From: Lampris incognitus
Lineage: Eukaryota > Chordata > Actinopteri > Lampriformes > Lampridae
Assembly: GCF_029633865.1 (NCBI RefSeq)
Contig: NC_079214.1
Location: 26,944,224 to 27,008,223, forward strand
DNA: 64,000 bases
Direction: 5' to 3'
Positions 1 to 64,000 of the stretch are shown here, piece by piece (position 1 is the first letter of the stretch; every line of letters begins with the position of its first letter). The translations under genes and the position numbers were made by a program. The notes beneath the pieces were generated by a model. It did not search any database, was not told where the DNA came from, and saw nothing but the letters and a program-made list of their open reading frames with translations.

Positions 1-279
1 AGGCGGGACAGGGAGACATACAAAAAAATCAACTTTTACAAAGTGGAGCTGAAAATGCAGAAAACATCTGTTACAAAGTTGTAAATATGACAGCTGAGAG
101 TTGGGGATGTGTGCAGCAGGACAGTATGTCTCCAGTTTCGGTTAATTTATTTGTTTATTTTTATTTGTTTGTTACGCAATCCAGACTTGAGGTCACTGTC
201 AGCATATCTGCTACAAGTGAAAGATCAGAGCACTGTGTATGAAGCCCCATCTTTGCCCTCTTTTCCTCTCCTGTCATAC

Positions 280-3081
280 CCAGGGGTGATGGTTTCCTCA
301 GGCACACTAATGCAGATCTGGGCTGGGACCTGAATGTGAGAGTCCTCAAAGTCTCTGTGGCTACGGGCATCCATCACTATGACTGTTATTGTCTGTTCCT
401 TCATCATGTGGAAAAGTTTCTCGGCGGTGATACCTCCAGCAGGTCCTGGTAGTGCTGGATGGGATAATTAACACAGAATTGTTAGAGTCTCAAGTGGTCA
501 TGAACTACAAATTGCTTTTACATGCATGGAATTAAAATTATGGTCACATGGCAAGTGATGACAGTTACTCATAACTTGATAATGTTATCAAATGAGTAAG
601 CATTTGTAAAATGTCACAGTTACTACACGACTTTTAAGTTTTTTCTTTTATTTATTGTTTTTTAGTGAAATCTAATAGTGTACCTGTTGAAAAAAATGTT
701 ATTCAATTGGTTTGTACAGGTAAGGAAACAAACATTTGGAGCAGCTGAACTAATCAACTTGAATTCTTTGCACTAGTCCCCAGTGTGCCCATAGTCTGCA
801 ACTTGCTTAATGTATCATATGAGTTGGTTGTATTTTATTGTTCAAGCAGCTCCATTTGCTTTTCTGATTCGTTAACATCTCCCCGTTGACCATCTCGTGG
901 TAAATTATAAATACAATAGCCACAGTGATCGTACCAAAATTTGCATGAGGTGACATTTATGACTGTGCTTCACTTTTCTTTTCTATTCTTCTATGCAGTA
1001 AGGCTATTGTTACCTTTTGAGGGTGTGCTTTTCAACTCATTCTGCTCTCCTTTCACCTAAGAAATGGATAGAACAAGTTGAAGCCAAAATAATTATGAAA
1101 ATTATGATACTGGTTTAGCAAGAGACCATCAACTTATGTTAATGGCAAATTTTCTGCATCTGTTGATTTTACCTGAGCTATGACATTTCTATCAAATGAA
1201 ATGTTAAAAAATTGAAAGGCTAAAACAATTATATGAGGGATGCCTTTTGGCATCTTAGCAACATTTCCTATTAGCAAGCTTAGCATACAACAAATAGCTG
1301 AATACTTTTGATCCTCCAATCTAAAACTAAATGCTGAAGATGCAAGCAAAACTCAGACATGCATATTTAAATTAAAATGCCAATCAGTAGCTAGACAATG
1401 TCAAGGTTTAGGGGATTTTAAACAAGTTAGTTTGAAAGCTTGATGTTTAAGGAAATATTCCACTAGGGTTAATGCCAGGTTTAATGCTAGGTTTAATTTC
1501 ACTAGTGAAAAATATTTCACTAGGTTTAATGCCAAACCAAAGCTTCTTTGCATTAACTTTATTTCATACAGCTTTTATTTGTTGGCAGTGTGTCAGGTGA
1601 TACTCCTTCTCTGATTGTGTTTGCACCAACCTTTGGATCCAGTCTATTTTACTCCCACCATATAAACAAGTTTGGCATAGTGGCTATCACTAATCATTGT
1701 TGCACAGAAGTCACACTGCTTGGCTTGATTCAGTCTCCACTGGGGCCACCCAGCCGCATGTGTAGACAAAGTACTGTACTGTACTGACATAGTGGAACAA
1801 AGGGTCTGACCAAAAAAAAACAAAAAAACAAAAGATATTTGATAATGTCTTAGTATTTAGATTCCTAGATTTAAAATGGTAGCTTGTCATATATACCCTC
1901 TTGCTGTCCTTCTTGTTTGCTGACAATCTCTTAGGAGAGGCTCGACCACCATCTTTCTCAGTTATTTCCTCCTTCTTCTTCTTTTCCTCTTGTCTCTCCT
2001 TCTCTTCAAGCTTTTTTCGAACCTCAACTTCCTCGTACCTGTTTGAAATTAAATAAATTGAAAAATAATCTGTCAAAATGAAACGAGATTACATATTTGC
2101 AATTGTCTTTTACATCAATGTTTATAAAAGGCTGATATTAAGGTAAACTTTATTAACTCCTGTAAACAAATCTGAAATGGTTGACTTTAATATCAGACAC
2201 TTCTCTGCAACTATTACATTAATCAAAAGCATACAATGTGAAGACAAAACAAGCCTCCAACCTGAGTTTGAGACTTTCTGAGAGTTTTTCAGCTTCTTCA
2301 ATGGCTTTCTTAAAGCTGGTTGGTCCGAGCATAGACACATAATACTCCTGTTGGAATATAGAAGAGACATCAGTGATTCATTGAATTATAAAAAGAGTAC
2401 CAATGGTAAAAAAAAAATCTTTATGATAAAAAGAACCCTTGCTAAAACTAATGTCCTTAATTAAGCTTCATTTTTTTTTCACCTAATATCTCTACAACCA
2501 ATTTGTGCAACCATAGCAATGTTAAATGATTTTTTTAACTGGTTAATAGTCAATATACCTGTTGCTGCTTGAAGTCTGGTCTTTTCTTGATGAGATCATG
2601 TACTGTTAAATATTTCATGTAAAAGACATAAGCTTTCTCCTCATCTCTGTCCAGACGACACTCCTCTGCCGCCTTGAAGATTTTACAGGCACTCTGTACA
2701 TAGCTGTAAACGAGAGACATCTGCAACTCTGATTTTCTTGCTTTAAGTTCTTTGAAAAAGCAACATTTTTTTTATGTTAGGGGTATTCTCCAACTCAAGT
2801 GATCAATCATATCACAGAAGTTAAGTCAAGTCATTTTTTATGTGTAGCCCATATCACAACACAATTATTATGCTTTTTCCCTTAGTTGTTGATATTTTAT
2901 CCACTAAAATTTCTATAGATTATATTTTCGTATGCTTTTTAATTGCCTCACACAAAATTCTGCTGTGATAAAATTACCTTCTGGTGCTTATCTTGTCTGG
3001 CTTGACTTCAGCCTTTTTGTTGAGGTCACCCAGAGATGTGGACAGGTACAGCTCCTTGACCCCAGATGACACCACAGGCAT
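280..3081 (-). CDS. usp8: USP8 ubiquitin hydrolase, N-terminal exons (partial gene)
   Basis: USP8 is a deubiquitinase that acts on endosomes, on ESCRT components and receptors. Coding exons seen on the minus strand: 3081-2978 (start codon at 3081, MPVVSSGVKELYLSTSL), 2703-2559, 2347-2262, 2038-1897 and a rhodanese-domain exon of about 454-280. All donors are GT and all acceptors AG. Exons 2 to 4 give the MIT domain (KIFKAAEECRLDRDEEKAY, then DLIKKRPDFKQQQ), which binds ESCRT-III proteins. Exon 5 is the charged, coiled-coil-like linker (RKKLEEKERQEEKKKKEE). The last exon matches the rhodanese-like domain (IVMDARSHRDFEDSHI, SVPEETITPG). The catalytic USP domain lies beyond the window start. Exon 2 begins at 3149 in the 5' UTR. 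The 1897 exon ends in phase 0, but both plausible starts of the next exon (454 or 445) need phase 1 upstream, so a small exon is probably missed in between. Confidence 0.9.
455..1896 (-). other. usp8 intron, no other feature seen
   Basis: This A/T-rich interval lies between the linker exon and the rhodanese exon. I see no mobile-element protein or long repeat. A small exon is expected here from the phase mismatch, but I could not place it with confidence. Confidence 0.5.
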
Positions 3082-3741
3082 CTTCACGGATGTATTAAAT
3101 CAAAGCACACAAGCAAGCATTTAGTGTTGTTCACATGCTCTTGACATCTCTGTAAAACCAAATAGAAACAAAAACTGAGTAATAAGAACACGACTGTCAC
3201 ATAAACAGGCTACATGCTATTTCCAAGTAATAGCTAAATTAATAGTAACAAAGATAGAATGGACACAGCCACAATTAATATATTTCATTAGTCATTTAAA
3301 CTAAACCTGGCTATCACAATGTTGTTAAGAGTATTCCTGTTTGCTTACTACGTTGGTGCGTAAGCTAACAGTAAGTAGCAAATAGTTAGCTCGATCAAAA
3401 ACCAAACAATGTCCTTTACAAGCCAAGAAACATTAGCTCAGATTTATTACATGTTAGCTATATACATGTCAAGCTACAAAGGGCGTCATTAACCAACCTA
3501 GACCAGAAGGCAAACGTTTACGTCCATTAGATGACTGGCTAAGCCGACTCAAGTTACCTTCCGAGCTGTTATGTACGTACGATCACGTAGGTTAGCAAAC
3601 ACTAGCCATCTAGCTACAAGTCAGGGAGCCACAGTCATCACTGCAAACAACAAATAACTTCTGCAGTAAAGACGATACACAAATAGTGACAAACTCGTTA
3701 GAAGCTGCCGTTTAACCGCTCAGGTAAAGTGAATAAATTAC

Positions 3742-3850
3742 CTCTTTCCAAATCCGTTGCTTACACTTGTGTCGCTACTTTCTTTGACAGCTGATTCCGG
3801 ATTCTTCCAGAAACCAATGGCAGAAGGGTTAGCCCATGACGTCACGTGTT
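3742..3850 (-). promoter_or_regulatory. usp8: usp8 5' UTR exon 1 and proximal promoter
   Basis: A non-coding first exon fits the minus strand from roughly 3800 to 3742, ending GAAAGAG before GTAATT. It would splice to the acceptor TTTTACAG at 3150 upstream of the start codon. Just upstream are an inverted CCAAT box (3814-3818 region), a perfect CRE palindrome TGACGTCA at 3837-3844 and an overlapping E-box CACGTG at 3843-3848. No TATA box is obvious, as expected for a housekeeping gene. The exact transcription start is inferred. Confidence 0.5.
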
Positions 3851-4031
3851 GTCTTCTTCGACGCTTTTCCGATTCACCCTCTGCAGAACCTAATTAGCGA
3901 TTAGCAGTGGTTCCGCGTTTCCTGTCTGAGCACTGATGGTGGACAGGACAACGGGAGAAGGAGGGGCGCAGTCAAGTAGACCCAGAGAGACGAAGCAGGA
4001 ACAAGCAGACAGGCGTCAGTTTTGTAGTCCC

Positions 4032-4034
<3 letters not shown>

Positions 4035-4114
<80 letters not shown>

Positions 4115-4379
4115 CCTTTTTTCTTTTTTTTTACTTCATTTATCTTGTATTCTATTGCGCAAGTAATGACTATGTACCAGACGGACTGTCTGATATGTGC
4201 AAGAAACTGTGCGTGTTTGAAACTCATGTCTAGTGCTGGGCGATATGAAAAATGTCATCGAGCTAATCATGAAGGAGTTTTACACCACGATATTAATACA
4301 TTATATATATCGGTTGTTTTTTTTTTTCGAAAACCGTCAATGATGTTGATAAAAGTGCTCAACAAATGAGGAGTGGAAT

Positions 4380-4418
<39 letters not shown>

Positions 4419-4505
4419 CAGCTGAAGATTGCATGAAACAGGCTTGTACAGTCTCATAAGTAATTTACTTGACTCACTGGATTATATATATATATATACA
4501 TACAT

Positions 4506-4544
<39 letters not shown>

Positions 4545-4635
4545 CCCATATACATATATATAATCTAATATACTATATTATATTATATATAATGTAATAT
4601 ATATATATATAATACAATATGTGTGTGTATAATAC

Positions 4636-4680
<45 letters not shown>
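4035..4680. repeat. Cluster of (AT)n, (CATA)n and (CA)n microsatellites
   Basis: (AT)n fills about 4035-4113 and again 4383-4416. A mixed run of TA, CATA, CA and TA repeats fills about 4484-4680. Open frames here are only repeat translation. Confidence 0.95.
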
Positions 4681-4744
4681 GTCCACAGGATGTTGCAATG
4701 AAACCTTCGACGTGAAAAAAGAGCTCAACAATTCAGGAGCAAAG

Positions 4745-4820
4745 ATATATTTTTAATAGCTCAACGTTGTTAAATGGCAGAATAAGCCTATTTCGTGCTC
4801 ACTGCACTCATCAGCTGGCA
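4745..4820. repeat. Short dispersed repeat beside a TA microsatellite
   Basis: The segment reading TTGTTAAATGGCAGAA through CACTCATCAGCTG recurs near 45475-45535, again beside a TA microsatellite. It is therefore a dispersed sequence associated with microsatellites rather than unique DNA. I do not know the family. Confidence 0.55.
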
Positions 4821-4858
4821 GCTGATTGAGTGCAGTTGTTTGTTTGATGGCTGAGAGA

Positions 4859-5302
4859 GTTGGCGCTGGATCAGCAAGGAGAGCTTGTTCTGCTGCATCC
4901 TGTGGACCTAGGGACCACAGCCCTGCCCGGAGCTTTGCCCGATGACGTAACACCAAGGGTGGTCTGACAGGACGTGGAGGCGGGCCGCGCTGGGCTAGCT
5001 GCTGGCCCATGCGGACCGGCAGTTTCGGTGGCACCGAGGGCGGTCTGGTGGCAGCCTCGCCTGGCATTGACTGTGTTATTGGTGTCGTCGTGTGAAGTGC
5101 GGGGAGGTGTGTCGAGGGTGTCTGGCTGGGAGAACTGGTGTTGGACCGGCTGGGGAGCCTGTCCTGCTGCGTCCGGTGGGCCCAAGGACCACGGCCCTCT
5201 CCGGAGCTGCGCCCGAAGAGGAAACACCGAGGGCGGTCTGATGGGATGCGGAAGCGGGGCAGGCTAAGCTAACTGCTAAGCCCATGCAGACCGGCAGTTC
5301 CG
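4859..5302. repeat. Diverged GC-rich tandem duplication
   Basis: Two related units of about 170 bp, at roughly 4859-5030 and 5127-5302, share the order: a GGACCACGGCCCT-like block, a GGAGCT(T/G)(T/C)GCCCGA block, GGGCGGTCTGA, and CCCATGC(G/A)GACCGGCAGTT. About 95 bp separates them. Open frames occur on both strands, but none resembles a known protein and they look like by-products of GC content. Confidence 0.6.
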
Positions 5303-5339
5303 ACAGTCATCCTGGCTGGCGTTCGTTCCCTTGGGCAGG

Positions 5340-5653
5340 GATTTTTTTAGTTTAATTTGGATATATGTGTTAGTTTGGATATATGTGTTTTTGTAATTCC
5401 TGTAGTTTTTGGATATGTGTTTTTGTCTTTGTGTTGCACTGCTGTGGGCTGGGGGAAATGATATTTCGTTTCAGCACATGGAGTAAAATGACAAATAACG
5501 TGTTCTTGATTCCTGAATAAAGGTTTAGCTCTAAATTGGTAGATATGTCACAGCCTTTCAGTTTTTTTTTGGAATGTGAATTATAAAGCCACCATCTGGC
5601 CGATTGCAGTCATGTTTCTTGTGAAGCATTTGCACATCATTTCCAGTTATTAT
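5340..5653. other. Unassigned intergenic DNA
   Basis: A/T-rich stretch with a short direct repeat (GGATATATGTGTT twice near 5358-5392). I see no gene or recognisable element. Confidence 0.5.
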
Positions 5654-6080
5654 GTAACACTTTATAATAACTACACAGATGAAGCCTTAGTTAAGTATTA
5701 GTAACTACTGAATTCATCATTTGTAAAGTGTTTGTAAAGCAAGCCATGCACTAATGGTTAGTGAGTGTGTTAATAGATGTTTATAAATACTTATTCATAC
5801 TGCAATTTATGGTTAATTCAGGTAGTTACTAGTTGTTAGTTAAGTATTTTGCATGACCTCATCTAAAGTGAGGACTATATGCCTTACAAAGCACTTACAA
5901 ATGAGATTGAAAGGCCAGCAGTACCTTGAGACTCACAAAAGTCTAAAAGATCATAAGATCCTTTAGAATGTGTAAGTACATAACTAACAAACTATTTAGA
6001 TGTAGTTTGTTACAAATGATGAGTTCGGTAGTTACTAACACTTAATTAATACTTCATTTGTGTAGTTATTGTTGTGTTAC
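5654..6080. mobile_element. Non-autonomous DNA transposon (MITE) with long terminal inverted repeats
   Basis: The left end (GTAACACTTTATAATAACTA onward, to about 5726) is the reverse complement of the right end (about 6009-6080, ending TAGTTATTGTTGTGTTAC). About 70 bp match with a few substitutions. The 280-bp centre has no open frame of note. No clear target-site duplication was found, so the superfamily is not assigned. Confidence 0.75.
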
Positions 6081-6700
6081 CGGCCGTGTCACATCTCTAG
6101 CTCGTTCCAGCTCACGGCAGTTTCAGCCGCAGCAGAAGACAACAGATGATAACGAACCGGCGGCAGAGACTCTAAGGAGTCGGTTATATTGAAGCTCTAC
6201 CGTCTGGTCAACATGGTGGATGGAGCCTGTTGTGTAGAGGTGCCGCCAGGTCCTGTGCACGCTTCTTAGTTGTCTATAGAGGTCTCCCTTGCTTCCTTTT
6301 CAGCTCCACTTTGTCTTAATTACTTTTTACCCGTATTGTTTGCTCGCTGAGTGCACATGTTTTCTTTGTGTATCTAAGTTTTCAACTTCAGTAAACCGAG
6401 AAACTTACACAACAAACATGAAGACTGAACAAATATGTTTGCTCAGTCTTCATGTTTCATTTGCTGAGCCTGTCTGTGTTTTTGCTTTGAAGTTCCTCGT
6501 AATTTTCCCGAGCCTTGTTTGTTTGTTTGTTTGTTATTTTTTTTCTGGATTCTGAGAAAAGATTTCATCACCTTTCTCTATTCTAGGGCTGCTCTATTTT
6601 TATGCATGGGTCCCCCACTCAGTGCAGTCATGTCAACATCCTGGAGGTGGGAAGGCTTGGAGAATTGTTGTCAGTCATGTTCTCAAATGGTTTTCTATTC
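6081..6700. other. Unassigned intergenic DNA
   Basis: No supported gene. It contains a short inverted pair (ATGAAGACTGAACAAATATG at 6418 and its near complement just after) and a T-rich run near 6520-6545. Confidence 0.4.
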
Positions 6701-6704
6701 TCAT

Positions 6705-7060
6705 GGGTAGTCAAGTTCATTTTGTCTGTATAGCCCAATATCACAAATTACAAATTTGCCCCAGGTGGCTTTTCAGCAACACAAATCAAATCAAATCAAA
6801 TCAAATCAAATCAAATCAAATGTCTTTATTTCGAACATGCAAAATAAAATAAAAAAACGACCAAGCATAAAAAAACAACAAATGATAAAAATAAAACCAG
6901 AAGAATTCAACAAGAATTCTCAATAGCGAATCCAACAATTATATGTTTCAAAGGAGCAGGAGGAAGATGCCGCTTATAATTTCCTGCCCCCTCTCTAATA
7001 CTCAGTTAATAAACCTAAATAATAAACTTAGTTTTTCATACATCAGAGTATGTCCATCCA
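6705..7060 (-). repeat. Two LINE/SINE 3' ends with pentanucleotide tail
   Basis: 6705-6783 carries, in reverse orientation, the widespread fish 3' end TTTGTGATATTGGGCTATA that also occurs at 20735-20755 in forward orientation. 6782-6820 is an (AAATC)n run, which on the minus strand is a (GATTT)n tail after GCATGTTCGAAATAAAGACA. This is the structure of a LINE 3' end. The sequence to about 7060 is A/T-rich 3' UTR-like DNA. Confidence 0.6.
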
Positions 7061-7061
7061 T

Positions 7062-7411
7062 CCATTATCCAAACCGCTTATCCTGCTCATGGGGATGCTG
7101 GAGCCTAGCCGAGCAGTCATTGGACAGCAGGCAGGGAGACACCCTGGACCGGCCACGAGACACCCTGGACAGGCCGCCAGTTCATCACAGGGCCCACACA
7201 CGCACCTAGGGACAATTTAGTTCAAAGACCTACATGTCTTTGGACAGCAGCATTCGGAGGAAATCCACGCAGACACGGGAAGAACATGCAATCTCCACAC
7301 AGAGGCCGGTCCGGGACGACCCCCAAGGTTGGACTACCCCGGGGCTCGAACTCACGACCTTCTTGCTGTGGGGTGACCGCGCTAACCACTGCATCCCCAT
7401 GCCGCCCCCAA
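7062..7411 (+). repeat. Dispersed teleost repeat (CCATCCATCCATTATCC family), full-length copy
   Basis: It starts CCATCCATCCATTATCC, passes through ATGGGGATGCTGGAGCC, CACCCTGGACAGGCCGCC and GACCTACATGTCTTTGGACA, and ends GCTAACCACTGCATCCCCAT. The same order, reversed, occurs at 18740-19090, and 5' fragments lie at 22378-22455 and 27208-27271. It is non-coding. Confidence 0.8.
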
Positions 7412-7959
7412 GTGTTAGCTTTTACAAGCAAATTCTATCCAAATGACAGAACTGTTATGTGCTCATGACTTATGAGCTTATTTTGAATACCGCAGGGGAA
7501 AAAAGTAGGCTACTTTAACAAAGCTGGTGATCAGCTAACAGCATTTAATTGCTGTACCGTTTATGAGGGGCTAGTGTCACCAGTGCCGTTTTACTAGACA
7601 TAGCAAAAAGCCATGCATAACAGACAGGCAGCTATCAGCGGGTGGAGGGGGCGGAGGCAAAGGTGAAAAAACACATCCACGCCGGATTCAAGCTCCCAAG
7701 ACTTTGGTTCGGTGTTTAGAGCAGTGGTCATTACATCAAGGGCCATGACTCTGCAGATCAGAGTATGTCATTCTCAATATATATCTCACAATGATTCAAT
7801 TAAAAAAACAACAACAAACAAACAATAAAAGCAATAAAAAATAAAAACAATAAAACAACAAAAACAAAAAAACAACAACAACAATAATGGCATCCACCAT
7901 GGGTGTCACGGTCATGAGAGGAGCAAAACCTCCTCCTCATCCTTGCACCTCTTTAAAAC
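7412..7959. other. Unassigned intergenic DNA with A-rich simple sequence
   Basis: No gene is seen. About 7800-7885 is low-complexity A/AAC-rich sequence. Confidence 0.5.
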
Positions 7960-8838
7960 AGCTTTTGTGCCTCTTTTTGAATTGATTTAAACTTGTGCTT
8001 TACTTGAGTTCTTCATCTGAACCATTCCACAAACTTACACCACAATTTGAAATACACATACTTTTGCAAGTGGTACAAACACAGTATTTCTTAAAATTCA
8101 ATTTTCCTCTTAAATTGAACCCCCCCCCAACCGAGAACAATTGTTGTATGTTGCCAGGAAGTAGATTATATCTTGCTTTGTGCAGTCTTAAATTCGACCA
8201 GGTCCATGAATTTCATAGCCCGTAAATTTAAAAACAGTTTGTTAGTGTGTTCCCAATGGCCTACATTATTTACTATCCTTATTGCTCTTTTTTGTAGTAC
8301 ACATAACGATTGTAGGTTGCTTTTGTAGGTGTTCCCCGTACATCCACACCGTAATTCAAATATGGCAATACAAGTGAACAATACAGAAAGTACAGTGCTT
8401 TATGATCCAGAATGTGCCTTGCTTTTCCCAGAACTCCAGTGCTCCTTGCCATTGTTGTTTTCACAAATTTTATGAGGTTTCCACCAGATTTTATGGTCAA
8501 GTACCATACCCAGAAATTTATTTGCATTTTCTCTTTCAATGTTAATATTGTTGATCACTACTTGTGTGTCTAGTTTACGAATTCCAAATAACATAGACTT
8601 GGTTTTGTTCAGATTTAATGATAATTTGTTTCTGTCATCCGCAAATAAAATGAATTTCAGTAGACTTGATACCTTACATATATGTAATTGATGTACAGAA
8701 CAAACAATTTAGGGCCTAATACTGACCCACAAGTAATGGCCATGCAAGTTGATTTTGTAGTCACTTATCTGCACAAATTGCTGTCTGTTTCCCATATAAC
8801 TTTTCATCCAATTTAGCCCCGCCCCTCTGATACCATAC
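7960..8838 (-). mobile_element. LINE reverse transcriptase, 3' part (split LINE, segment 1)
   Basis: On the minus strand, broken frames encode the C-terminal part of a LINE reverse transcriptase. Segments such as YLNYGVDVRGT, LQKRAIRIVNNVGHWEHTN and MKFMDLVEFKTA fall in different frames, so it is a decayed copy. At the high end the coding sense runs straight up to the Gypsy-A LTR at 8839. It resumes beyond that element at 16556, so the two pieces are one LINE. The 3' end near 7960 is approximate. Clade not assigned. Confidence 0.75.
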
Positions 8839-9165
8839 TGTAGCGAAGTTGCTACCACGTCAGAATTGTGCCAATTGTCCTGTTTTACCCATCAGGCACT
8901 GCGTGCAGATTGTCAGTTGTTATTAAATGTTTTGTAAGTGTTTTATGTGGTTTTATGTGTTTATGTGATTACTATTTGTTGTGGTGTAATTGCAGCTGTC
9001 ATTCTGTTGTGTTGTGTAACCTTGTAACTGAAACCCTGAAAAACTTTGTTGTTCGAGTTGATGACACCCATGTATCGTGTCACATTTCGGATAGTCCTTT
9101 TTTCTGTGTGAGTTCAATAAAGGGGCTTCAAAGTTATTTTTGTTGTTGCCTTTATGTTCGTCACA
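8839..9165 (+). repeat. Gypsy-A 5' LTR
   Basis: This 327-bp repeat is paired with 16229-16555 and differs by scattered substitutions. It includes AATAAAG near 9117 as a likely polyadenylation signal and ends CACA just before the primer binding site. Confidence 0.9.
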
Positions 9166-9207
9166 CTGGTGTCAGAAGTGGGATTGCAGCCAATACTCAA
9201 ATCGAAG

Positions 9208-10159
9208 ATGGCAACGTCACGAAGGAGCTTCGATGTAAAACTCCGGCAGATTGAAAACTTCATCGAGTGTCTGGAAAAAGAGCTTTCCCGGGGAGAGAGC
9301 ATCGCCGCCCGGAAGAAGATGTCCCGCGGAGGAAGGGCGGACGGAGTCAGCGCCCCCAGTCCTTCAGGACCCGACACGGCCGGCCGGTTCAGCTATTCGG
9401 AGGCGGCAGCTGCCGCCGAGAAGTCGCGGCCTACTCTGATTTCAACAGCCGTCATGCCGCCGCCGGCCGACGCCATGTCATCGCCGGCCGCCGTTGTCTC
9501 CACCGCTGTCTCATCGCCGGTGCCGGCCACGGCCCATCCACTATCAACAGCCGCCATGTCGCCGCCGGCCGCCGCCATTACGTCGCCGGTCACCGTCACC
9601 ACGTCGTTGACCAACGTCACTACAACCCCAGCATCCCCTGCTAATGTGATGCTGCCATCCCCAAGCATCTTCAAGCTCCTACGGTATGCGGGCATCACAG
9701 CCCTGGAGCCATACCTAGCTCAAGTGAAACTGGTAGCAAGTCACAACCAGTGGAGCACCCAAGACACTACTGCCCATGTTGCCCTGGCGCTCAAAGGGAA
9801 TGCGCTGCAGGTATTGCTCGACCTTATGCCGTCAGAACAGCAGGATTACGAGACACTGGCCGCTGCTTTAGACCGAAGCTTTGGTCAACGGGTCTCTACT
9901 GACAGCATGCGAGACCGACTGGCCCGCCGGCGCCGCCAAGAGGGCGAGACCCTGGGAACCTAGGCAGCAGACGTGCACTTCTTTGCACATCGTGGCTACC
10001 CCACCTTTGATCCAGCAGCTCGTGACGAGTTAGCCTTGATTGCCTTCATCCAGGGGCTCACCCCAGAGAGGTTGAAGGAGCACCTCCGCATCACGGCACC
10101 TACAGCCTTCAAGGCTGCATTGGAAGAGTCAGAGAGGGTGGAGGCTGTGATGGCCCCAC
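9208..10159 (+). pseudogene. Gypsy-A gag (interrupted)
   Basis: The start codon at 9208 (MATSRRSFDVKLRQIENF) lies 24 bp after the primer site. An N-terminal coiled-coil-like segment is followed by a long Ala/Pro/Ser/Thr-rich linker and then a retrotransposon capsid-like region (ITALEPYLAQVKLVASHNQW, DRSFGQRVSTDSMRDRLARR). A TAG codon at 9961-9963 breaks the frame. The same frame continues (FFAHRGYPTFDPAARDEL, FIQGLTPERLKEHL) until Gypsy-B1 begins at 10160. The zinc knuckles and everything after them are lost. Confidence 0.8.
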
Positions 10160-10352
10160 TGTTATGTCTGCACACATCGACAGTGCTGCATTTGAGTTGG
10201 TGCTGTTCTATTGTGCTGGGATCGATTGGTGATGCCTGCGGGCTCTAGGTTGTTTGATCGGGTCTGCCTGTGATGCTGTGTCAGTCTAAATAAAGAATGC
10301 AACGTAGCGGTTGTGTCGAGCGACAGCGCTGTGTCCTGACGTGATTTCTAAA

Positions 10353-11805
10353 TGTAACCCTGTGGTTAAATTATAGGCCTTAGATATATTATATTGCACT
10401 ATTAGATAAGAGTTTGGCCTATGTTTGTTATTTTGTATACCTTTTGAATATGAATATATATTGTTGATATTGTTCTGCAAAACAGTTGTTTACCAATGTG
10501 AAATGCATTTGCTTTAGTGTTGAAACTTACCATTGTTGTGATTGGTTGGCTGTGGAGAGAATACCTTACCTTGAATGTGATTGGTTGAGAGGGCAGCGGA
10601 AAACGTCAGCACGAGCAGACTGGACGGGGAGAAAGAGGTCTCTCGTCCCTTGGGTGAGCAACGGAGCAGTTTGATGTCGAGTTGTTATATGCTATTTTGC
10701 GGTGAGAGAAATGAAATTGAAGTTTAGTGAACAGTGATGTGTGCGGGTGTCTGACAGAGACCCATCCCGGGAACTGTTTGTGTGGATTTGGGAGACAAAC
10801 TGACTACTCGTCAGTCCCATATGTGAACCCAGCGACGTTACAGAGCGAGCGAGCCAGTCGGTGTTCGTTGTTAGCACAGCAAGACGGGCGAATGGACTGG
10901 ATGCGGCGAGGGGCTCTCCCCACAGTGAGTCGGGCCGTCTTCTAGTTTAGCGAAGTAACGTTATCAGTTACAGTGTAGTGGTGGGTTCATGCGACCATCG
11001 AGGAACGCAGAAGGAGTCGTCTGTTGCCGTGTTGTGCTGCCGAGGCGAGCGCATGGTTTGACCGTGAGATGGGGCTAACGGCTAACTAGCCAGTTAGCTA
11101 GGATGGCTGCCGGCCTGACGTTCGCTGCTGCACTGAGACGAAGAGGAGCATTCATTGTGAGTACAAGCCGGATGTGCGGGCTTCCAAGGGGAGCAAAGAG
11201 GGCTGTTTAGGGTCCCAACGTACCCGATAAAGAAACAGTCCTGCAACTGGGGGTTGACTTTCTTTTATTTTATTGCCGGCTTAGTTATAGGGTTATTGAG
11301 CTGTATGCTAATGTGTTAGTCTGATTAATTTGTGTATATCTGAATGCAGATGCTTGTTAGCCATTGAGGCTTATCCCTTTCATTCATTCTAATAATTATT
11401 ACTCATAATACATTTGTATATATAATTCTATGTACCTGTGTGAGTGTGGATTATTCATGTGTGTTTATTCCTGTGGTGTCTAGGCTATGGTAAGTGACAT
11501 GTTGAGACAACCTTAAAGGGCTAGTCCACCATTTTAATATGTTACTCGGTGACACATTGCGGTGTCTAGACCATGTTAGATTGCCTTAAAGGGGTCATAT
11601 GCCATATTTGAGCGCCTTAAAGGGGTAGTCAACCTTTTTAGTTGGAGTTACCAGATGACACTGTAAGACATTTAGAGCCTTTAGAACATACTTTAAACAC
11701 ATAAGAAGCGAAGTTAACATACTTCAATAGTTTATTGGATACCGAGTTGTATAGAGAACTCAGGAGCATTGTCCTTGACAGTTAAAAGGGATAGATAGCG
11801 CTACA
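10353..11805 (+). mobile_element. Solo-LTR-like insertion (1453 bp) inside the Gypsy-B1 5' LTR
   Basis: The Gypsy-B LTR is interrupted after TTTCTAAA at 10352 and resumes with TAAATACAATA at 11806. The inserted DNA starts TGTAACCCTG and ends AGCGCTACA, with a 4-bp target duplication TAAA on both sides. It has no long open frame. The TG..CA ends, short duplication and lack of coding are those of a solo LTR. Orientation is inferred from its start resembling the solo LTRs at 54290 and 62851 read on their minus strand. Confidence 0.7.
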
Positions 11806-11828
11806 TAAATACAATATTGGCGACGAGG

Positions 11829-14800
11829 ATGGCTGATATCTCTCTCCCACCACCTGCCCCCTTCCTGGCATTACCTGGCGAGCCTCCGGTACCATGGACT
11901 CGCTGGCTATATAGTTTTGAAAATTACATCATCGCCTCAGGGCTTGACGACGTGAGCCAGGCTAGGAAGATGGCTCTGTTGCTACACTGCTTGGGAGCAG
12001 AGGGCCATCGTGTGCTCGGGACTCTGGGGAACGTCACAAACTTTGATGAAGCTGTGGGACTTATGAGCACCCATTTCGCTGCTCCACAGAGTGCCCTCCT
12101 TCGGCGATTTATATTCCGTCAGTGACACCAACTGCCTGGTGAGTCTGTGCAGCAGTATGTAGCTAATTTGCGAGGGTTAGCTAGCTCATGCAAGTTTGGC
12201 GCGCTTCAGGATGAGATGGTTCGCGACCAGCTAATCGAACACACCAACAATGCAAAGGTGCGTGAGACTCTCCTGCTGGAAAAAGACGATCTGCTGCTGT
12301 CCAGAGCATTTACCATCGCACTACAGGTTGAGGGAGCAGCTGAGTGTGCTGCTATGCTAAATACACAGCAAGTGGCCACCTCCAGTCAAGCTGCCAACGA
12401 CTCCTCCCTCTACTCACGGCTGCCCCTCGGGACGCAACCCAGCCAGAGCGAGGTGGGCGCCGACTCCACTGGGGACGTCTTGCAACTGCAACGACGGCGT
12501 TCTCGGCCCCGCCCTCAACAATCCTGTGGTAACTGTGGATCTCGGTCTCATGTTTCAAGGGCTCAGAACTGCCCTGCCCGTGGCCAGACATGCCGTAGCT
12601 GCGGTAAGCAAAATCACTTTGCCAACGTCTGTCGATCTTTCCCGGCTGGGTCAGAGGGCCACACCCCCCAGTCTTCAACCGCCGTCATTCACAAGGTGAG
12701 CTCTGGGCCAGTGTCATTCAAATCATGCACAGTCAACATTAATGATGTGTGCATCCCCCTGCTGTTGGACACCGGTGCAGGTGTGTCTCTCCTGAATGTT
12801 GATACCTACAGTCAATTTTTCGGTTCACTGCCACTGTCCGCACCCTCAGCTGTCCTCTGTGGGTATGGTGACTCCAAAATCGATCTGGTTGGCTCTCTCC
12901 AAGTGACTGTCCGCTATGGAACCAAGCTGGTGCCCAATGCAGTTTTAGTATCCACTGCCCATCTCAGAAGAACTCACTGCTCAGTTCTATGGCTCTGAGG
13001 TGTTCTCCAAGCTTGACCTCAGACAGGGGTACTTACAGGTGCCCCTCCACCCCAGCAGCCGAAACCTCACAGCCTTTGTGACACATGCAGGAGTGTTTCG
13101 CTACACCAGGATGCCTTTCGGTCTCAGCTCCGCCCCTAGCTGCTTCCAGAAAATCATGGTCTCAGTGCGGGCTGGCATACTGGGCGTGGCCATTTATCTG
13201 GATGATATAGTGGTACACGGGCCCACCAGTGAAATCCACGACAAGCACCTCAACATGGTCTTCGCAGCCCTGTCCAAGCACAAGCTAACTCTCAATGCTG
13301 AGAAATGTGTCCTCTCTGTGCCAGCCATCGAGTTCGTGGGGTTCCGGCTGTCAGCGAGCGGTGTAACTCCACTACAATCCAACGTGGACGCCATTCAGGC
13401 CATCCCTGAGCCCAGCTCGGCCGCCCAGGTCGCCTTCTTCCTGGGTATGACAAGTTAATACCTGAGGTTTCTTCCCCAGTACTCTGCGACCACAGCCCCC
13501 CCACGCCAGCTGCTGCATAAGGACGAGCCATGGGTGTGGTCAAAGGCATGCAGTGACGCTGTGCATGATCTCAAGACTCAACTGACTTCACCACCAGTGT
13601 TGGCTCACTTCGACATCTCCAGCTCCACCTTTGTGACCTGTGATGCATCAGCCACAGCGATAGGGGCTGTGCTGTCTCAAACCCAGAACGTTGTGGAGAA
13701 GCCCATCGCCTTCGCCTCCCGTGCCCTCAATCTGACCGAGCAGCGGTACTCCGTGGGTGAGCGTGAGGCGTTAGCCTGTATCTGGGCTTGTGAAAGGTGG
13801 CGCCTCTACCTCTATGGCCGCTCCTTTACCCTCAGGACAGATCACCAGGCCCTAACAGCGCTGCTGTCCACATCTGGGATAGGCCACAAACTCCAGAGGT
13901 TGCACCGCTGGTCGGACCGCCTCCGCCAGTACAACTTCAGCCTGCAGTTCACCCCAGGCAGAGACAATGTTGTCGCCGACCTGCTCTCTCGCTCTGTCTC
14001 CACCCCAGCTCCACAGACGGACACTGACTGTGTGGAAAAGGACATTGTCCAAATGCTACACATACCCCTTCAGGCCACTGTCTCTCTGCAGGAGCTGAGG
14101 GCAGCCTCCGAACAGGACCCTGTCCTCTCCCAGCTCCGCACCTACATCCAGAACGGCTGGCCTCACAAGGTCCCAGAGGAGCTGGCTGCGTTCGCCCGAG
14201 TCACACAGGAGCTCTCCTGCTGGAACAACACCTGCGTGGCACGTGGCTTTTGCACAGTGGTCCCAGCTGCTCTCCGTGCACGTGTTTTGAATATGGCGCA
14301 TGAAGGCCACCTGGGCATTGTGAAACTGAAACAGCGCTGCCGAGACCTGGTGTGGTGGCCGGGGATAGACGGAGATATTGAGGCTCTGGTGAAGGACTGT
14401 TCTGCCTGCCTTGTGAGTGGCAAGACTGGCCACCAGGCTCCCCCACCCCTGCAACCTCTCGCCTGGCCCTCTCAGCCCTGGGAACACCTGCAGTTGGACA
14501 TTTGTGGTGAGATCCATGGAGTTCCCCACCACCAACGCTTCATGGTGGTCGCCTACGATCTACACTCAAAATGGCCTGAACTCACCACTTCCGGCACTGT
14601 GACCTCACAGATCATCATCGACTTCCTGGACTCTCTTTTCTCTCGCTGGGGCCTCCCAAAGACCATCACCACTGACAACGGCCCTCAGCTGGTCTCTGCT
14701 GAGTTCACTGCTTATCTCAAAAGCAAGGGCATCCGTCATATACGCACTGCGTACTACCACCCCCAGACCAATGGCGGCGCTGAACGCTTTCACCAGTCAC

Positions 14801-15465
14801 TGAAGAACGGCCTCAGAGCACACATGGCCCAAGGGTGCTCTTTCACGCAGGCCATCCGTCACACTCTGCTGCACTATCAGGCCACACAGCACTCGACCAC
14901 AGGCGTCTCCCCAGCCTCTCTCATGCTAGGCCGGGAACTGTGCATGCCCCTTGACAGGCTCCGCCCCCCCACACCCCAGGCACCTCCCTCTGGGGTCAGA
15001 GCCTCAGTCACTCGTCAGCAGACGCAGATGAAGCAACGGTTTGACCAGTCAAAACGAACCAGGGTGCCAGACATCAATGTGTCAGACTGGGTCAGGGTCC
15101 GCAGGCCCCACAGGGACAATAAAATGACTTCATACTGGTCCTCTCCTCTCCAAGTCACCCGTCAGCTGGGCCCAGCCACTTACCTCCTCAGCGATGGCAC
15201 TCGGTGGCACTCCAGTCGTCTACGGAAGGTGTCAGCTCCGCCACACACAGCTGGTGACACAACCTTAGCCATTCCCTCAGCATGGCGAGATGCCCCGGGG
15301 CTTCATGCAGCTCCTACACGGGCCCCAGACATTCCTGGGCCTCAGCTTCCCCTGCCTTCTCCCTCCCCACCTCGGCCTGCCCAGCCTCAGGCTGCCTCAC
15401 GACCTGTTCGCACACGTTTACGCCCTGGCCATCTAGAGGACTTTGTGTCAACCTTTCATGTTTGA
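11829..15465 (+). pseudogene. Gypsy-B1 gag-pol (inactivated)
   Basis: One gag-pol frame starts at 11829. A TGA at 12123-12125 breaks gag. Two zinc knuckles follow (CGNCGSRSHVSRAQNC and CRSCGKQNHFANVC), then a protease motif LLLDTGAGVSLL. Compared with Gypsy-B2, 401 bp (the equivalent of 50672-51072, protease end and RT start) are deleted, which shifts the frame near 12950. The RT core with YLDD follows in 13000-13458, which ends at a TAA where B2 has a Tyr codon. RNase H and integrase (HHCC region, TDNGPQLVS, ERFHQSLKNG) read on in 13534-15465. Confidence 0.88.
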
Positions 15466-15487
15466 AATCCTGCCGGGGGGGGGGGGA

Positions 15488-15686
15488 TGTTATGTCTGCA
15501 CACATCGACAGTGCTGCATTTGATTTGGTGCTGTTCTATTGTGCTGGGATCGATTGGTGATGCCTGCGGGCTCTGGGTTGTTTGATCGGGTCTGCCTGTG
15601 ATGCTGTGTCAGTCTAAATAAATAATGCAACGTAGCGGTTGTGTCGAGCGACAGCGCTGTGTCCTGACGTGATTTCTAAATACAAT
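15488..15686 (+). repeat. Gypsy-B1 3' LTR
   Basis: It repeats the 5' LTR (10160-10352 plus 11810-11816). It ends TAAATACAAT and then joins Gypsy-A pol sequence at TTTGGCACGCCC. Confidence 0.85.
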
Positions 15687-15689
15687 TTT

Positions 15690-16203
15690 GGCACGCCCCC
15701 AGGTACTGACCTTCCCAAGATACCCGGTTTCGAGTACCTGCGGGACCTCCAACAACGTCTGGCCGAGGCACATGAGTTTGCTCGGCAGCATCAGGAACAG
15801 GCAGGTGCAAAACAAAAGCGGGCATATGCCACTCGTTGTCAGGGCCGCTCCTTCACCCCAGGAGCAAAGGTGTGGGTCTTCAAGCCAACCCGGAAGAGAG
15901 GAGTCTCCCCCAAGCTCGCCAGCCAGTGGGTGGGGCCCTGTGAGGTGTTGGAGCAGCTTTCGGATGTTGTGTACTGGGTGAAACTGTCTGTCCGGGGGCG
16001 GGTGGTAGTTCTGCACCGGGACCGTTTGGCACCTTACCGCCTCTTGGCTGAAGAACCTGTAGATCAGTTTAGGCCACCCGGGACGGTCCCTCCTACACCC
16101 ACAGGCCCTACCAACCGGACAGACAGTGGGGAACAGGGACCCGTGCCCCCGCGGCGGCGGAGACGGCTTCCCCTTCGCTATAGGGACTTTGTTGTCGGCT
16201 GAG
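15690..16203 (+). pseudogene. Gypsy-A pol C-terminal remnant (integrase C-terminus)
   Basis: The frame ending TGA at 16201-16203 encodes the end of a Gypsy polyprotein. An alpha-helical segment (LRDLQQRLAEAHEFARQHQ) is followed by the integrase C-terminal fold typical of the group (FTPGAKVWVFKPT, KLASQWVGPCEVLE, VVLHRDRLAPYR) and a basic tail. Upstream pol is absent, so the product would be only a fragment. It belongs to Gypsy-A because it runs to that element's purine tract and 3' LTR. Confidence 0.8.
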
Positions 16204-16228
16204 GACAGCGACACGCTGGAGGGGGTAA

Positions 16229-16555
16229 TGTAGCGAAGTTGCTACCACGTCAGAATTGTGCCAATTGTCCTGGTTTACCCATCAGGCACTGCGTGCAGAT
16301 TGTCAGTTGTTATTAAATGTTTTGTAAGTGTTTTATGTGGTTTTATGTGTTTATGTGATTACTATTTGTTGTGGTGTAATTGCAGTTGTCATTCTGTTGT
16401 GTTGTGTAACCTTGTAACTGAAACCCTGAACAACTTTGTTGTTCGAGTTGATGACACCCATGTATTGTGTCACATTTCGGTAAGTTCTTGTTTCTGTGCG
16501 AGTTCAATAAAGGGGCTGCAAAGTTACCTTTGTCGTTGCTTCTATGTTCGCCACA
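16229..16555 (+). repeat. Gypsy-A 3' LTR
   Basis: This 327-bp partner of 8839-9165 has the same length and the same termini. Downstream, the split LINE resumes at 16556. Confidence 0.9.
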
Positions 16556-17196
16556 ATATCTTATAATTTTATTAAGTCATATGTCATAGTTAATTGTATC
16601 AAACGTTTTTTCTAAACTATGTATACTCCCACTGCATAGTTCTTGTTATCAATACAGCTTGTTATTTCTTCTATTAGCTCCATTAATGTCATAGATGTCG
16701 ATCTGTTTGATCGGAACCCATACTGACTCAAATACATTTTTTTCTCAATAAAATTATCCGACCTTGCAATATATTTTTTCCAAAATTTTATAGAACTGGG
16801 AAAGTACACAGTAAAAACCTGAGTGTTAATTTGACTCTGGGAGTGTACAAATGGATCCTTTTGGGTCCATTTGTATACTCTCAGAGTCAAATTAACACTC
16901 AGGAAGTTAAATTTACACTCAGGATTTTACTGTGTAAGGACACAGGCCTGTAACTGGTAAAGTGATGTCTTTCCCCAGCTTTATATAGTGGGATAACTTT
17001 AGCGATTTTCATATTACATGGAAATGTATCCGTTTTGAAAGAAGTTGCAGATGTAAGTCAGTGGGTTTACAATACCATCCACGGCTTTCTGAACTACTCA
17101 TATCAATTCCACTCCAGTCAGCCGACGTTTGGTTCTTAGTCTTGTTAACAATATCAGTGCTTTCCTTTCCTTCTACAGCTCTCAGAAAGATTGAGC
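16556..17196 (-). mobile_element. LINE reverse transcriptase, 5' part (split LINE, segment 2)
   Basis: Minus-strand frames encode the front of a LINE reverse transcriptase: SSIKFWKKYIARSDNFIEKK, YLSQYGFRSNRSTSMTLMEL and a decayed segment leading into the palm domain. A palindromic MITE (16807-16935) interrupts it. Its downstream coding sense continues at 8838 on the other side of Gypsy-A. A SINE begins at 17197. Confidence 0.75.
16807..16935. mobile_element. Palindromic MITE in the split LINE
   Basis: The sequence runs from ACACAGTAAAAACCTGAGTG to GGATTTTACTGTGT. The inner part of the left half (CTGAGTGTTAATTTGACTCT) is nearly complementary to the right half (AGAGTCAAATTAACACTCAG) around a short centre TTTTGGG. 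It is non-coding. It breaks the LINE frame, so it is younger than the LINE. Confidence 0.7.
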
Positions 17197-17495
17197 TTTG
17201 GGGCATCCAGGTAGCGTAGCGGTCTATTCCGTTGCCTACCAACACGGGAATCGCCAGTTTGAATCCCCGTGTTACCTCTGGCTTGATGGTCTCTACAGAC
17301 ACAATTAGCCGTGTCTGTGGTTTGGAAGCCGGATGTGGGTATGTGTCCTGGTCACTGCACTAGCGCCTCCTCTGGTCGGTCGGTCGGGGTGCCTGTTCGC
17401 GGGGGACTGGGGGTAATAGCGTGATCGTCCCACGCGCTACGTCCCCCTGGCAAAACTCTTCACTGCCAGGTGAAAAGAAGCAGCTGACGACTAGG
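17197..17495 (+). mobile_element. tRNA-derived SINE, 3'-truncated
   Basis: The tRNA-like head has an A-box-like TAGCGTAGCGGTCTA and a B-box-like GTTTGAATCCC. The body reads CCTCTGGTCGGTCGG, CACGCGCTACGTCCCCCTGG and AGGTGAAAAGAAG. Other copies are at 25695-26066 (minus), 33464-38378 (plus, split) and 39845-40288 (minus). This copy stops near CTGACGACTAGGG. Confidence 0.8.
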
Positions 17496-17514
17496 GTTGC
17501 CAACCGTTCCTTAA

Positions 17515-17532
17515 AATAAGGAATCGTTCCTT

Positions 17533-17578
<46 letters not shown>
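17515..17578. repeat. Short perfect palindrome followed by (TG)n
   Basis: AATAAGGAA TCG TTCCTTATT at 17515-17535 is a perfect inverted repeat, followed by a (TG)n run to about 17578. Confidence 0.9.
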
Positions 17579-17951
17579 GAGGTCCAACTATAGCCATGGC
17601 ACATGATTGGGCACCACTTCTATAGTTGTCAGCAGGTTCAGGCTATCCAGGTTCGATTCCCGGCTATGGCGGATTCCCGGCTGCCCCCTGACTTTGCTAC
17701 ATTGGTGTCAGAAGTGGGAGGGTGGGACCATGAGGCCATCGGAAGCACGTGCACCCAGAGGCGTGAGCGAGCTGATATGCTGAAGCATGGGGATGCGCTT
17801 CCTGAGGAGGGGGGTAGTGTAACGACCACTGATGATTAGACTAGCTAGCCCTTGGCTAAAGGGTCTGACCCTTCAGCTGACTGGTTAGCACAGTCGCTCA
17901 CGTTCAGGACAACACGGGTTCGATTGATGGCTGCCCCCTGAATTAGCTACA
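17575..17951 (+). mobile_element. Miniature LTR retrotransposon (TRIM-like), subfamily 2, with tRNA-like LTRs
   Basis: The 3' LTR at 17818-17951 (134 bp) starts TGTAACGACC and ends AATTAGCTACA. The 5' LTR ends GACTTTGCTACA at 17701; its start is blurred by the (TG)n run. The internal part is only 116 bp: primer site TGGTGTCAGAAGTGGGA at 17703, then ATGAGGCCATCGGAAGC and GAGCTGATATGCTGAAGC, then the purine tract GAGGAGGGGGGTAG before the 3' LTR. Both LTRs contain a tRNA-like stretch. The 5' copy has a perfect B-box GGTTCGATTCC and the 3' copy GGGTTCGATT. There is no coding frame. The internal part is clearly related to 55407-55523. Confidence 0.72.
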
Positions 17952-18735
17952 TTGGAATATATTTTGAAGCTGTGATTTCTGTCGAAGGAAGTGGTACCAA
18001 CTGAGTGACAGAGGTTTCAAACTTTATTGAGCCACACATCACTGACGCAGTAGAGGGTGTTGGGACATCCCAGAGCAATGCCTCAGTAAAGGTACCTGTG
18101 ACACAGTCTGTACAAATTTAAACCTCTTGGGCAGGACATTACATATTAACCAAGAGAGGTAAATCCAAAAGATGTTGACAGCTCTACAATTTTCATTTCT
18201 TCATAAGCATCCAATCTATAGTGACCTTTAACTTGACAGATAAACAATTTAGGCAACAAATAACTCCCTGTGAAGTGTGATCCTTTGACTGATTACATTA
18301 AAATTAATAAAATTAAAGAATGGCAAGTTGGTTACAAATGGCCCAATTTCTTTACCACAGGATACCAGCGCTCACCCTCGGTTAAAGGGCAAAGAGGTCA
18401 AGCTATTCTGGAGGACCTGAGAACGCCTCTGCTCTTATGAACTGAGGGGAGGAAGTCGGACCTGGTTCGGTGTGCACTTTATTTTCCTTTTAATTTTTCT
18501 CTCTATGACACCGAGTTGATTTTTGGGTTTTACATTGCACTAAGATCTGTTTATTCTTGGTACATGACATGAGGATGTGTTTTTATTTTCTTATTTTTCT
18601 TTCTCGCATGTGTTTTTGATGTGTGTGTTTTTTCTTCTTTTCTTCTCTAATTGTTCACCATAGTTGAGTTTGTATTGTGCAGCACAACTTGCATTGAATT
18701 TGAACTACACAGTACAGTGGGAATTGAGTTTGAAA
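17952..18735. other. Unassigned intergenic DNA
   Basis: No gene or recognisable element is seen. T-rich runs lie near 18480-18640. Confidence 0.5.
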
Positions 18736-18739
18736 TGTA

Positions 18740-19090
18740 TAGTAGTGGTGGCAGCGCAGTGGCACAGTGGTTAGCACTGTCACTTCACAGCAAGGAGGTC
18801 CTGGGTCCAACCTTGGGGGTCATCCCAGGTCGTCCTCTGTGTGGAGTTTGCATGTTCTCCCTGTGTCTGTGTGGATTTCCTCCGGGTGCTCCAGTTTCCT
18901 CCCACAGTTCAAAAACATGTAGGTCAGGTGAATTGGCTGTACTAAATGTCCCTAGGTGTGAATGTATTGGCCCTGTGATGGACTGGCAGCCGGTCCAGGG
19001 TGTTTTCCCACCTGCCGCCCAGTGACTGCTGGGATAGGCTCCAGCATCCTGCGACCACAATTGGGATAAGCAGCTTGGGTAATGGATGGA
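18740..19090 (-). repeat. Dispersed teleost repeat (CCATCCATCCATTATCC family), reversed copy
   Basis: Read on the minus strand it follows the same block order as 7062-7411, from TCCATCCATCCATTACCC at 19090 to GTGGTTAGCACTGTC-type sequence near 18770. The open frames here come from the repeat. Confidence 0.8.
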
Positions 19091-19990
19091 TGGATGTATA
19101 GTAGCTGAATTAACTTAAGAGTAGGTGAGAAGGGGTAGGAAAAAATAAGTGTATACTTCCTCCTATTCCTTTTTGAACATGTAACACATAATCTGATGCA
19201 TACAGAGATTTGTTCACGAGTTTGATGTGTGGATTTGTTGATCACTTCAGGTTATTGGCAACGGTTCATCTGTATTTTATATCCTACTTATTTACGTGTT
19301 TTAAATAAATCATCATCATCATCACCTCCCTGTGGAGGTATACTGTGCACCCCCAGCTGAGAGAAGACCCCTATATCTGGAAGGAGACCCCCATATGTAT
19401 CTTTATAATGGCTTTAAACACCTTGGATTTTCCTGGGGAGACAAGAGGTGGTATGGGGACCCCTGAGTGCCATCTTCTCAAAAAGTAAAATCCAGCATCA
19501 GATCTAGATGTAAGTAGTAGCTGAGGAAAAGGATAGCCTGCATCTAGGCTGCTTCACTAGTATAGCCCATTTTAGCTCCCACAACCCTGACCAGTAAAAA
19601 CATTTTGAGTGTGAGTTCTCATCTTCATCAAAGTGAGTGTCATATTTTTGCCTATAGGGGGAAGTAAAATAGGTCTATAAACTATTCTGAAACAAGCCAA
19701 ACCCATACTGAGTTACTGTTTTTCCTGATATCACCATTACCTAGTGAATCAGGAAAAACACAAGTGCCCCATCTTCTCTTTGAAGCTCTGTTCAACCAGC
19801 TGACATGTCTCATCAAGCCCATCTCCCCTCCACTCTTCTTCTGTGATCTTAAAGAGTTTAGCAATGCCAGCAACCAAAGAAACACTACCAAGGTCGGTTA
19901 GTTTAATTGAAGTTTTTGATCACAAAGTTTGCTTTGGGATATGAAACATTCAAATTTGACATCCACACTAGTCTTATTCAAAACCTATTG
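19091..19990. other. Intergenic DNA, partly LINE-tail-like
   Basis: 19091-19325 resembles a LINE 3' end (CTTTTTGAACATGTAA, then TTTTAAATAAATCATCATCATC). The rest shows nothing recognisable. Confidence 0.4.
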
Positions 19991-19997
19991 AGACCCA

Positions 19998-20160
19998 GCA
20001 ATTCATTTTTGCCCACTGTAGTGGACACAGTGTTTTTGCTCATATCTCTCATACTATACATGCCACTGTATTCAGGCCTGTTTTCCCTTAAAGAGGACAA
20101 CTGTGCCTTTAAAATGACATCACACGGGGGACGGTTGTCCACTACAATGGACATGTTGTA
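19998..20160. repeat. Short element with imperfect inverted ends
   Basis: CCACTGTAGTGGAC near 20015 and GTCCACTACAATGG near 20138 are inverted copies with one mismatch. They flank about 110 bp of non-coding DNA, which could be a small MITE remnant. Confidence 0.4.
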
Positions 20161-20556
20161 AAATTTGAACAAAATAAAGTTTTAACATGTTTTTCTTTGC
20201 AATATGTGTTTTACCACCCCAACACTTCATTTATGTACAAAAAGTAGAAATTAAACAACATTATTTTTCCTGGGTCTTAAATAAAAACGGCAAAAAAAGG
20301 ACATGTTGAACAATATTGACTTGGATGTCATGTCATAAACTGCAATATAGTAGATACTCGAGCTTCCATTAGGGAGAGCTCAATTACCCTTATACCTGCT
20401 TTCATCAGCCACCGGCTACCAGACACAAAAAGCACAATTGCACTGCTTGGTATCTTCCTCATCATATTCTTCATATATTTTATAATTCCATTATAATTAT
20501 GTTATCCTCTTTCAATTGTTGTATTCTGTAAATTGTGTAAACACAACATCCATTAC

Positions 20557-20785
20557 ACGTTGTCCATCTTGGGAGAGAGATCCCTCCTCTGTTGCTCTCC
20601 CTGGGGTTTCTTCCTATTTTTTCTCCCTGTTAAAGTTTTTTTTTTTTTAGGGAGTTGTTCCTTATCTGATGCGAGGGTCTGAGGACAGGATGTTGTATTG
20701 CTGTAAAGCCCCTGAGGCAAATATGTAATTTGTGATATTGGGCTATACGAATAAAATTGACTTGACTTGACTTGACTTGATAATA
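20557..20785 (+). repeat. Dispersed fish LINE/SINE 3' end with (TGACT)n tail
   Basis: Segments GATCCCTCCTCTGTTGCTCT, TTAGGGAGTTGTTCCTTATC, CTGTAAAGCCCCTGAGGCAAA and TTTGTGATATTGGGCTATA are followed by AATAAAATTGACTTGACTTG. A reversed fragment of the same 3' end is at 6705-6783. Confidence 0.7.
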
Positions 20786-22377
20786 GTCCCTTTGTATTGT
20801 GCTCCATTTTGTACAACTCTGATTCTTGCGAGCTCTAGTAGTCATTGCTATTTTAATTAATTTACTGTCTCCTTCCTCTCAAAGGTCTAGATGATTTTTG
20901 GAGCTTAGACTGAGTGAACTAGTGAGGATACACAGCTAAGAGATTCTGCGATAAGATGTAAAGGAGCTCAGCATTTAATGTCGTGTAGTGCAAACACCTA
21001 TCTGCTGAACATGGCGTGGGAAACTATACTGATGTAAAGTGGCATCAGTTGTGTTAAATTTGCCATGCACCATAATTTAAAGCACAAGTTTTAAGATGGG
21101 ATAAAGCCAGATTTCAAATGCACCCCTTCTAGGTAGAAATAGTCCAAGTGGTAGGAATTCTAGCCTTATCATCTATAAATTATCCTGAGTTTGAAAAAAA
21201 AAGAAGTTAATTGATCATATGTGTTAACAGTTAACAATATGTTTTTGATAACAAAAGAGAAATCCCCCTTTGAAAGTCTACTGTAAATCCTGTTTTGTTT
21301 TCTTGTCCTTTTCACATGGCTCTCAGCCATGGAAGACCACCAATTAAAAATTCTCTTAAGAGTGTTTTGAAACTCTGAATCGTTTCTGAAAGGGATCAAC
21401 GGTGAATGCAAACTGCACAAGGCTGATGTTTGCAGGGGATTAAATTCAAAGTAAACCCCAGTCTAGGTGTGTTGACACAATGTTATGATTTAAAATGACA
21501 TCCCTTTACCAGCAAAACATTTCAATCTGTGGCAATATGAAACATCATTATGATCTAAGAGGCAATCTGGTCTAAAATGGCCCACTGATTCTCTATTACT
21601 CTAGTTGCTTGCATCAATGAATTGAACTGATGATCTTTCATTGCAGTGCCCCGTAGTATAACACTGATATGCCCTTACTGTGTTTGTATTGTCGTCAGAT
21701 TTACGTCGTACTAGTGGCCTCTCCGGAGATCAAGATGAGAGCTGGCACATATTGAACACAATGCACAGTCAACATGGGCGGGTGGGAACCCTCCAGGTGC
21801 TACCTAGGCTTTTGTCAGGGGATAAAAGGCATTGATAAGCTACGGTATAGATGTGCATTGTAGTCATTTATCATCCAGTTTTTCAGTATTCCCTATCTTT
21901 TCCATTGGTTTGTCATCATCCGAAACAAGCATTACAATAAGCCTTGGATGATAAAAAAAATTCCTGTGTAATGCCTTTTTGAAATATGGTAATTTGAAAT
22001 GGCATTGATAGATTATTGTATCAAATTATGGAGCTGGCATGATGTTTGTGTCGGCCAGATGGGAGTACCGGGAGCTGAGATACAGTGTTATTTTAGAAGG
22101 GTTTGTGATGCACAAACATTCACTAATATCCGCTGCAGTTATTATTCTAATCTGATGGTGGTAAATCCATGCTGAGGGATATGCAGAGGCGGTAGAGACT
22201 TCTAGCTGATGAAACTAATTTATGGACAGCTACCTGGCCCTTGATAAAACGCTCTCGTTCCCATGCAACTGTGAATCGAAGATAATTTATAATGAACTTC
22301 GGTGATCAAATTTGTGTGGTCTACTATTGCACAAACACAATATCAATACCCACAGGGAGGTAGGTATTTAGTAAAAC
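20786..22377. other. Upstream flank of hdc, no gene seen
   Basis: This A/T-rich DNA of about 1.6 kb has no long open frame or recognisable element. It may hold distal hdc regulation, but nothing in the sequence shows this directly. Confidence 0.4.
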
Positions 22378-22455
22378 CATCCATCCATTATCTTAACCAC
22401 TTATCCTGCCCTCAGGGTCATGGGGATGCTGGAGCCTATTCCAGCAGTCATCCCA
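22378..22455 (+). repeat. Fragment of CCATCCATCCATTATCC-family repeat
   Basis: CCATCCATCCATTATCTTAA through GGGGATGCTGGAGCC matches the 5' part of the repeat at 7062. It lies about 110 bp upstream of the hdc TATA box. Confidence 0.75.
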
Positions 22456-22567
22456 GCAAAATGGTGATGTGACTTATTACCTTTGAGACAGAAAGAGTAC
22501 ATGGAGGACATTTGTTTGAGGAATTACATGCGTCATTGGTTGAGGGTGTGTTCTTAAATGTGGGATG

Positions 22568-22574
22568 TATATAG
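22568..22574 (+). promoter_or_regulatory. hdc: Probable TATA box of hdc
   Basis: TATATAG lies 100 bp upstream of the hdc start codon (22668). This places a start of transcription near 22600 and a 5' UTR of about 70 bp. Inferred from position and motif only. Confidence 0.55.
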
Positions 22575-22667
22575 CTCTGTAATCTGAGCAGAGCATCACA
22601 GCAGCCACCTGTTACACAAAGCTACATATCCATATCTCTCCGTGGAAGAAGCTCTACCATTTCAAGG

Positions 22668-25600
22668 ATGCAAGCTGAGGAATACAATCACAGGGGTAAT
22701 GTTTGGCTGCATTACAAGATATTTGGCATCTTCCCTCCAAGTCATCATTATTACATTCCAATCACACGTGCATGGCATAAGAGGAGTATAATCACCATGA
22801 TAAATATACTGAGTTCACATACATTTGATGCTCCTTTCAATGCAGTAAAAACAATATCTTGTAGGTAAGGAGATGGTGGACTACATCACTGACTACCTGG
22901 GCTCTATCAGAGAGAGGAGGGTGATTCCAGATGTGAAGCCAGGGTACATGAGGGATCTCCTCCCTGATAGTGCTCCACCCGAGCCAGAGGATTGGGACAG
23001 TATTTTCCAGGATATTGAGAAAGTCATCATGCCTGGGGTAAGTTCAAACTTGAATGTGAATTCAGCCGTTTCCCTCTGTAGTTCACTGAAATAACTCGCC
23101 CTTGCAGTATCAAAAGATTTCCACATGAAGGTCGGGTAGGGCTGGGCAATAATTCCAGATTAACGTTTATCCTCTTTTAGTGGTATTCTACTGGGATGAG
23201 ATTCGGATGCTTTCATATCATGACACAACTTTGGTATTTTTGCATGTGTAAACTGATATTTTGAAATATATTAATTTTTTTTACTTTTTTACTTTTTTTT
23301 TAATATGATAATTGTGTACCGGGTCCCAAAAGAGAATCAGGTCTCTGAACCCGTGAGCTCATTAAATCATTACGGCAGACTATGGCACATGCCAGTAGTG
23401 GAATAAGGCCTTCTAGTTTTTCATGATGTCCCGTGTTTCCCAGGTGGTTCACTGGCAGAGCCCTCACATGCATGCCTACTATCCCAGTCTGACCTCATGG
23501 CCCTCTCTGCTCGCAGACATGCTGGCTGACGCAATCAACTGCATTGGATTCACCTGGGTAATGGAAACACCCTCTCTTGTAATGTTCATATTCCGCCTCC
23601 ACAATATGCATTAAACCACAAAAATATCACAACTGAAATAAAAAATACTGTGTTACTACTCTGATGGTTTTATATAGGCTTCCAGTCCTGCATGTACAGA
23701 GTTGGAGATGAATGTGATGGACTGGCTGTGTAAAGCCCTGGGGCTGCCCTCCTTCTTCTTGCATCATCATCCTGACAGCAGAGGAGGAGGCATTCTTCAG
23801 GTAGGCTACACCTTGGTACTTGGTACTGTTTATTGTATCTCCAAAGCTATAGCATAATAGTCTCTGGAGATGGTGCCATTTGATGACACCTAGTAGTAAA
23901 TTGCATGTTAAACTATTAAATTCTACACACTCCACCGTTTTTCTCTCCTCTGCCAGAGTACAGTGAGTGAAAGCACCCTGGTGGCTCTGCTAGCAGCAAG
24001 GAAAGACAAAATCTTGCAGCTGCAGGCCGGACTCGATCAGGACATAGATGTGTCAGTGCTTAATGCCAGACTGGTAGTCTATGCTTCAGACCAGGTCTGT
24101 CTCCCAATGCCTTTCTGTTCTAGATTCCTGTCAACCAAATGAAAATGGGTTGATTGACCCCATGTGGTTTGGTGTCTCCAGGCCCACTCCTCAGTTGAGA
24201 AGGCAGGGCTGATCTCTCTGGTGAAAATCCGTTTTTTGCCCACCGATGAGCATTTTTCTCTGAGAGGAGCTATGCTGAAACAAGCTATTCGGGAGGACAG
24301 AAGGAGGGGGTTGGTCCCTTTTATGGTAGGTGTTTGGTGGTGTTAGAGAGATTTCTTGTTGATGCACAGTATTTTTATGCAAATCAAATATTCAGTAGTA
24401 TAAAATGATGGAATTAATTCTTGGGCCTGGAAACATTTGATCATTTTTCTTTGCTTGTCTGTTTGATTTTCTATTGTCCAGCTGTGTGCCACATTGGGAA
24501 CTACAGGAGTATGTGCCTTTGACAACCTATCTGAACTGGGTCCAATATGTAGGTCTACAAGTTTATCTATTTTACCTCTAGTTATTTCACCTTCATTTAA
24601 ATTACTCAAAAGATTATAAAGTCAAACGTTTATCACAGCCTTATTTTTCATTTTGGGATGGTAACCTGGTTGTACTGTTTTCATGCAGTTATAGAGTTTG
24701 AATGCAGTTTTAAGAAAAATGGTTCATGAATTTTATAGAAAATTTTAAGTTTGCATTCTGTGTGTTGTTGTGAAGGTAAAGAGGTGGGTCTTTGGCTCCA
24801 CGTTGATGCTGCATATGCCGGCTCAGCCTACTTCTGTCCTGAATTGCGCTGGTCCTTGGAGGGCATTGACTTTGCAGACTCCTTTGTGTTTAACCCGTCC
24901 AAATGGATGATGGTTCACTTTGACTGTACAGCCTTCTGGTAAGTATGAGTATCATATTACTTGATCCCATGGAAACTAAATAATTACAATTACCATAAAG
25001 TCAGATAAAAACCAATCAGCTTGGCCAGATTAAATTTGATCAGGTAAACAATCCTTTGGTTGTGGTAATAACCAATGGCTTTATACCACATATTTGCACA
25101 GAGGGATTAAACAAAGCATTGAGGTAACAGTCAGGTGTTCACCTATGATATATGTTTTGATGCTGATGACATCTTTTTCTATTCAGATGATATGTTACTG
25201 TTTATTTTAAAGGCTAATGCACCTAAACTATCATATTTTTTTGTCTGTATGGTGTCTTCCTGAGTTATAAGGTTAATTGGAAAAATTTCAAACCCATGCC
25301 TGTAGCCAGCCTAACCTGGCCCCAGACCCATCTTCTTCATTTCTCTTCAAACTGTATTCTGTAGGTCTGGGCATACACAACAATGTGAAGTTAATCATAT
25401 ATACACATCTCACATTCTTCCCTTTTCATCACTGTAAGGATGTACCATGCTTGTTGGAATATTTTACTAGTGTTTTGGCGGAGTTAGGGGCCTCTGTTCA
25501 ATAAGAATGTACTTCTAAATCAGTGGAAGAGTCAAAATCATTGAGCCCCTCTGTATAAAACATAAAGAAGCTCCATTTTAGCATGTCTGTTTCTCAATTA

Positions 25601-28600
25601 CCCTGTAGCAATGGAGTACGTGACTAGCCCAATATTGGGTAAAACCAACTAAGTGCACTTTTTCATCCTCTGGCAAGGTTGGTAAGGAATGCTATAAATT
25701 CCCCCCCCCACCTTTGTTCCACCCCCTCTGCTGATCCGGGGAGGGCTGCAGACTACCACATGCCTCCTCTGATACATGTGGAGTCACCAGCCGCTTCTTT
25801 TCACCTGACAGTGAGGAGTTTCGCCAGGGGGACATAACACGTGGGAGGATCACGCTATTCCCTCCAGTTCCCCCTCCCCCCCGAGCAGGCGCCCCGACCG
25901 ATCAGAGGAGGCGCTAGTGCAGCGACCAGGACACATACCCACTTCCGGCTTCCCACCCGCAGACACGTCTTTGGGGACGCCCGACCAAGCTGAAGGTAAC
26001 GCGGGGATTCCAACCGGTGATTCCCGTGTTGGTTGACAACAGAATAGACCGCTACGCTACCTGGACGCCCCCTGTGTTCTACTACCACTACTTTCAGCTG
26101 CTCCCGTTAGGGGTCGCCACTGCAAATCATCCGTTTCCATTTCTTCCTGTCTTCTGCATCTTCCTCTGTCACACCAGCCACCTGTATGTCCCCTCTCACC
26201 ACATCCATAAACCTCCTCTTTGGCCTTTCTCTTTTCCTCTTCTCTGGCAGCTCCATATTCAGCATCCTTCTCCCAATATACCCAGCATCTCTCCTCCACA
26301 CATGTCCAAGCCATCTCAATCTTGCCTCTCTTGCTTTGTCTCCAAACCGTCCAACTTGAGCGGTCCCTCTAATATAATCATTCCTAATCCTGTCCTTCTT
26401 CGTCTCTCCCAATTAAAATCTTAGCATCTTCAACTCTGCCACTTCCAGCTCCACCTCCTGTCTTTACATCAGTGCCACTGTCTCCAAACCATATAACATA
26501 GCTGGTCTCACAACCATCTTGTAAACCTTCCCTTAACTCTTGCTGGTACCCTTCTGTCGCAAATCACTCCTGACACTCTTCTCCACCCACTCCACCTTGC
26601 CTGCAATCTTCCTCTTCACATTGCTTATGCACTCCCCTTTGATTTAGACAGTTGACCCCAAGTATTTAAACTCATATGCCTTTATTACCTCTACTCCTTG
26701 CATCCTGACCATTCCACTGTCCTCTCTCTCATTCATGCCTAGGTATTCTGTCTTGCTCCGACTGACTTTCATTCCTCTTCTCTTCAGTGCATACCTCCAC
26801 CTCTCCAGGCTCTCCTCAACCTGCAGCCTACTGTTGCTACAGATCACAATGTCATCCGCAAACATCATCATCCACGGAGACTCCTGCCTGATCTCGTCTG
26901 TCAACCTGTCCATCACCATTGCAAACAAGGAAGGGCTCAGAGCCGATCCTTGATGTAATCCCACCTCCACCTTGAACCCATCTTTCATTCCAACCGCACA
27001 CCTCACCACTGTGACACTTCCCTCATACATATCCTGCACCACTCCTACATACTTCTCTTCAACTCCCGACTTCCTAAAACATTAACGCCCCCTGTGTTCA
27101 CTTTAGTTAAATACTGAGACATCTCAATCTCTATCTACTGCAATGATCCAGTTATAATTCACACACTCTTGGCATGGGCATAGTAAGCACCTGAAGGGTA
27201 GATTCAATTTCCATCCATCCATCCATTATCCGGGCCGATTATCCTGCTTTCAGGGTCACGGGGATGCTGGAGTCTTCAGCATTAAACCCAGTTCCTAAGT
27301 CTGGTATTCTGGACAGAGAAGCTGTTCATGGTTGATCTATCTGAAGGTGCTTTGATAAATTCAGACAAAGCAAACCTTGTATCTCCAGGTCAACTTTTAT
27401 TGCAAAAAAAAAAAAAATCCATGCTGTGCATAAACTCTGACGTCTCCCCAGTGGAAAAGCAGCTCTTCCTTTAAAGTTGGTTTGACTTGAGTGTTCTTCA
27501 TGACTGAGAGATCTATTGATGTAAACATCCGGGGCTTGAGTTTGGGAAATGAATGTTAAAATTACCAGTCTGTGTTGTTATGGAAATGGAGAAGGGATAT
27601 TTGAGGTTGAGGTATTTGAAGCCATTTCATCTTCCTTCAGGTTCTTTATAAGTAAATGTATGAAACTAGTTAAAACTGACAGGTTCTCTTTAAGTAAATG
27701 TATGAAACTAGTTAAAACTGACTGCTTGGTATGCAAACATTTAAAGCCAGGAGAAACAGACTGGTTCTATAAGATCGTGGATTCATGTAGGGCCAGGTGT
27801 TGGTTCAACAATATTGCAGCTCTTAATTAACATGTATATCAGTGAATTCATGTGTTTGGTGAATGCATATTATATGGACCTATATGGAATTAATTACCAA
27901 TTATACCAGGACTAAATAATATGTTAAATGGACCAGTAAGTTCCACTGCTTTTGCAAAGTGAAATGTTCAATTAAGACTCAAACAGCAATTACAAAGTAA
28001 ATGTATGCTGGCTTTTATATTATTAGGGAAAAAGAAATTAAAATTTAAACAGTGCATAAATACACAATGTTAACAATTACCCGTAGCCATTAATTATAAC
28101 ACAATGGCACAAATTGTATCTAACTTATATTTTAGGTATTTCTATTTTAGGTGCACGCTTCAACATATGTGTTTCCAGTTATTAAGTTCAGTGTCACCGT
28201 TTGAAAAAAAGAATACAAGCGCCACCATTCATTTTCTTTGTTAGTCCATCACATTATGTGTTATAATGTGTGTATACATGTCTGTAAGCAGACTATTGCC
28301 CCTGTAAACTTTAACACTTTAGCTGCTTATGGACAATATCATGTTTTCCATTTTGTTCCATGCTTTCTGAAACATAAATACTACAGTGATCTCATTCCCC
28401 TATCTGGGCACTCTGTGTTGGAGACTCCTGCTCCTTTTGCATGGTTGTACAGCTGAACTGCGTCTTCAATTTCCTGTTTTTTTTTTACTGTCACGTGTGG
28501 TTTCAAAAAAGAGAAAATTCTGCTGATAATGTTTCAAAAATAACGTTTAGGTTTCATGTAACGAGTGTTTGTTGAGGACTAGAGGATGGCTAACATGGAT

Positions 28601-30908
28601 TATCCTTATTACCATAGGGTAAAAGACAAATATAAGCTCCAGCAGACGTTCAGTGTTGATCCTGTCTACCTCCGACATGAAAACTCACAGGCTGCCACTG
28701 ACTTTATGGTAAGACCAGCTTCCTCTATCCATTTTCCAATTAAAAAGATTAGTCATGTTACTGTACTTTTTTTGTAATATGACCTTAATTATTCTCCCGG
28801 AGCTTACTATAACTGTTATCTTATTTATTTTTTATTTCTTCAGCATTGGCAGATTCCCCTCAGCCGACGTTTTCGTTCTCTTAAGCTTTGGTTTGTCATG
28901 CGCTCCTTTGGCCTGAAAAATCTCCAGGCTCATATCAGACATGTAAGTGTTGTTCACCTCTCGTTACGCTCAACCAAGTGAGATCACCAATATCTTACCC
29001 AAATGTAAAATATCACACATCTAATGGTATTGAATGAGGACAGAGAGTTGTAGAAAAGTGAATGTGTATAGAGGGAATGTGTATTGATGGCACAGTAGAC
29101 TGAGTATAATTGATAGCGTTCATTCATAAATTTGATATCAATTACTTCTTTAAACATTTCTTGTTGGTGGTTATGGCTTTCATACATATGCATTTTACAT
29201 TGTTTAGATAATAGTATGTGTGCTTTTTGTTTGCTTTTTTTTTTTTAGAAAAAAATAATCAAAAATTTGATCAAACATTTTATTTCCACGTAATGTTCAG
29301 TTGAGTAGTAAGGTTTTAATACAGCTGTAATACATTACTTTCAAATTACTGTAAATAAGTTTAAACCAGTGAAACATTGTAGTCGCTCTATGACTCAATT
29401 ATTTTGCATAATTGCTTGGTGTTCTTTGCCGATATTGGTGTGGAAAATTCCAGACAACCAGGACAAAACTATCTGAACAACAAGGGGGAATAAGATCCAT
29501 TCTTAATAAAGAAATATTTCCTCTGGTTTTAGGGTATTGAGATGGCGAGGCTCCTGGAGTCTCACATAAGGAATGACTGTAATTTTGAAGTTCCTGCCAA
29601 GAGACACCTTGGCCTGGTGGTCTTCTGTCTGAAGGTTTGTAGCACTCACACTGCAAAGATCCTCTCAAACAACCCATATAACATATAGTAAATTTAAAGT
29701 AAATGGTTAAGCATAGTTAGAACAAAATGTGTTCAACTTAATTTTATCAATTAAGTTGATTAAGCTATCTTACTGGCTAATGATTACTGAGTTTCACAAT
29801 CTTTCAAGTCACACCTTGTTCAAAGCTGTGTCACTGTGTTAGGTTATCTGGTATTATGAAAGGGACAAGCAATTACAGAGATCAAAAGATTATAAGCAAG
29901 GACTTTAACATGAAGATGATCAAGCTTTAGCACAGCCCCAGATACTTCTCATGTCTTATGATTTTCACTAAAGGCTTTGTACTCTCAAATGCCTTGTAAT
30001 GAAGAAGTAGCCTACACAAAGCCTTGTGTGTTTTAGCATTGTACAAAGTAAAAATTGTTTCTTTCCAGGGTGGAAATGCTTTGACGCAGGAGCTATTGAG
30101 AAGACTGACACGGTCTGGCACCATGTACCTCATTCCTGCAGACATACACACCAAACGTATTATCCGATTTACGGTGACCTCACAGTTCACCACATCAGAT
30201 GACATCCTCAAAGATTGGAGCATTATCTCCAAGACAGCTTCCAATCTCCTGGCAGAAATGCAACCTCTTAGTAATACCGAGGAACTACATGCAAAGGAGG
30301 ATGAAGTAACAAGAATTTGCTCAAGAGGTGACACTGAACACACCTCAGGCATGGACAAGAAGAATAACTTTGACTCAGAGCCACCGTTGGAGGAGACAGA
30401 CAGTTCTGCCTCCAGACTTGACAAGGTCCAAGTGGAGCTGTGGATAGACAAGGCTTGGGATAGATCAAGGAGGCCAATACGCTCTCTTAGCTGCAACAGC
30501 GAGCTGCTGCCTTGCACCAACTTTGGGCCGCTGTCTGAGTATAATTTTGAGCCAAAGCCTGGCCCTAAAGATCCTGTAGTTTTCCCCCCAATGACGGATT
30601 CCACATCAAGGCCTCTGCCTTCAGGTACAGGATTAGGCCCCCTGTTCAAGACTCCAGAGTTGCCCTCAAGTGTTCTGGGTAAACAGGTCCTGAAAAAGCT
30701 GACAAAGTTCTATAGTGTGCCTAGTTTTTGCAACCAGTGGGTGCAGTATGGTAGATATGAGCTGTTTTGCCCATTGAAGGTTCCACATGTTCCCCCAAAA
30801 CCCCTCTCCACTTGCAGAAGGCTGACATGTATGTCTCCCTCCCTTGCACCCAGCAAAACTCCCTCTCCTACTCCTCTGGAAGCCACCGCTGCCCACAAGC
30901 TTCCATAA
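22668..30908 (+). CDS. hdc: Histidine decarboxylase
   Basis: This PLP-dependent enzyme makes histamine from L-histidine in the cytosol. Twelve exons: 22668-22695, 22865-23037, 23444-23557, 23678-23800, 23957-24094, 24182-24325, 24482-24548, 24776-24938, 28618-28708, 28844-28942, 29533-29634, 30069-30908. All have GT/AG borders and matching phases, 2082 nt, 693 residues (human HDC: 662). Group II decarboxylase signatures: [74 protein letters not shown], and [16 protein letters not shown] with the PLP lysine. The long C-terminal extension ending in [14 protein letters not shown] separates HDC from the shorter dopa decarboxylase. Intron 8 (3.7 kb) contains a SINE and an RTE LINE. It faces slc27a2 tail to tail. 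Confidence 0.97.
25695..26066 (-). mobile_element. tRNA-derived SINE in hdc intron 8
   Basis: This nearly full-length reversed copy of the family runs, on the minus strand, from GGGGCGTCCAGGTAGCGTAG (26069 downward) through GCACTAGCGCCTCCTCTGAT and AGGTGAAAAGAAGCGGCTGG to the 3' end near 25695. It is bounded at its 5' end by the RTE insertion. Confidence 0.85.
26080..27084 (-). mobile_element. 5'-truncated RTE-clade LINE in hdc intron 8
   Basis: The minus-strand frame 27042-26644 encodes reverse-transcriptase palm sequence ([50 protein letters not shown]). The C-terminal part is in 26412-26107 ([32 protein letters not shown]). The 3' end near 26080 (GCGACCCCTAACGGGAGCAG) is typical of fish RTE/Rex3-like elements. 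A 15-bp target duplication ACGCCCCCTGTGTTC lies at 26065-26079 and 27085-27099. Confidence 0.85.
27208..27271 (+). repeat. Fragment of CCATCCATCCATTATCC-family repeat
   Basis: CCATCCATCCATCCATTATC through CACGGGGATGCTGGAGTC matches the start of the repeat at 7062. Confidence 0.75.
27639..27722 (+). repeat. Tandem duplication, 42-bp unit, two copies
   Basis: AAGTAAATGTATGAAACTAG TTAAAACTGAC occurs twice in a row within hdc intron 8, preceded each time by AGGTTCT. Confidence 0.85.
27723..28617 (+). other. hdc intron 8 remainder, nothing recognised
   Basis: A/T-rich intronic DNA up to the acceptor CCATAG before exon 9. No further element seen. Confidence 0.5.
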
Positions 30909-31856
30909 AGGTGTGCTTTATCATTGACTAACATCCAACTGTACAAGCTTTAAAAACAAACAAATATCTCTGCTGTGGAAATCAAGCTATTTGCCAATGT
31001 ATGAGTACAGTCTGAGTTCTTGGCATAGAATATTATATAGGGTACAATTATAAAAATATAAGGTAAATTCTTTGAGAATAATATCCACTGCTCACAGTCC
31101 AGTCAAACAGATTGTTGATTATTTTCTTGCTTAATTAAACATTTAAACAAAAATATTACTCTTGGAATGTTTTCATACATGTTCAGTAAAAAAAAAGAAA
31201 AATAATTTTGGTATAATAACCCATAAAATCTGTGGTAAAGGTGGTGAAAGAGTAGGTCCGAGTCAGTATACACAACGCTCATCATGAATCTCCTCAAACC
31301 TAAAACCAAATGGGTTTTTTGATGCTGACTGACTTAAAGATCCAGTCCATTGAAATTAATTATCAGACAAGTTTTATTGTGGAATATTAATGTTGGGAAT
31401 GTCGTTTCAGAAGGATCATTTGGTTTGTTATAACTGTTTTAGTTCACCGTCTCCAAACACAGCAGGAGGTCGAGGGGGCATGGCCCTGAGTTCACAAGAC
31501 TCTTTATTGATAGCAATGATGTTGCTAGCAACTATTCAAAAACAGGCCAACTGACAGGCCGACTGATGACAATTCATTTACTGTTCAATCAAATCAGGGT
31601 ATTAGAGGATGTAATTTATCACCAGCAGCAAATGGATTTTCTGGAATTATGTTGACAATCAGGATGAGCGTTTCTCAAGGGTCTTTAGTCATATGGTCAT
31701 AACAACAATAGTTCTATAATTTTGGGTATGTATTTATAATTAACAAACCCTCTATTAAAAATACAAGATTGGTAAAAATATTTTCACTGGACTGGGTCTT
31801 TAACATTATGATTAAAACATAAAAGACAGCTCTTGCCAGGATCAAAACAAAACTGT
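30909..31856. other. Convergent 3' flanks of hdc and slc27a2
   Basis: The two genes end tail to tail about 950 bp apart. AATAAA occurs on the minus strand at 31503-31508 and could end slc27a2 transcripts. ATTAAA near 31133 could serve hdc. No other gene is seen. Confidence 0.4.
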
Positions 31857-34800
31857 TTAGAGTTTAACCTTTCCCTCTGAGATTAAACTGAATATGTCCT
31901 GAGTCATGGGGACATAGCCCTCTCTGTCCTCCAGATAGTACAAGGGCTCTTTGATGACGGCTGGGTCGAAGCCCTCCTCCGCTAGCCTCACCTTCATCTG
32001 TTTAAAGGTTCCAGTCACTGCCAGTGCACTCTGTCAAGGAACGATTTGGATTAAAAGACAATTATTTAAATTTTTTTTCTTGTCACACTTGCATAAGTAC
32101 ACACTTTTTATTCATGTTATTTCACTATTGAAGCAACAGTGAAAATAGTCAAATTTACCTGTATGCGAACAAAACGGGGTCTTGAGTAGCTGGGGAGGCA
32201 GTCTTTGACAAGCTCGTATGTAGAGCTGGTGTCAAACTCCATGCCATCCTTCAGTTTGACTGCTGCCATCCCGATTCTTCCCTCGTGTCCTACTCAATCA
32301 AGTTTAAAAGCAAAGGGAAATGTAAAGGGAATCACAGGTCATTAAAGCGACAGTTAATTCTTAATGTAGTTCTTGTTTAACATGCTGACATCAATGGTGA
32401 TACTGGTATTGCATTGGTATTTGAACACTCCGATTCGCAAAGATCCATTCTTAATAAAAGTGATGCTGTGTCAGCAGTTTATCCACTTCTGAAAAAATAA
32501 ATAAATAAAACAAAATAAAGGGGAACCTGGATTTTAGCTATTGATGTTGTAGTATGTTTGGTAAAGGTGCTATGTGCACTATTTTGGCAGCCCCAAGGCA
32601 TAATATATCATACAATAGTAGCAAGCACTGCTGAACGGTACAGATTGAAACAAACTAATGAATGATTCACGCTCCCACCATCCTGATAATTGCATTCAAA
32701 AACTGAGATGCCAAGCCAGCTGAGGTGTTTTGCTTATTTGATGCCCTACTAAAGACTTGCACACCTGACCAAACTATTCAGTATCAACATTATTCTGAAG
32801 GCCTTTTGACAGATGTCAGCAAAATATACTGAGTATCTTCTGCCCTTCCATTTGAATTGGTTTGCCGTGCTTACTTTGATTTGCTATTGTCATTCACATC
32901 ACTGAATGACAGAAGCCCGTCATGTATAATAACACATAACACCTAAAGACAAAGTGAAGTGACACTCAGAGCGTAACTTGCTTCCATAACTTGACACATT
33001 TCCAAGTCAAACAGACTCTTAGGGTGGGAATCCCAGTAGGAAAAAATGTAGGGAGGGCTTTGATTTGATCTCCTGACTGGATTGTGAGATTTTTGCGCTG
33101 CGCAGGTTTTACGTGATGCTGAAATGAGGGTGAGGTATTTTATGATATTATTGGTTGGGATGTTGCTCGCTCGGCCCCTTGGACTTGGTGATGCAATCAC
33201 AAAAAAAAGGCCTGTTTTAGAGGAAGTTAAGGTCATTAGATCTTGACGTAAAAGGTGCATAATATGACTTGGGAATTGAGCTAACAAGTAAAAAAAAATA
33301 AGAAGCGCAATTTTCATTTCATGTTGTCTTCAACATTTGCTTCTTTTTTTTTTTTTTACCTACAACAACTTTACTTCTATTTCAAAATTGTCGCTACCTC
33401 CCACATTTGGCTGTACAATGAAGGTGTAAAAGACCATGCACCATTTAAATTTTCCCATGAAAGGGGAGTCCGGGTAGCGTGGCAGTCTATTTCGTTGTGT
33501 ATCAACACAAGGTTCGCTGGTTCGAATCCCCGTGTTCGGGGGTCCCTACAGACACAATTGACCATGTCTGTGGGTGGGAAGCTGTATGTGGGTATGTGTC
33601 CTGGTTGCTGCTGGTCACCTCCTCTGGTCGGTCGGGGCGCCTGTTCAGAGGGGAGGGGGAACAGTGTGATCCTCCCATGCACTACATCCCCCTGGCAAAA
33701 CTTCTCACTGTCAGGTGAAAAGAAGTGGCTGGCAACTCCACATTACATTACAGTCATTTAGCCGACACTTTTATCCAAAGCGACTTACAAGAAGTGCATT
33801 TAACGTAGGAAATCAGGAGAACTACTAGTCATCAGAGGTCATAAGGGCATCTAAAGAAGCATCTAAGAGCAAAACCAGTGCTAAAGTAAAAGTGCAAGAA
33901 AGAGATTTTTTTAAATGAGTGAATACAATAAGTGCTAAGAATAAGTAACAGGGTAATAGTTCTTAAAGAGGTGAGTTTTCAACCTGCGCCGAAAGATGGG
34001 CAGTAACTCTGCTGTCCTGACATCAGTGGGGAGTTCATTCCACCACTGCGGGGCTAGGACAGAAAAGAGCCATGACCAGATCGATTGGCAGCAAGGGCCT
34101 CTGAGCGATGGGGCAACCAGGTGTCCCGAGGCAGCAGAGCGAAGTGGTCGGGCGGGGGTGTAGGGCTTGACCATGGCCTGGAGATAGGAAGGTGCTGTTC
34201 CTTTCACTGCCCTGTAGGCTAGCACCAGAGTCTTAAACTGGATGCGAGCAGCTACTGAGAGCCAGTGTAGGGACATGAGAAGGGGAGTTGTGTGGGAGAA
34301 CTTAGGGTGGTTGAACACCAGACGAGCTGCAGCTTTCTGAACAAACTCCAGAGGTCTGGTGGCCGACACCGGGGCGCCAGCAAGAAGGGAGTTGCCGTAG
34401 TCCAGCCGGGAGATGACCAGAGCCTGGATGAGCATCTGTGCTGTCTCGTCGGTAAGAAATGGGAGAATCCTCCTGATGTTATAGAGGAGAAATCTGCAGG
34501 AGCGAGCAACCGATGCAATGTTTACAGCAAACGACAGTTGGTCGTCCAGGATCACACCCAGATTCCTCACAGTCCAAGTTGGTGTCTCCACGGTGTTGTC
34601 AATGGTGATGGCCAGGTCTTGGTGCGGGCAACCTTTCCCCGAGAGGAACATCAGCTCTGTCTTGTCCAGATTGAGCTTCAGGTGGTGTGTTGCCATCCAC
34701 TCCGAGATGTCAGTCAAGCACGCAGCAATGCGTGTCTCTACTTGTGTGTCAGCGGGAGGAAAGGACAAGATCAGCTGGGTGTCATCGGCATAATGGTAAG

Positions 34801-37800
34801 CGAAGTCATGCGAGCGAATAACAGAACCTAGGGATGTCGTGTACAGGGAGAAAAGGAGAGGACCCAGAACTGAACCTTGTGGAACGCCTGTAGTCAGTCT
34901 GCGAGGCTCCGACACAGATCCCCTCCATGTCACCTGGTAGGAGCAACCCGTCAGGTAGGTTGCAAACATTGAGAGTGCAGAGCCTGTGACACCCAGCCCA
35001 TTGAGGGTAGAGAGGAGGATCTGGTGGTTCACTGTGTCGAACACAGCTGACAGGTCCAGGAGTATTGGGACAGAGGAGAGAGAGTTTGCTCTCGCAGAGT
35101 GCAGCGATTCTGTCACTGCAAGGAGGGCCGTCTCTGTCAAGTGACCCACCCTGAACCCAGACTGGTTGGGGTCCAGGAGGAGGTACAAAGAAAGTTGGTT
35201 AAAGACAACATGTTCGAAAGTTTTGGATAGAAAGGGTAGAAGGGAAACCGGTCTGTAATTTTTTACATCAGAGGGGTTAAGTGATGGTTTCTTGAGAAGG
35301 GGGTGACTCTAGCAGTCTTGAAGGCAGATGGAAAGCATCCTGTCTGGAGGGAGCTGTTGATGAGGTGGTTTAGATAGGGAATGAGTTCAGGTGCTATAGA
35401 CTGAAGAAGAGGGGAGGGGACCAGGTCAAGGGAGCATGTGGTGGGGCGATTGGATGTGATGAGGTTTAGAACTTCGTCGGGGGAGAGGGGAGCGAGGTGG
35501 GATAGGGTGGGACATGGAGAGGTGAGGGAGGGTGCAGAGAGTGGGATAATGCAAGCAGCACTAACCGGGTGGTGGTGAAAAAAGGAGGATCTGATGTCAT
35601 TTACATTCTTGTCAAAGAAATTAGCGAAGTCATCGGAAAGAAGGGAGGAAGTAGGAGGAGGAGGTGGGGGTTGAAGAAGTGTAGAGAAGGTTTCAAAGAG
35701 TTTATTAGGATTAGAGGCAGAAGATAGGATTTTAGAGTGATAGAAGGCAGCCTTAGCAGCAGAAAGGGAGGAGGAGAAAGTGGAAAGAAGAGATTGGAAG
35801 TTGAGAAGGTCCTCTGGGAGTTTGCCTTTTCACCATTTGCGCTCTGCCACTCTCAGGCTCCGTCTGTCAGTATGTACTCAGCCGGTCAGCAAAGGGGCAG
35901 GTGGAGTTGGGCGTGCAGGCCTGGAGATGAGGGGACAGAGATTGTCCAGAGAAGAGGAGAGGGTAGAGAGAAGAAGATCAGTAGCAGTGTCAGAGGGTAG
36001 GAGAGAGAAAGATTCAGGTGTAGGGAGGATAGAGGAAGAAAGATCAGTGGCAGAGAGAGAGCGGAGGTGTCTACGGGTGGAAACCATATGGGTAGGAGAA
36101 GGGGCAGAGGGGGTGAAGAGAGGGAGAGAGAGTAGGACATAAAATAGTGGTCAGAGAGCTGGAGGGGAGTAACAGAGAGATAGGAAATAGGACAGTGTCT
36201 AGTAAAGAGGGTCCAGCTGGTTGCCGGCCTTATGGGTAGGAGGAGAGGGTGAGAGGTGAAGGTCAAAGGAGGAGAAGTCACCGAGAAGGATAAGTGCAGA
36301 GTCATCAACAGGGAAGTGCGAGACAAGTGTGTCAAGCTCCTCCAGAAACTCACCAAGGGGGCCTGGTGGGTGGTACACAACCACGATGGTGAGTTTGACT
36401 GGATAAGAGACAGTAACAGCATGAAATTCAAAATAGGGCAGAGAAAATTGTGGATTGGAAACAGAGTATTTTTGCATTTTAGCAAGCCAGTACCACCACC
36501 CCGCCTCCCAGCTCTGGGAGTGTGAGAAAAAGAGTACACATCAGACAGAGCTGTGGGAGTGGTAGTGTTTTCTGGCATTATCCAGGTCTCAGTTAGAGCA
36601 AGGATGCGTAGCCTGAGATAAACTCAGCTTTCGGCACTGCAGACTGGCAATTCCAGAGCCCTCCCGTCACCACTTGCTCAATGTGAGTGGAGAGAGTGGG
36701 ATAGATGAGATTGGTAGGGTCACAGTGCCAAGCAGTGACCCAACGTCTATTCCAGCCCCGGAAAGAGGAAAGGACAGGAATGCGAAAGAAACAAATAGTC
36801 TATACAAGGTACACAAAATACAGATGACTGACCGGATCTAAAAAGAGGAGTCCGTGCTTGAGGAAGTCTTGGCTTGAAAAAGTCACTCTAGCCTTCGTTC
36901 AACCTACGCTTGTTTGCCTGACGCCTCCAAGAAGCAGCAGTGATTAAAAGAACACTGATTGCTAATTGTCTGCCATGAGTGCAGGCCACACCCAATTGGC
37001 CAAAGAGGTACACTGAAAATAGGCTTATTGTCTAGAAACTGGACACTTATGTAAAACTCTATCAAACCTCACACAATACTATTAAAACTGCAAACAGCAA
37101 GTTATCAAGGAATATATTTATAAGCTAAAAGGATAACTAAGTCAAAACAGCTAGGCAACAAGAAGTATTTAAGGGCACACTAGGTGAAAAAACAGCTACA
37201 GCTAGAATAAGTAAATAAGACAAGTATAGGTAAATAGAATAAGACAGCTACAGCTAGAATAAGATCCCACTAGGAACCAGCAGCAGATGTATAGACAAAA
37301 GGACTAATACTCAAGCAGCTGCAATAAGACTAATAGCAACTTGTTAAGCAAGAAAGATGATACTTACTCTATTCTAGACAAACCAGCAATTCAGAATCGC
37401 TCCAGAAGTTAAAATGCACACTGGATTGAAACTGAATCAGGACAGACTTATAAATCTCTGTGATGTTCTGGCCACAGCCTGGTCACTGAACACCCAATTG
37501 GCCAAAGAGGTACACTGAAAATAGGCCTATTGTCCAGAAACTGGTCAGTTATGTAAAACTCTATCAAACCTCACACAATTGTATTAAAACGGCAACCAGC
37601 AAGTTACCAAGGAATATATTTGTAAGCTTAAAGGATAACTAAGTCCAAAACAGCTAGGCAACAAGAAATATTTAAGGGCACACTAGGTGAAAAAACAGCT
37701 ACAGCTAGATGAAGTAAATAAGACAAGTAAGTAAATAGAATAAGACAGCTACATCTAGAATAAGATCCCACTAGGAACCAGCAGCAGATGTATAGACAAA

Positions 37801-40800
37801 AGGACTAATACTCAAGCAGCTGCAATAAGACTAATAGCAACTTGTTAAGCAAGAAAGAGGATACTTACTCTATTCTAGATGAACCAGCAATTCAGAATCA
37901 CTACAGAAGTTAAAATGCACACTGGATTGAAACTGAATCAGGACAGACTTATAAATCTCTGTGATGTTCTGGCCACACCCTGGCCACTTAACACCCAATT
38001 GGCCAAAGAGGTACACTGAAAATAGGCCTATTGCCCTGACACTGGTCACTTATGTAAAACTCTAATCAAACCTCACACAATACCATTAATACTGCAAACA
38101 GCAAGTTACCAAGGAGTATATTTATAAGCTAAAAGGATAACTAAGTTAAAACAGCTAGGCAACAAGAAATATTTAAGGACACACTAGGTGAAAAACAGCC
38201 ACAGCTAGAATAAGTAAATAAGACAAGTAAGTAAATAGAATAAGACATGTATCGGAGGAGGCATGTGGTAGTCTGCAGCCCTCCCCAGATTGGCAGAGGG
38301 GGTGGAGCAGCGACCGGGTAATTGGCCAGATACAACTGGGGAGACAAAGTGGGAAAATTTTCCAAAGAAATAAAAAAATTCCCATGAAAGTCCTACCAGA
38401 CATTAACCATTAAAATGAGCAATTAAAGATGTGTTAATGGTTTGGAGGATTAGCTATTATCTTCAATACACCAGCGACAGAGCATATTTGTTTTCCATGT
38501 ACATTTTCAGGATTGTAGCTCTAAAAGCTACAGCTGTTTGCAAGTGTTTTGTTCGATGCTTCTGTCATGAGAGAAGAATAACAGTATTACCCGGCACCTT
38601 TACACCATAGACATTAGCCTCTTCAACGCAATCGATCATGTTCAAAAGATCGGCCACCTCTGTGGTCGCCACATTCTCCCCTTTCCACCTGTTCATGATG
38701 ACAATAACAGGACGGTAAATCAATGCACAGTGCATTGTAATTCTATATTTTGTTTGGGTACCATGAAAAAAAAGTCCACAGAGAACCTGATATGGGCAAA
38801 GGATTTCATTCACTGGCCTGAATGTGTCTCCCATACGGTCTTGAAAGTAGATGAAGCCTTCCTTGTCTATCTTTAGGAGGTCACCGCTGTTGAAGTATTG
38901 GTCTCCTTTCACAAACACGTCCCTTAGTATTTTCTTCTCTGTCTGCTGCCTGTTTTTGGCATAGCCACTGAAAGGTGCTCTCATTCCAATCTTAGCAACC
39001 AACAAACCAGTTTCTCCTGTTGGCAAATTTAAACAAGGAAGCAATTTTTGTTGTTGTTTTTTGTTTAGATAAAATGGTTATTTGAGAAGTCGTGAGGCTG
39101 TCTTGTTTTACCTCTTGGAACGTCAATACAGAAGCCTCTGGAGTCTCTGACAGGCTCTTCTTTCTCTGTGTTGAACTTTAGGAGGGCATATTGATACGTA
39201 CCCTGAATAGTAATTCAGAAATAGAAAATATAAGTTTAAAAAAAGTGATTACATGCATCAGACACTACAGCCTGTGAAATTCATTAACTACATTAGGTTC
39301 CAGTACAACCAGTACAATTCGGTAAAGCCTTCCAGTGAAACCAGATCAGCATACTGTTTTGTTTTTGTTTTTTTTTGATATTGTAAATTAATTCTTCAAA
39401 ATAGTCAAACTCACCCACATTCAAAAGAGAGAAACCACAAAGTTTTCTTCTTCACTTACTTTATGAAGGAAATGCTCTCTTCCGATAGCTCCAACTTTTC
39501 CAGTGTAGTTAACAAAGCCGATGTTTCCTTCGGTAGCTCCATAGCATTCAAAAATACAAATATCTCCAAAACGCTGCAGGAACTCGGTCCAAGTGTCGGC
39601 TCTTATCCCATTACCTAGAGCCAGTCTGACTTTATGATCTCTTTCATTTTCTCGCTGGCAAAAGGGAAATGTAAAGGTTGAATTAAAAGTTGACAACTCT
39701 CGAACTGATTTAATCATCTGAAAATATCACATCTTTTTACCGCCACATGAGGAAACTTTGAGAATATATGGTAGATATGGCTGTTTGGACATCTGTCTTG
39801 CAGGTGTTTGATACCTAGACTACTATTTGCTTACAACACAATGTTAAGATTTTTTTTTTTTGGAGTTTTCCCTCTTTTTTTCTCCCAGATTGTACCCAGT
39901 TAATTACCCTACTCTTCTAATCTGTCCCAGTTGCTGCACCACCTCCTCTGCTGATCCAGGGAGGGCTGCAGACTACCACATGCCTCCTCCGATACATGTG
40001 GAGTCGCCAGCCACTTCTTTTCACCTGACAGTGAGGAGTTTCACCAGGGGGAAGTAGCATCTGGGAGGATCATGCTATCCCCCCCAGTTCCCCCTGAACA
40101 GGTGCCCCGACCGACCAGAGGAGGCGCTAGTGCAGCCACCAGGACACATCCGGCTTTCCTCCCACAGACACAGCCAATTGTGTCTGTAGGGATGCCTGAC
40201 CAAGCCGGAGGTAACACGGGGATTCGAACTAGCGATCCCCATTTTGGTAGGCAACGGAATAGACCGCTATGCTACCCGGACACCCCAGTGTTACGAATTT
40301 TGCCCAAACAATGATGATTAAGACTGTGTGACAGCATACTGAGGCCAGAGAAACAGGTTACCTTCGGTGTGTTGCAGAGATAACGCATTATCTCTCCTAT
40401 GTACTGTACTACAGTCACATTGTACTTCCTACAGTCATCCCAGAACTGAGAGGCAGAGAATTTACGTCTCAACACAACGGTGATACCTAGAAATAGAAAA
40501 GTACAGGTTTCCTTGATGCATAATTCCATATCGAGAGCAATGCTTGCTGGTATGACCAGTGAAAACTGGTATTGGTTCGATACAAATTCTAGACTTGAAC
40601 TCGTCAGACTTCAGCACACACGCAAGTTAAACTTGAGTCCCACTACCTCCATCGCAGCATTATGAGATTATACCTGCCTACTTCTAGTTTTTTGAACATA
40701 ACCTTTAAATATTAAACAGAGGTCACATGTGATCTCTGCTTAATCTCTGCCATTGTTATCAACATTAACAACTCATATTGTCGACAACAAAACTTAATCT

Positions 40801-43701
40801 CAGAGGAATAATTTATGTTTTACTGGTATGACTTAAATCTTAGTTTTGTGATGCTTTTGGAGGTACAACACATACAAGCTATCTTCAAATGGAGACATCA
40901 GTGCTTGCTAACAGCCTTACCTTTGTCTATAGCGCCACCAAGTCCCATTAGAAAGCCAGCAGTGTGGTACAGGGGCAGGTATATGTAAATGATATCATCT
41001 GAACGGACTCCAGAAATAGACTGCAAAAAGGTTGCCATCCACACCCTCTCATGGTTAACTATAGCTGCTTTGGGAAGGCCTACAATGTAAACAACAACAA
41101 TCAGAAATTGAAGTACAATATCTGTGACAGTGATGTATCAAATGGTGCAGCTCAATGCCCAAGTGCATGCAAGCAAAACATGCATGATCATAATAATGAA
41201 GCATCCTAAAACTAATATGATTCAAATACTATTTCAAAGTAGGAGATAAAATGTTTGATTGTGCAAGTTAGGTTTACCGGTGGTTCCTGAGGTGTAAATG
41301 TAAAGTGCAGGGCTCTTGCAAGTGATGTCGGCTCGAAGCTGAGGTGACAGAGGCTGATCTGAAGCCAGCTTGATCTTGTCAGAGAAACTCTCAATACCTT
41401 CTTTGTCACATTTCTCACTGAGGATAAACACATGGACACCCTGCTCCTGCAAGGAGGGCAACACCTCCTCGACAGCATCCTGTAACTCTTGAGGGAGATG
41501 GGCAAAAAATAGAAGCAGATTTCACACAGAATGAAAAAACATGAACACTGGGAGTGAGAGGTGGACTGAAAAGCTATCAGGGAATGATTGTGTAAAGTGA
41601 GCTGATCTTATTTTCTTGCATGGTGAAAATCAGGTGTTCAATGCAATTGAAATAGCATTTGGACATTGTTTGCTATCAAAATGCAGTTTACAGGAAAATA
41701 CAAAACTGACCAAAGGGCACTTTAATAGACCAAGATAACCAAGATAACATCACAAAGTCAGTTGACTTTTGGACTTTTTGAAGAAGAGGAAATTGAAAAG
41801 AAAAAAAAATCAAACATTTCTGCAAGGATGAAAAAAGGACGATGGAGTCATGAAAACAGATAAAAGGTGCAATGTGTACATTACAAAACAATAGCACAAT
41901 CTCAGCAGTTTTGTTTTTGTTTTTCAGTGTGAAATGCATCACATTTTCATAATGGATTTATAAGCATCCTGATGGTCAAGTTAAATAACCGTACCAATGA
42001 AGGAACTTGAGGTGCATTGCATTTAACATTGCATTTAATACAGAGGCCAAAACTCATCAGTTCTTATGTGTTTTATTGATGCTTCTAAAGCTTTTGATTG
42101 TGTTAATCATAGAAAATTGTTTGTTAAATTGAGTCAAAGAGGGGTGCCTAAATACATTGTGAGAATTCTGGCTTATTGGTATGCCCACCAGACTATGCAA
42201 GTGAAATGGGGTAATAGTGTTTCAGCCCCATTTGGAGGATTAGAAATGGTGTCAGCCAAGGGGGAATTCTGTCTCCAGTTCTCTACAATTTATATATTGA
42301 TGATTTGTCCAAGCAGCTGCAAGCCTGTAACACTGAGTGCATGACTGGTAATACCTTGGTGAACCATATTGTGTATGCAGATGACCTTGTCATCCTTAGT
42401 CCCTATAGCGCTGGTCTCCAGCAGCTCCTTGATATATGTCCTGTGTATGGTGTGGAGCATGATATCAAATACAATGTTAGTAAGAGTGTTGTCATGATCT
42501 GCAGAACCAAAGAGGTCAATCATCTAAAATTTCCTGGTTTTAAATTGTCTGATAATCTTGTGGTATGTCACAAGGTGAAATATCTTGAACATTATATTAC
42601 TGAACAAATGACAGATGATATTTATAGGCAATGCTGCATGATGTATGCACAAGCAAACACTGTCACGCAAGATTGGTATGTGTTCAGTTAGTGTGAAGAT
42701 GTCTCTGATCAGAGCATATTGTACAACACTCTATACTGCACGCCTGTGGTCAAACTATAAAAAAGCAAGCTTACAGAGGCTTAGAGTAGCTTATAATGAT
42801 GCTATGAGAATACTACTAAAAAGACCTAGATGGTGTAGTGCAAGTGAAATGTTTGTGGCTGCAGCAGTCAGTACCTTTCAGGCTCCTCTAAGAAATTTTA
42901 TGTATAAATTTATTTGCCAGCTCAATGACTCTGATAATGTAATCATCAAGAGTTTAACTAGTATAAGATTCAGTGCCACACACTACCAATCCCGGCAGTG
43001 GGACCACTGGTATAGCTGCCTTCTTTTAACACACTGACTTGTTCCATTTATGTTATTTTATTGTGTTTACTCTGTATATTGTCTAGGGTTTGTCTTTTAC
43101 CTATTTGTCTTTGTGTTATGGACCCCGAGTCTGCAATAAAGTTTTGAATTGAATTGAATTGAATTGAATTGAATAACATGTCAATCACATTGCCCAATGA
43201 CTCCTGGCCTCCTCCTAGCAGCTTACCAGCAGCGGCAACGAGGACTTTGGCGTCGCAGCAGGAGAAGCAGTGCAGCAGAGATTTGGATCTGATGTTGGAG
43301 TTGAGCAGGGCGGCTGTGCATCCCAACTTGGCGATGCCGAGCCACATCCAGATAAAGAACGGCTCGTTGCCCAAGAAGAGAGCCACACTGTCCCCTGCTT
43401 TCACACCGGCATGCGTTTGCAAAGCCCGGGCCACTTTGTTGCTTTGCTCATCGGCGTCTCCATACGTGTAGGTGCTATTCTCAAACACGATGAACGGTTT
43501 CTGCGGACGCGCCGCCACTCTATCTAGAAAGCGATCCAAAAGGCTGTAAAACGGTTTTTGTTTTCTGTATCGTCCGAATCGGACTCCCATTATAATGCAC
43601 CTGAACGCGTGTTTCAGGTCTTTGAAAACGTAAGGATTCCTTACGTAAAGCAACAATGGCAAAATTGCCAAACCAGCAAGTAAGGTATATATGATATGCA
43701 T
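31857..43701 (-). CDS. slc27a2: Very long-chain acyl-CoA synthetase / fatty acid transport protein 2
   Basis: This ER and peroxisome membrane enzyme activates very-long-chain fatty acids to CoA esters. Ten exons on the minus strand: 43701-43227, 41487-41278, 41079-40921, 40486-40362, 39654-39460, 39202-39112, 39016-38818, 38688-38591, 32289-32159, 32030-31857. Phases agree throughout, 1857 nt, 618 residues (human SLC27A2: 620). The N-terminal membrane segment is [17 protein letters not shown]. The AMP-binding signature [14 protein letters not shown] spans the exon 2/3 border. FATP motifs include [46 protein letters not shown] and [12 protein letters not shown] chose the start at 43701 because it places the membrane segment first; the frame is open further upstream to 43827. 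Intron 7 has a GC donor. Synteny with hdc supports A2 over other SLC27 members. Confidence 0.95.
33935..35188 (-). pseudogene. L2-type LINE reverse transcriptase
   Basis: This open frame of 417 codons is part of a longer ORF2. Reverse-transcriptase blocks: [51 protein letters not shown] (catalytic YADD), [17 protein letters not shown] and [13 protein letters not shown]. The C-terminal domain ends [20 protein letters not shown]. The frame is open upstream past the first Met ([17 protein letters not shown] near 35280). Since the endonuclease is frameshifted, the whole ORF2 is a pseudogene even though this section is uninterrupted. Confidence 0.88.
36190..36610 (-). pseudogene. L2-type LINE endonuclease domain (frameshifted)
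   Basis: Minus-strand frames give APE-type endonuclease motifs: [20 protein letters not shown] near 36600, then [20 protein letters not shown] and [20 protein letters not shown] in another frame. At least one indel separates them near 36470-36490. Confidence 0.75.
36989..38244 (-). repeat. Tandem monomers at the L2 5' end
   Basis: CACCCAATTGGCCAAAGAGG recurs at 36989, 37491 and 37992, giving periods of 502 and 501 bp. The units are highly similar along their length (for example GATCCCACTAGGAACCAGCA in units 1 and 2). The third unit is cut at 38244, which is the 5' end of the element. Confidence 0.9.
39845..40288 (-). mobile_element. tRNA-derived SINE in slc27a2 intron 4
   Basis: This is a nearly full-length reversed copy. 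Read on the minus strand it starts GGGGTGTCCGGGTAGCATAG (40287 downward), has a B-box-like GTTCGAATCCC, continues through CCTCTGGTCGGTCGG and AGGTGAAAAGAAGTGGCTGG, and ends in an A-rich tail at about 39849. It lies between exons 5 and 4. Confidence 0.85.
41488..42054 (-). other. slc27a2 intron 1, nothing recognised
   Basis: A/T-rich intronic DNA upstream of the LINE insertion. No element is identified. Confidence 0.5.
42055..43172 (+). mobile_element. 5'-truncated LINE, antisense in slc27a2 intron 1
   Basis: Three overlapping plus-strand frames (42066-42344, 42305-42691, 42645-43037) encode successive parts of one LINE reverse transcriptase with frameshifts between them: [40 protein letters not shown] (catalytic YADD) and [20 protein letters not shown]. 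The 3' end CTGCAATAAAGTTTTGAATT is followed by a (GAATT)n tail to 43172. It lies opposite to the host gene. Clade not assigned. Confidence 0.85.
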
Positions 43702-44279
43702 ACTTATGCTATATTCCGCATGAAAGACGATCTGGACTTTTGGTGCACTACGTAGGGTCCTCTGGCATACACACTTCTCTATTTTGTCCGACCTTTGAGC
43801 TCTTCTCTGCAAGTGGGTGTAGACCAAAGCTCAGCCAATAGCCGACAGTGGTGACTGTTGGGGTCTCGGTTTGAGGTTGGAGCCAAGTACAGAAAACAGC
43901 AGACGGAAACCAGGCTTTAAATTCAGTCTTTACTTGACTTGAGAGACTAAATCAGGGACGAACAAGGGGTGGTATACAAAACAACTAAGAAGATCAAAAC
44001 AAAGGGGGAGAAGGTCTTAAAGAAAGGAAAAATACTTGCAAGGCAAGAGAACTATGAACCTCGAACGGCGTATCCAAAGAGCCGTGAAAACCGAGCAAAG
44101 GTGTAACTGTGCCAAAGTAGGGTTAGGGTGACAATAATACAGTGATTCGTGACTGGGCGTGAATAATGGGTGAAGGGTGATATCTAGTGGTAATCTCGGG
44201 TAGTGCATCCCACACTTGTGACAGGTGACGTTGCAACTCGGTTTGGTTCAAGTTGCAATTCGGTTGCAACTGTATTTTA

Positions 44280-44366
<87 letters not shown>

Positions 44367-44994
44367 ATCAGGTGGTAAATTCCATGTACCCTGTGTAAAA
44401 AGAGAATAGATTTTATTTTGGTTTGACTGTGTACAAGGGAAGAGGTATGTACAGTTATTGTTATGTTAAAATGTAATTCATACGTACAAACCATTTTTTA
44501 AAGTAAGATTGTACCTAAGGGAACAACGAAGATCACAAAAAGGGTTAACTCTTAGCTGTTACAATCTGGTGCCACTAGAGGGCGAGATTGGCGAATTTCT
44601 TCTTGCGCTCAGGGGAATCTGGTTCGTTTTCCGATTGATTAAGCTGAGCGATGTAGGCGAAATGCATTCTGAGTCCATCTAATGAAATCCATGGGTTCCT
44701 TAATGATGCATCTCTCTATCTAATATTACAGTGTGGGGGTTAATGGTTGTATCCTATATCGTAGTTTGACTGATGTTTTGTTTTAAGGTGCAAATAGCGC
44801 GATGAATGTCGTGGGATGTACAGACTGTTTGAGGAAGGCCAAACGTGATTAGCAAGGTAACCGAGCCTACCGTATAGCCTCCTTATCTAATTATGTATTT
44901 GGTTAAGTTGAACAAATGTTTCTAAAAATATATCTTTATTTCATGTAGATATTATGATTTTTGAACAAAGCCAGAAGCTCAAGTTGGACATTCA
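43702..44994. other. Upstream flank of slc27a2 with (ATCT)n microsatellite
   Basis: An (ATCT)n run fills about 44282-44367. No gene is seen. The proximal part upstream of 43701 must contain the slc27a2 promoter, but no TATA box or clear start site stands out. Confidence 0.5.
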
Positions 44995-45165
44995 CACATA
45001 ACCTACGAAAGTCTGCAACCCCCGACTTTCTCATACAATACCCCACCTCCTCTCTCGGCACCCTGTGATATGCTTTCTCTATATCCACAAAGACAAAATG
45101 TAACTCCTTCTGGCCTTCTCTGTACTTCTCCGTCAACATTCTCAAAGCAAACATCGCATCTAACG
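44995..45165 (-). mobile_element. RTE-clade LINE fragment
   Basis: The minus strand encodes DAMFALRMLTEKYREGQKEL, FVFVDIEKAYHRVPREEVGY and CMRKSGVADF, a reverse-transcriptase segment upstream of the part preserved at 26080-27084. Only this short piece remains. Confidence 0.75.
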
Positions 45166-45232
45166 TTAAGAAATACACAATCTCAAGAATAATAATCAAT
45201 AGGGCAAACATTTGTTTCATTTAAGCTTTTTA

Positions 45233-45233
45233 G

Positions 45234-45319
<86 letters not shown>
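45233..45319. repeat. (TG)n(TA)n microsatellite
   Basis: A short (TG)n run passes into about 70 bp of (TA)n that ends at the TRIM-like LTR. Confidence 0.95.
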
Positions 45320-45323
<4 letters not shown>

Positions 45324-45459
45324 ACGTGCATGGATAAGAAGACACGCGCCTGACCCCTTAGTCGAGCAGTTAGCGATGTCTCCTGCGGTGCGGGCGCTAC
45401 GGGTTCGCTTCCCGGCCGCGGCAGTTCCTGTGGCTGCGTTGTCCCCCGAATTCGCTACA
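45320..45459 (+). mobile_element. Solo LTR of the tRNA-bearing TRIM-like family
   Basis: The sequence from GTAACGTGCATGGATAAGAA to GAATTCGCTACA matches the LTRs at 55257-55406 and 55524-55680 (reversed there). It carries the tRNA-like module with TTAGTCGAGCAGTTAGCG and the B-box-like GGGTTCGCTTCCC. No internal region follows. It sits at the edge of the TA microsatellite, with ATATAT on its far side as well. Confidence 0.8.
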
Positions 45460-45608
45460 ATATATTTCTATTGCTCAAAGCTGTTAAATGGCAGAACAAG
45501 CTTTTTTAGTGCCCAATGCACTCATCAGCTGCCTATATATATATTGTAGTAAGCATTCAAAGCCAGACCTTTAAACAGTTCATAGTGGTCTTGTGGACAG
45601 TGTTATAT

Positions 45609-45782
45609 TGTGGCAGGATGAGGAAAAACATAGCAGACCAAGGCGAGTTTGGTGTTTATTCCTCAACTCCAAAAACCAACTGCAGCAGGAACAACCCTGC
45701 ACCGGCGAGCCCGTGAACGTAAACCGCGCCCCCAGCTCACAGTCCTGCTGGGTGAGAGGCATAGCCCCTAGTGTCCGCCACA
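45609..45782 (-). repeat. Gypsy-C 3' LTR
   Basis: This 174-bp repeat matches the two halves of the 5' LTR (54195-54289 and 55016-55094). It includes TTTATTCCTC, an AATAAA on the element strand. Confidence 0.85.
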
Positions 45783-45835
45783 CAGCCCCCCCCCCCGAAC
45801 ACCCAGAAGGGACTCCTGGAAAGAAAATTAGTTTC

Positions 45836-48800
45836 TCACTGGAGGCTTAAGCAGCCTTCCATAACGGCTGCGCCATCCCTCAGCCGAAACAGTAGGTGAA
45901 ACACAGTCCAAAGCCGGCTGAGAAGCAGAATGCTGAACCCGTGAAGACACTGCCGGGGTCTTGGAAGGAGGACGACCCCGACGGGGAACCTGGGCCGGAA
46001 ACACAACTTCGCCTGCCACCCTGTGCGCCGGTTTAAGCCTATCAAGCGTGACACGCTCCCTACGCCCACCCATATCCAGCACAAAACCCTTAGGACCCGT
46101 CTCAAGAACCCGAAATGGGCCATCGTATGGGAGTTGGAGAGGCGAGCGGTGAGCATCATGCCGTACAAAAACAAAACGAGCCGACATGAGCTCCGCAGGC
46201 ACGAACGACCGCGGAAAACAGTGGTGAACGGTGCCTGGAACCCCAGTGCTGTCGGACAAAAAAGGATAAACGGCCGGACGGGGTCGAGGAGCGGAACTCC
46301 CAGGCAAAAATTCCCCAGGGACGCGGAGCGGCTGACCGAGCACCAGCTCAGCGGGTGAAGCGTCGAGGTCCTCCTTAGGAGCCGAACACAACCCGAGCAT
46401 AACCCAAGGTAAACGATCCACCCAGTTAACATCCGAGAGCGCAGCGCAGCACTGCCTTGAGCAACCGGTGAAAACGTTCACACAACCCGTTAGCCTGAGG
46501 GTGATACGCGGTAGTGCGGTGTACCTGCACACCCATGGATCGCGCAAGTGCCGACCAGAGCTCTGACACGAACTGGGGGCCCCTGTCTGAGGTGATATCT
46601 GACGGAGTGCCGAAACGGGCGACCCAGGAGGAAAGAAAAGCGCGTGCAACATCCGAGGATGTTGTGGAGGACAGAGGGACAGCCTCTGGCCACCTGGTGG
46701 TCCGATCTACCATTGTGAGCAGGTGCGTAAAACCCTGTGAAGAAGGTAGAGGGCCCACCAGGTCCACATGCACGTGGTCGAAACGTCTGGCCGGGATCGG
46801 AAACGGTTCGAGGGGCGATTTAGTGTGCTGGTGGACCTTAGCGCGCTGGCACGCTACACATGCAGCTGCCCACCCCTTGACGTCCTTGCGGAGGCCAGGC
46901 CAAACGAACTTGGAACCGGCCAACTTCACCGACGCCGGAACTCCAGGGTGCGAGAGGGAGTGAATCGAATCGAAAAATCGACGGCGCCAGGCCACTGGAA
47001 CAACGGGGCGGGGACGGCCGGTGGGGACACCGCAGAGGAGGGCAGGACTGCCTTCCTGCATCACAGCGTCCTCTAGCTTGAGACCGGTACGCGTTGACCT
47101 AAGGGCAAGGACGTCCGGGTCGCTGGGCTGGTCGGCAGCCATAGCGGAGAAATCCACACCGAGGTGCACAGGACACACAAGCACACGCGACAGACAATCA
47201 GCAACAGGGTTGTACTTCCCGGCCACATGCTGAATGTCCGTTGTGAACTCGGAGATCGCCGCTAGGTGCCGCTAATGACGAGCAGACCACGGCTCAGTCA
47301 CCTTGGACATGGCGAAAGTCAGAGCTTATGATCCACATAAGCCGTGAATGGGCGACCCTCCGGCAGGAAGCGGAAATGCCGGGTTGCAAGGTGCAGTGGC
47401 AGCAACTCCCGGTCAAAAACGCTGTACTTGCGCTCGCTATCTCGCAGTTTGCGGCTAAAAAATGCGAGTGGCTGCCACGCATTCGCCACACGCTGTTCAA
47501 CCACAGCCCCCACGGCTATGTCAGACGCATCGGTTGTTAAAGCTATGGACGCTGTGGGTGTGGGATGGGCGAGGAGGGCAGCGTTAGCCAGGGCGCACTT
47601 AGCTCCGTCAAAGGCCTGGACCCGTTCGGGAGTCCAGTCGACAGGGTCGTTAGCCTTCTTAAGCCGCAGGGCTTCGTAAAGCATCTGAAGGAGGTGGGCA
47701 GCGCGAGGGAGGAAACGGTTATAGAAATTCACCATGCCTAAGAATTCCTGCAATGCCTTAACAGAGACTGGGCGGTGGGCGAAATGCGGTGACCCAAGAA
47801 GTCAATCACCGGCAGTCCAAACTGACACTTGGCCGGGTTGACTATCAGGCCGTGTTCGTCCAGACGACGGAAAACCTGTTTCAGGTGCGCCAGGTGCTCT
47901 TCAGCTGACGGACTGGCCACTAATATGTCGTCGAGATAAACGAACACGAAAGCAAGGTCACGCAACACCGAGTCCATCAGCCTCTGAAAGGTTTGCGCTG
48001 TCCCCTTCAAGCCAAAGGGCATGCGCATGAACTCAAAAAGCCCAAATGGGGTGATCACTGCGGTCTTGGGCACGTCCTCTGCGCGCACGGGAACCTGATG
48101 ATAGCCGCGCACCAGGTCCACCTTAGAGAAAATAGTGGTACCTGCCAGCCGTATGGAAAAGTCCTGTATGTGTGGGATGGGATGGCGGTCATTGGCGGTG
48201 ACGTTGCTCAGGCAGCGAAAATCGCCGCAAGGCCGCCACGACCCATCCGCCTTGGGCACCATGTGAAGCGGCGAGGCCCACGGGCTGTTGGAACGCCTCA
48301 CTATACCCAGACGCTCCATGATGGCGAACTCCTCCTTAGCTGTAGCCAATTTTACCGCGTCGAGGCGCCGCGCGCGCGCAAAAACTGGCGGTCCCACAGT
48401 GGGAATGAAGTGTTCTACCCCGTGTTTAGTAACCGCGGTGGAAAAGGCAGGCGTAGTCACCGATGGAAAATCCGCCAGCAAACGCTGAAAAACATCCCCT
48501 AATGCTAAAAAGTTAGCGTGTGTTAACGGCCCGGCTCCCCCTGTCTCGCACGGAAAAGTGGCGAAAGACACAGCGTCAATTAAACGGCGGTTTGCAACAT
48601 CAACAAGCAGACTGTTGTGACTTCTCTTATGTGCTCGATCCAATACACCACACAGACCATTAGCACACAGAAAATCCGCGCCGATAATAGGAACAGTAAT
48701 GGCGGCGACTACAAAGTCACACTCAAAATGGCGCCCGTGGAAGCAAACAGTCACCAACCCTGTGCCAAACGTCGCAATGGACGAACCGTTAGCTGCACTT

Positions 48801-48943
48801 AACTGTGGGCCGCCGCCTTCGGCCGACCTGTCTGTCTTAGCAGGAGGGAGTAGGCTCTTTTGCCAGCCTGAGTCCACCAGAAACCGTCTTCCTGACATCG
48901 TGTCCTTAATGAAGAGCAGCTCACTACGTCCACCAGCGCCCAC
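45836..48943 (-). pseudogene. Gypsy-C pol (protease, RT, RNase H, integrase), frameshifted
   Basis: The first frame, 48943-47738, has an aspartic-protease-like start (GRRFLVDSG), then RT with [35 protein letters not shown] and the catalytic [10 protein letters not shown]. RNase H follows at 47753-47319 (LTTDASDIAVGAVVEQ). Integrase is at 47226-46426 with the zinc-binding and DDE region (VHVDLVGPLPSSQG, TSDRGPQFVSELWSAL, ANGLCERFHRLLKA). The C-terminus lies in a different frame, 46445-45828 (FVLDMGGRRERVTLDRLKP). At least three frame breaks exist (near 47740, 47310 and 46440), so no full Pol can be made. Confidence 0.88.
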
Positions 48944-49340
48944 AGCTGCTACTGAGCGCTGGCCCTGGAGTTTCCTGCCGCCTCAAACGTGCACGGAGGG
49001 ACGCAGCGCTTCGCCTTGCCGCCTTGCCGCTGGTGGAAAAAACAGAGGCCGCTCTCCGGGCAGTCACTCCAGCCACCACTGCCGGGTCCGCGTACTCCGA
49101 CGCCGGCTGCAGAGGCTCCGATGCCACACTCTGCACAGAGAACCGTCTGGTAGCTAGCAGGACCCGATCGGCCTCCTCAGCCAAACCTTGGCAGCCACCA
49201 GCGGCCAGACACGGGGAGTTAGCCAAAGCCGCGCGCACAGGAGACGGAAGCTAGCGCAGGAAAACATGCGGGAAAAGGAATCCGCCTTCGTCCGAGCCTA
49301 GCAGCGACAGCGTATTGTCCATGAGATCCACAGCCGTCCC
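48927..49340 (-). pseudogene. Gypsy-C gag, C-terminal part
   Basis: The gag frame resumes after Gypsy-B2 with segments such as LMDNTLSLLGSDEGGF and RAALANSPCLAAGG. A different frame then encodes the zinc-binding end, CFFHQRQGGKAKRCVPPC, which shows an indel near 49070-49090. It lies directly upstream of pol. Confidence 0.7.
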
Positions 49341-49541
49341 TGTTATGTCTGCACACATCGACAGTGCTGCATTTGATTTGGTGCTGTTCTATTGTGCTGG
49401 GATCGATTGGTGATGCCTGCGGGCTCTGGGTTTTTTGATCGGGTCTGCCTTTGATGCTGGGTCAGTCTAAATTAAGAATGCCACGGAGAGGTTGTGTCGA
49501 GCGACAGCACTGTGTCCTGAAGTGATTTAAAAAATACAATA
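49341..49541 (+). repeat. Gypsy-B2 5' LTR
   Basis: It pairs with 53612-53812. The two are the same length and nearly identical, suggesting a recent insertion. Confidence 0.92.
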
Positions 49542-49553
49542 TTGGCGACGAGG

Positions 49554-52500
49554 ATGGCTGATATCTCTCTCCCACCACCTGCCCCCTTCCTGGCGTTACC
49601 TGGCGAGCCTCCGGTACCATGGACTCGCTGGCTACATAGTTTTGAAAATTACATCATCGCCTCAGGGCTCGACGACGTGAGCCAGGCTAGGAAGACGGCT
49701 TTGTTGCTACACTGCTTGGGAGCAGAGGGTCATCGTGTGCTCGGGACTCTGGGGAACGTCACAAGCTTTGACGAAGCTGTGGGACTTATGAGCACCCATT
49801 TCGCTGCTCCACAGAGTGCCCTCCTTCGGCGATTTATATTCCGTCAGCGACACCAACTGCCTGGTGAGTCTGTGCGGCAGTAAGTAGCTAATTTGCGAGG
49901 GCTAGCTAGCTCATGCAAGTTTGGCGCGCTTCAGGACGAGATGGTTCGCGACCAGCTAATCGAACACACCAACAACGCAAAGGTGCGTGAGACTCTCCTG
50001 CTGGAAAAAGACGATCTGCTGCTGTCCAGAGCAATTACCATCGCACTACAGGTTGAGGGAGCAGCTGAGTGTGCTGCTATGCTAAATACACAGTTAGTGG
50101 CCACCTCCAGTCAAGCTGCCAACGACTCCTCCCTCTACTCACGGCTGCCCCTCGGGACGCAACCCAGCCAGAGCGAGGCGGGCGCCGACTCCACCGGGGA
50201 CGTCTTGCAACTGCAACGACGGCGTTCTCGGCCCCGCCCTCAACAGTCCTGTGGTAACTGTGGGTCTCGGTCTCATGTTTCAAGGGCTCAGAACTGCCCT
50301 GCCCGTGGCCAGAAATGCCGTAGCTGCGGTAAGCACAATCACTTTGCCAACGTCTGTCGATCTTCCCCGGCTGGGTCAGAGGGCCACACCCCCCAGTCTT
50401 CAACCGACGTCATTCACAAGTTGAGCTCTGGGCCAGTGTCATTCAAATCATGCACAGTCAACATTAATGATGTGTGCATCCCCCTGCTGTTGGACACCGG
50501 TGCAAGTGTGTCTCTCCTGAATGTTGATACCTACAGTCAATTTTTCGGTTCACTGCCACTGTCCGCACCCTCAGCTGTCCTCTGTGGGTATGGTGACTCC
50601 AAAATCGATCTGGTTGGCTCTCTCCATGTGGCTGTCCGCTATGGAACCAAGCTGGTGCCCAATGCAGTTTTTCATGTGGCACGCCGTGGGGCCAACCTGA
50701 TGGGCCTGGACCTGTTCTCCGCTCTGGGGTTCTCCCTCTTAGACACAAGGGGGGCAGCAATCCTGACTGTTGCCACACCTTGGCAGCAGAAGTGGCCATC
50801 GCTGTTTGTGGGGCTGGGCTGCCTCTCCGCCTTCGCCCATCAACCTCTCCTCAACCCTGCTGTGAAATCTGTCATCCAACCACTGCGCCGCATCCCGTTG
50901 GCTCTCCATGATGGGGTCTCCGCCGAGCTGCAACAACTGCTGGAAGCTGGCATCATTGAACCGGTGGACGCGTCACCTTGGGTCTCAAACCTCGTGGTGG
51001 CTAAGAAGAAGTCGGGGGGCCTGCGTGTCTGCGTCGATCTACGTGCAGTAAATAAGGCAGTGGTCCCTGATAAGTATCCACTGCCCACCTCAGAAGAACT
51101 CACTGCTCAGTTCTATGGCTCTGAGGTGTTATCCAAGCTCGACCTCAGACAGGGGTACTTACAGGTGCCCCTCCACCTCAGCAGCCGAAACCTCACAGCC
51201 TTTGTGACACATGCAGGAGTGTTTCGCTACACCAGGATGCCTTTCGGTCTCAGCTCCGCCCCTAGCTGCTTCCAGAAAATCATGGTCTCCGTGCGGGCTG
51301 GCATACTGGGCGTGGCCATTTATCTGGACGATGTAGTGGTACACGGACCCACCAGTGAAATCCACGACAAGCGCCTCAACATGGTCTTCGCAGCCCTGTC
51401 CAAGCACAAGCTAACTCTCAATGCTGAGAAATGTGTCCTCTCTGTGCCAGCCATCGACTTCGTGGGGTTCCGGCTGTCAGCGAGCGGTGTAACTCCACTA
51501 CAATCCAACGTGGACGCCATTCAGGCCATCCCTGAGCCCAGCTCGGCCGCCCAGGTCGCCTCCTTCCTGGGTATGACAAGTTACTACCTGAGGTTTCTTC
51601 CCCAGTACTCTGCGACCACAGACCCCCTGCGCCAGCTGCTGCGTAAGGACGAGCCATGGGTGTGGTCAAAGGCATGCAGTGACGCTGTGCGTGATCTCAA
51701 GACTCAACTGACTTCACCACCAGTGTTGGCTCACTTCGACATCTCCAGCTCCACCTTTGTGACCTGTGACGCATCAGCCACAGCGATAGGGGCTGTGCTG
51801 TCTCAAACCCAGAACGGTGTGGAGAAGCCCATTGCCTTCGCCTCCCGTGCCCTCAACCTGACCGAGCAGCGGTACTCCGTGGGTGAGCGTGAGGCGTTAG
51901 CCTGTATCTGGGCTTGTGAAAGGTGGCACCTCTACCTCTATGGCCGCTCCTTCACCCTCAGGACAGATCACCAGGCCCTGACAGCGCTGCTGTCCACATC
52001 TGGGACAGGCCACAAACCCCTGAGGCTGCACCGCTGGTCTGACCGCCTTCGCCAGTACAACTTCAGCCTGCAGTTCACCCCAGGCAGAGACAATGTTGTC
52101 GCTGACCTGCTCTCTCGCTCTGTCTCCACCCCAGCTCCACAGACGGATACTGACTGTGTGGAAAAGGACATTGTCCAAATGCTACACACACCCCTCCAGG
52201 CCACTGTCTCTCTGCAGGAGCTGAGGGCAGCCTCCGAACAGGACCCTGTCCTCCCCCAGCTCCGCACCTACATCCAGAACGGCTGGCCTCACAAGGTCCC
52301 AGAGGAGCTGGCTGCGTTCGCCCGAGTCAGACAGGAGCTCTCCTGCTGGAACGACACCTGCGTGGCACGTGGGTTTTGCACAGTGGTCCCAGCTGCTCTC
52401 CGTGCACCTGTTTTGAATACGGCGCATGAAGGCCACCTGGGCATTGTGAAACTGAAACAGCGCTGCCGAGACCTGGTGTGGTGGCCGGGGATAGACAGAG

Positions 52501-53590
52501 ATATTGAGGCTCTGGTGAAGGACTGTTCTGCCTGCCTTGTGAGTGGCAAGACTGGCCACCAGGCTCCCCCACCCCTGCAACCTCTCGCCTGGCCCTCTCA
52601 GCCCTGGGAACACCTACAGTTGGACATTTGTGGTGAGATCCATGGAGTTCCCCACCACCAACGCTTCATGGTGGTCGCCTACGATCTACACTCAAAATGG
52701 CCTGAACTCACCACTTCCGGCACTGTGACCTCACAGATCATCATCGACTTCCTGGACTCTCTTTTCTCTCGCTGGGGCCTCCCAAAGACCATCACCACTG
52801 ACAACGGCCCTCAGCTGGTCTCTGCTGAGTTCGCTGCTTATCTCGAAAGCAAGGGCATCCGTCATATACGCACTGCGTACTACCACCCCCAGGCCAATGG
52901 CAGCGTTGAACGTTTCCACCAGTCACTGAAGAACGGCCTCAGAGCACACATGGCCCAAGGGTGCTCTTTCATGCAGGCCATCCGTCACACTCTGCTGCAC
53001 TATCGGACCACACAGCACTCGACCACAGGCGTCTCCCCAGCCTCTCTCATGCTAGGACGGGAACTGTGCATGCCCCTTGACAGGCTCCGCCCCTCCACAC
53101 CTCAGGCACCTCCCTCTGGGGTCAGAGCCTCAGTCACTCGTCAGCAGACGCGGATGAAGCAACGGTTTGACCAGTCAAAACGAACCAGGGTGCCAGACAT
53201 CAATGTGTCAGACTGGGTCAGGGTCCGCAGGCCCCACAGGGACAATAAAATGGCTTCATACTGGTCCTCTCCTCTCCAAGTCACCCGTCAGCTGGGCCCA
53301 CCACTTACCTCCTCAGCGATGGCACTCGGTGGCACTCCAGTCGTCTACGGAAGGTGTCAGCTCCGCCACACACAGCTGGTGACACAACCATAGCCATTCC
53401 CTCAGTATGGCGAGACGCCCCGGGGCTTCATGCAGCTCCTACACGGGCCCCAGACATTCCTGGGCCTCAGCTCCCCCTGCCTTCTCCCTCCCCACCTCGG
53501 CCCGCCCAGCCTCAGGCCGCCCCGCGACCTGTTCGCACACGTTTACGCCCTGGCCACCTAGAGGACTTTGTGTCAACCTTTCATGTTTGA
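49554..53590 (+). pseudogene. Gypsy-B2 gag-pol, one stop and one late frameshift
   Basis: A single gag-pol frame begins at 49554. One in-frame TAA (49881-49883) interrupts gag; Gypsy-B1 has a Tyr codon there. The frame then stays open for 1166 codons. Order: capsid-like region, zinc knuckles (CGNCGSRSHVSRAQNC, CRSCGKHNHFANVC), protease LLLDTGASVSLL, RT with FSKLDLRQGYLQVPL-type block and YLDDVVVHG, RNase H (VTCDASATAIGAVLSQ), integrase zinc finger (HEGHLGIVKLKQRC, CSAC) and DDE core (LDICGEI, TDNGPQLVS, SVERFHQSL). One base missing near 53300 shifts the last 80 codons, which continue at 53354-53590. The pol resembles Mag-like Ty3/Gypsy elements. Confidence 0.92.
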
Positions 53591-53611
53591 AATCCTGCCG
53601 GGGGGGGGGGA

Positions 53612-53812
53612 TGTTATGTCTGCACACATCGACAGTGCTGCATTTGATTTGGTGCTGTTCTATTGTGCTGGGATCGATTGGTGATGCCTGCGGGCTCTGG
53701 GTTTTTTGATCGGGTCTGCCTTTGATGCTGGGTCAGTCTGCATACAGAATGCCACGGAGAGGTTGTGTCGAGCGACAGCGCTGTGTCCTGAAGTGATTTA
53801 AAAAATACAATA
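53612..53812 (+). repeat. Gypsy-B2 3' LTR
   Basis: It pairs with 49341-49541 and is followed at once by the target duplication GTCCC. Confidence 0.92.
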
Positions 53813-54174
53813 GTCCCGTCGCCCAAACCGGATAGGGAAAGGATTCTATCTGCCCTCTCTGCGGCAGATAGGCTGTACCTCCGGAGCAGAAGATGTTTGA
53901 GGGCGACGTATTTACCGTGTTGCGGAGGGGCGCGCAACAGCTGCATGGCCCGGCGTGTGGACTGCTGGTCCAGCGCAGCGACGACCAAATAGTATCTGGA
54001 GTCGTCCGCGGAGATTCCACGCAGATGGAACAGCGCCTCGACATGCTTGAACCACGAAGCCGGGTCGCTCTGCCAGAACTCTGGGAGCTTCATAGCCGCG
54101 GCGAGAACGGCCGGCTGTGAGAGTTGGGGCGGCGTGGCCGAAGTGGATTCACACTCCTCTTCTTCTCCAAACAT
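53813..54174 (-). pseudogene. Gypsy-C gag, N-terminal part
   Basis: The start codon at 54174 (MFGEEEECESTSATPPQLSQ) lies 21 bp after the 5' LTR. The capsid-like region MKLPEFWQSDPASWFKHVEA, YLVVAALDQQSTRRAMQLL and LLRRYSLSAAERADRILSL is typical of Gypsy gag. It is cut at 53813 by Gypsy-B2 and continues at 49340. Confidence 0.85.
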
Positions 54175-54289
54175 GTTCAATTCAGGGTCACCAATGTGAA
54201 AGGATGAGGAAAAACACAGCAAACCAAGGCGAGTTTGATGTTTATTCCTCTACTCCAAAAACCAACTGCAGCAGGAACAACCCTGCACC

Positions 54290-55011
54290 TGTAACGGGGG
54301 CAGTCCTATGCTGTTCTATGCTGGTCAGCCTGCTGCATGCCCGTCACTCTCATCATTAGCTCTGCGTTGTGTTCTAGTTGGGTGGGGCCCCAGGTGTTGT
54401 GGGGGCCCTCAGTCTCTCATCATCATCATCATCATCATCATGATCAAGGAAGGAGGGGGGACACACAGGACTCTATTTGGCCCACCTTGCCATTTATTTT
54501 GGTTTCAAACCCTTCGACAAACGTCCAGTCCTCCAGCGGGAGCGGTGTTTCTTACGGACGTGGGGGTCGAAGTTCAACCACTGCCCGGACTTCACTCGTG
54601 TGCGTTAGAAGGAGAAACCGTCCACGGGACTCCGATGTAAGAAAGGATAAACAAGTATTTTATCCCACAGCTTGCAGTATCTTCTTACAGGGATACTCAA
54701 GGTTACGTTCTCCTCAACCAGCAAAACTGTCCCACGGTAAGAAATACGTGTGGCTCGGCTCGATTGCTGCTTGAGACTCCTCCCACAAAACAAAAATGGC
54801 CTCTCCCGCGTTCCCTCTTCCGTGTACCCACAAGACCTCTCTCTTAAAGCGACAGTACATGTATATGACGGTCGTTGGAAAACATACATAAAAGTAAATA
54901 ATGACATAAAATAAAATGTAGTAAACACAAATAACAGCACACAGACAGGATTTGGTGATATTTCATACTCAAACAAAATAAAATAAAAACATTAATTTTA
55001 ACCTGGTTACA
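54290..55011 (-). mobile_element. Solo LTR, copy 1, inside the Gypsy-C 5' LTR
   Basis: This 722-bp sequence starts TGTAACGGGGGCAGTCC and ends TTTAACCTGGTTACA on the plus strand. A 4-bp target duplication CACC lies at 54286-54289 and 55012-55015. It is almost identical to 62851-63572. It has no coding frame worth calling. On the minus strand it has CGCTTTAAGAGAGAGG (promoter-like) and AAATAAATGG, so minus is the likely sense. No internal region or second LTR is next to it. Confidence 0.85.
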
Positions 55012-55256
55012 CACCGGCGAGCCCGGGAACGTAAACCACGCCCCCAGCTCACAGTCCTGCTGGGTGAGAGACATAGCCCCTAGTGTCCGCCACAATATCT
55101 CCATTTTGAAGTTTAAGAAAAGATGAACAAAGGCATTTGTTTCTCAATGCAGTAAGTTCAAACTGATAGATAGTGGAACAAACAAGTCTATAATGTGACT
55201 GTTTTGTTTTTTGTTCTGTGGAGAAAGGGGGATGTAGTATATGGGTTTGAAGATAT

Positions 55257-55680
55257 TGTAGCGAATTCGGGGGCCAACGCAACCACAGGAACTGCCGCGG
55301 CCGGGAAGCGAACTTGTATCGCCCGCACCGCAGGAGACATCGCTAATCGCTAGACTAAAGGGTCAGAACCGCCAGCCAGCGTGTCTACTTACCCATGCAC
55401 GTTACACTACCCCCCTCCTTCGGGAAGCGCGTCCCCGCGCTTAAGCATATCAGCTCCTTCACGCCTCAGGGCGCATACGCTTCCGATGGCCTTACGGTCG
55501 CTCCATCCCACTTCTGACACTAATGTAGCGAATTCGGGGGACAACGCAACCACAGGAACTGTCGCGGCCGGGAAGCGAACTTGTATCACCCGCACCGCAG
55601 GAGACATCGCTAACCGCTAGACTAAAGGGTCAGACCCGCCAGCCAGCGGCCAGCGTGTCTACTAATCCATGCACGTTACA
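55257..55680 (-). mobile_element. Full-length TRIM-like miniature LTR element with tRNA-like LTRs
   Basis: On the minus strand: LTR 55680-55524 (157 bp), internal 55523-55407 (117 bp), LTR 55406-55257 (150 bp). The LTRs start TGTAACGTGCATGG and end GAATTCGCTACA. The internal part opens with a primer site TAGTGTCAGAAGTGGGAT, one base from the tRNA-Leu type, and closes with the purine tract GGAGGGGGGTAG. It has no coding frame. A 4-bp target duplication ATAT flanks it (55253-55256 and 55681-55684). Each LTR contains a tRNA-like module with A-box TTAGTCTAGCG and B-box GTTCGCTTCCC spaced about as in a tRNA gene. Confidence 0.85.
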
Positions 55681-55891
55681 ATATACACGGAGTAATACGG
55701 TGGTGAGCCTATACTATAGGTAATACGACGAAAGGCCAGTAGGCGTGCTCTCAGGCGGATGTACGTAAGTAGAACTGAAGTCAGTTAGGATACGCATACA
55801 CGGTTGTTGTTCTTTGTTCCTGAATACAGTTCATAAAAAGGACTACCCGCCAGTATCCTCATCAGTATAAACCACAACACTATTTTTTACT

Positions 55892-56115
55892 CAAATCGCC
55901 ACGGGTTTAGGATCCATTAACAGTGGTCGTCAATTGCTACTGTTAACACAATTTATGTCCACTCCTATCAAATCCCCACGTGTTTAGTATCCATTAACAT
56001 TGGTCGTCAGTAGCTACTGTTAACACTGCCCACTCCTATCCTTTACCCAAATCGCCACGGGTTTAGGATCCATTAACAGTGGCCACCAGTTGCTACTATT
56101 AACACTCAGTATTCC
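55892..56115 (+). repeat. Three tandem repeats of about 77 bp
   Basis: CAAATC(G/C)CCACGGGTTTAG GATCCATTAACA starts at 55892, 55969 and 56048. Each copy continues into GTGG(T/C)(C/A)-(T/C)CA-TTGCTACTGTTAACAC-like sequence. The same array is present in unit 2 near 58340-58565. Confidence 0.85.
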
Positions 56116-56314
56116 ACTTCACAATTGACCCGAGTCTGTCTTTCCTTTCATTTATACATGTCAAGGGCTTGGGAAGTTTGTCTGGAGAGATTACATAAAA
56201 GCAAAGTCAAAGAGAGACACAATATGTGATATATTTATTTAGTTAAGCCGCTTGCACTTTATTTGCCTTCATTATTTTATGTCTGTGAATGTTCTCATTC
56301 ATCCAGGTCACGGC

Positions 56315-56422
56315 TATCCAAAGGAGTTGAATCAAGTGCAACTGGATATATACCAGGAGTTGAATCAAGTGCAACTGGATATATACCAAGTCCAGTTGCA
56401 CTTGATTCAACTCCTTTGGATA
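56315..56422. repeat. Perfect 32-bp inverted repeat with an extra direct arm copy
   Basis: The arms 56315-56346 and 56391-56422 are exact reverse complements (core GAGTTGAATCAAGTGCAACT). A further direct copy of the left arm core lies between them at about 56357-56380. The same structure is at 58763-58870. Confidence 0.92.
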
Positions 56423-57484
56423 CTTCATTATTTTAGTTTTTTGTTTTCTGTCCGAAACCCATGAGGGGGAAGGATGAAGATTTTGTAGGTTTCTTATTTA
56501 ATAAGAAAATGTCTCTCTCGCTCGCCCCCCCCCCTCTCGCTCTCTCTCTCTCTCTCTCCAACGCTCTCACCCTGAATATGCAATAAGAAAAATCTTCTTG
56601 ATGAGTCTGTTGTTTACCTTTTTTATTATTTGTTAACTGGGTAAACTTGCTGATTGCTACAATATTTACTGAAATACTGTACTTGCATTTGGAAAGGTAC
56701 ACTTAATTTGCAAAGACTACAGAATGGTACAAAAGGAGCCAGCTAACCTGCATCAAGATCACATCATAGAGTTGTGCAAGAGGAGACATAAACCTACATC
56801 AAACCGTATCACTAATGAAAATAATATATTATGGGTACATTGGTAGACAGTTTAATTAATAGTATTTGGTAGACAGTGTAATTGTCCATGGTGGGAATGT
56901 GTGTGAATTGGTTACAAGAAAATGATTAGTCTAGTATCCTATGGACATAACATCCTCTTACACTTTGTAAGAGTTGCATGGACTCCTGTATAATTAGTCA
57001 AATGAGATATGTCAGACAAGCAAATTGAACAGCTGTGTTGTCTGTCTACTGTGGGTTACTGCATTAGCCAGTTAACTTATGATTCAACAAAACCACTGAC
57101 GTTACTGATACTGGTATCCAGCACAACTAGCAAACGTTAGGTATATCAATGGCAGACTAGCGTTAGCTGGCTAACAAGTTCACTTTTTGCAATCAATATA
57201 AACATTTAGGTAACGTTATTAGGATATCCAAAGTAACATTAATTAGCTAGTTAGCTAGCTAGCTAATATAACACAAATCATTAACATTGTTAGCTAACGT
57301 TAGTTTGCAATCACTGGTTGTTGTTAGCTAGCTAGCCAACACAGCGATAATCGCGTTGTTAGCTAGCTAAAAGGTATCAATTTGCAATTGATACACTAGT
57401 GCTGGCTAATCTTAGTTAGCAATCGCTAATTACTAAGAAGTTACTGCAGCTGGTTAGCTAGCCAGTTAATACAGCTAGCTAGGT

Positions 57485-57971
57485 CTGATCCAGCTTTTTA
57501 TCTCGTACGTTGCCACGAAGTCCTGCAACATGATCTTTTTACTGGCAGAACTTTAGCTACCTAAAATTGCGACAAGGAGGCCTTAGCCAGGAAAATATTT
57601 ACTCCGAGAAGATTGTGCCGTGACACCAGAATGACTGAAGCTAAGCTAGCAACAGCCTCGGACAAAGCTAGCATGAGTGAACACGACTACACAGATGGAT
57701 GCAACAACCGCCATAGGCGAATTTCCGAAATGCAGAGAGGCAAGGGAAGGCTTATTATTATTCATAAAGAAGCGCTACCTGATTGGCTGGTGAAACGTTG
57801 CCGCTCTAACGTTCGCGTTGCTCCTGTCAAAGCACGTGATTCCTTCGTTGCCCTGACAATGCTTGGCTAGTCAGCTACGTTAGCTAGCATAAGTTATAAC
57901 CGAGCTTCGCCCATCACATCAATATACTATATATACTTATCAAAACAACTACTTGTCCTATTTCTATATAT
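57485..57971 (+). other. Downstream flank of duplication unit 1, possible exon-like ORF
   Basis: An open frame at 57613-57870 (MTEAKLATASDKASMSEHDY; the ATG is at 57631) has no recognised relative. Its start region is repeated at 62570-62680, where the frame differs. It may be an old first exon or chance. The DNA ends at the solo LTR at 57972. Confidence 0.3.
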
Positions 57972-58128
57972 TGTAGCGAATTCGGGGGACAACGCAATCA
58001 CAGGAACTGCCGCGGCCGGGAAGCGAACCCGTATCGCCCGCACCGCAGGAGACATCGCTAACCGCTAGACTAAAGAGTAAGACCCGCCAGCCAGCGGCCA
58101 GCGTGTCTACTAATCCATGCACGTTACA
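57972..58128 (-). mobile_element. Solo LTR of the tRNA-bearing TRIM-like family
   Basis: This 157-bp LTR is nearly identical to 55524-55680, with the best-preserved tRNA-like module of the window (TTTAGTCTAGCGGTTAGCG and GGGTTCGCTTCCCGG on the minus strand). It sits at the join between the two duplication units. ATAT precedes it, but no matching duplication follows, as expected if it arose by LTR-LTR recombination. Confidence 0.85.
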
Positions 58129-59930
58129 CTATACGCGGAGTAATACGGTGGTGAGCCTATACTATAGGTAATACGACGAAAGGCCAGTAGGCGTGCTCTC
58201 AGGCGGATGTACGTAAGTAGAACTGAAGTCAGTTAGGATACGCATACACGGTTGTTGTTCTTTGTTCCTGAATACAGTTCATAAAAAGGACTACCCGCCA
58301 GTCTCCTCATCAGTATAAACCACAACACTATTTTTTACTCAAATCGCCACGGGTTTAGGATCCATTAACAGTGGTCGTCAATTGCTACTGTTAACACAAT
58401 TTATGCCCACTCCTATCAAATCCCCACGAGTTTAGTATCCATTAACATTGGTCGTCAGTAGCTACTGTTAACACTGCCCACTCCTATCCTTTACCCAAAT
58501 CGCCACGGGTTTAGGATCCATTAACAGTGGCCACCAGTTGCTACTATTAACACTCAGTATTCCACTTCACAATTGACCCAAGTCTGTCTTTCCTTTCATT
58601 TATACATGTCAAGGGCTTGGGAAGTTTGTCTGGAGAGATTACATAAAAGCAAAGTCAAAGAGAGACACAATATGTGACATATTTATTTAGTTAAGCCGCT
58701 TGCACTTTATTTGCCTTCATTATTTTATGTCTGTGAATGTTCTCATTCATCCAGGTCACGGCTATCCAAAGGAGTTGAATCAAGTGCAACTGGATATATA
58801 CCAGGAGTTGAATCAAGTGCAACTGGATATATACCAAGTCCAGTTGCACTTGATTCAACTCCTTTGGATACTTCATTATTTTAGTTTTTTGTTTTCTGCC
58901 CGAAACCCATGAGGGGGAAGGATGAAGATTTTGTAGGTTTCTTATTTAATAAGAAAATGTCTCTCTCGCTCCCCCCCCCCTCTCTCGCTCTCTCTCTCTC
59001 CACGCTCTCACCCTGAATATGCAATAAGAAAAATCATCTTGATGAGTCTGTTGTTTACCTTTTTTATTATTTGTTAACTGGGTAAACTTGCTGATTGCTA
59101 CAATATTTATTGACATACTGTACTTGCATTTGGAAAAGTACATTTAATTTGCAAAGACTACAGAATGGTACAAAAGGAGCCAGCTAACCTGCATCAAGAT
59201 CACATCATAGAGTTGTGCAAGAGGAGACATAAACCTACATCAAACCGTATCACTAATGAAAATAATATATTATGGGTATTTTGGTAGACAGTTTAATTAA
59301 TAGTATTTGGTAGACAGTGTAATTGTCCATGGTGGGAATGTGTATGAATTGGTTACAAGAAAATGATTAGTCTAGTATGCTATGGACATAACATCCTCTT
59401 ACACTTTGTAAGAGTTGCATGGACTCCTGTATAATTAGTCAAATGAGATATGTCAGACAAGCAAATTGAACAGCTGTGTTGTCTGTCTACTGTGGGTTAC
59501 TGCATTAGCCAGCTAACTTATGATTCAACAAAACCACTGACGTTACTGATACTGGTATCCAGCACAACTAGCAAACGTTAGGTATATCAATGGCAGACTA
59601 GCGTTAGCTGGCTAACAAGTTCACTTTTTGCAATCAATATAAATGTTTAGGTAACGTTATTAGGATATCCAAAGTAACATTAATTAGCTAGTTAGCTAGC
59701 TAGCTAACATAACACAAATCATTAACATTGTTAGCTAACGTTAGTTTGCAATCACTGATTGTTGTTAGCTAGCTAGTTAGCCAACATAGCGATAATCGCG
59801 TTGTTAGCTAGCTAAAAGGTAATCAATTTGCAATTGATACACTAGTGCTAGCTAATCTTAGTTAGCAATCGCTAATTACTAAGAAGTTACTGCAGCTGGC
59901 TAGTTAGCCAGTTAATACAGCTAGCTAGGT
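58129..59930. repeat. Segmental duplication, unit 2
   Basis: This is the second copy of 55681-57484, colinear throughout, with small indels such as in the (CT)n run near 58985 and the TAGC-rich part. The similarity ends at CTAGCTAGGT, where Pao-like gag sequence begins. Confidence 0.88.
58763..58870. repeat. Perfect 32-bp inverted repeat, second copy
   Basis: Arms 58763-58794 and 58839-58870, identical in structure to 56315-56422. Confidence 0.92.
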
Positions 59931-59936
59931 CCCAAT

Positions 59937-60614
59937 TGTTCAAACGACTGAGTGTTTATATAGTCTCTGGTGCGTTGGAATGGGCCATCTTGTGTTAAGT
60001 CTTGTAACTCACCATGAGAGTCTTTTACCCAAAACTCAGCTGCGGCTGCCTCTTCATAAACAGCTGCCTCTTTTAATGCTGCTGTGGCTTCCTTCTGCTG
60101 CCTTAAAACATGAAGATCTGCTTTGATCTTTGCCTTTTGCGTCATCATTGCTGCCTCCTTCTCTGCCATAGGATACCTTTATCTTAGCTGCCTCTGCTTT
60201 GGCTTTAGCCCTTGTGGCAGCAGCACTGTGGTATGACCGTGACGTTGAAGAGGATTTGCGAGAGCTGGAGACTGACGCTCGAGACCTTGTATGCAGGCTC
60301 ATCTGAGATGGACGTTCATCAGTAGTTGAGGCTTGAGTTGACCTACGAGTTGCTTCTGAGGGAGGAAACCCCACCTGCAGGTCTGGTGGAAGTTCACTAG
60401 CGTTGCCGGGAACCTGAGACGCCAGCTGTGGTTGAGAGAGGCGTTCCTTGTTCTTGCTGCGGGCCCCGGAGTCCATCTGTAGGTGAGCCTGGCGTTCGTC
60501 GTTTTTGTTGCTGAGGGCCCCAGATTCCATGTGCGGGTGAGACAGGACGTCGTCGTTGTTGTGGTTCAGGGTCTCCGTCTGCAGTTGAGACTGGCGTTCA
60601 CCGTTGCTGCTCAA
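59937..60614 (-). pseudogene. Pao/BEL-like gag N-terminal fragment
   Basis: A minus-strand frame from 60614 encodes a Ser/Gln/Asn-rich start, then ASVSSSRKSSSTSRSYHS and ATRAKAKAEAAKIK. After a frameshift near 60180 the coiled coil goes on (KAKIKADLHVLRQQKEATAA, LKEAAVYEEAAAAEF). This Ser-rich plus Ala/Lys/Glu coiled-coil layout is common at the start of BEL/Pao gag proteins of fish. The fragment ends abruptly at 59937, at the edge of the duplication. Recognition is by style only. Confidence 0.5.
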
Positions 60615-61153
60615 GGTGGCTCATCTTCACAGCATTACGTGATGGAATGCAGAGTGCTGATTACAGTTATTTTGCAGTCTTCTCCCGCTGGGTGGTTATC
60701 ATTTTACAATTCTGTCCTCGGCACATGAGTTCTGTGCAGTGCCTAGACAGATAGCTAACACGAATGAGGGACAAAGCTTTCCACTGGAGTAGTTTAATCA
60801 CTCGTTGCAATTTTGTAAAACTGAAACACACAAAGCACAATGTGAACACATTAAAATAAGAATATTAAACAATTGTTACCTCAATTAACATGTTTCTTTT
60901 ACAGGTACTCTCACCAGGATCAACATTCACAAAGGTAAGTACAATCCAAATTTCAACATAACAAACTTTTCCTATGTAACAATAAACTATAGCTCTATTA
61001 ATAGAGAACTTCCTTCCAGTTTCAAATAATGATGGGTAAGTATATGGTAGGTAAACTACAGAGCACACAAAACAGAACAATGAATGTGATGCACAGCTAT
61101 CAGCAAGTAATGTCAGGCTACCATGCACGAGGCTAGGCTAACGGTATATAGCT

Positions 61154-61250
<97 letters not shown>

Positions 61251-62106
61251 AACCGACGTAACGTTAAACACTCATAGAAACCCATGATTTAACTTTTCCC
61301 ATAACACACATTCATTTCTAACTTAAACACGAAATAACACCATATTTACTGATAGATCTTCTCTACGGGACACAAAAACAACTGTAGAGCACATCCATTA
61401 ACGTTACTTTTGTTTTCAAGCGAACTCATACTGAAAGGAAATGCCGTTATGACAACATGGGCTGGCACCGCATCACTTCCTTGCAGGAGCAATAACCCTT
61501 CCGCCAGTAGGTGGCACTATAGTTTCAAAATACTAATAACAGAAATGACAGGAGTCAGCACAAACACATTTATGAAAAGTCAACTTATTCAACTTTATTG
61601 TTGGGGACAATGGTGCAAGTATTCAGACCCTTTACTTGAATATGTATACATGTTTGATTGATATTACGGGTGCATTCATTTGAATGGTGCAGTTAAAGGC
61701 TGAGCTTAACATCAGCACACATCACATTTTTAAATTATAGCTGGACATTGGTTTGTCAGTGCACAACAGACAGTGACAATCTTATCTAAAAATGGGACTG
61801 CCTCACGTTCACATGGAAGTATCATGTTGATGGATATGGTTCCTGTTAAGATTTTATACTTCTGACAACCATTTCCGATGACCCTTTCAACGTAGATTCT
61901 CAGTCTGTCTGTTGTGTGTCTTCTTTTATTACAATTTTAGCGATAAAAAAGAAAGCGAATGAAAGGAAAATGCTCCGAGTACAGCGTTTACCACAAATAT
62001 ACCACAACAGCGTTTACCACAGAAATACCAGAAACATGGCGGCTGACTCAGAGCGCGCTTGTGTGTGACGTCATCTGTCAAAGACCTATATAAACGGTTA
62101 GTTAAA
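60615..62106. other. Intergenic DNA with a long (CA)n microsatellite
   Basis: (CA)n fills about 61155-61248. The rest has no convincing gene. Confidence 0.5.
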
Positions 62107-62682
62107 GTTAGGTAACGTTATTAGGATATCCAAAGTAACATTAATGTTAGCTAGCTAGCTAACGTTAGCTAGCATTAGCTAATGTTGTTAGCTGTCTAGC
62201 TAGCTAACATAACGCAAATCATTAACATTGTCAGCTAATGCTAGTTTGCAATTGCTGATTGTTGTTAGCTATGTAGCTAACGTAACGATAATCACGTTGT
62301 TAGCTAGCTAAAAAGTAATCTGAAACCGATACACTAGTGTTAGCTAACCTTAGTTAGCAATCGCTAATTACTAAGAAGTTACTGCAGCTGGCTAGCTAGC
62401 CAGTTAATACAGCTAGCTAGAGCATCTGATCTATCTTTTTATCTCGTATGTTGCTGCGAAGTCCCGCAATGTGATCTTTTTAAACTGGCAGAACATTAGC
62501 TACCTAAAAATGCGACAAGGTGGCCTTAGCCAGGAAAATAATTACCCCGAGAAGATCGTGCCGTGACACCGGAATGACTGAAGCTAAGCTAGCAACAGCC
62601 TCGGACAAAGCTAGCATGAGTGAACACATCTACGCACAGATGGATGTAACAACCGCCGGAGGCGAATTTCCAAAATGCAGGG
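62107..62682. repeat. Third, partial copy of the duplicated sequence
   Basis: The sequence from GGTAACGTTATTAGGATATC to GCGAATTTCCAAAATGCAG corresponds to about 57210-57743, more diverged than unit 2. It includes the TAGC-rich stretch and the part following the end of unit 2. The match is cut at 62683 by the Copia LTR. Confidence 0.8.
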
Positions 62683-63733
62683 TGGCAGGGTTTTAGTTGA
62701 ATTGTTCAGCGATTCTGGTGTTCATACGCAGTGCTAGACCGAAATAAATGCTAACTTTACGGAAGAATAAATACACAGTTGGGCGTCAGTTCTCCTCTTA
62801 CCGGAATCAACGTAGAAAGAGAAACGTTATTGACAGATGCACATTGTTATTGTAACGGGGGCAGTCCTATGCTGTTCTATGCTGGTCAGCCTGCTGCATG
62901 CCCGTCACTCTCATCATTAGCTCTGCGTTGTGTTCTAGTTGGGTGGGGCCCCAGGTGTTGTGGGGGCCCTCAGTCTCTCATCATCATCATCATCATCATC
63001 ATGATCAAGGAAGGAGGGGGGACACACAGGACTCTATTTGGCCCACCTTGCCATTTATTTTGGTTTCAAACCCTTCGACAAACGTCCAGTCCTCCAGCGG
63101 GAGCGGTGTTTCTTACGGACGTGGGGGTCGAAGTTCAACCACTGCCCGGACTTCACTCGTGTGCGTTAGAAGGAGAAACCGTCCACGGGACTCCGATGTA
63201 AGAAAGGATAAACAAGTATTTTATCCCACAGCTTGCAGTATCTTCTTACAGGGATACTCAAGGTTACGTTCTCCTCAACCAGCAAAACTGTCCTACGGTA
63301 AGAAATACGTGTGGCTCGGCTCGATTGCTGCTTGAGACTCCTCCCACAAAACAAAAATGGCCTCTCCCGCGTTCCCTCTTCCGTGTACCCACAAGACCTC
63401 TCTCTTAAAGCGACAGTACATGTATATGACGGTCGTTGGAAAACATACATAAAAGTAAATAATGACATAAAATAAAATGTAGTAAACACAAATAACAGCA
63501 CACAGACAGGATTTGGTGATATTTCATACTCAAACAAAATAAAATAAAAACATTAATTTTAACCTGGTTACATTATATACGCACAGACCACATGTCAATC
63601 TCGGCGCATTTCATTGGCTGTTATCATTGTCTATCTTACAGTATCCGTATGTACTCATGAAGTTTGCCCGTGTTAATACAAAAATAGAGATTTACTTCTA
63701 CAATTGAGAGCACACATTTCATTTATATCAACA
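62683..63733 (-). mobile_element. Copia-type 3' LTR, split by a solo LTR
   Basis: On the minus strand the LTR starts TGTTGATATAAATGAAATG at 63733, just after the purine tract AAGTGGGGG, and ends AAAACCCTGCCA at 62683, where the duplicated host DNA resumes. Without the 722-bp solo LTR and its 4-bp duplication it is about 325 bp. The element body lies beyond the window end. Confidence 0.75.
62851..63572 (-). mobile_element. Solo LTR, copy 2, inside the Copia LTR
   Basis: This 722-bp near-identical copy of 54290-55011 has the same ends. A 4-bp target duplication TTAT lies at 62847-62850 and 63573-63576. I noticed a single substitution between the two (near 54732 and 63293). It splits the Copia LTR next to its TATA-like GTATATAA. 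Confidence 0.88.
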
Positions 63734-63760
63734 CCCCCACTTGCTCTCATGTTGTTCATC

Positions 63761-64000
63761 TTAACTCAAAACATCATAAGATTTTCTACCTCGCATCATG
63801 TAACCTTTCACTTGCATGGTTACTCTCCAAACAAACTTTGCAAACTTAATCAACTTAATTTTTGTTGCAGGTTTTGTCATCACATCTGCTACCATCTGGT
63901 CTGTTGGGCAACACTCCAGACTTATTTTTCCGTCATTCACAGTTGACCTTACAAAGTGATACTTTATGGCAACGTGCTTACATCTCTGTCTGCTTACAGG
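63761..64000 (-). pseudogene. Copia-type Pol C-terminus (RNase H end), partial
   Basis: The minus-strand frame enters at 64000 and stops at TAA 63761-63763, 79 codons in the window. The motifs HVAIKYHFVRS and LECCPTDQMVADVMTKP are the conserved end of Copia RNase H (usual form HIDIKYHFIRE ... ADILTKP). A purine tract and the LTR follow. No break is seen in this part, so it may belong to a longer intact frame outside the window. Typed pseudogene only because its LTR is disrupted. Confidence 0.85.

Follow-up and report, generated by a model that had tools for sequence, protein, structure and literature searches.

What kind of mobile element carries promoter-like boxes of the tRNA type in both of its long terminal repeats (LTRs), and which machineries would transcribe and copy it? 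The question is raised by a locus of Lampris incognitus that lies in a window of 64,000 nucleotides, by which we mean the whole stretch of DNA analysed (contig NC_079214.1, forward-strand positions 26,944,224 to 27,008,223). All coordinates below are positions in this window.

Anatomy and assignment of the element

The element occupies 424 bp (55257-55680) with its sense on the minus strand, and is composed of a 5' LTR of 157 bp (55524-55680), an internal part of 117 bp (55407-55523) and a 3' LTR of 150 bp (55257-55406). Its termini read TG...CA and it is flanked on each side by the 4-bp target-site duplication (TSD) ATAT (55253-55256 and 55681-55684). Alignment of the direct repeats 55257-55406 and 55524-55680 yielded a 128-nt block of 95% and a 35-nt block of 91% identity; the differences between the two LTRs amount to seven substitutions and a 7-bp unit, CGCTGGC, that is repeated in one LTR and single in the other. 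A primer-binding site (PBS) and a polypurine tract are placed at the exact borders between the LTRs and the internal part, as in Helenus elements. The PBS is of the tRNA-Leu type, starts 1 base past the 5' LTR (55505-55522, minus strand) and has one mismatch in 18 nt to TGGTGTCAGAAGTGGGAT, so that 17 of 18 positions match the 3' end of tRNA-Leu. The purine tract GAAGGAGGGGGGTAG adjoins the 3' LTR (55407-55421, minus strand). Among 42 related copies, 31 carry the same tract and 31 the mismatch-free 18-nt PBS form TTGGTGTCAGAAGTGGGAT. The first-pass annotation had described two LTRs, a 117-bp internal part, a primer site, a purine tract and ATAT flanks, and all of these were confirmed by the repeat alignment and the sequence anatomy. 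With two LTRs and no mobilisation proteins within 424 bp, the element is of TRIM size (less than about 1,000 bp).

The same annotation knew of no well-described vertebrate counterpart. This is contradicted by the description of Helenus, a group of TRIMs with tRNA-like LTRs that includes zebrafish LTR-11_DR and its relatives and that has been joined with Cassandra and Ajax under the name TRIMp3 (Kojima, 2024; PMC10886601). An element of this kind has thus been in print since 2024, for zebrafish and other animals. The vertebrate hosts named in that account are coelacanth, sterlet, paddlefish, zebrafish, carp, goldfish and other ostariophysans; animal Helenus elements have 4-bp TSDs, and those of vertebrates use tRNA-His, tRNA-Leu or tRNA-Lys as primers (PMC10886601). 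With LTR-11_DR, Helenus-1_CaAu of goldfish and relatives, as described there, the Lampris element has in common A and B boxes in the LTRs, a PBS, a purine tract and a 4-bp TSD, as well as thousands of copies, tandem arrays and a conserved internal part; for LTR-11_DR, 5,575 LTRs, 2,618 internal parts and tandem arrays are reported (PMC10886601). The window element is assigned to Helenus because its anatomy, TSD length and primer type agree with these published features. Its family relationship to LTR-11_DR is inferred from anatomy. A literature search covering 2024 onwards returned no account of Helenus TRIMs besides PMC10886601.

Copies throughout the genome

Searching the 1.48-Gb assembly with the whole element gave 3,687 first-look candidates, of which 40 were scored; the 40 best matches were 93-100% identical to the query. 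From these 40 loci, 42 copies were cut (sample 1). A search with only the internal part returned 1,845 candidates, again with 40 scored, and 32 copies were obtained at 28 of 30 loci (sample 2) after five fragments without both LTRs had been dropped. Removal of repeats left a combined sample of 64 copies. LTR cuts were extended to full length where the match stopped short, so that some LTRs, those of copies L023, L045, L051 and L067 among them, include flanking DNA.

The order LTR-internal part-LTR was found at many loci with their own TSDs and is not unique to the window, and the search with the internal part suggested by the first-pass annotation recovered full copies with TSDs. A perfect 4-bp TSD flanks 25 of the 42 copies in sample 1 and 35 of the 64 in the combined sample; the chance that 4 bp match between different copies is 0.17. 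The perfect TSDs have the form RTAY in 31 of 35 cases, with A or T at position -7 in 33 of 35. Tandem arrays are present at two loci (L004 and L040).

Further traces of the family are found in the window itself. A lone LTR (57972-58128, minus strand) is 95.5% identical to the 5' LTR, and another (45321-45459, plus strand) is 81% identical to the 5' and 86% identical to the 3' LTR. The internal part of a diverged copy (17702-17817, plus strand; 83.8% identical, PBS at 17703) has diverged LTR pieces on either side; in the region 17600-17980 these pieces are very unlike those of the main copy and GGTTCGATT, a stricter B-box, stands on both sides. The first of the lone LTRs marks the edge of a local duplication (55521-57485 and 57969-59931, 97.5% identical) whose left edges are each no more than 3 bases away from a Helenus LTR, which suggests that LTR-mediated recombination was behind the duplication. 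At another locus (L025:591-695) a long inverted repeat adjoins a Helenus copy; it matches Rfam mir-548 below the gathering score on both strands and may be the remnant of a palindromic DNA transposon.

LTR lengths of 157 and 150 bp, as in the query itself, are frequent in sample 1, where the reverse was seen in one standalone copy (L032). Since sample 2 shows the asymmetry in both directions (5' LTR about one unit longer in L042, L055 and L065, 3' LTR longer in L047 and L068), a directional 7-bp asymmetry was discarded as query bias.

A Gypsy family as candidate helper

Gypsy is the presumed helper superfamily for Helenus (PMC10886601). A candidate autonomous helper of the Gypsy type is situated in the window at approximately 8839-16555 (plus strand), with LTRs of about 327 bp that are 94.8% identical and with a second Gypsy element nested inside it (approximately 10160-15686). 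It carries an exact TGGTGTCAGAAGTGGGAT as PBS (9167-9184), the commonest PBS form in Helenus, after the same 1-nt spacer; its purine tract GGAGGGGGTAA, followed by TGTAGCG, precedes the 3' LTR and its flanks are ATAC and ATAT. Pfam returned two matches for the integrase-side frame, with an integrase C-terminal domain (PF22938) within 15636-16202, and none for the gag-side frame. Three host-gene-like frames of the window were also searched against Pfam and gave one match: the frame at 43048-43830 (minus strand) matches AMP-binding (PF00501) and is perhaps an exon of a gene of the fatty-acid transport or acyl-CoA synthetase type.

A search for the family of the candidate helper gave 644 candidates, of which 40 were scored. 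Flanks were taken from 30 loci, and the 27 with an exact LTR start were kept while three were dropped; loci L093 and L094 share 12 upstream bases and may represent one insertion. In 24 of the 27 copies the LTR is directly preceded by RTAY, and 26 have A or T at position -7; in the window RTAY starts at 1.6% of positions. A preference for RTAY may be common to fish Gypsy elements in general, the sole control being an unrelated Gypsy element at 49341-53812, for which 5-bp GTCCC flanks were read by eye. All 27 helper LTRs contain AATAAA or ATTAAA, all contain TTTT, and a TATA box, as rare here as in Helenus, is present in one. The Gypsy element at 8839-16555 thus resembles Helenus in PBS, spacer, purine-tract type, LTR end motif and RTAY preference, and differs in its longer LTRs with a poly(A) signal and in its coding frames. 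Because PBS and target preference are the same and the purine tracts similar, its family is, as judged from sequence, a likely candidate for the Helenus helper.

tRNA-like boxes in the LTRs

In the 5' LTR, an A-box-like motif TAGTCTAGCGG that fits TRGYNNARNGG (55614-55624, minus strand; LTR positions 57-67) and a B-box-like motif AGTTCGCTTCC (55571-55581, minus strand; LTR positions 100-110) were recognised. The 3' LTR has the A-box-like TAGTCTAGCGA, whose last base is off consensus (55347-55357, minus strand), and again AGTTCGCTTCC (55304-55314, minus strand); these two were read from the sequence, their coordinates following from the LTR position. Both boxes reported earlier for each LTR were accordingly recovered, 32 nt apart, with the qualification that the B-box fits the relaxed pattern GTTCGNNTCC only. 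Among the 42 copies of sample 1, the A-box motif occurs in 36 of the 5' and 35 of the 3' LTRs; the relaxed B-box is found in 35 of the 5' LTRs and the strict form GTTCRANNC in one. The commonest B-box form, CGGGTTCGCTTCCCG (18 of 42 5' LTRs), of which the window B-box is a variant, could close a T-arm-like stem when read by eye. None of 20,000 dinucleotide shuffles contained the two-box pattern, which had been set after the sequence was seen.

A functional tRNA gene was ruled out, as neither a covariance model nor ARAGORN detected a cloverleaf. ARAGORN found no tRNA gene in the window or in 16 family loci, and the Rfam tRNA model gave no match in the window at gathering thresholds, none in 55200-55720 up to an E-value of 10 and none in 12 family loci up to an E-value of 1. 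Likeness to tRNA was further assessed by comparing copies with six human tRNA genes (Glu, Gly, Asp, Val, Lys and Ala) against 1,000 shuffles. For Glu and Gly, copy L036 scored higher than every one of the shuffles; it came near to this for Asp (3/1,000), and no such excess was seen for Val, Lys and Ala. The window copy is weaker than L036, its Glu score being reached by 14 and its Gly score by 3 of 1,000 shuffles. This small test favours Gly and Glu, whereas fish Helenus elements were aligned to tRNA-Val in the published account (PMC10886601).

Transcription and proposed life cycle

The reading that best accommodates these observations, to which we assign a probability of about 0.9, is that of a Helenus-type (TRIMp3) non-autonomous LTR retrotransposon which would be transcribed by RNA polymerase III (Pol III), primed by tRNA-Leu and copied by Gypsy enzymes acting in trans. 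Transcription would start just upstream of the A-box of the 5' LTR, at about LTR position 40-50, and U3 would consequently be short. Pol III would then read through into the 3' LTR and further into the flank, since 41 of the 42 copies contain no T4 terminator (TTTT in 1/42); for the window copy, the first downstream T4 is at flank base 136. tRNA-Leu would prime at the PBS, and the remainder would follow the ordinary LTR cycle, with reverse transcriptase and integrase presumably provided by a Gypsy element that has its PBS and target preference in common with Helenus, for example of the 8839-16555 family.

It is conceivable, if improbable, that the element is instead an ordinary TRIM transcribed by RNA polymerase II (Pol II), in which the A- and B-box-like motifs are the relic of a SINE or of a tRNA fragment and play no promoter role. 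In favour of Pol II are the absence of a T4 terminator from 41 of 42 copies, the lack of a tRNA fold in the searches above, the near absence of the strict B-box (1/42 5' LTRs) and the behaviour of a second LTR subfamily, B, in which the A-box pattern fits none of 29 5' LTRs. The boxes are also no more conserved than the remaining LTR: mean divergence among the 42 copies is 0.057 for the A-box, 0.028 for the B-box and 0.032 for the whole LTR. Box conservation as proof of selection was not found. Against Pol II, AATAAA or ATTAAA occurs in 0 of 42 Helenus copies compared to 27 of 27 helper LTRs, although composition alone often has this effect, and GGTTCG is retained at the B-box position of both LTR subfamilies (in 26 of 29 5' LTRs of type B), which show 74-82% identity to each other where they are paired. 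The missing terminator and poly(A) signal were considered as proof of Pol III and rejected after a composition control, in which 37% of shuffles lacked TTTT and 96% lacked a poly(A) signal.

That a single SINE insertion followed by a local tandem duplication merely mimics two LTRs, for which the window offers the 97.5% duplication starting at the right-hand LTR (55521-57485 and 57969-59931), is extremely improbable, given that dozens of unlinked loci with TSDs of their own show this order, that the tRNA-like part is present in both LTRs of most copies and that PBS and purine tract sit at the exact LTR borders.

The first-pass annotation had proposed a SINE/LTR hybrid. Of that proposal, the Pol III-type motifs in the LTRs and the copying by an LTR machinery are consistent with both the sequence and the published model; Pol III transcription itself is a prediction from the boxes, and for Helenus it is stated to be unproven (PMC10886601). 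Like Cassandra of plants, the Lampris element is a TRIM with a Pol III promoter, here a putative one, inside the LTR. The promoter of Cassandra is derived from 5S rRNA and comes with a terminator (PMC10886601), whereas the boxes of the window family are of the tRNA type and 41 of 42 copies lack a T4 terminator. With tRNA-derived SINEs the element shares A and B boxes at tRNA-like spacing, shortness and the lack of coding capacity; SINEs differ in having neither LTRs, PBS nor purine tract and in their dependence on non-LTR retrotransposons.

Copies with unlike LTRs

In the ordinary cycle the two LTRs of a retrotransposon are identical at insertion, so that agreement between them at any variable site is expected to be near 1. 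At six two-state sites, agreement in the 64 copies was 0.90, 0.75, 0.82, 0.77, 0.71 and 0.73, with random expectations of 0.77, 0.50, 0.58, 0.51, 0.58 and 0.54. In the 35 copies with perfect TSDs it was 0.94, 0.77, 0.88, 0.75, 0.74 and 0.77, with expectations of 0.84, 0.52, 0.65, 0.51, 0.61 and 0.56. Among four of the sites, disagreements show no linkage when the sites are far apart (columns 30 and 81 both disagree in 2/57) and some linkage when they are close (columns 30 and 55, 6/54), for which reason the tracts appear to be short. Divergence of the internal part was measured against the commonest letter in each column of the 117-bp alignment. In the 25 TSD copies of sample 1, the mean LTR-pair divergence of 3.9% is twice the internal 1.9%; this is the prediction of the ordinary cycle and counts against the birth of copies with unlike LTRs. 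The corresponding values for the 10 TSD copies of sample 2 are 11% and 0.1%, in a sample chosen for a near-identical internal part and with some cuts that include flank.

In seven of 40 copies from the internal-part search, one LTR belongs to subfamily A and the other to subfamily B; only two of the seven, L052 and L055, have both LTRs at full length together with a TSD, and the other five are incomplete, lack a TSD or sit in a complex locus. A B-type 5' LTR joined to the internal part, used as query, gave 5,749 candidates, 40 of which were scored, and 41 matches of at least 95% over 264-272 of 272 bases, as counted by hand from the listing. Seven of the 41 (L052, L055 and L111-L115) have no B-like match at the place of the 3' LTR. 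In these the 5' LTR is of type B and the 3' LTR of type A along its length, the two being 74-82% identical to each other, and all seven have perfect TSDs (GTAC, GTAT, ATAA, ATAC, ATAC, ATAT and ACAT). Ten further matches with a partial 3' match were all read. Three are mosaics (L116, L118 and L125), with a B-type 5' LTR, a 3' LTR that begins as B and continues as A, and no perfect TSD; one (L117) is too diverged to be placed; and in six a B-type LTR is combined with a variant of B (LTR identity 0.90-0.93, TSD in 4/6). A non-random 11 of the remaining 24 (L076 and L126-L135) are B/B copies with LTR identities of 0.94-0.99 and TSDs in 8/11. One internal site carries G in 18 of 18 B/B copies and T in 36 of 42 A/A copies, the A/A sample being query-biased. 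T is found in six of the seven B/A copies, which is what strand transfer would predict, although the query itself carried T.

The standard LTR cycle does not yield B/A insertions with perfect TSDs, and these same TSDs disfavour crossing-over between insertions. Either of two processes would suffice: gene conversion that begins in the internal part and runs on to where homology ends, or an intermolecular transfer of plus-strand strong-stop DNA at the PBS. Of these, gene conversion is the more cautious interpretation, given that there are mosaics and that disagreements at single sites are for the most part not linked. The bolder proposal, that Helenus insertions often derive from two molecules, the plus-strand strong-stop DNA of a B-type LTR switching at the PBS onto a minus strand of type A so that the LTRs are unlike at birth, we regard as rather doubtful.

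Implications

With the window element, a recently named group gains further copies. The available parts of the published account (PMC10886601) name no fish helper family and report no insertions with unlike LTRs, and the helper candidate and the unlike-LTR copies may be newer than that account. A concrete Gypsy helper candidate for a vertebrate Helenus family would make mobilisation in trans testable in cells. Insertions with unlike LTRs bear on the replication and recombination of such elements and on dating by LTR divergence; if a two-molecule origin were true, the rule that LTRs are identical at insertion would be broken and LTR divergence would be unable to date such elements.
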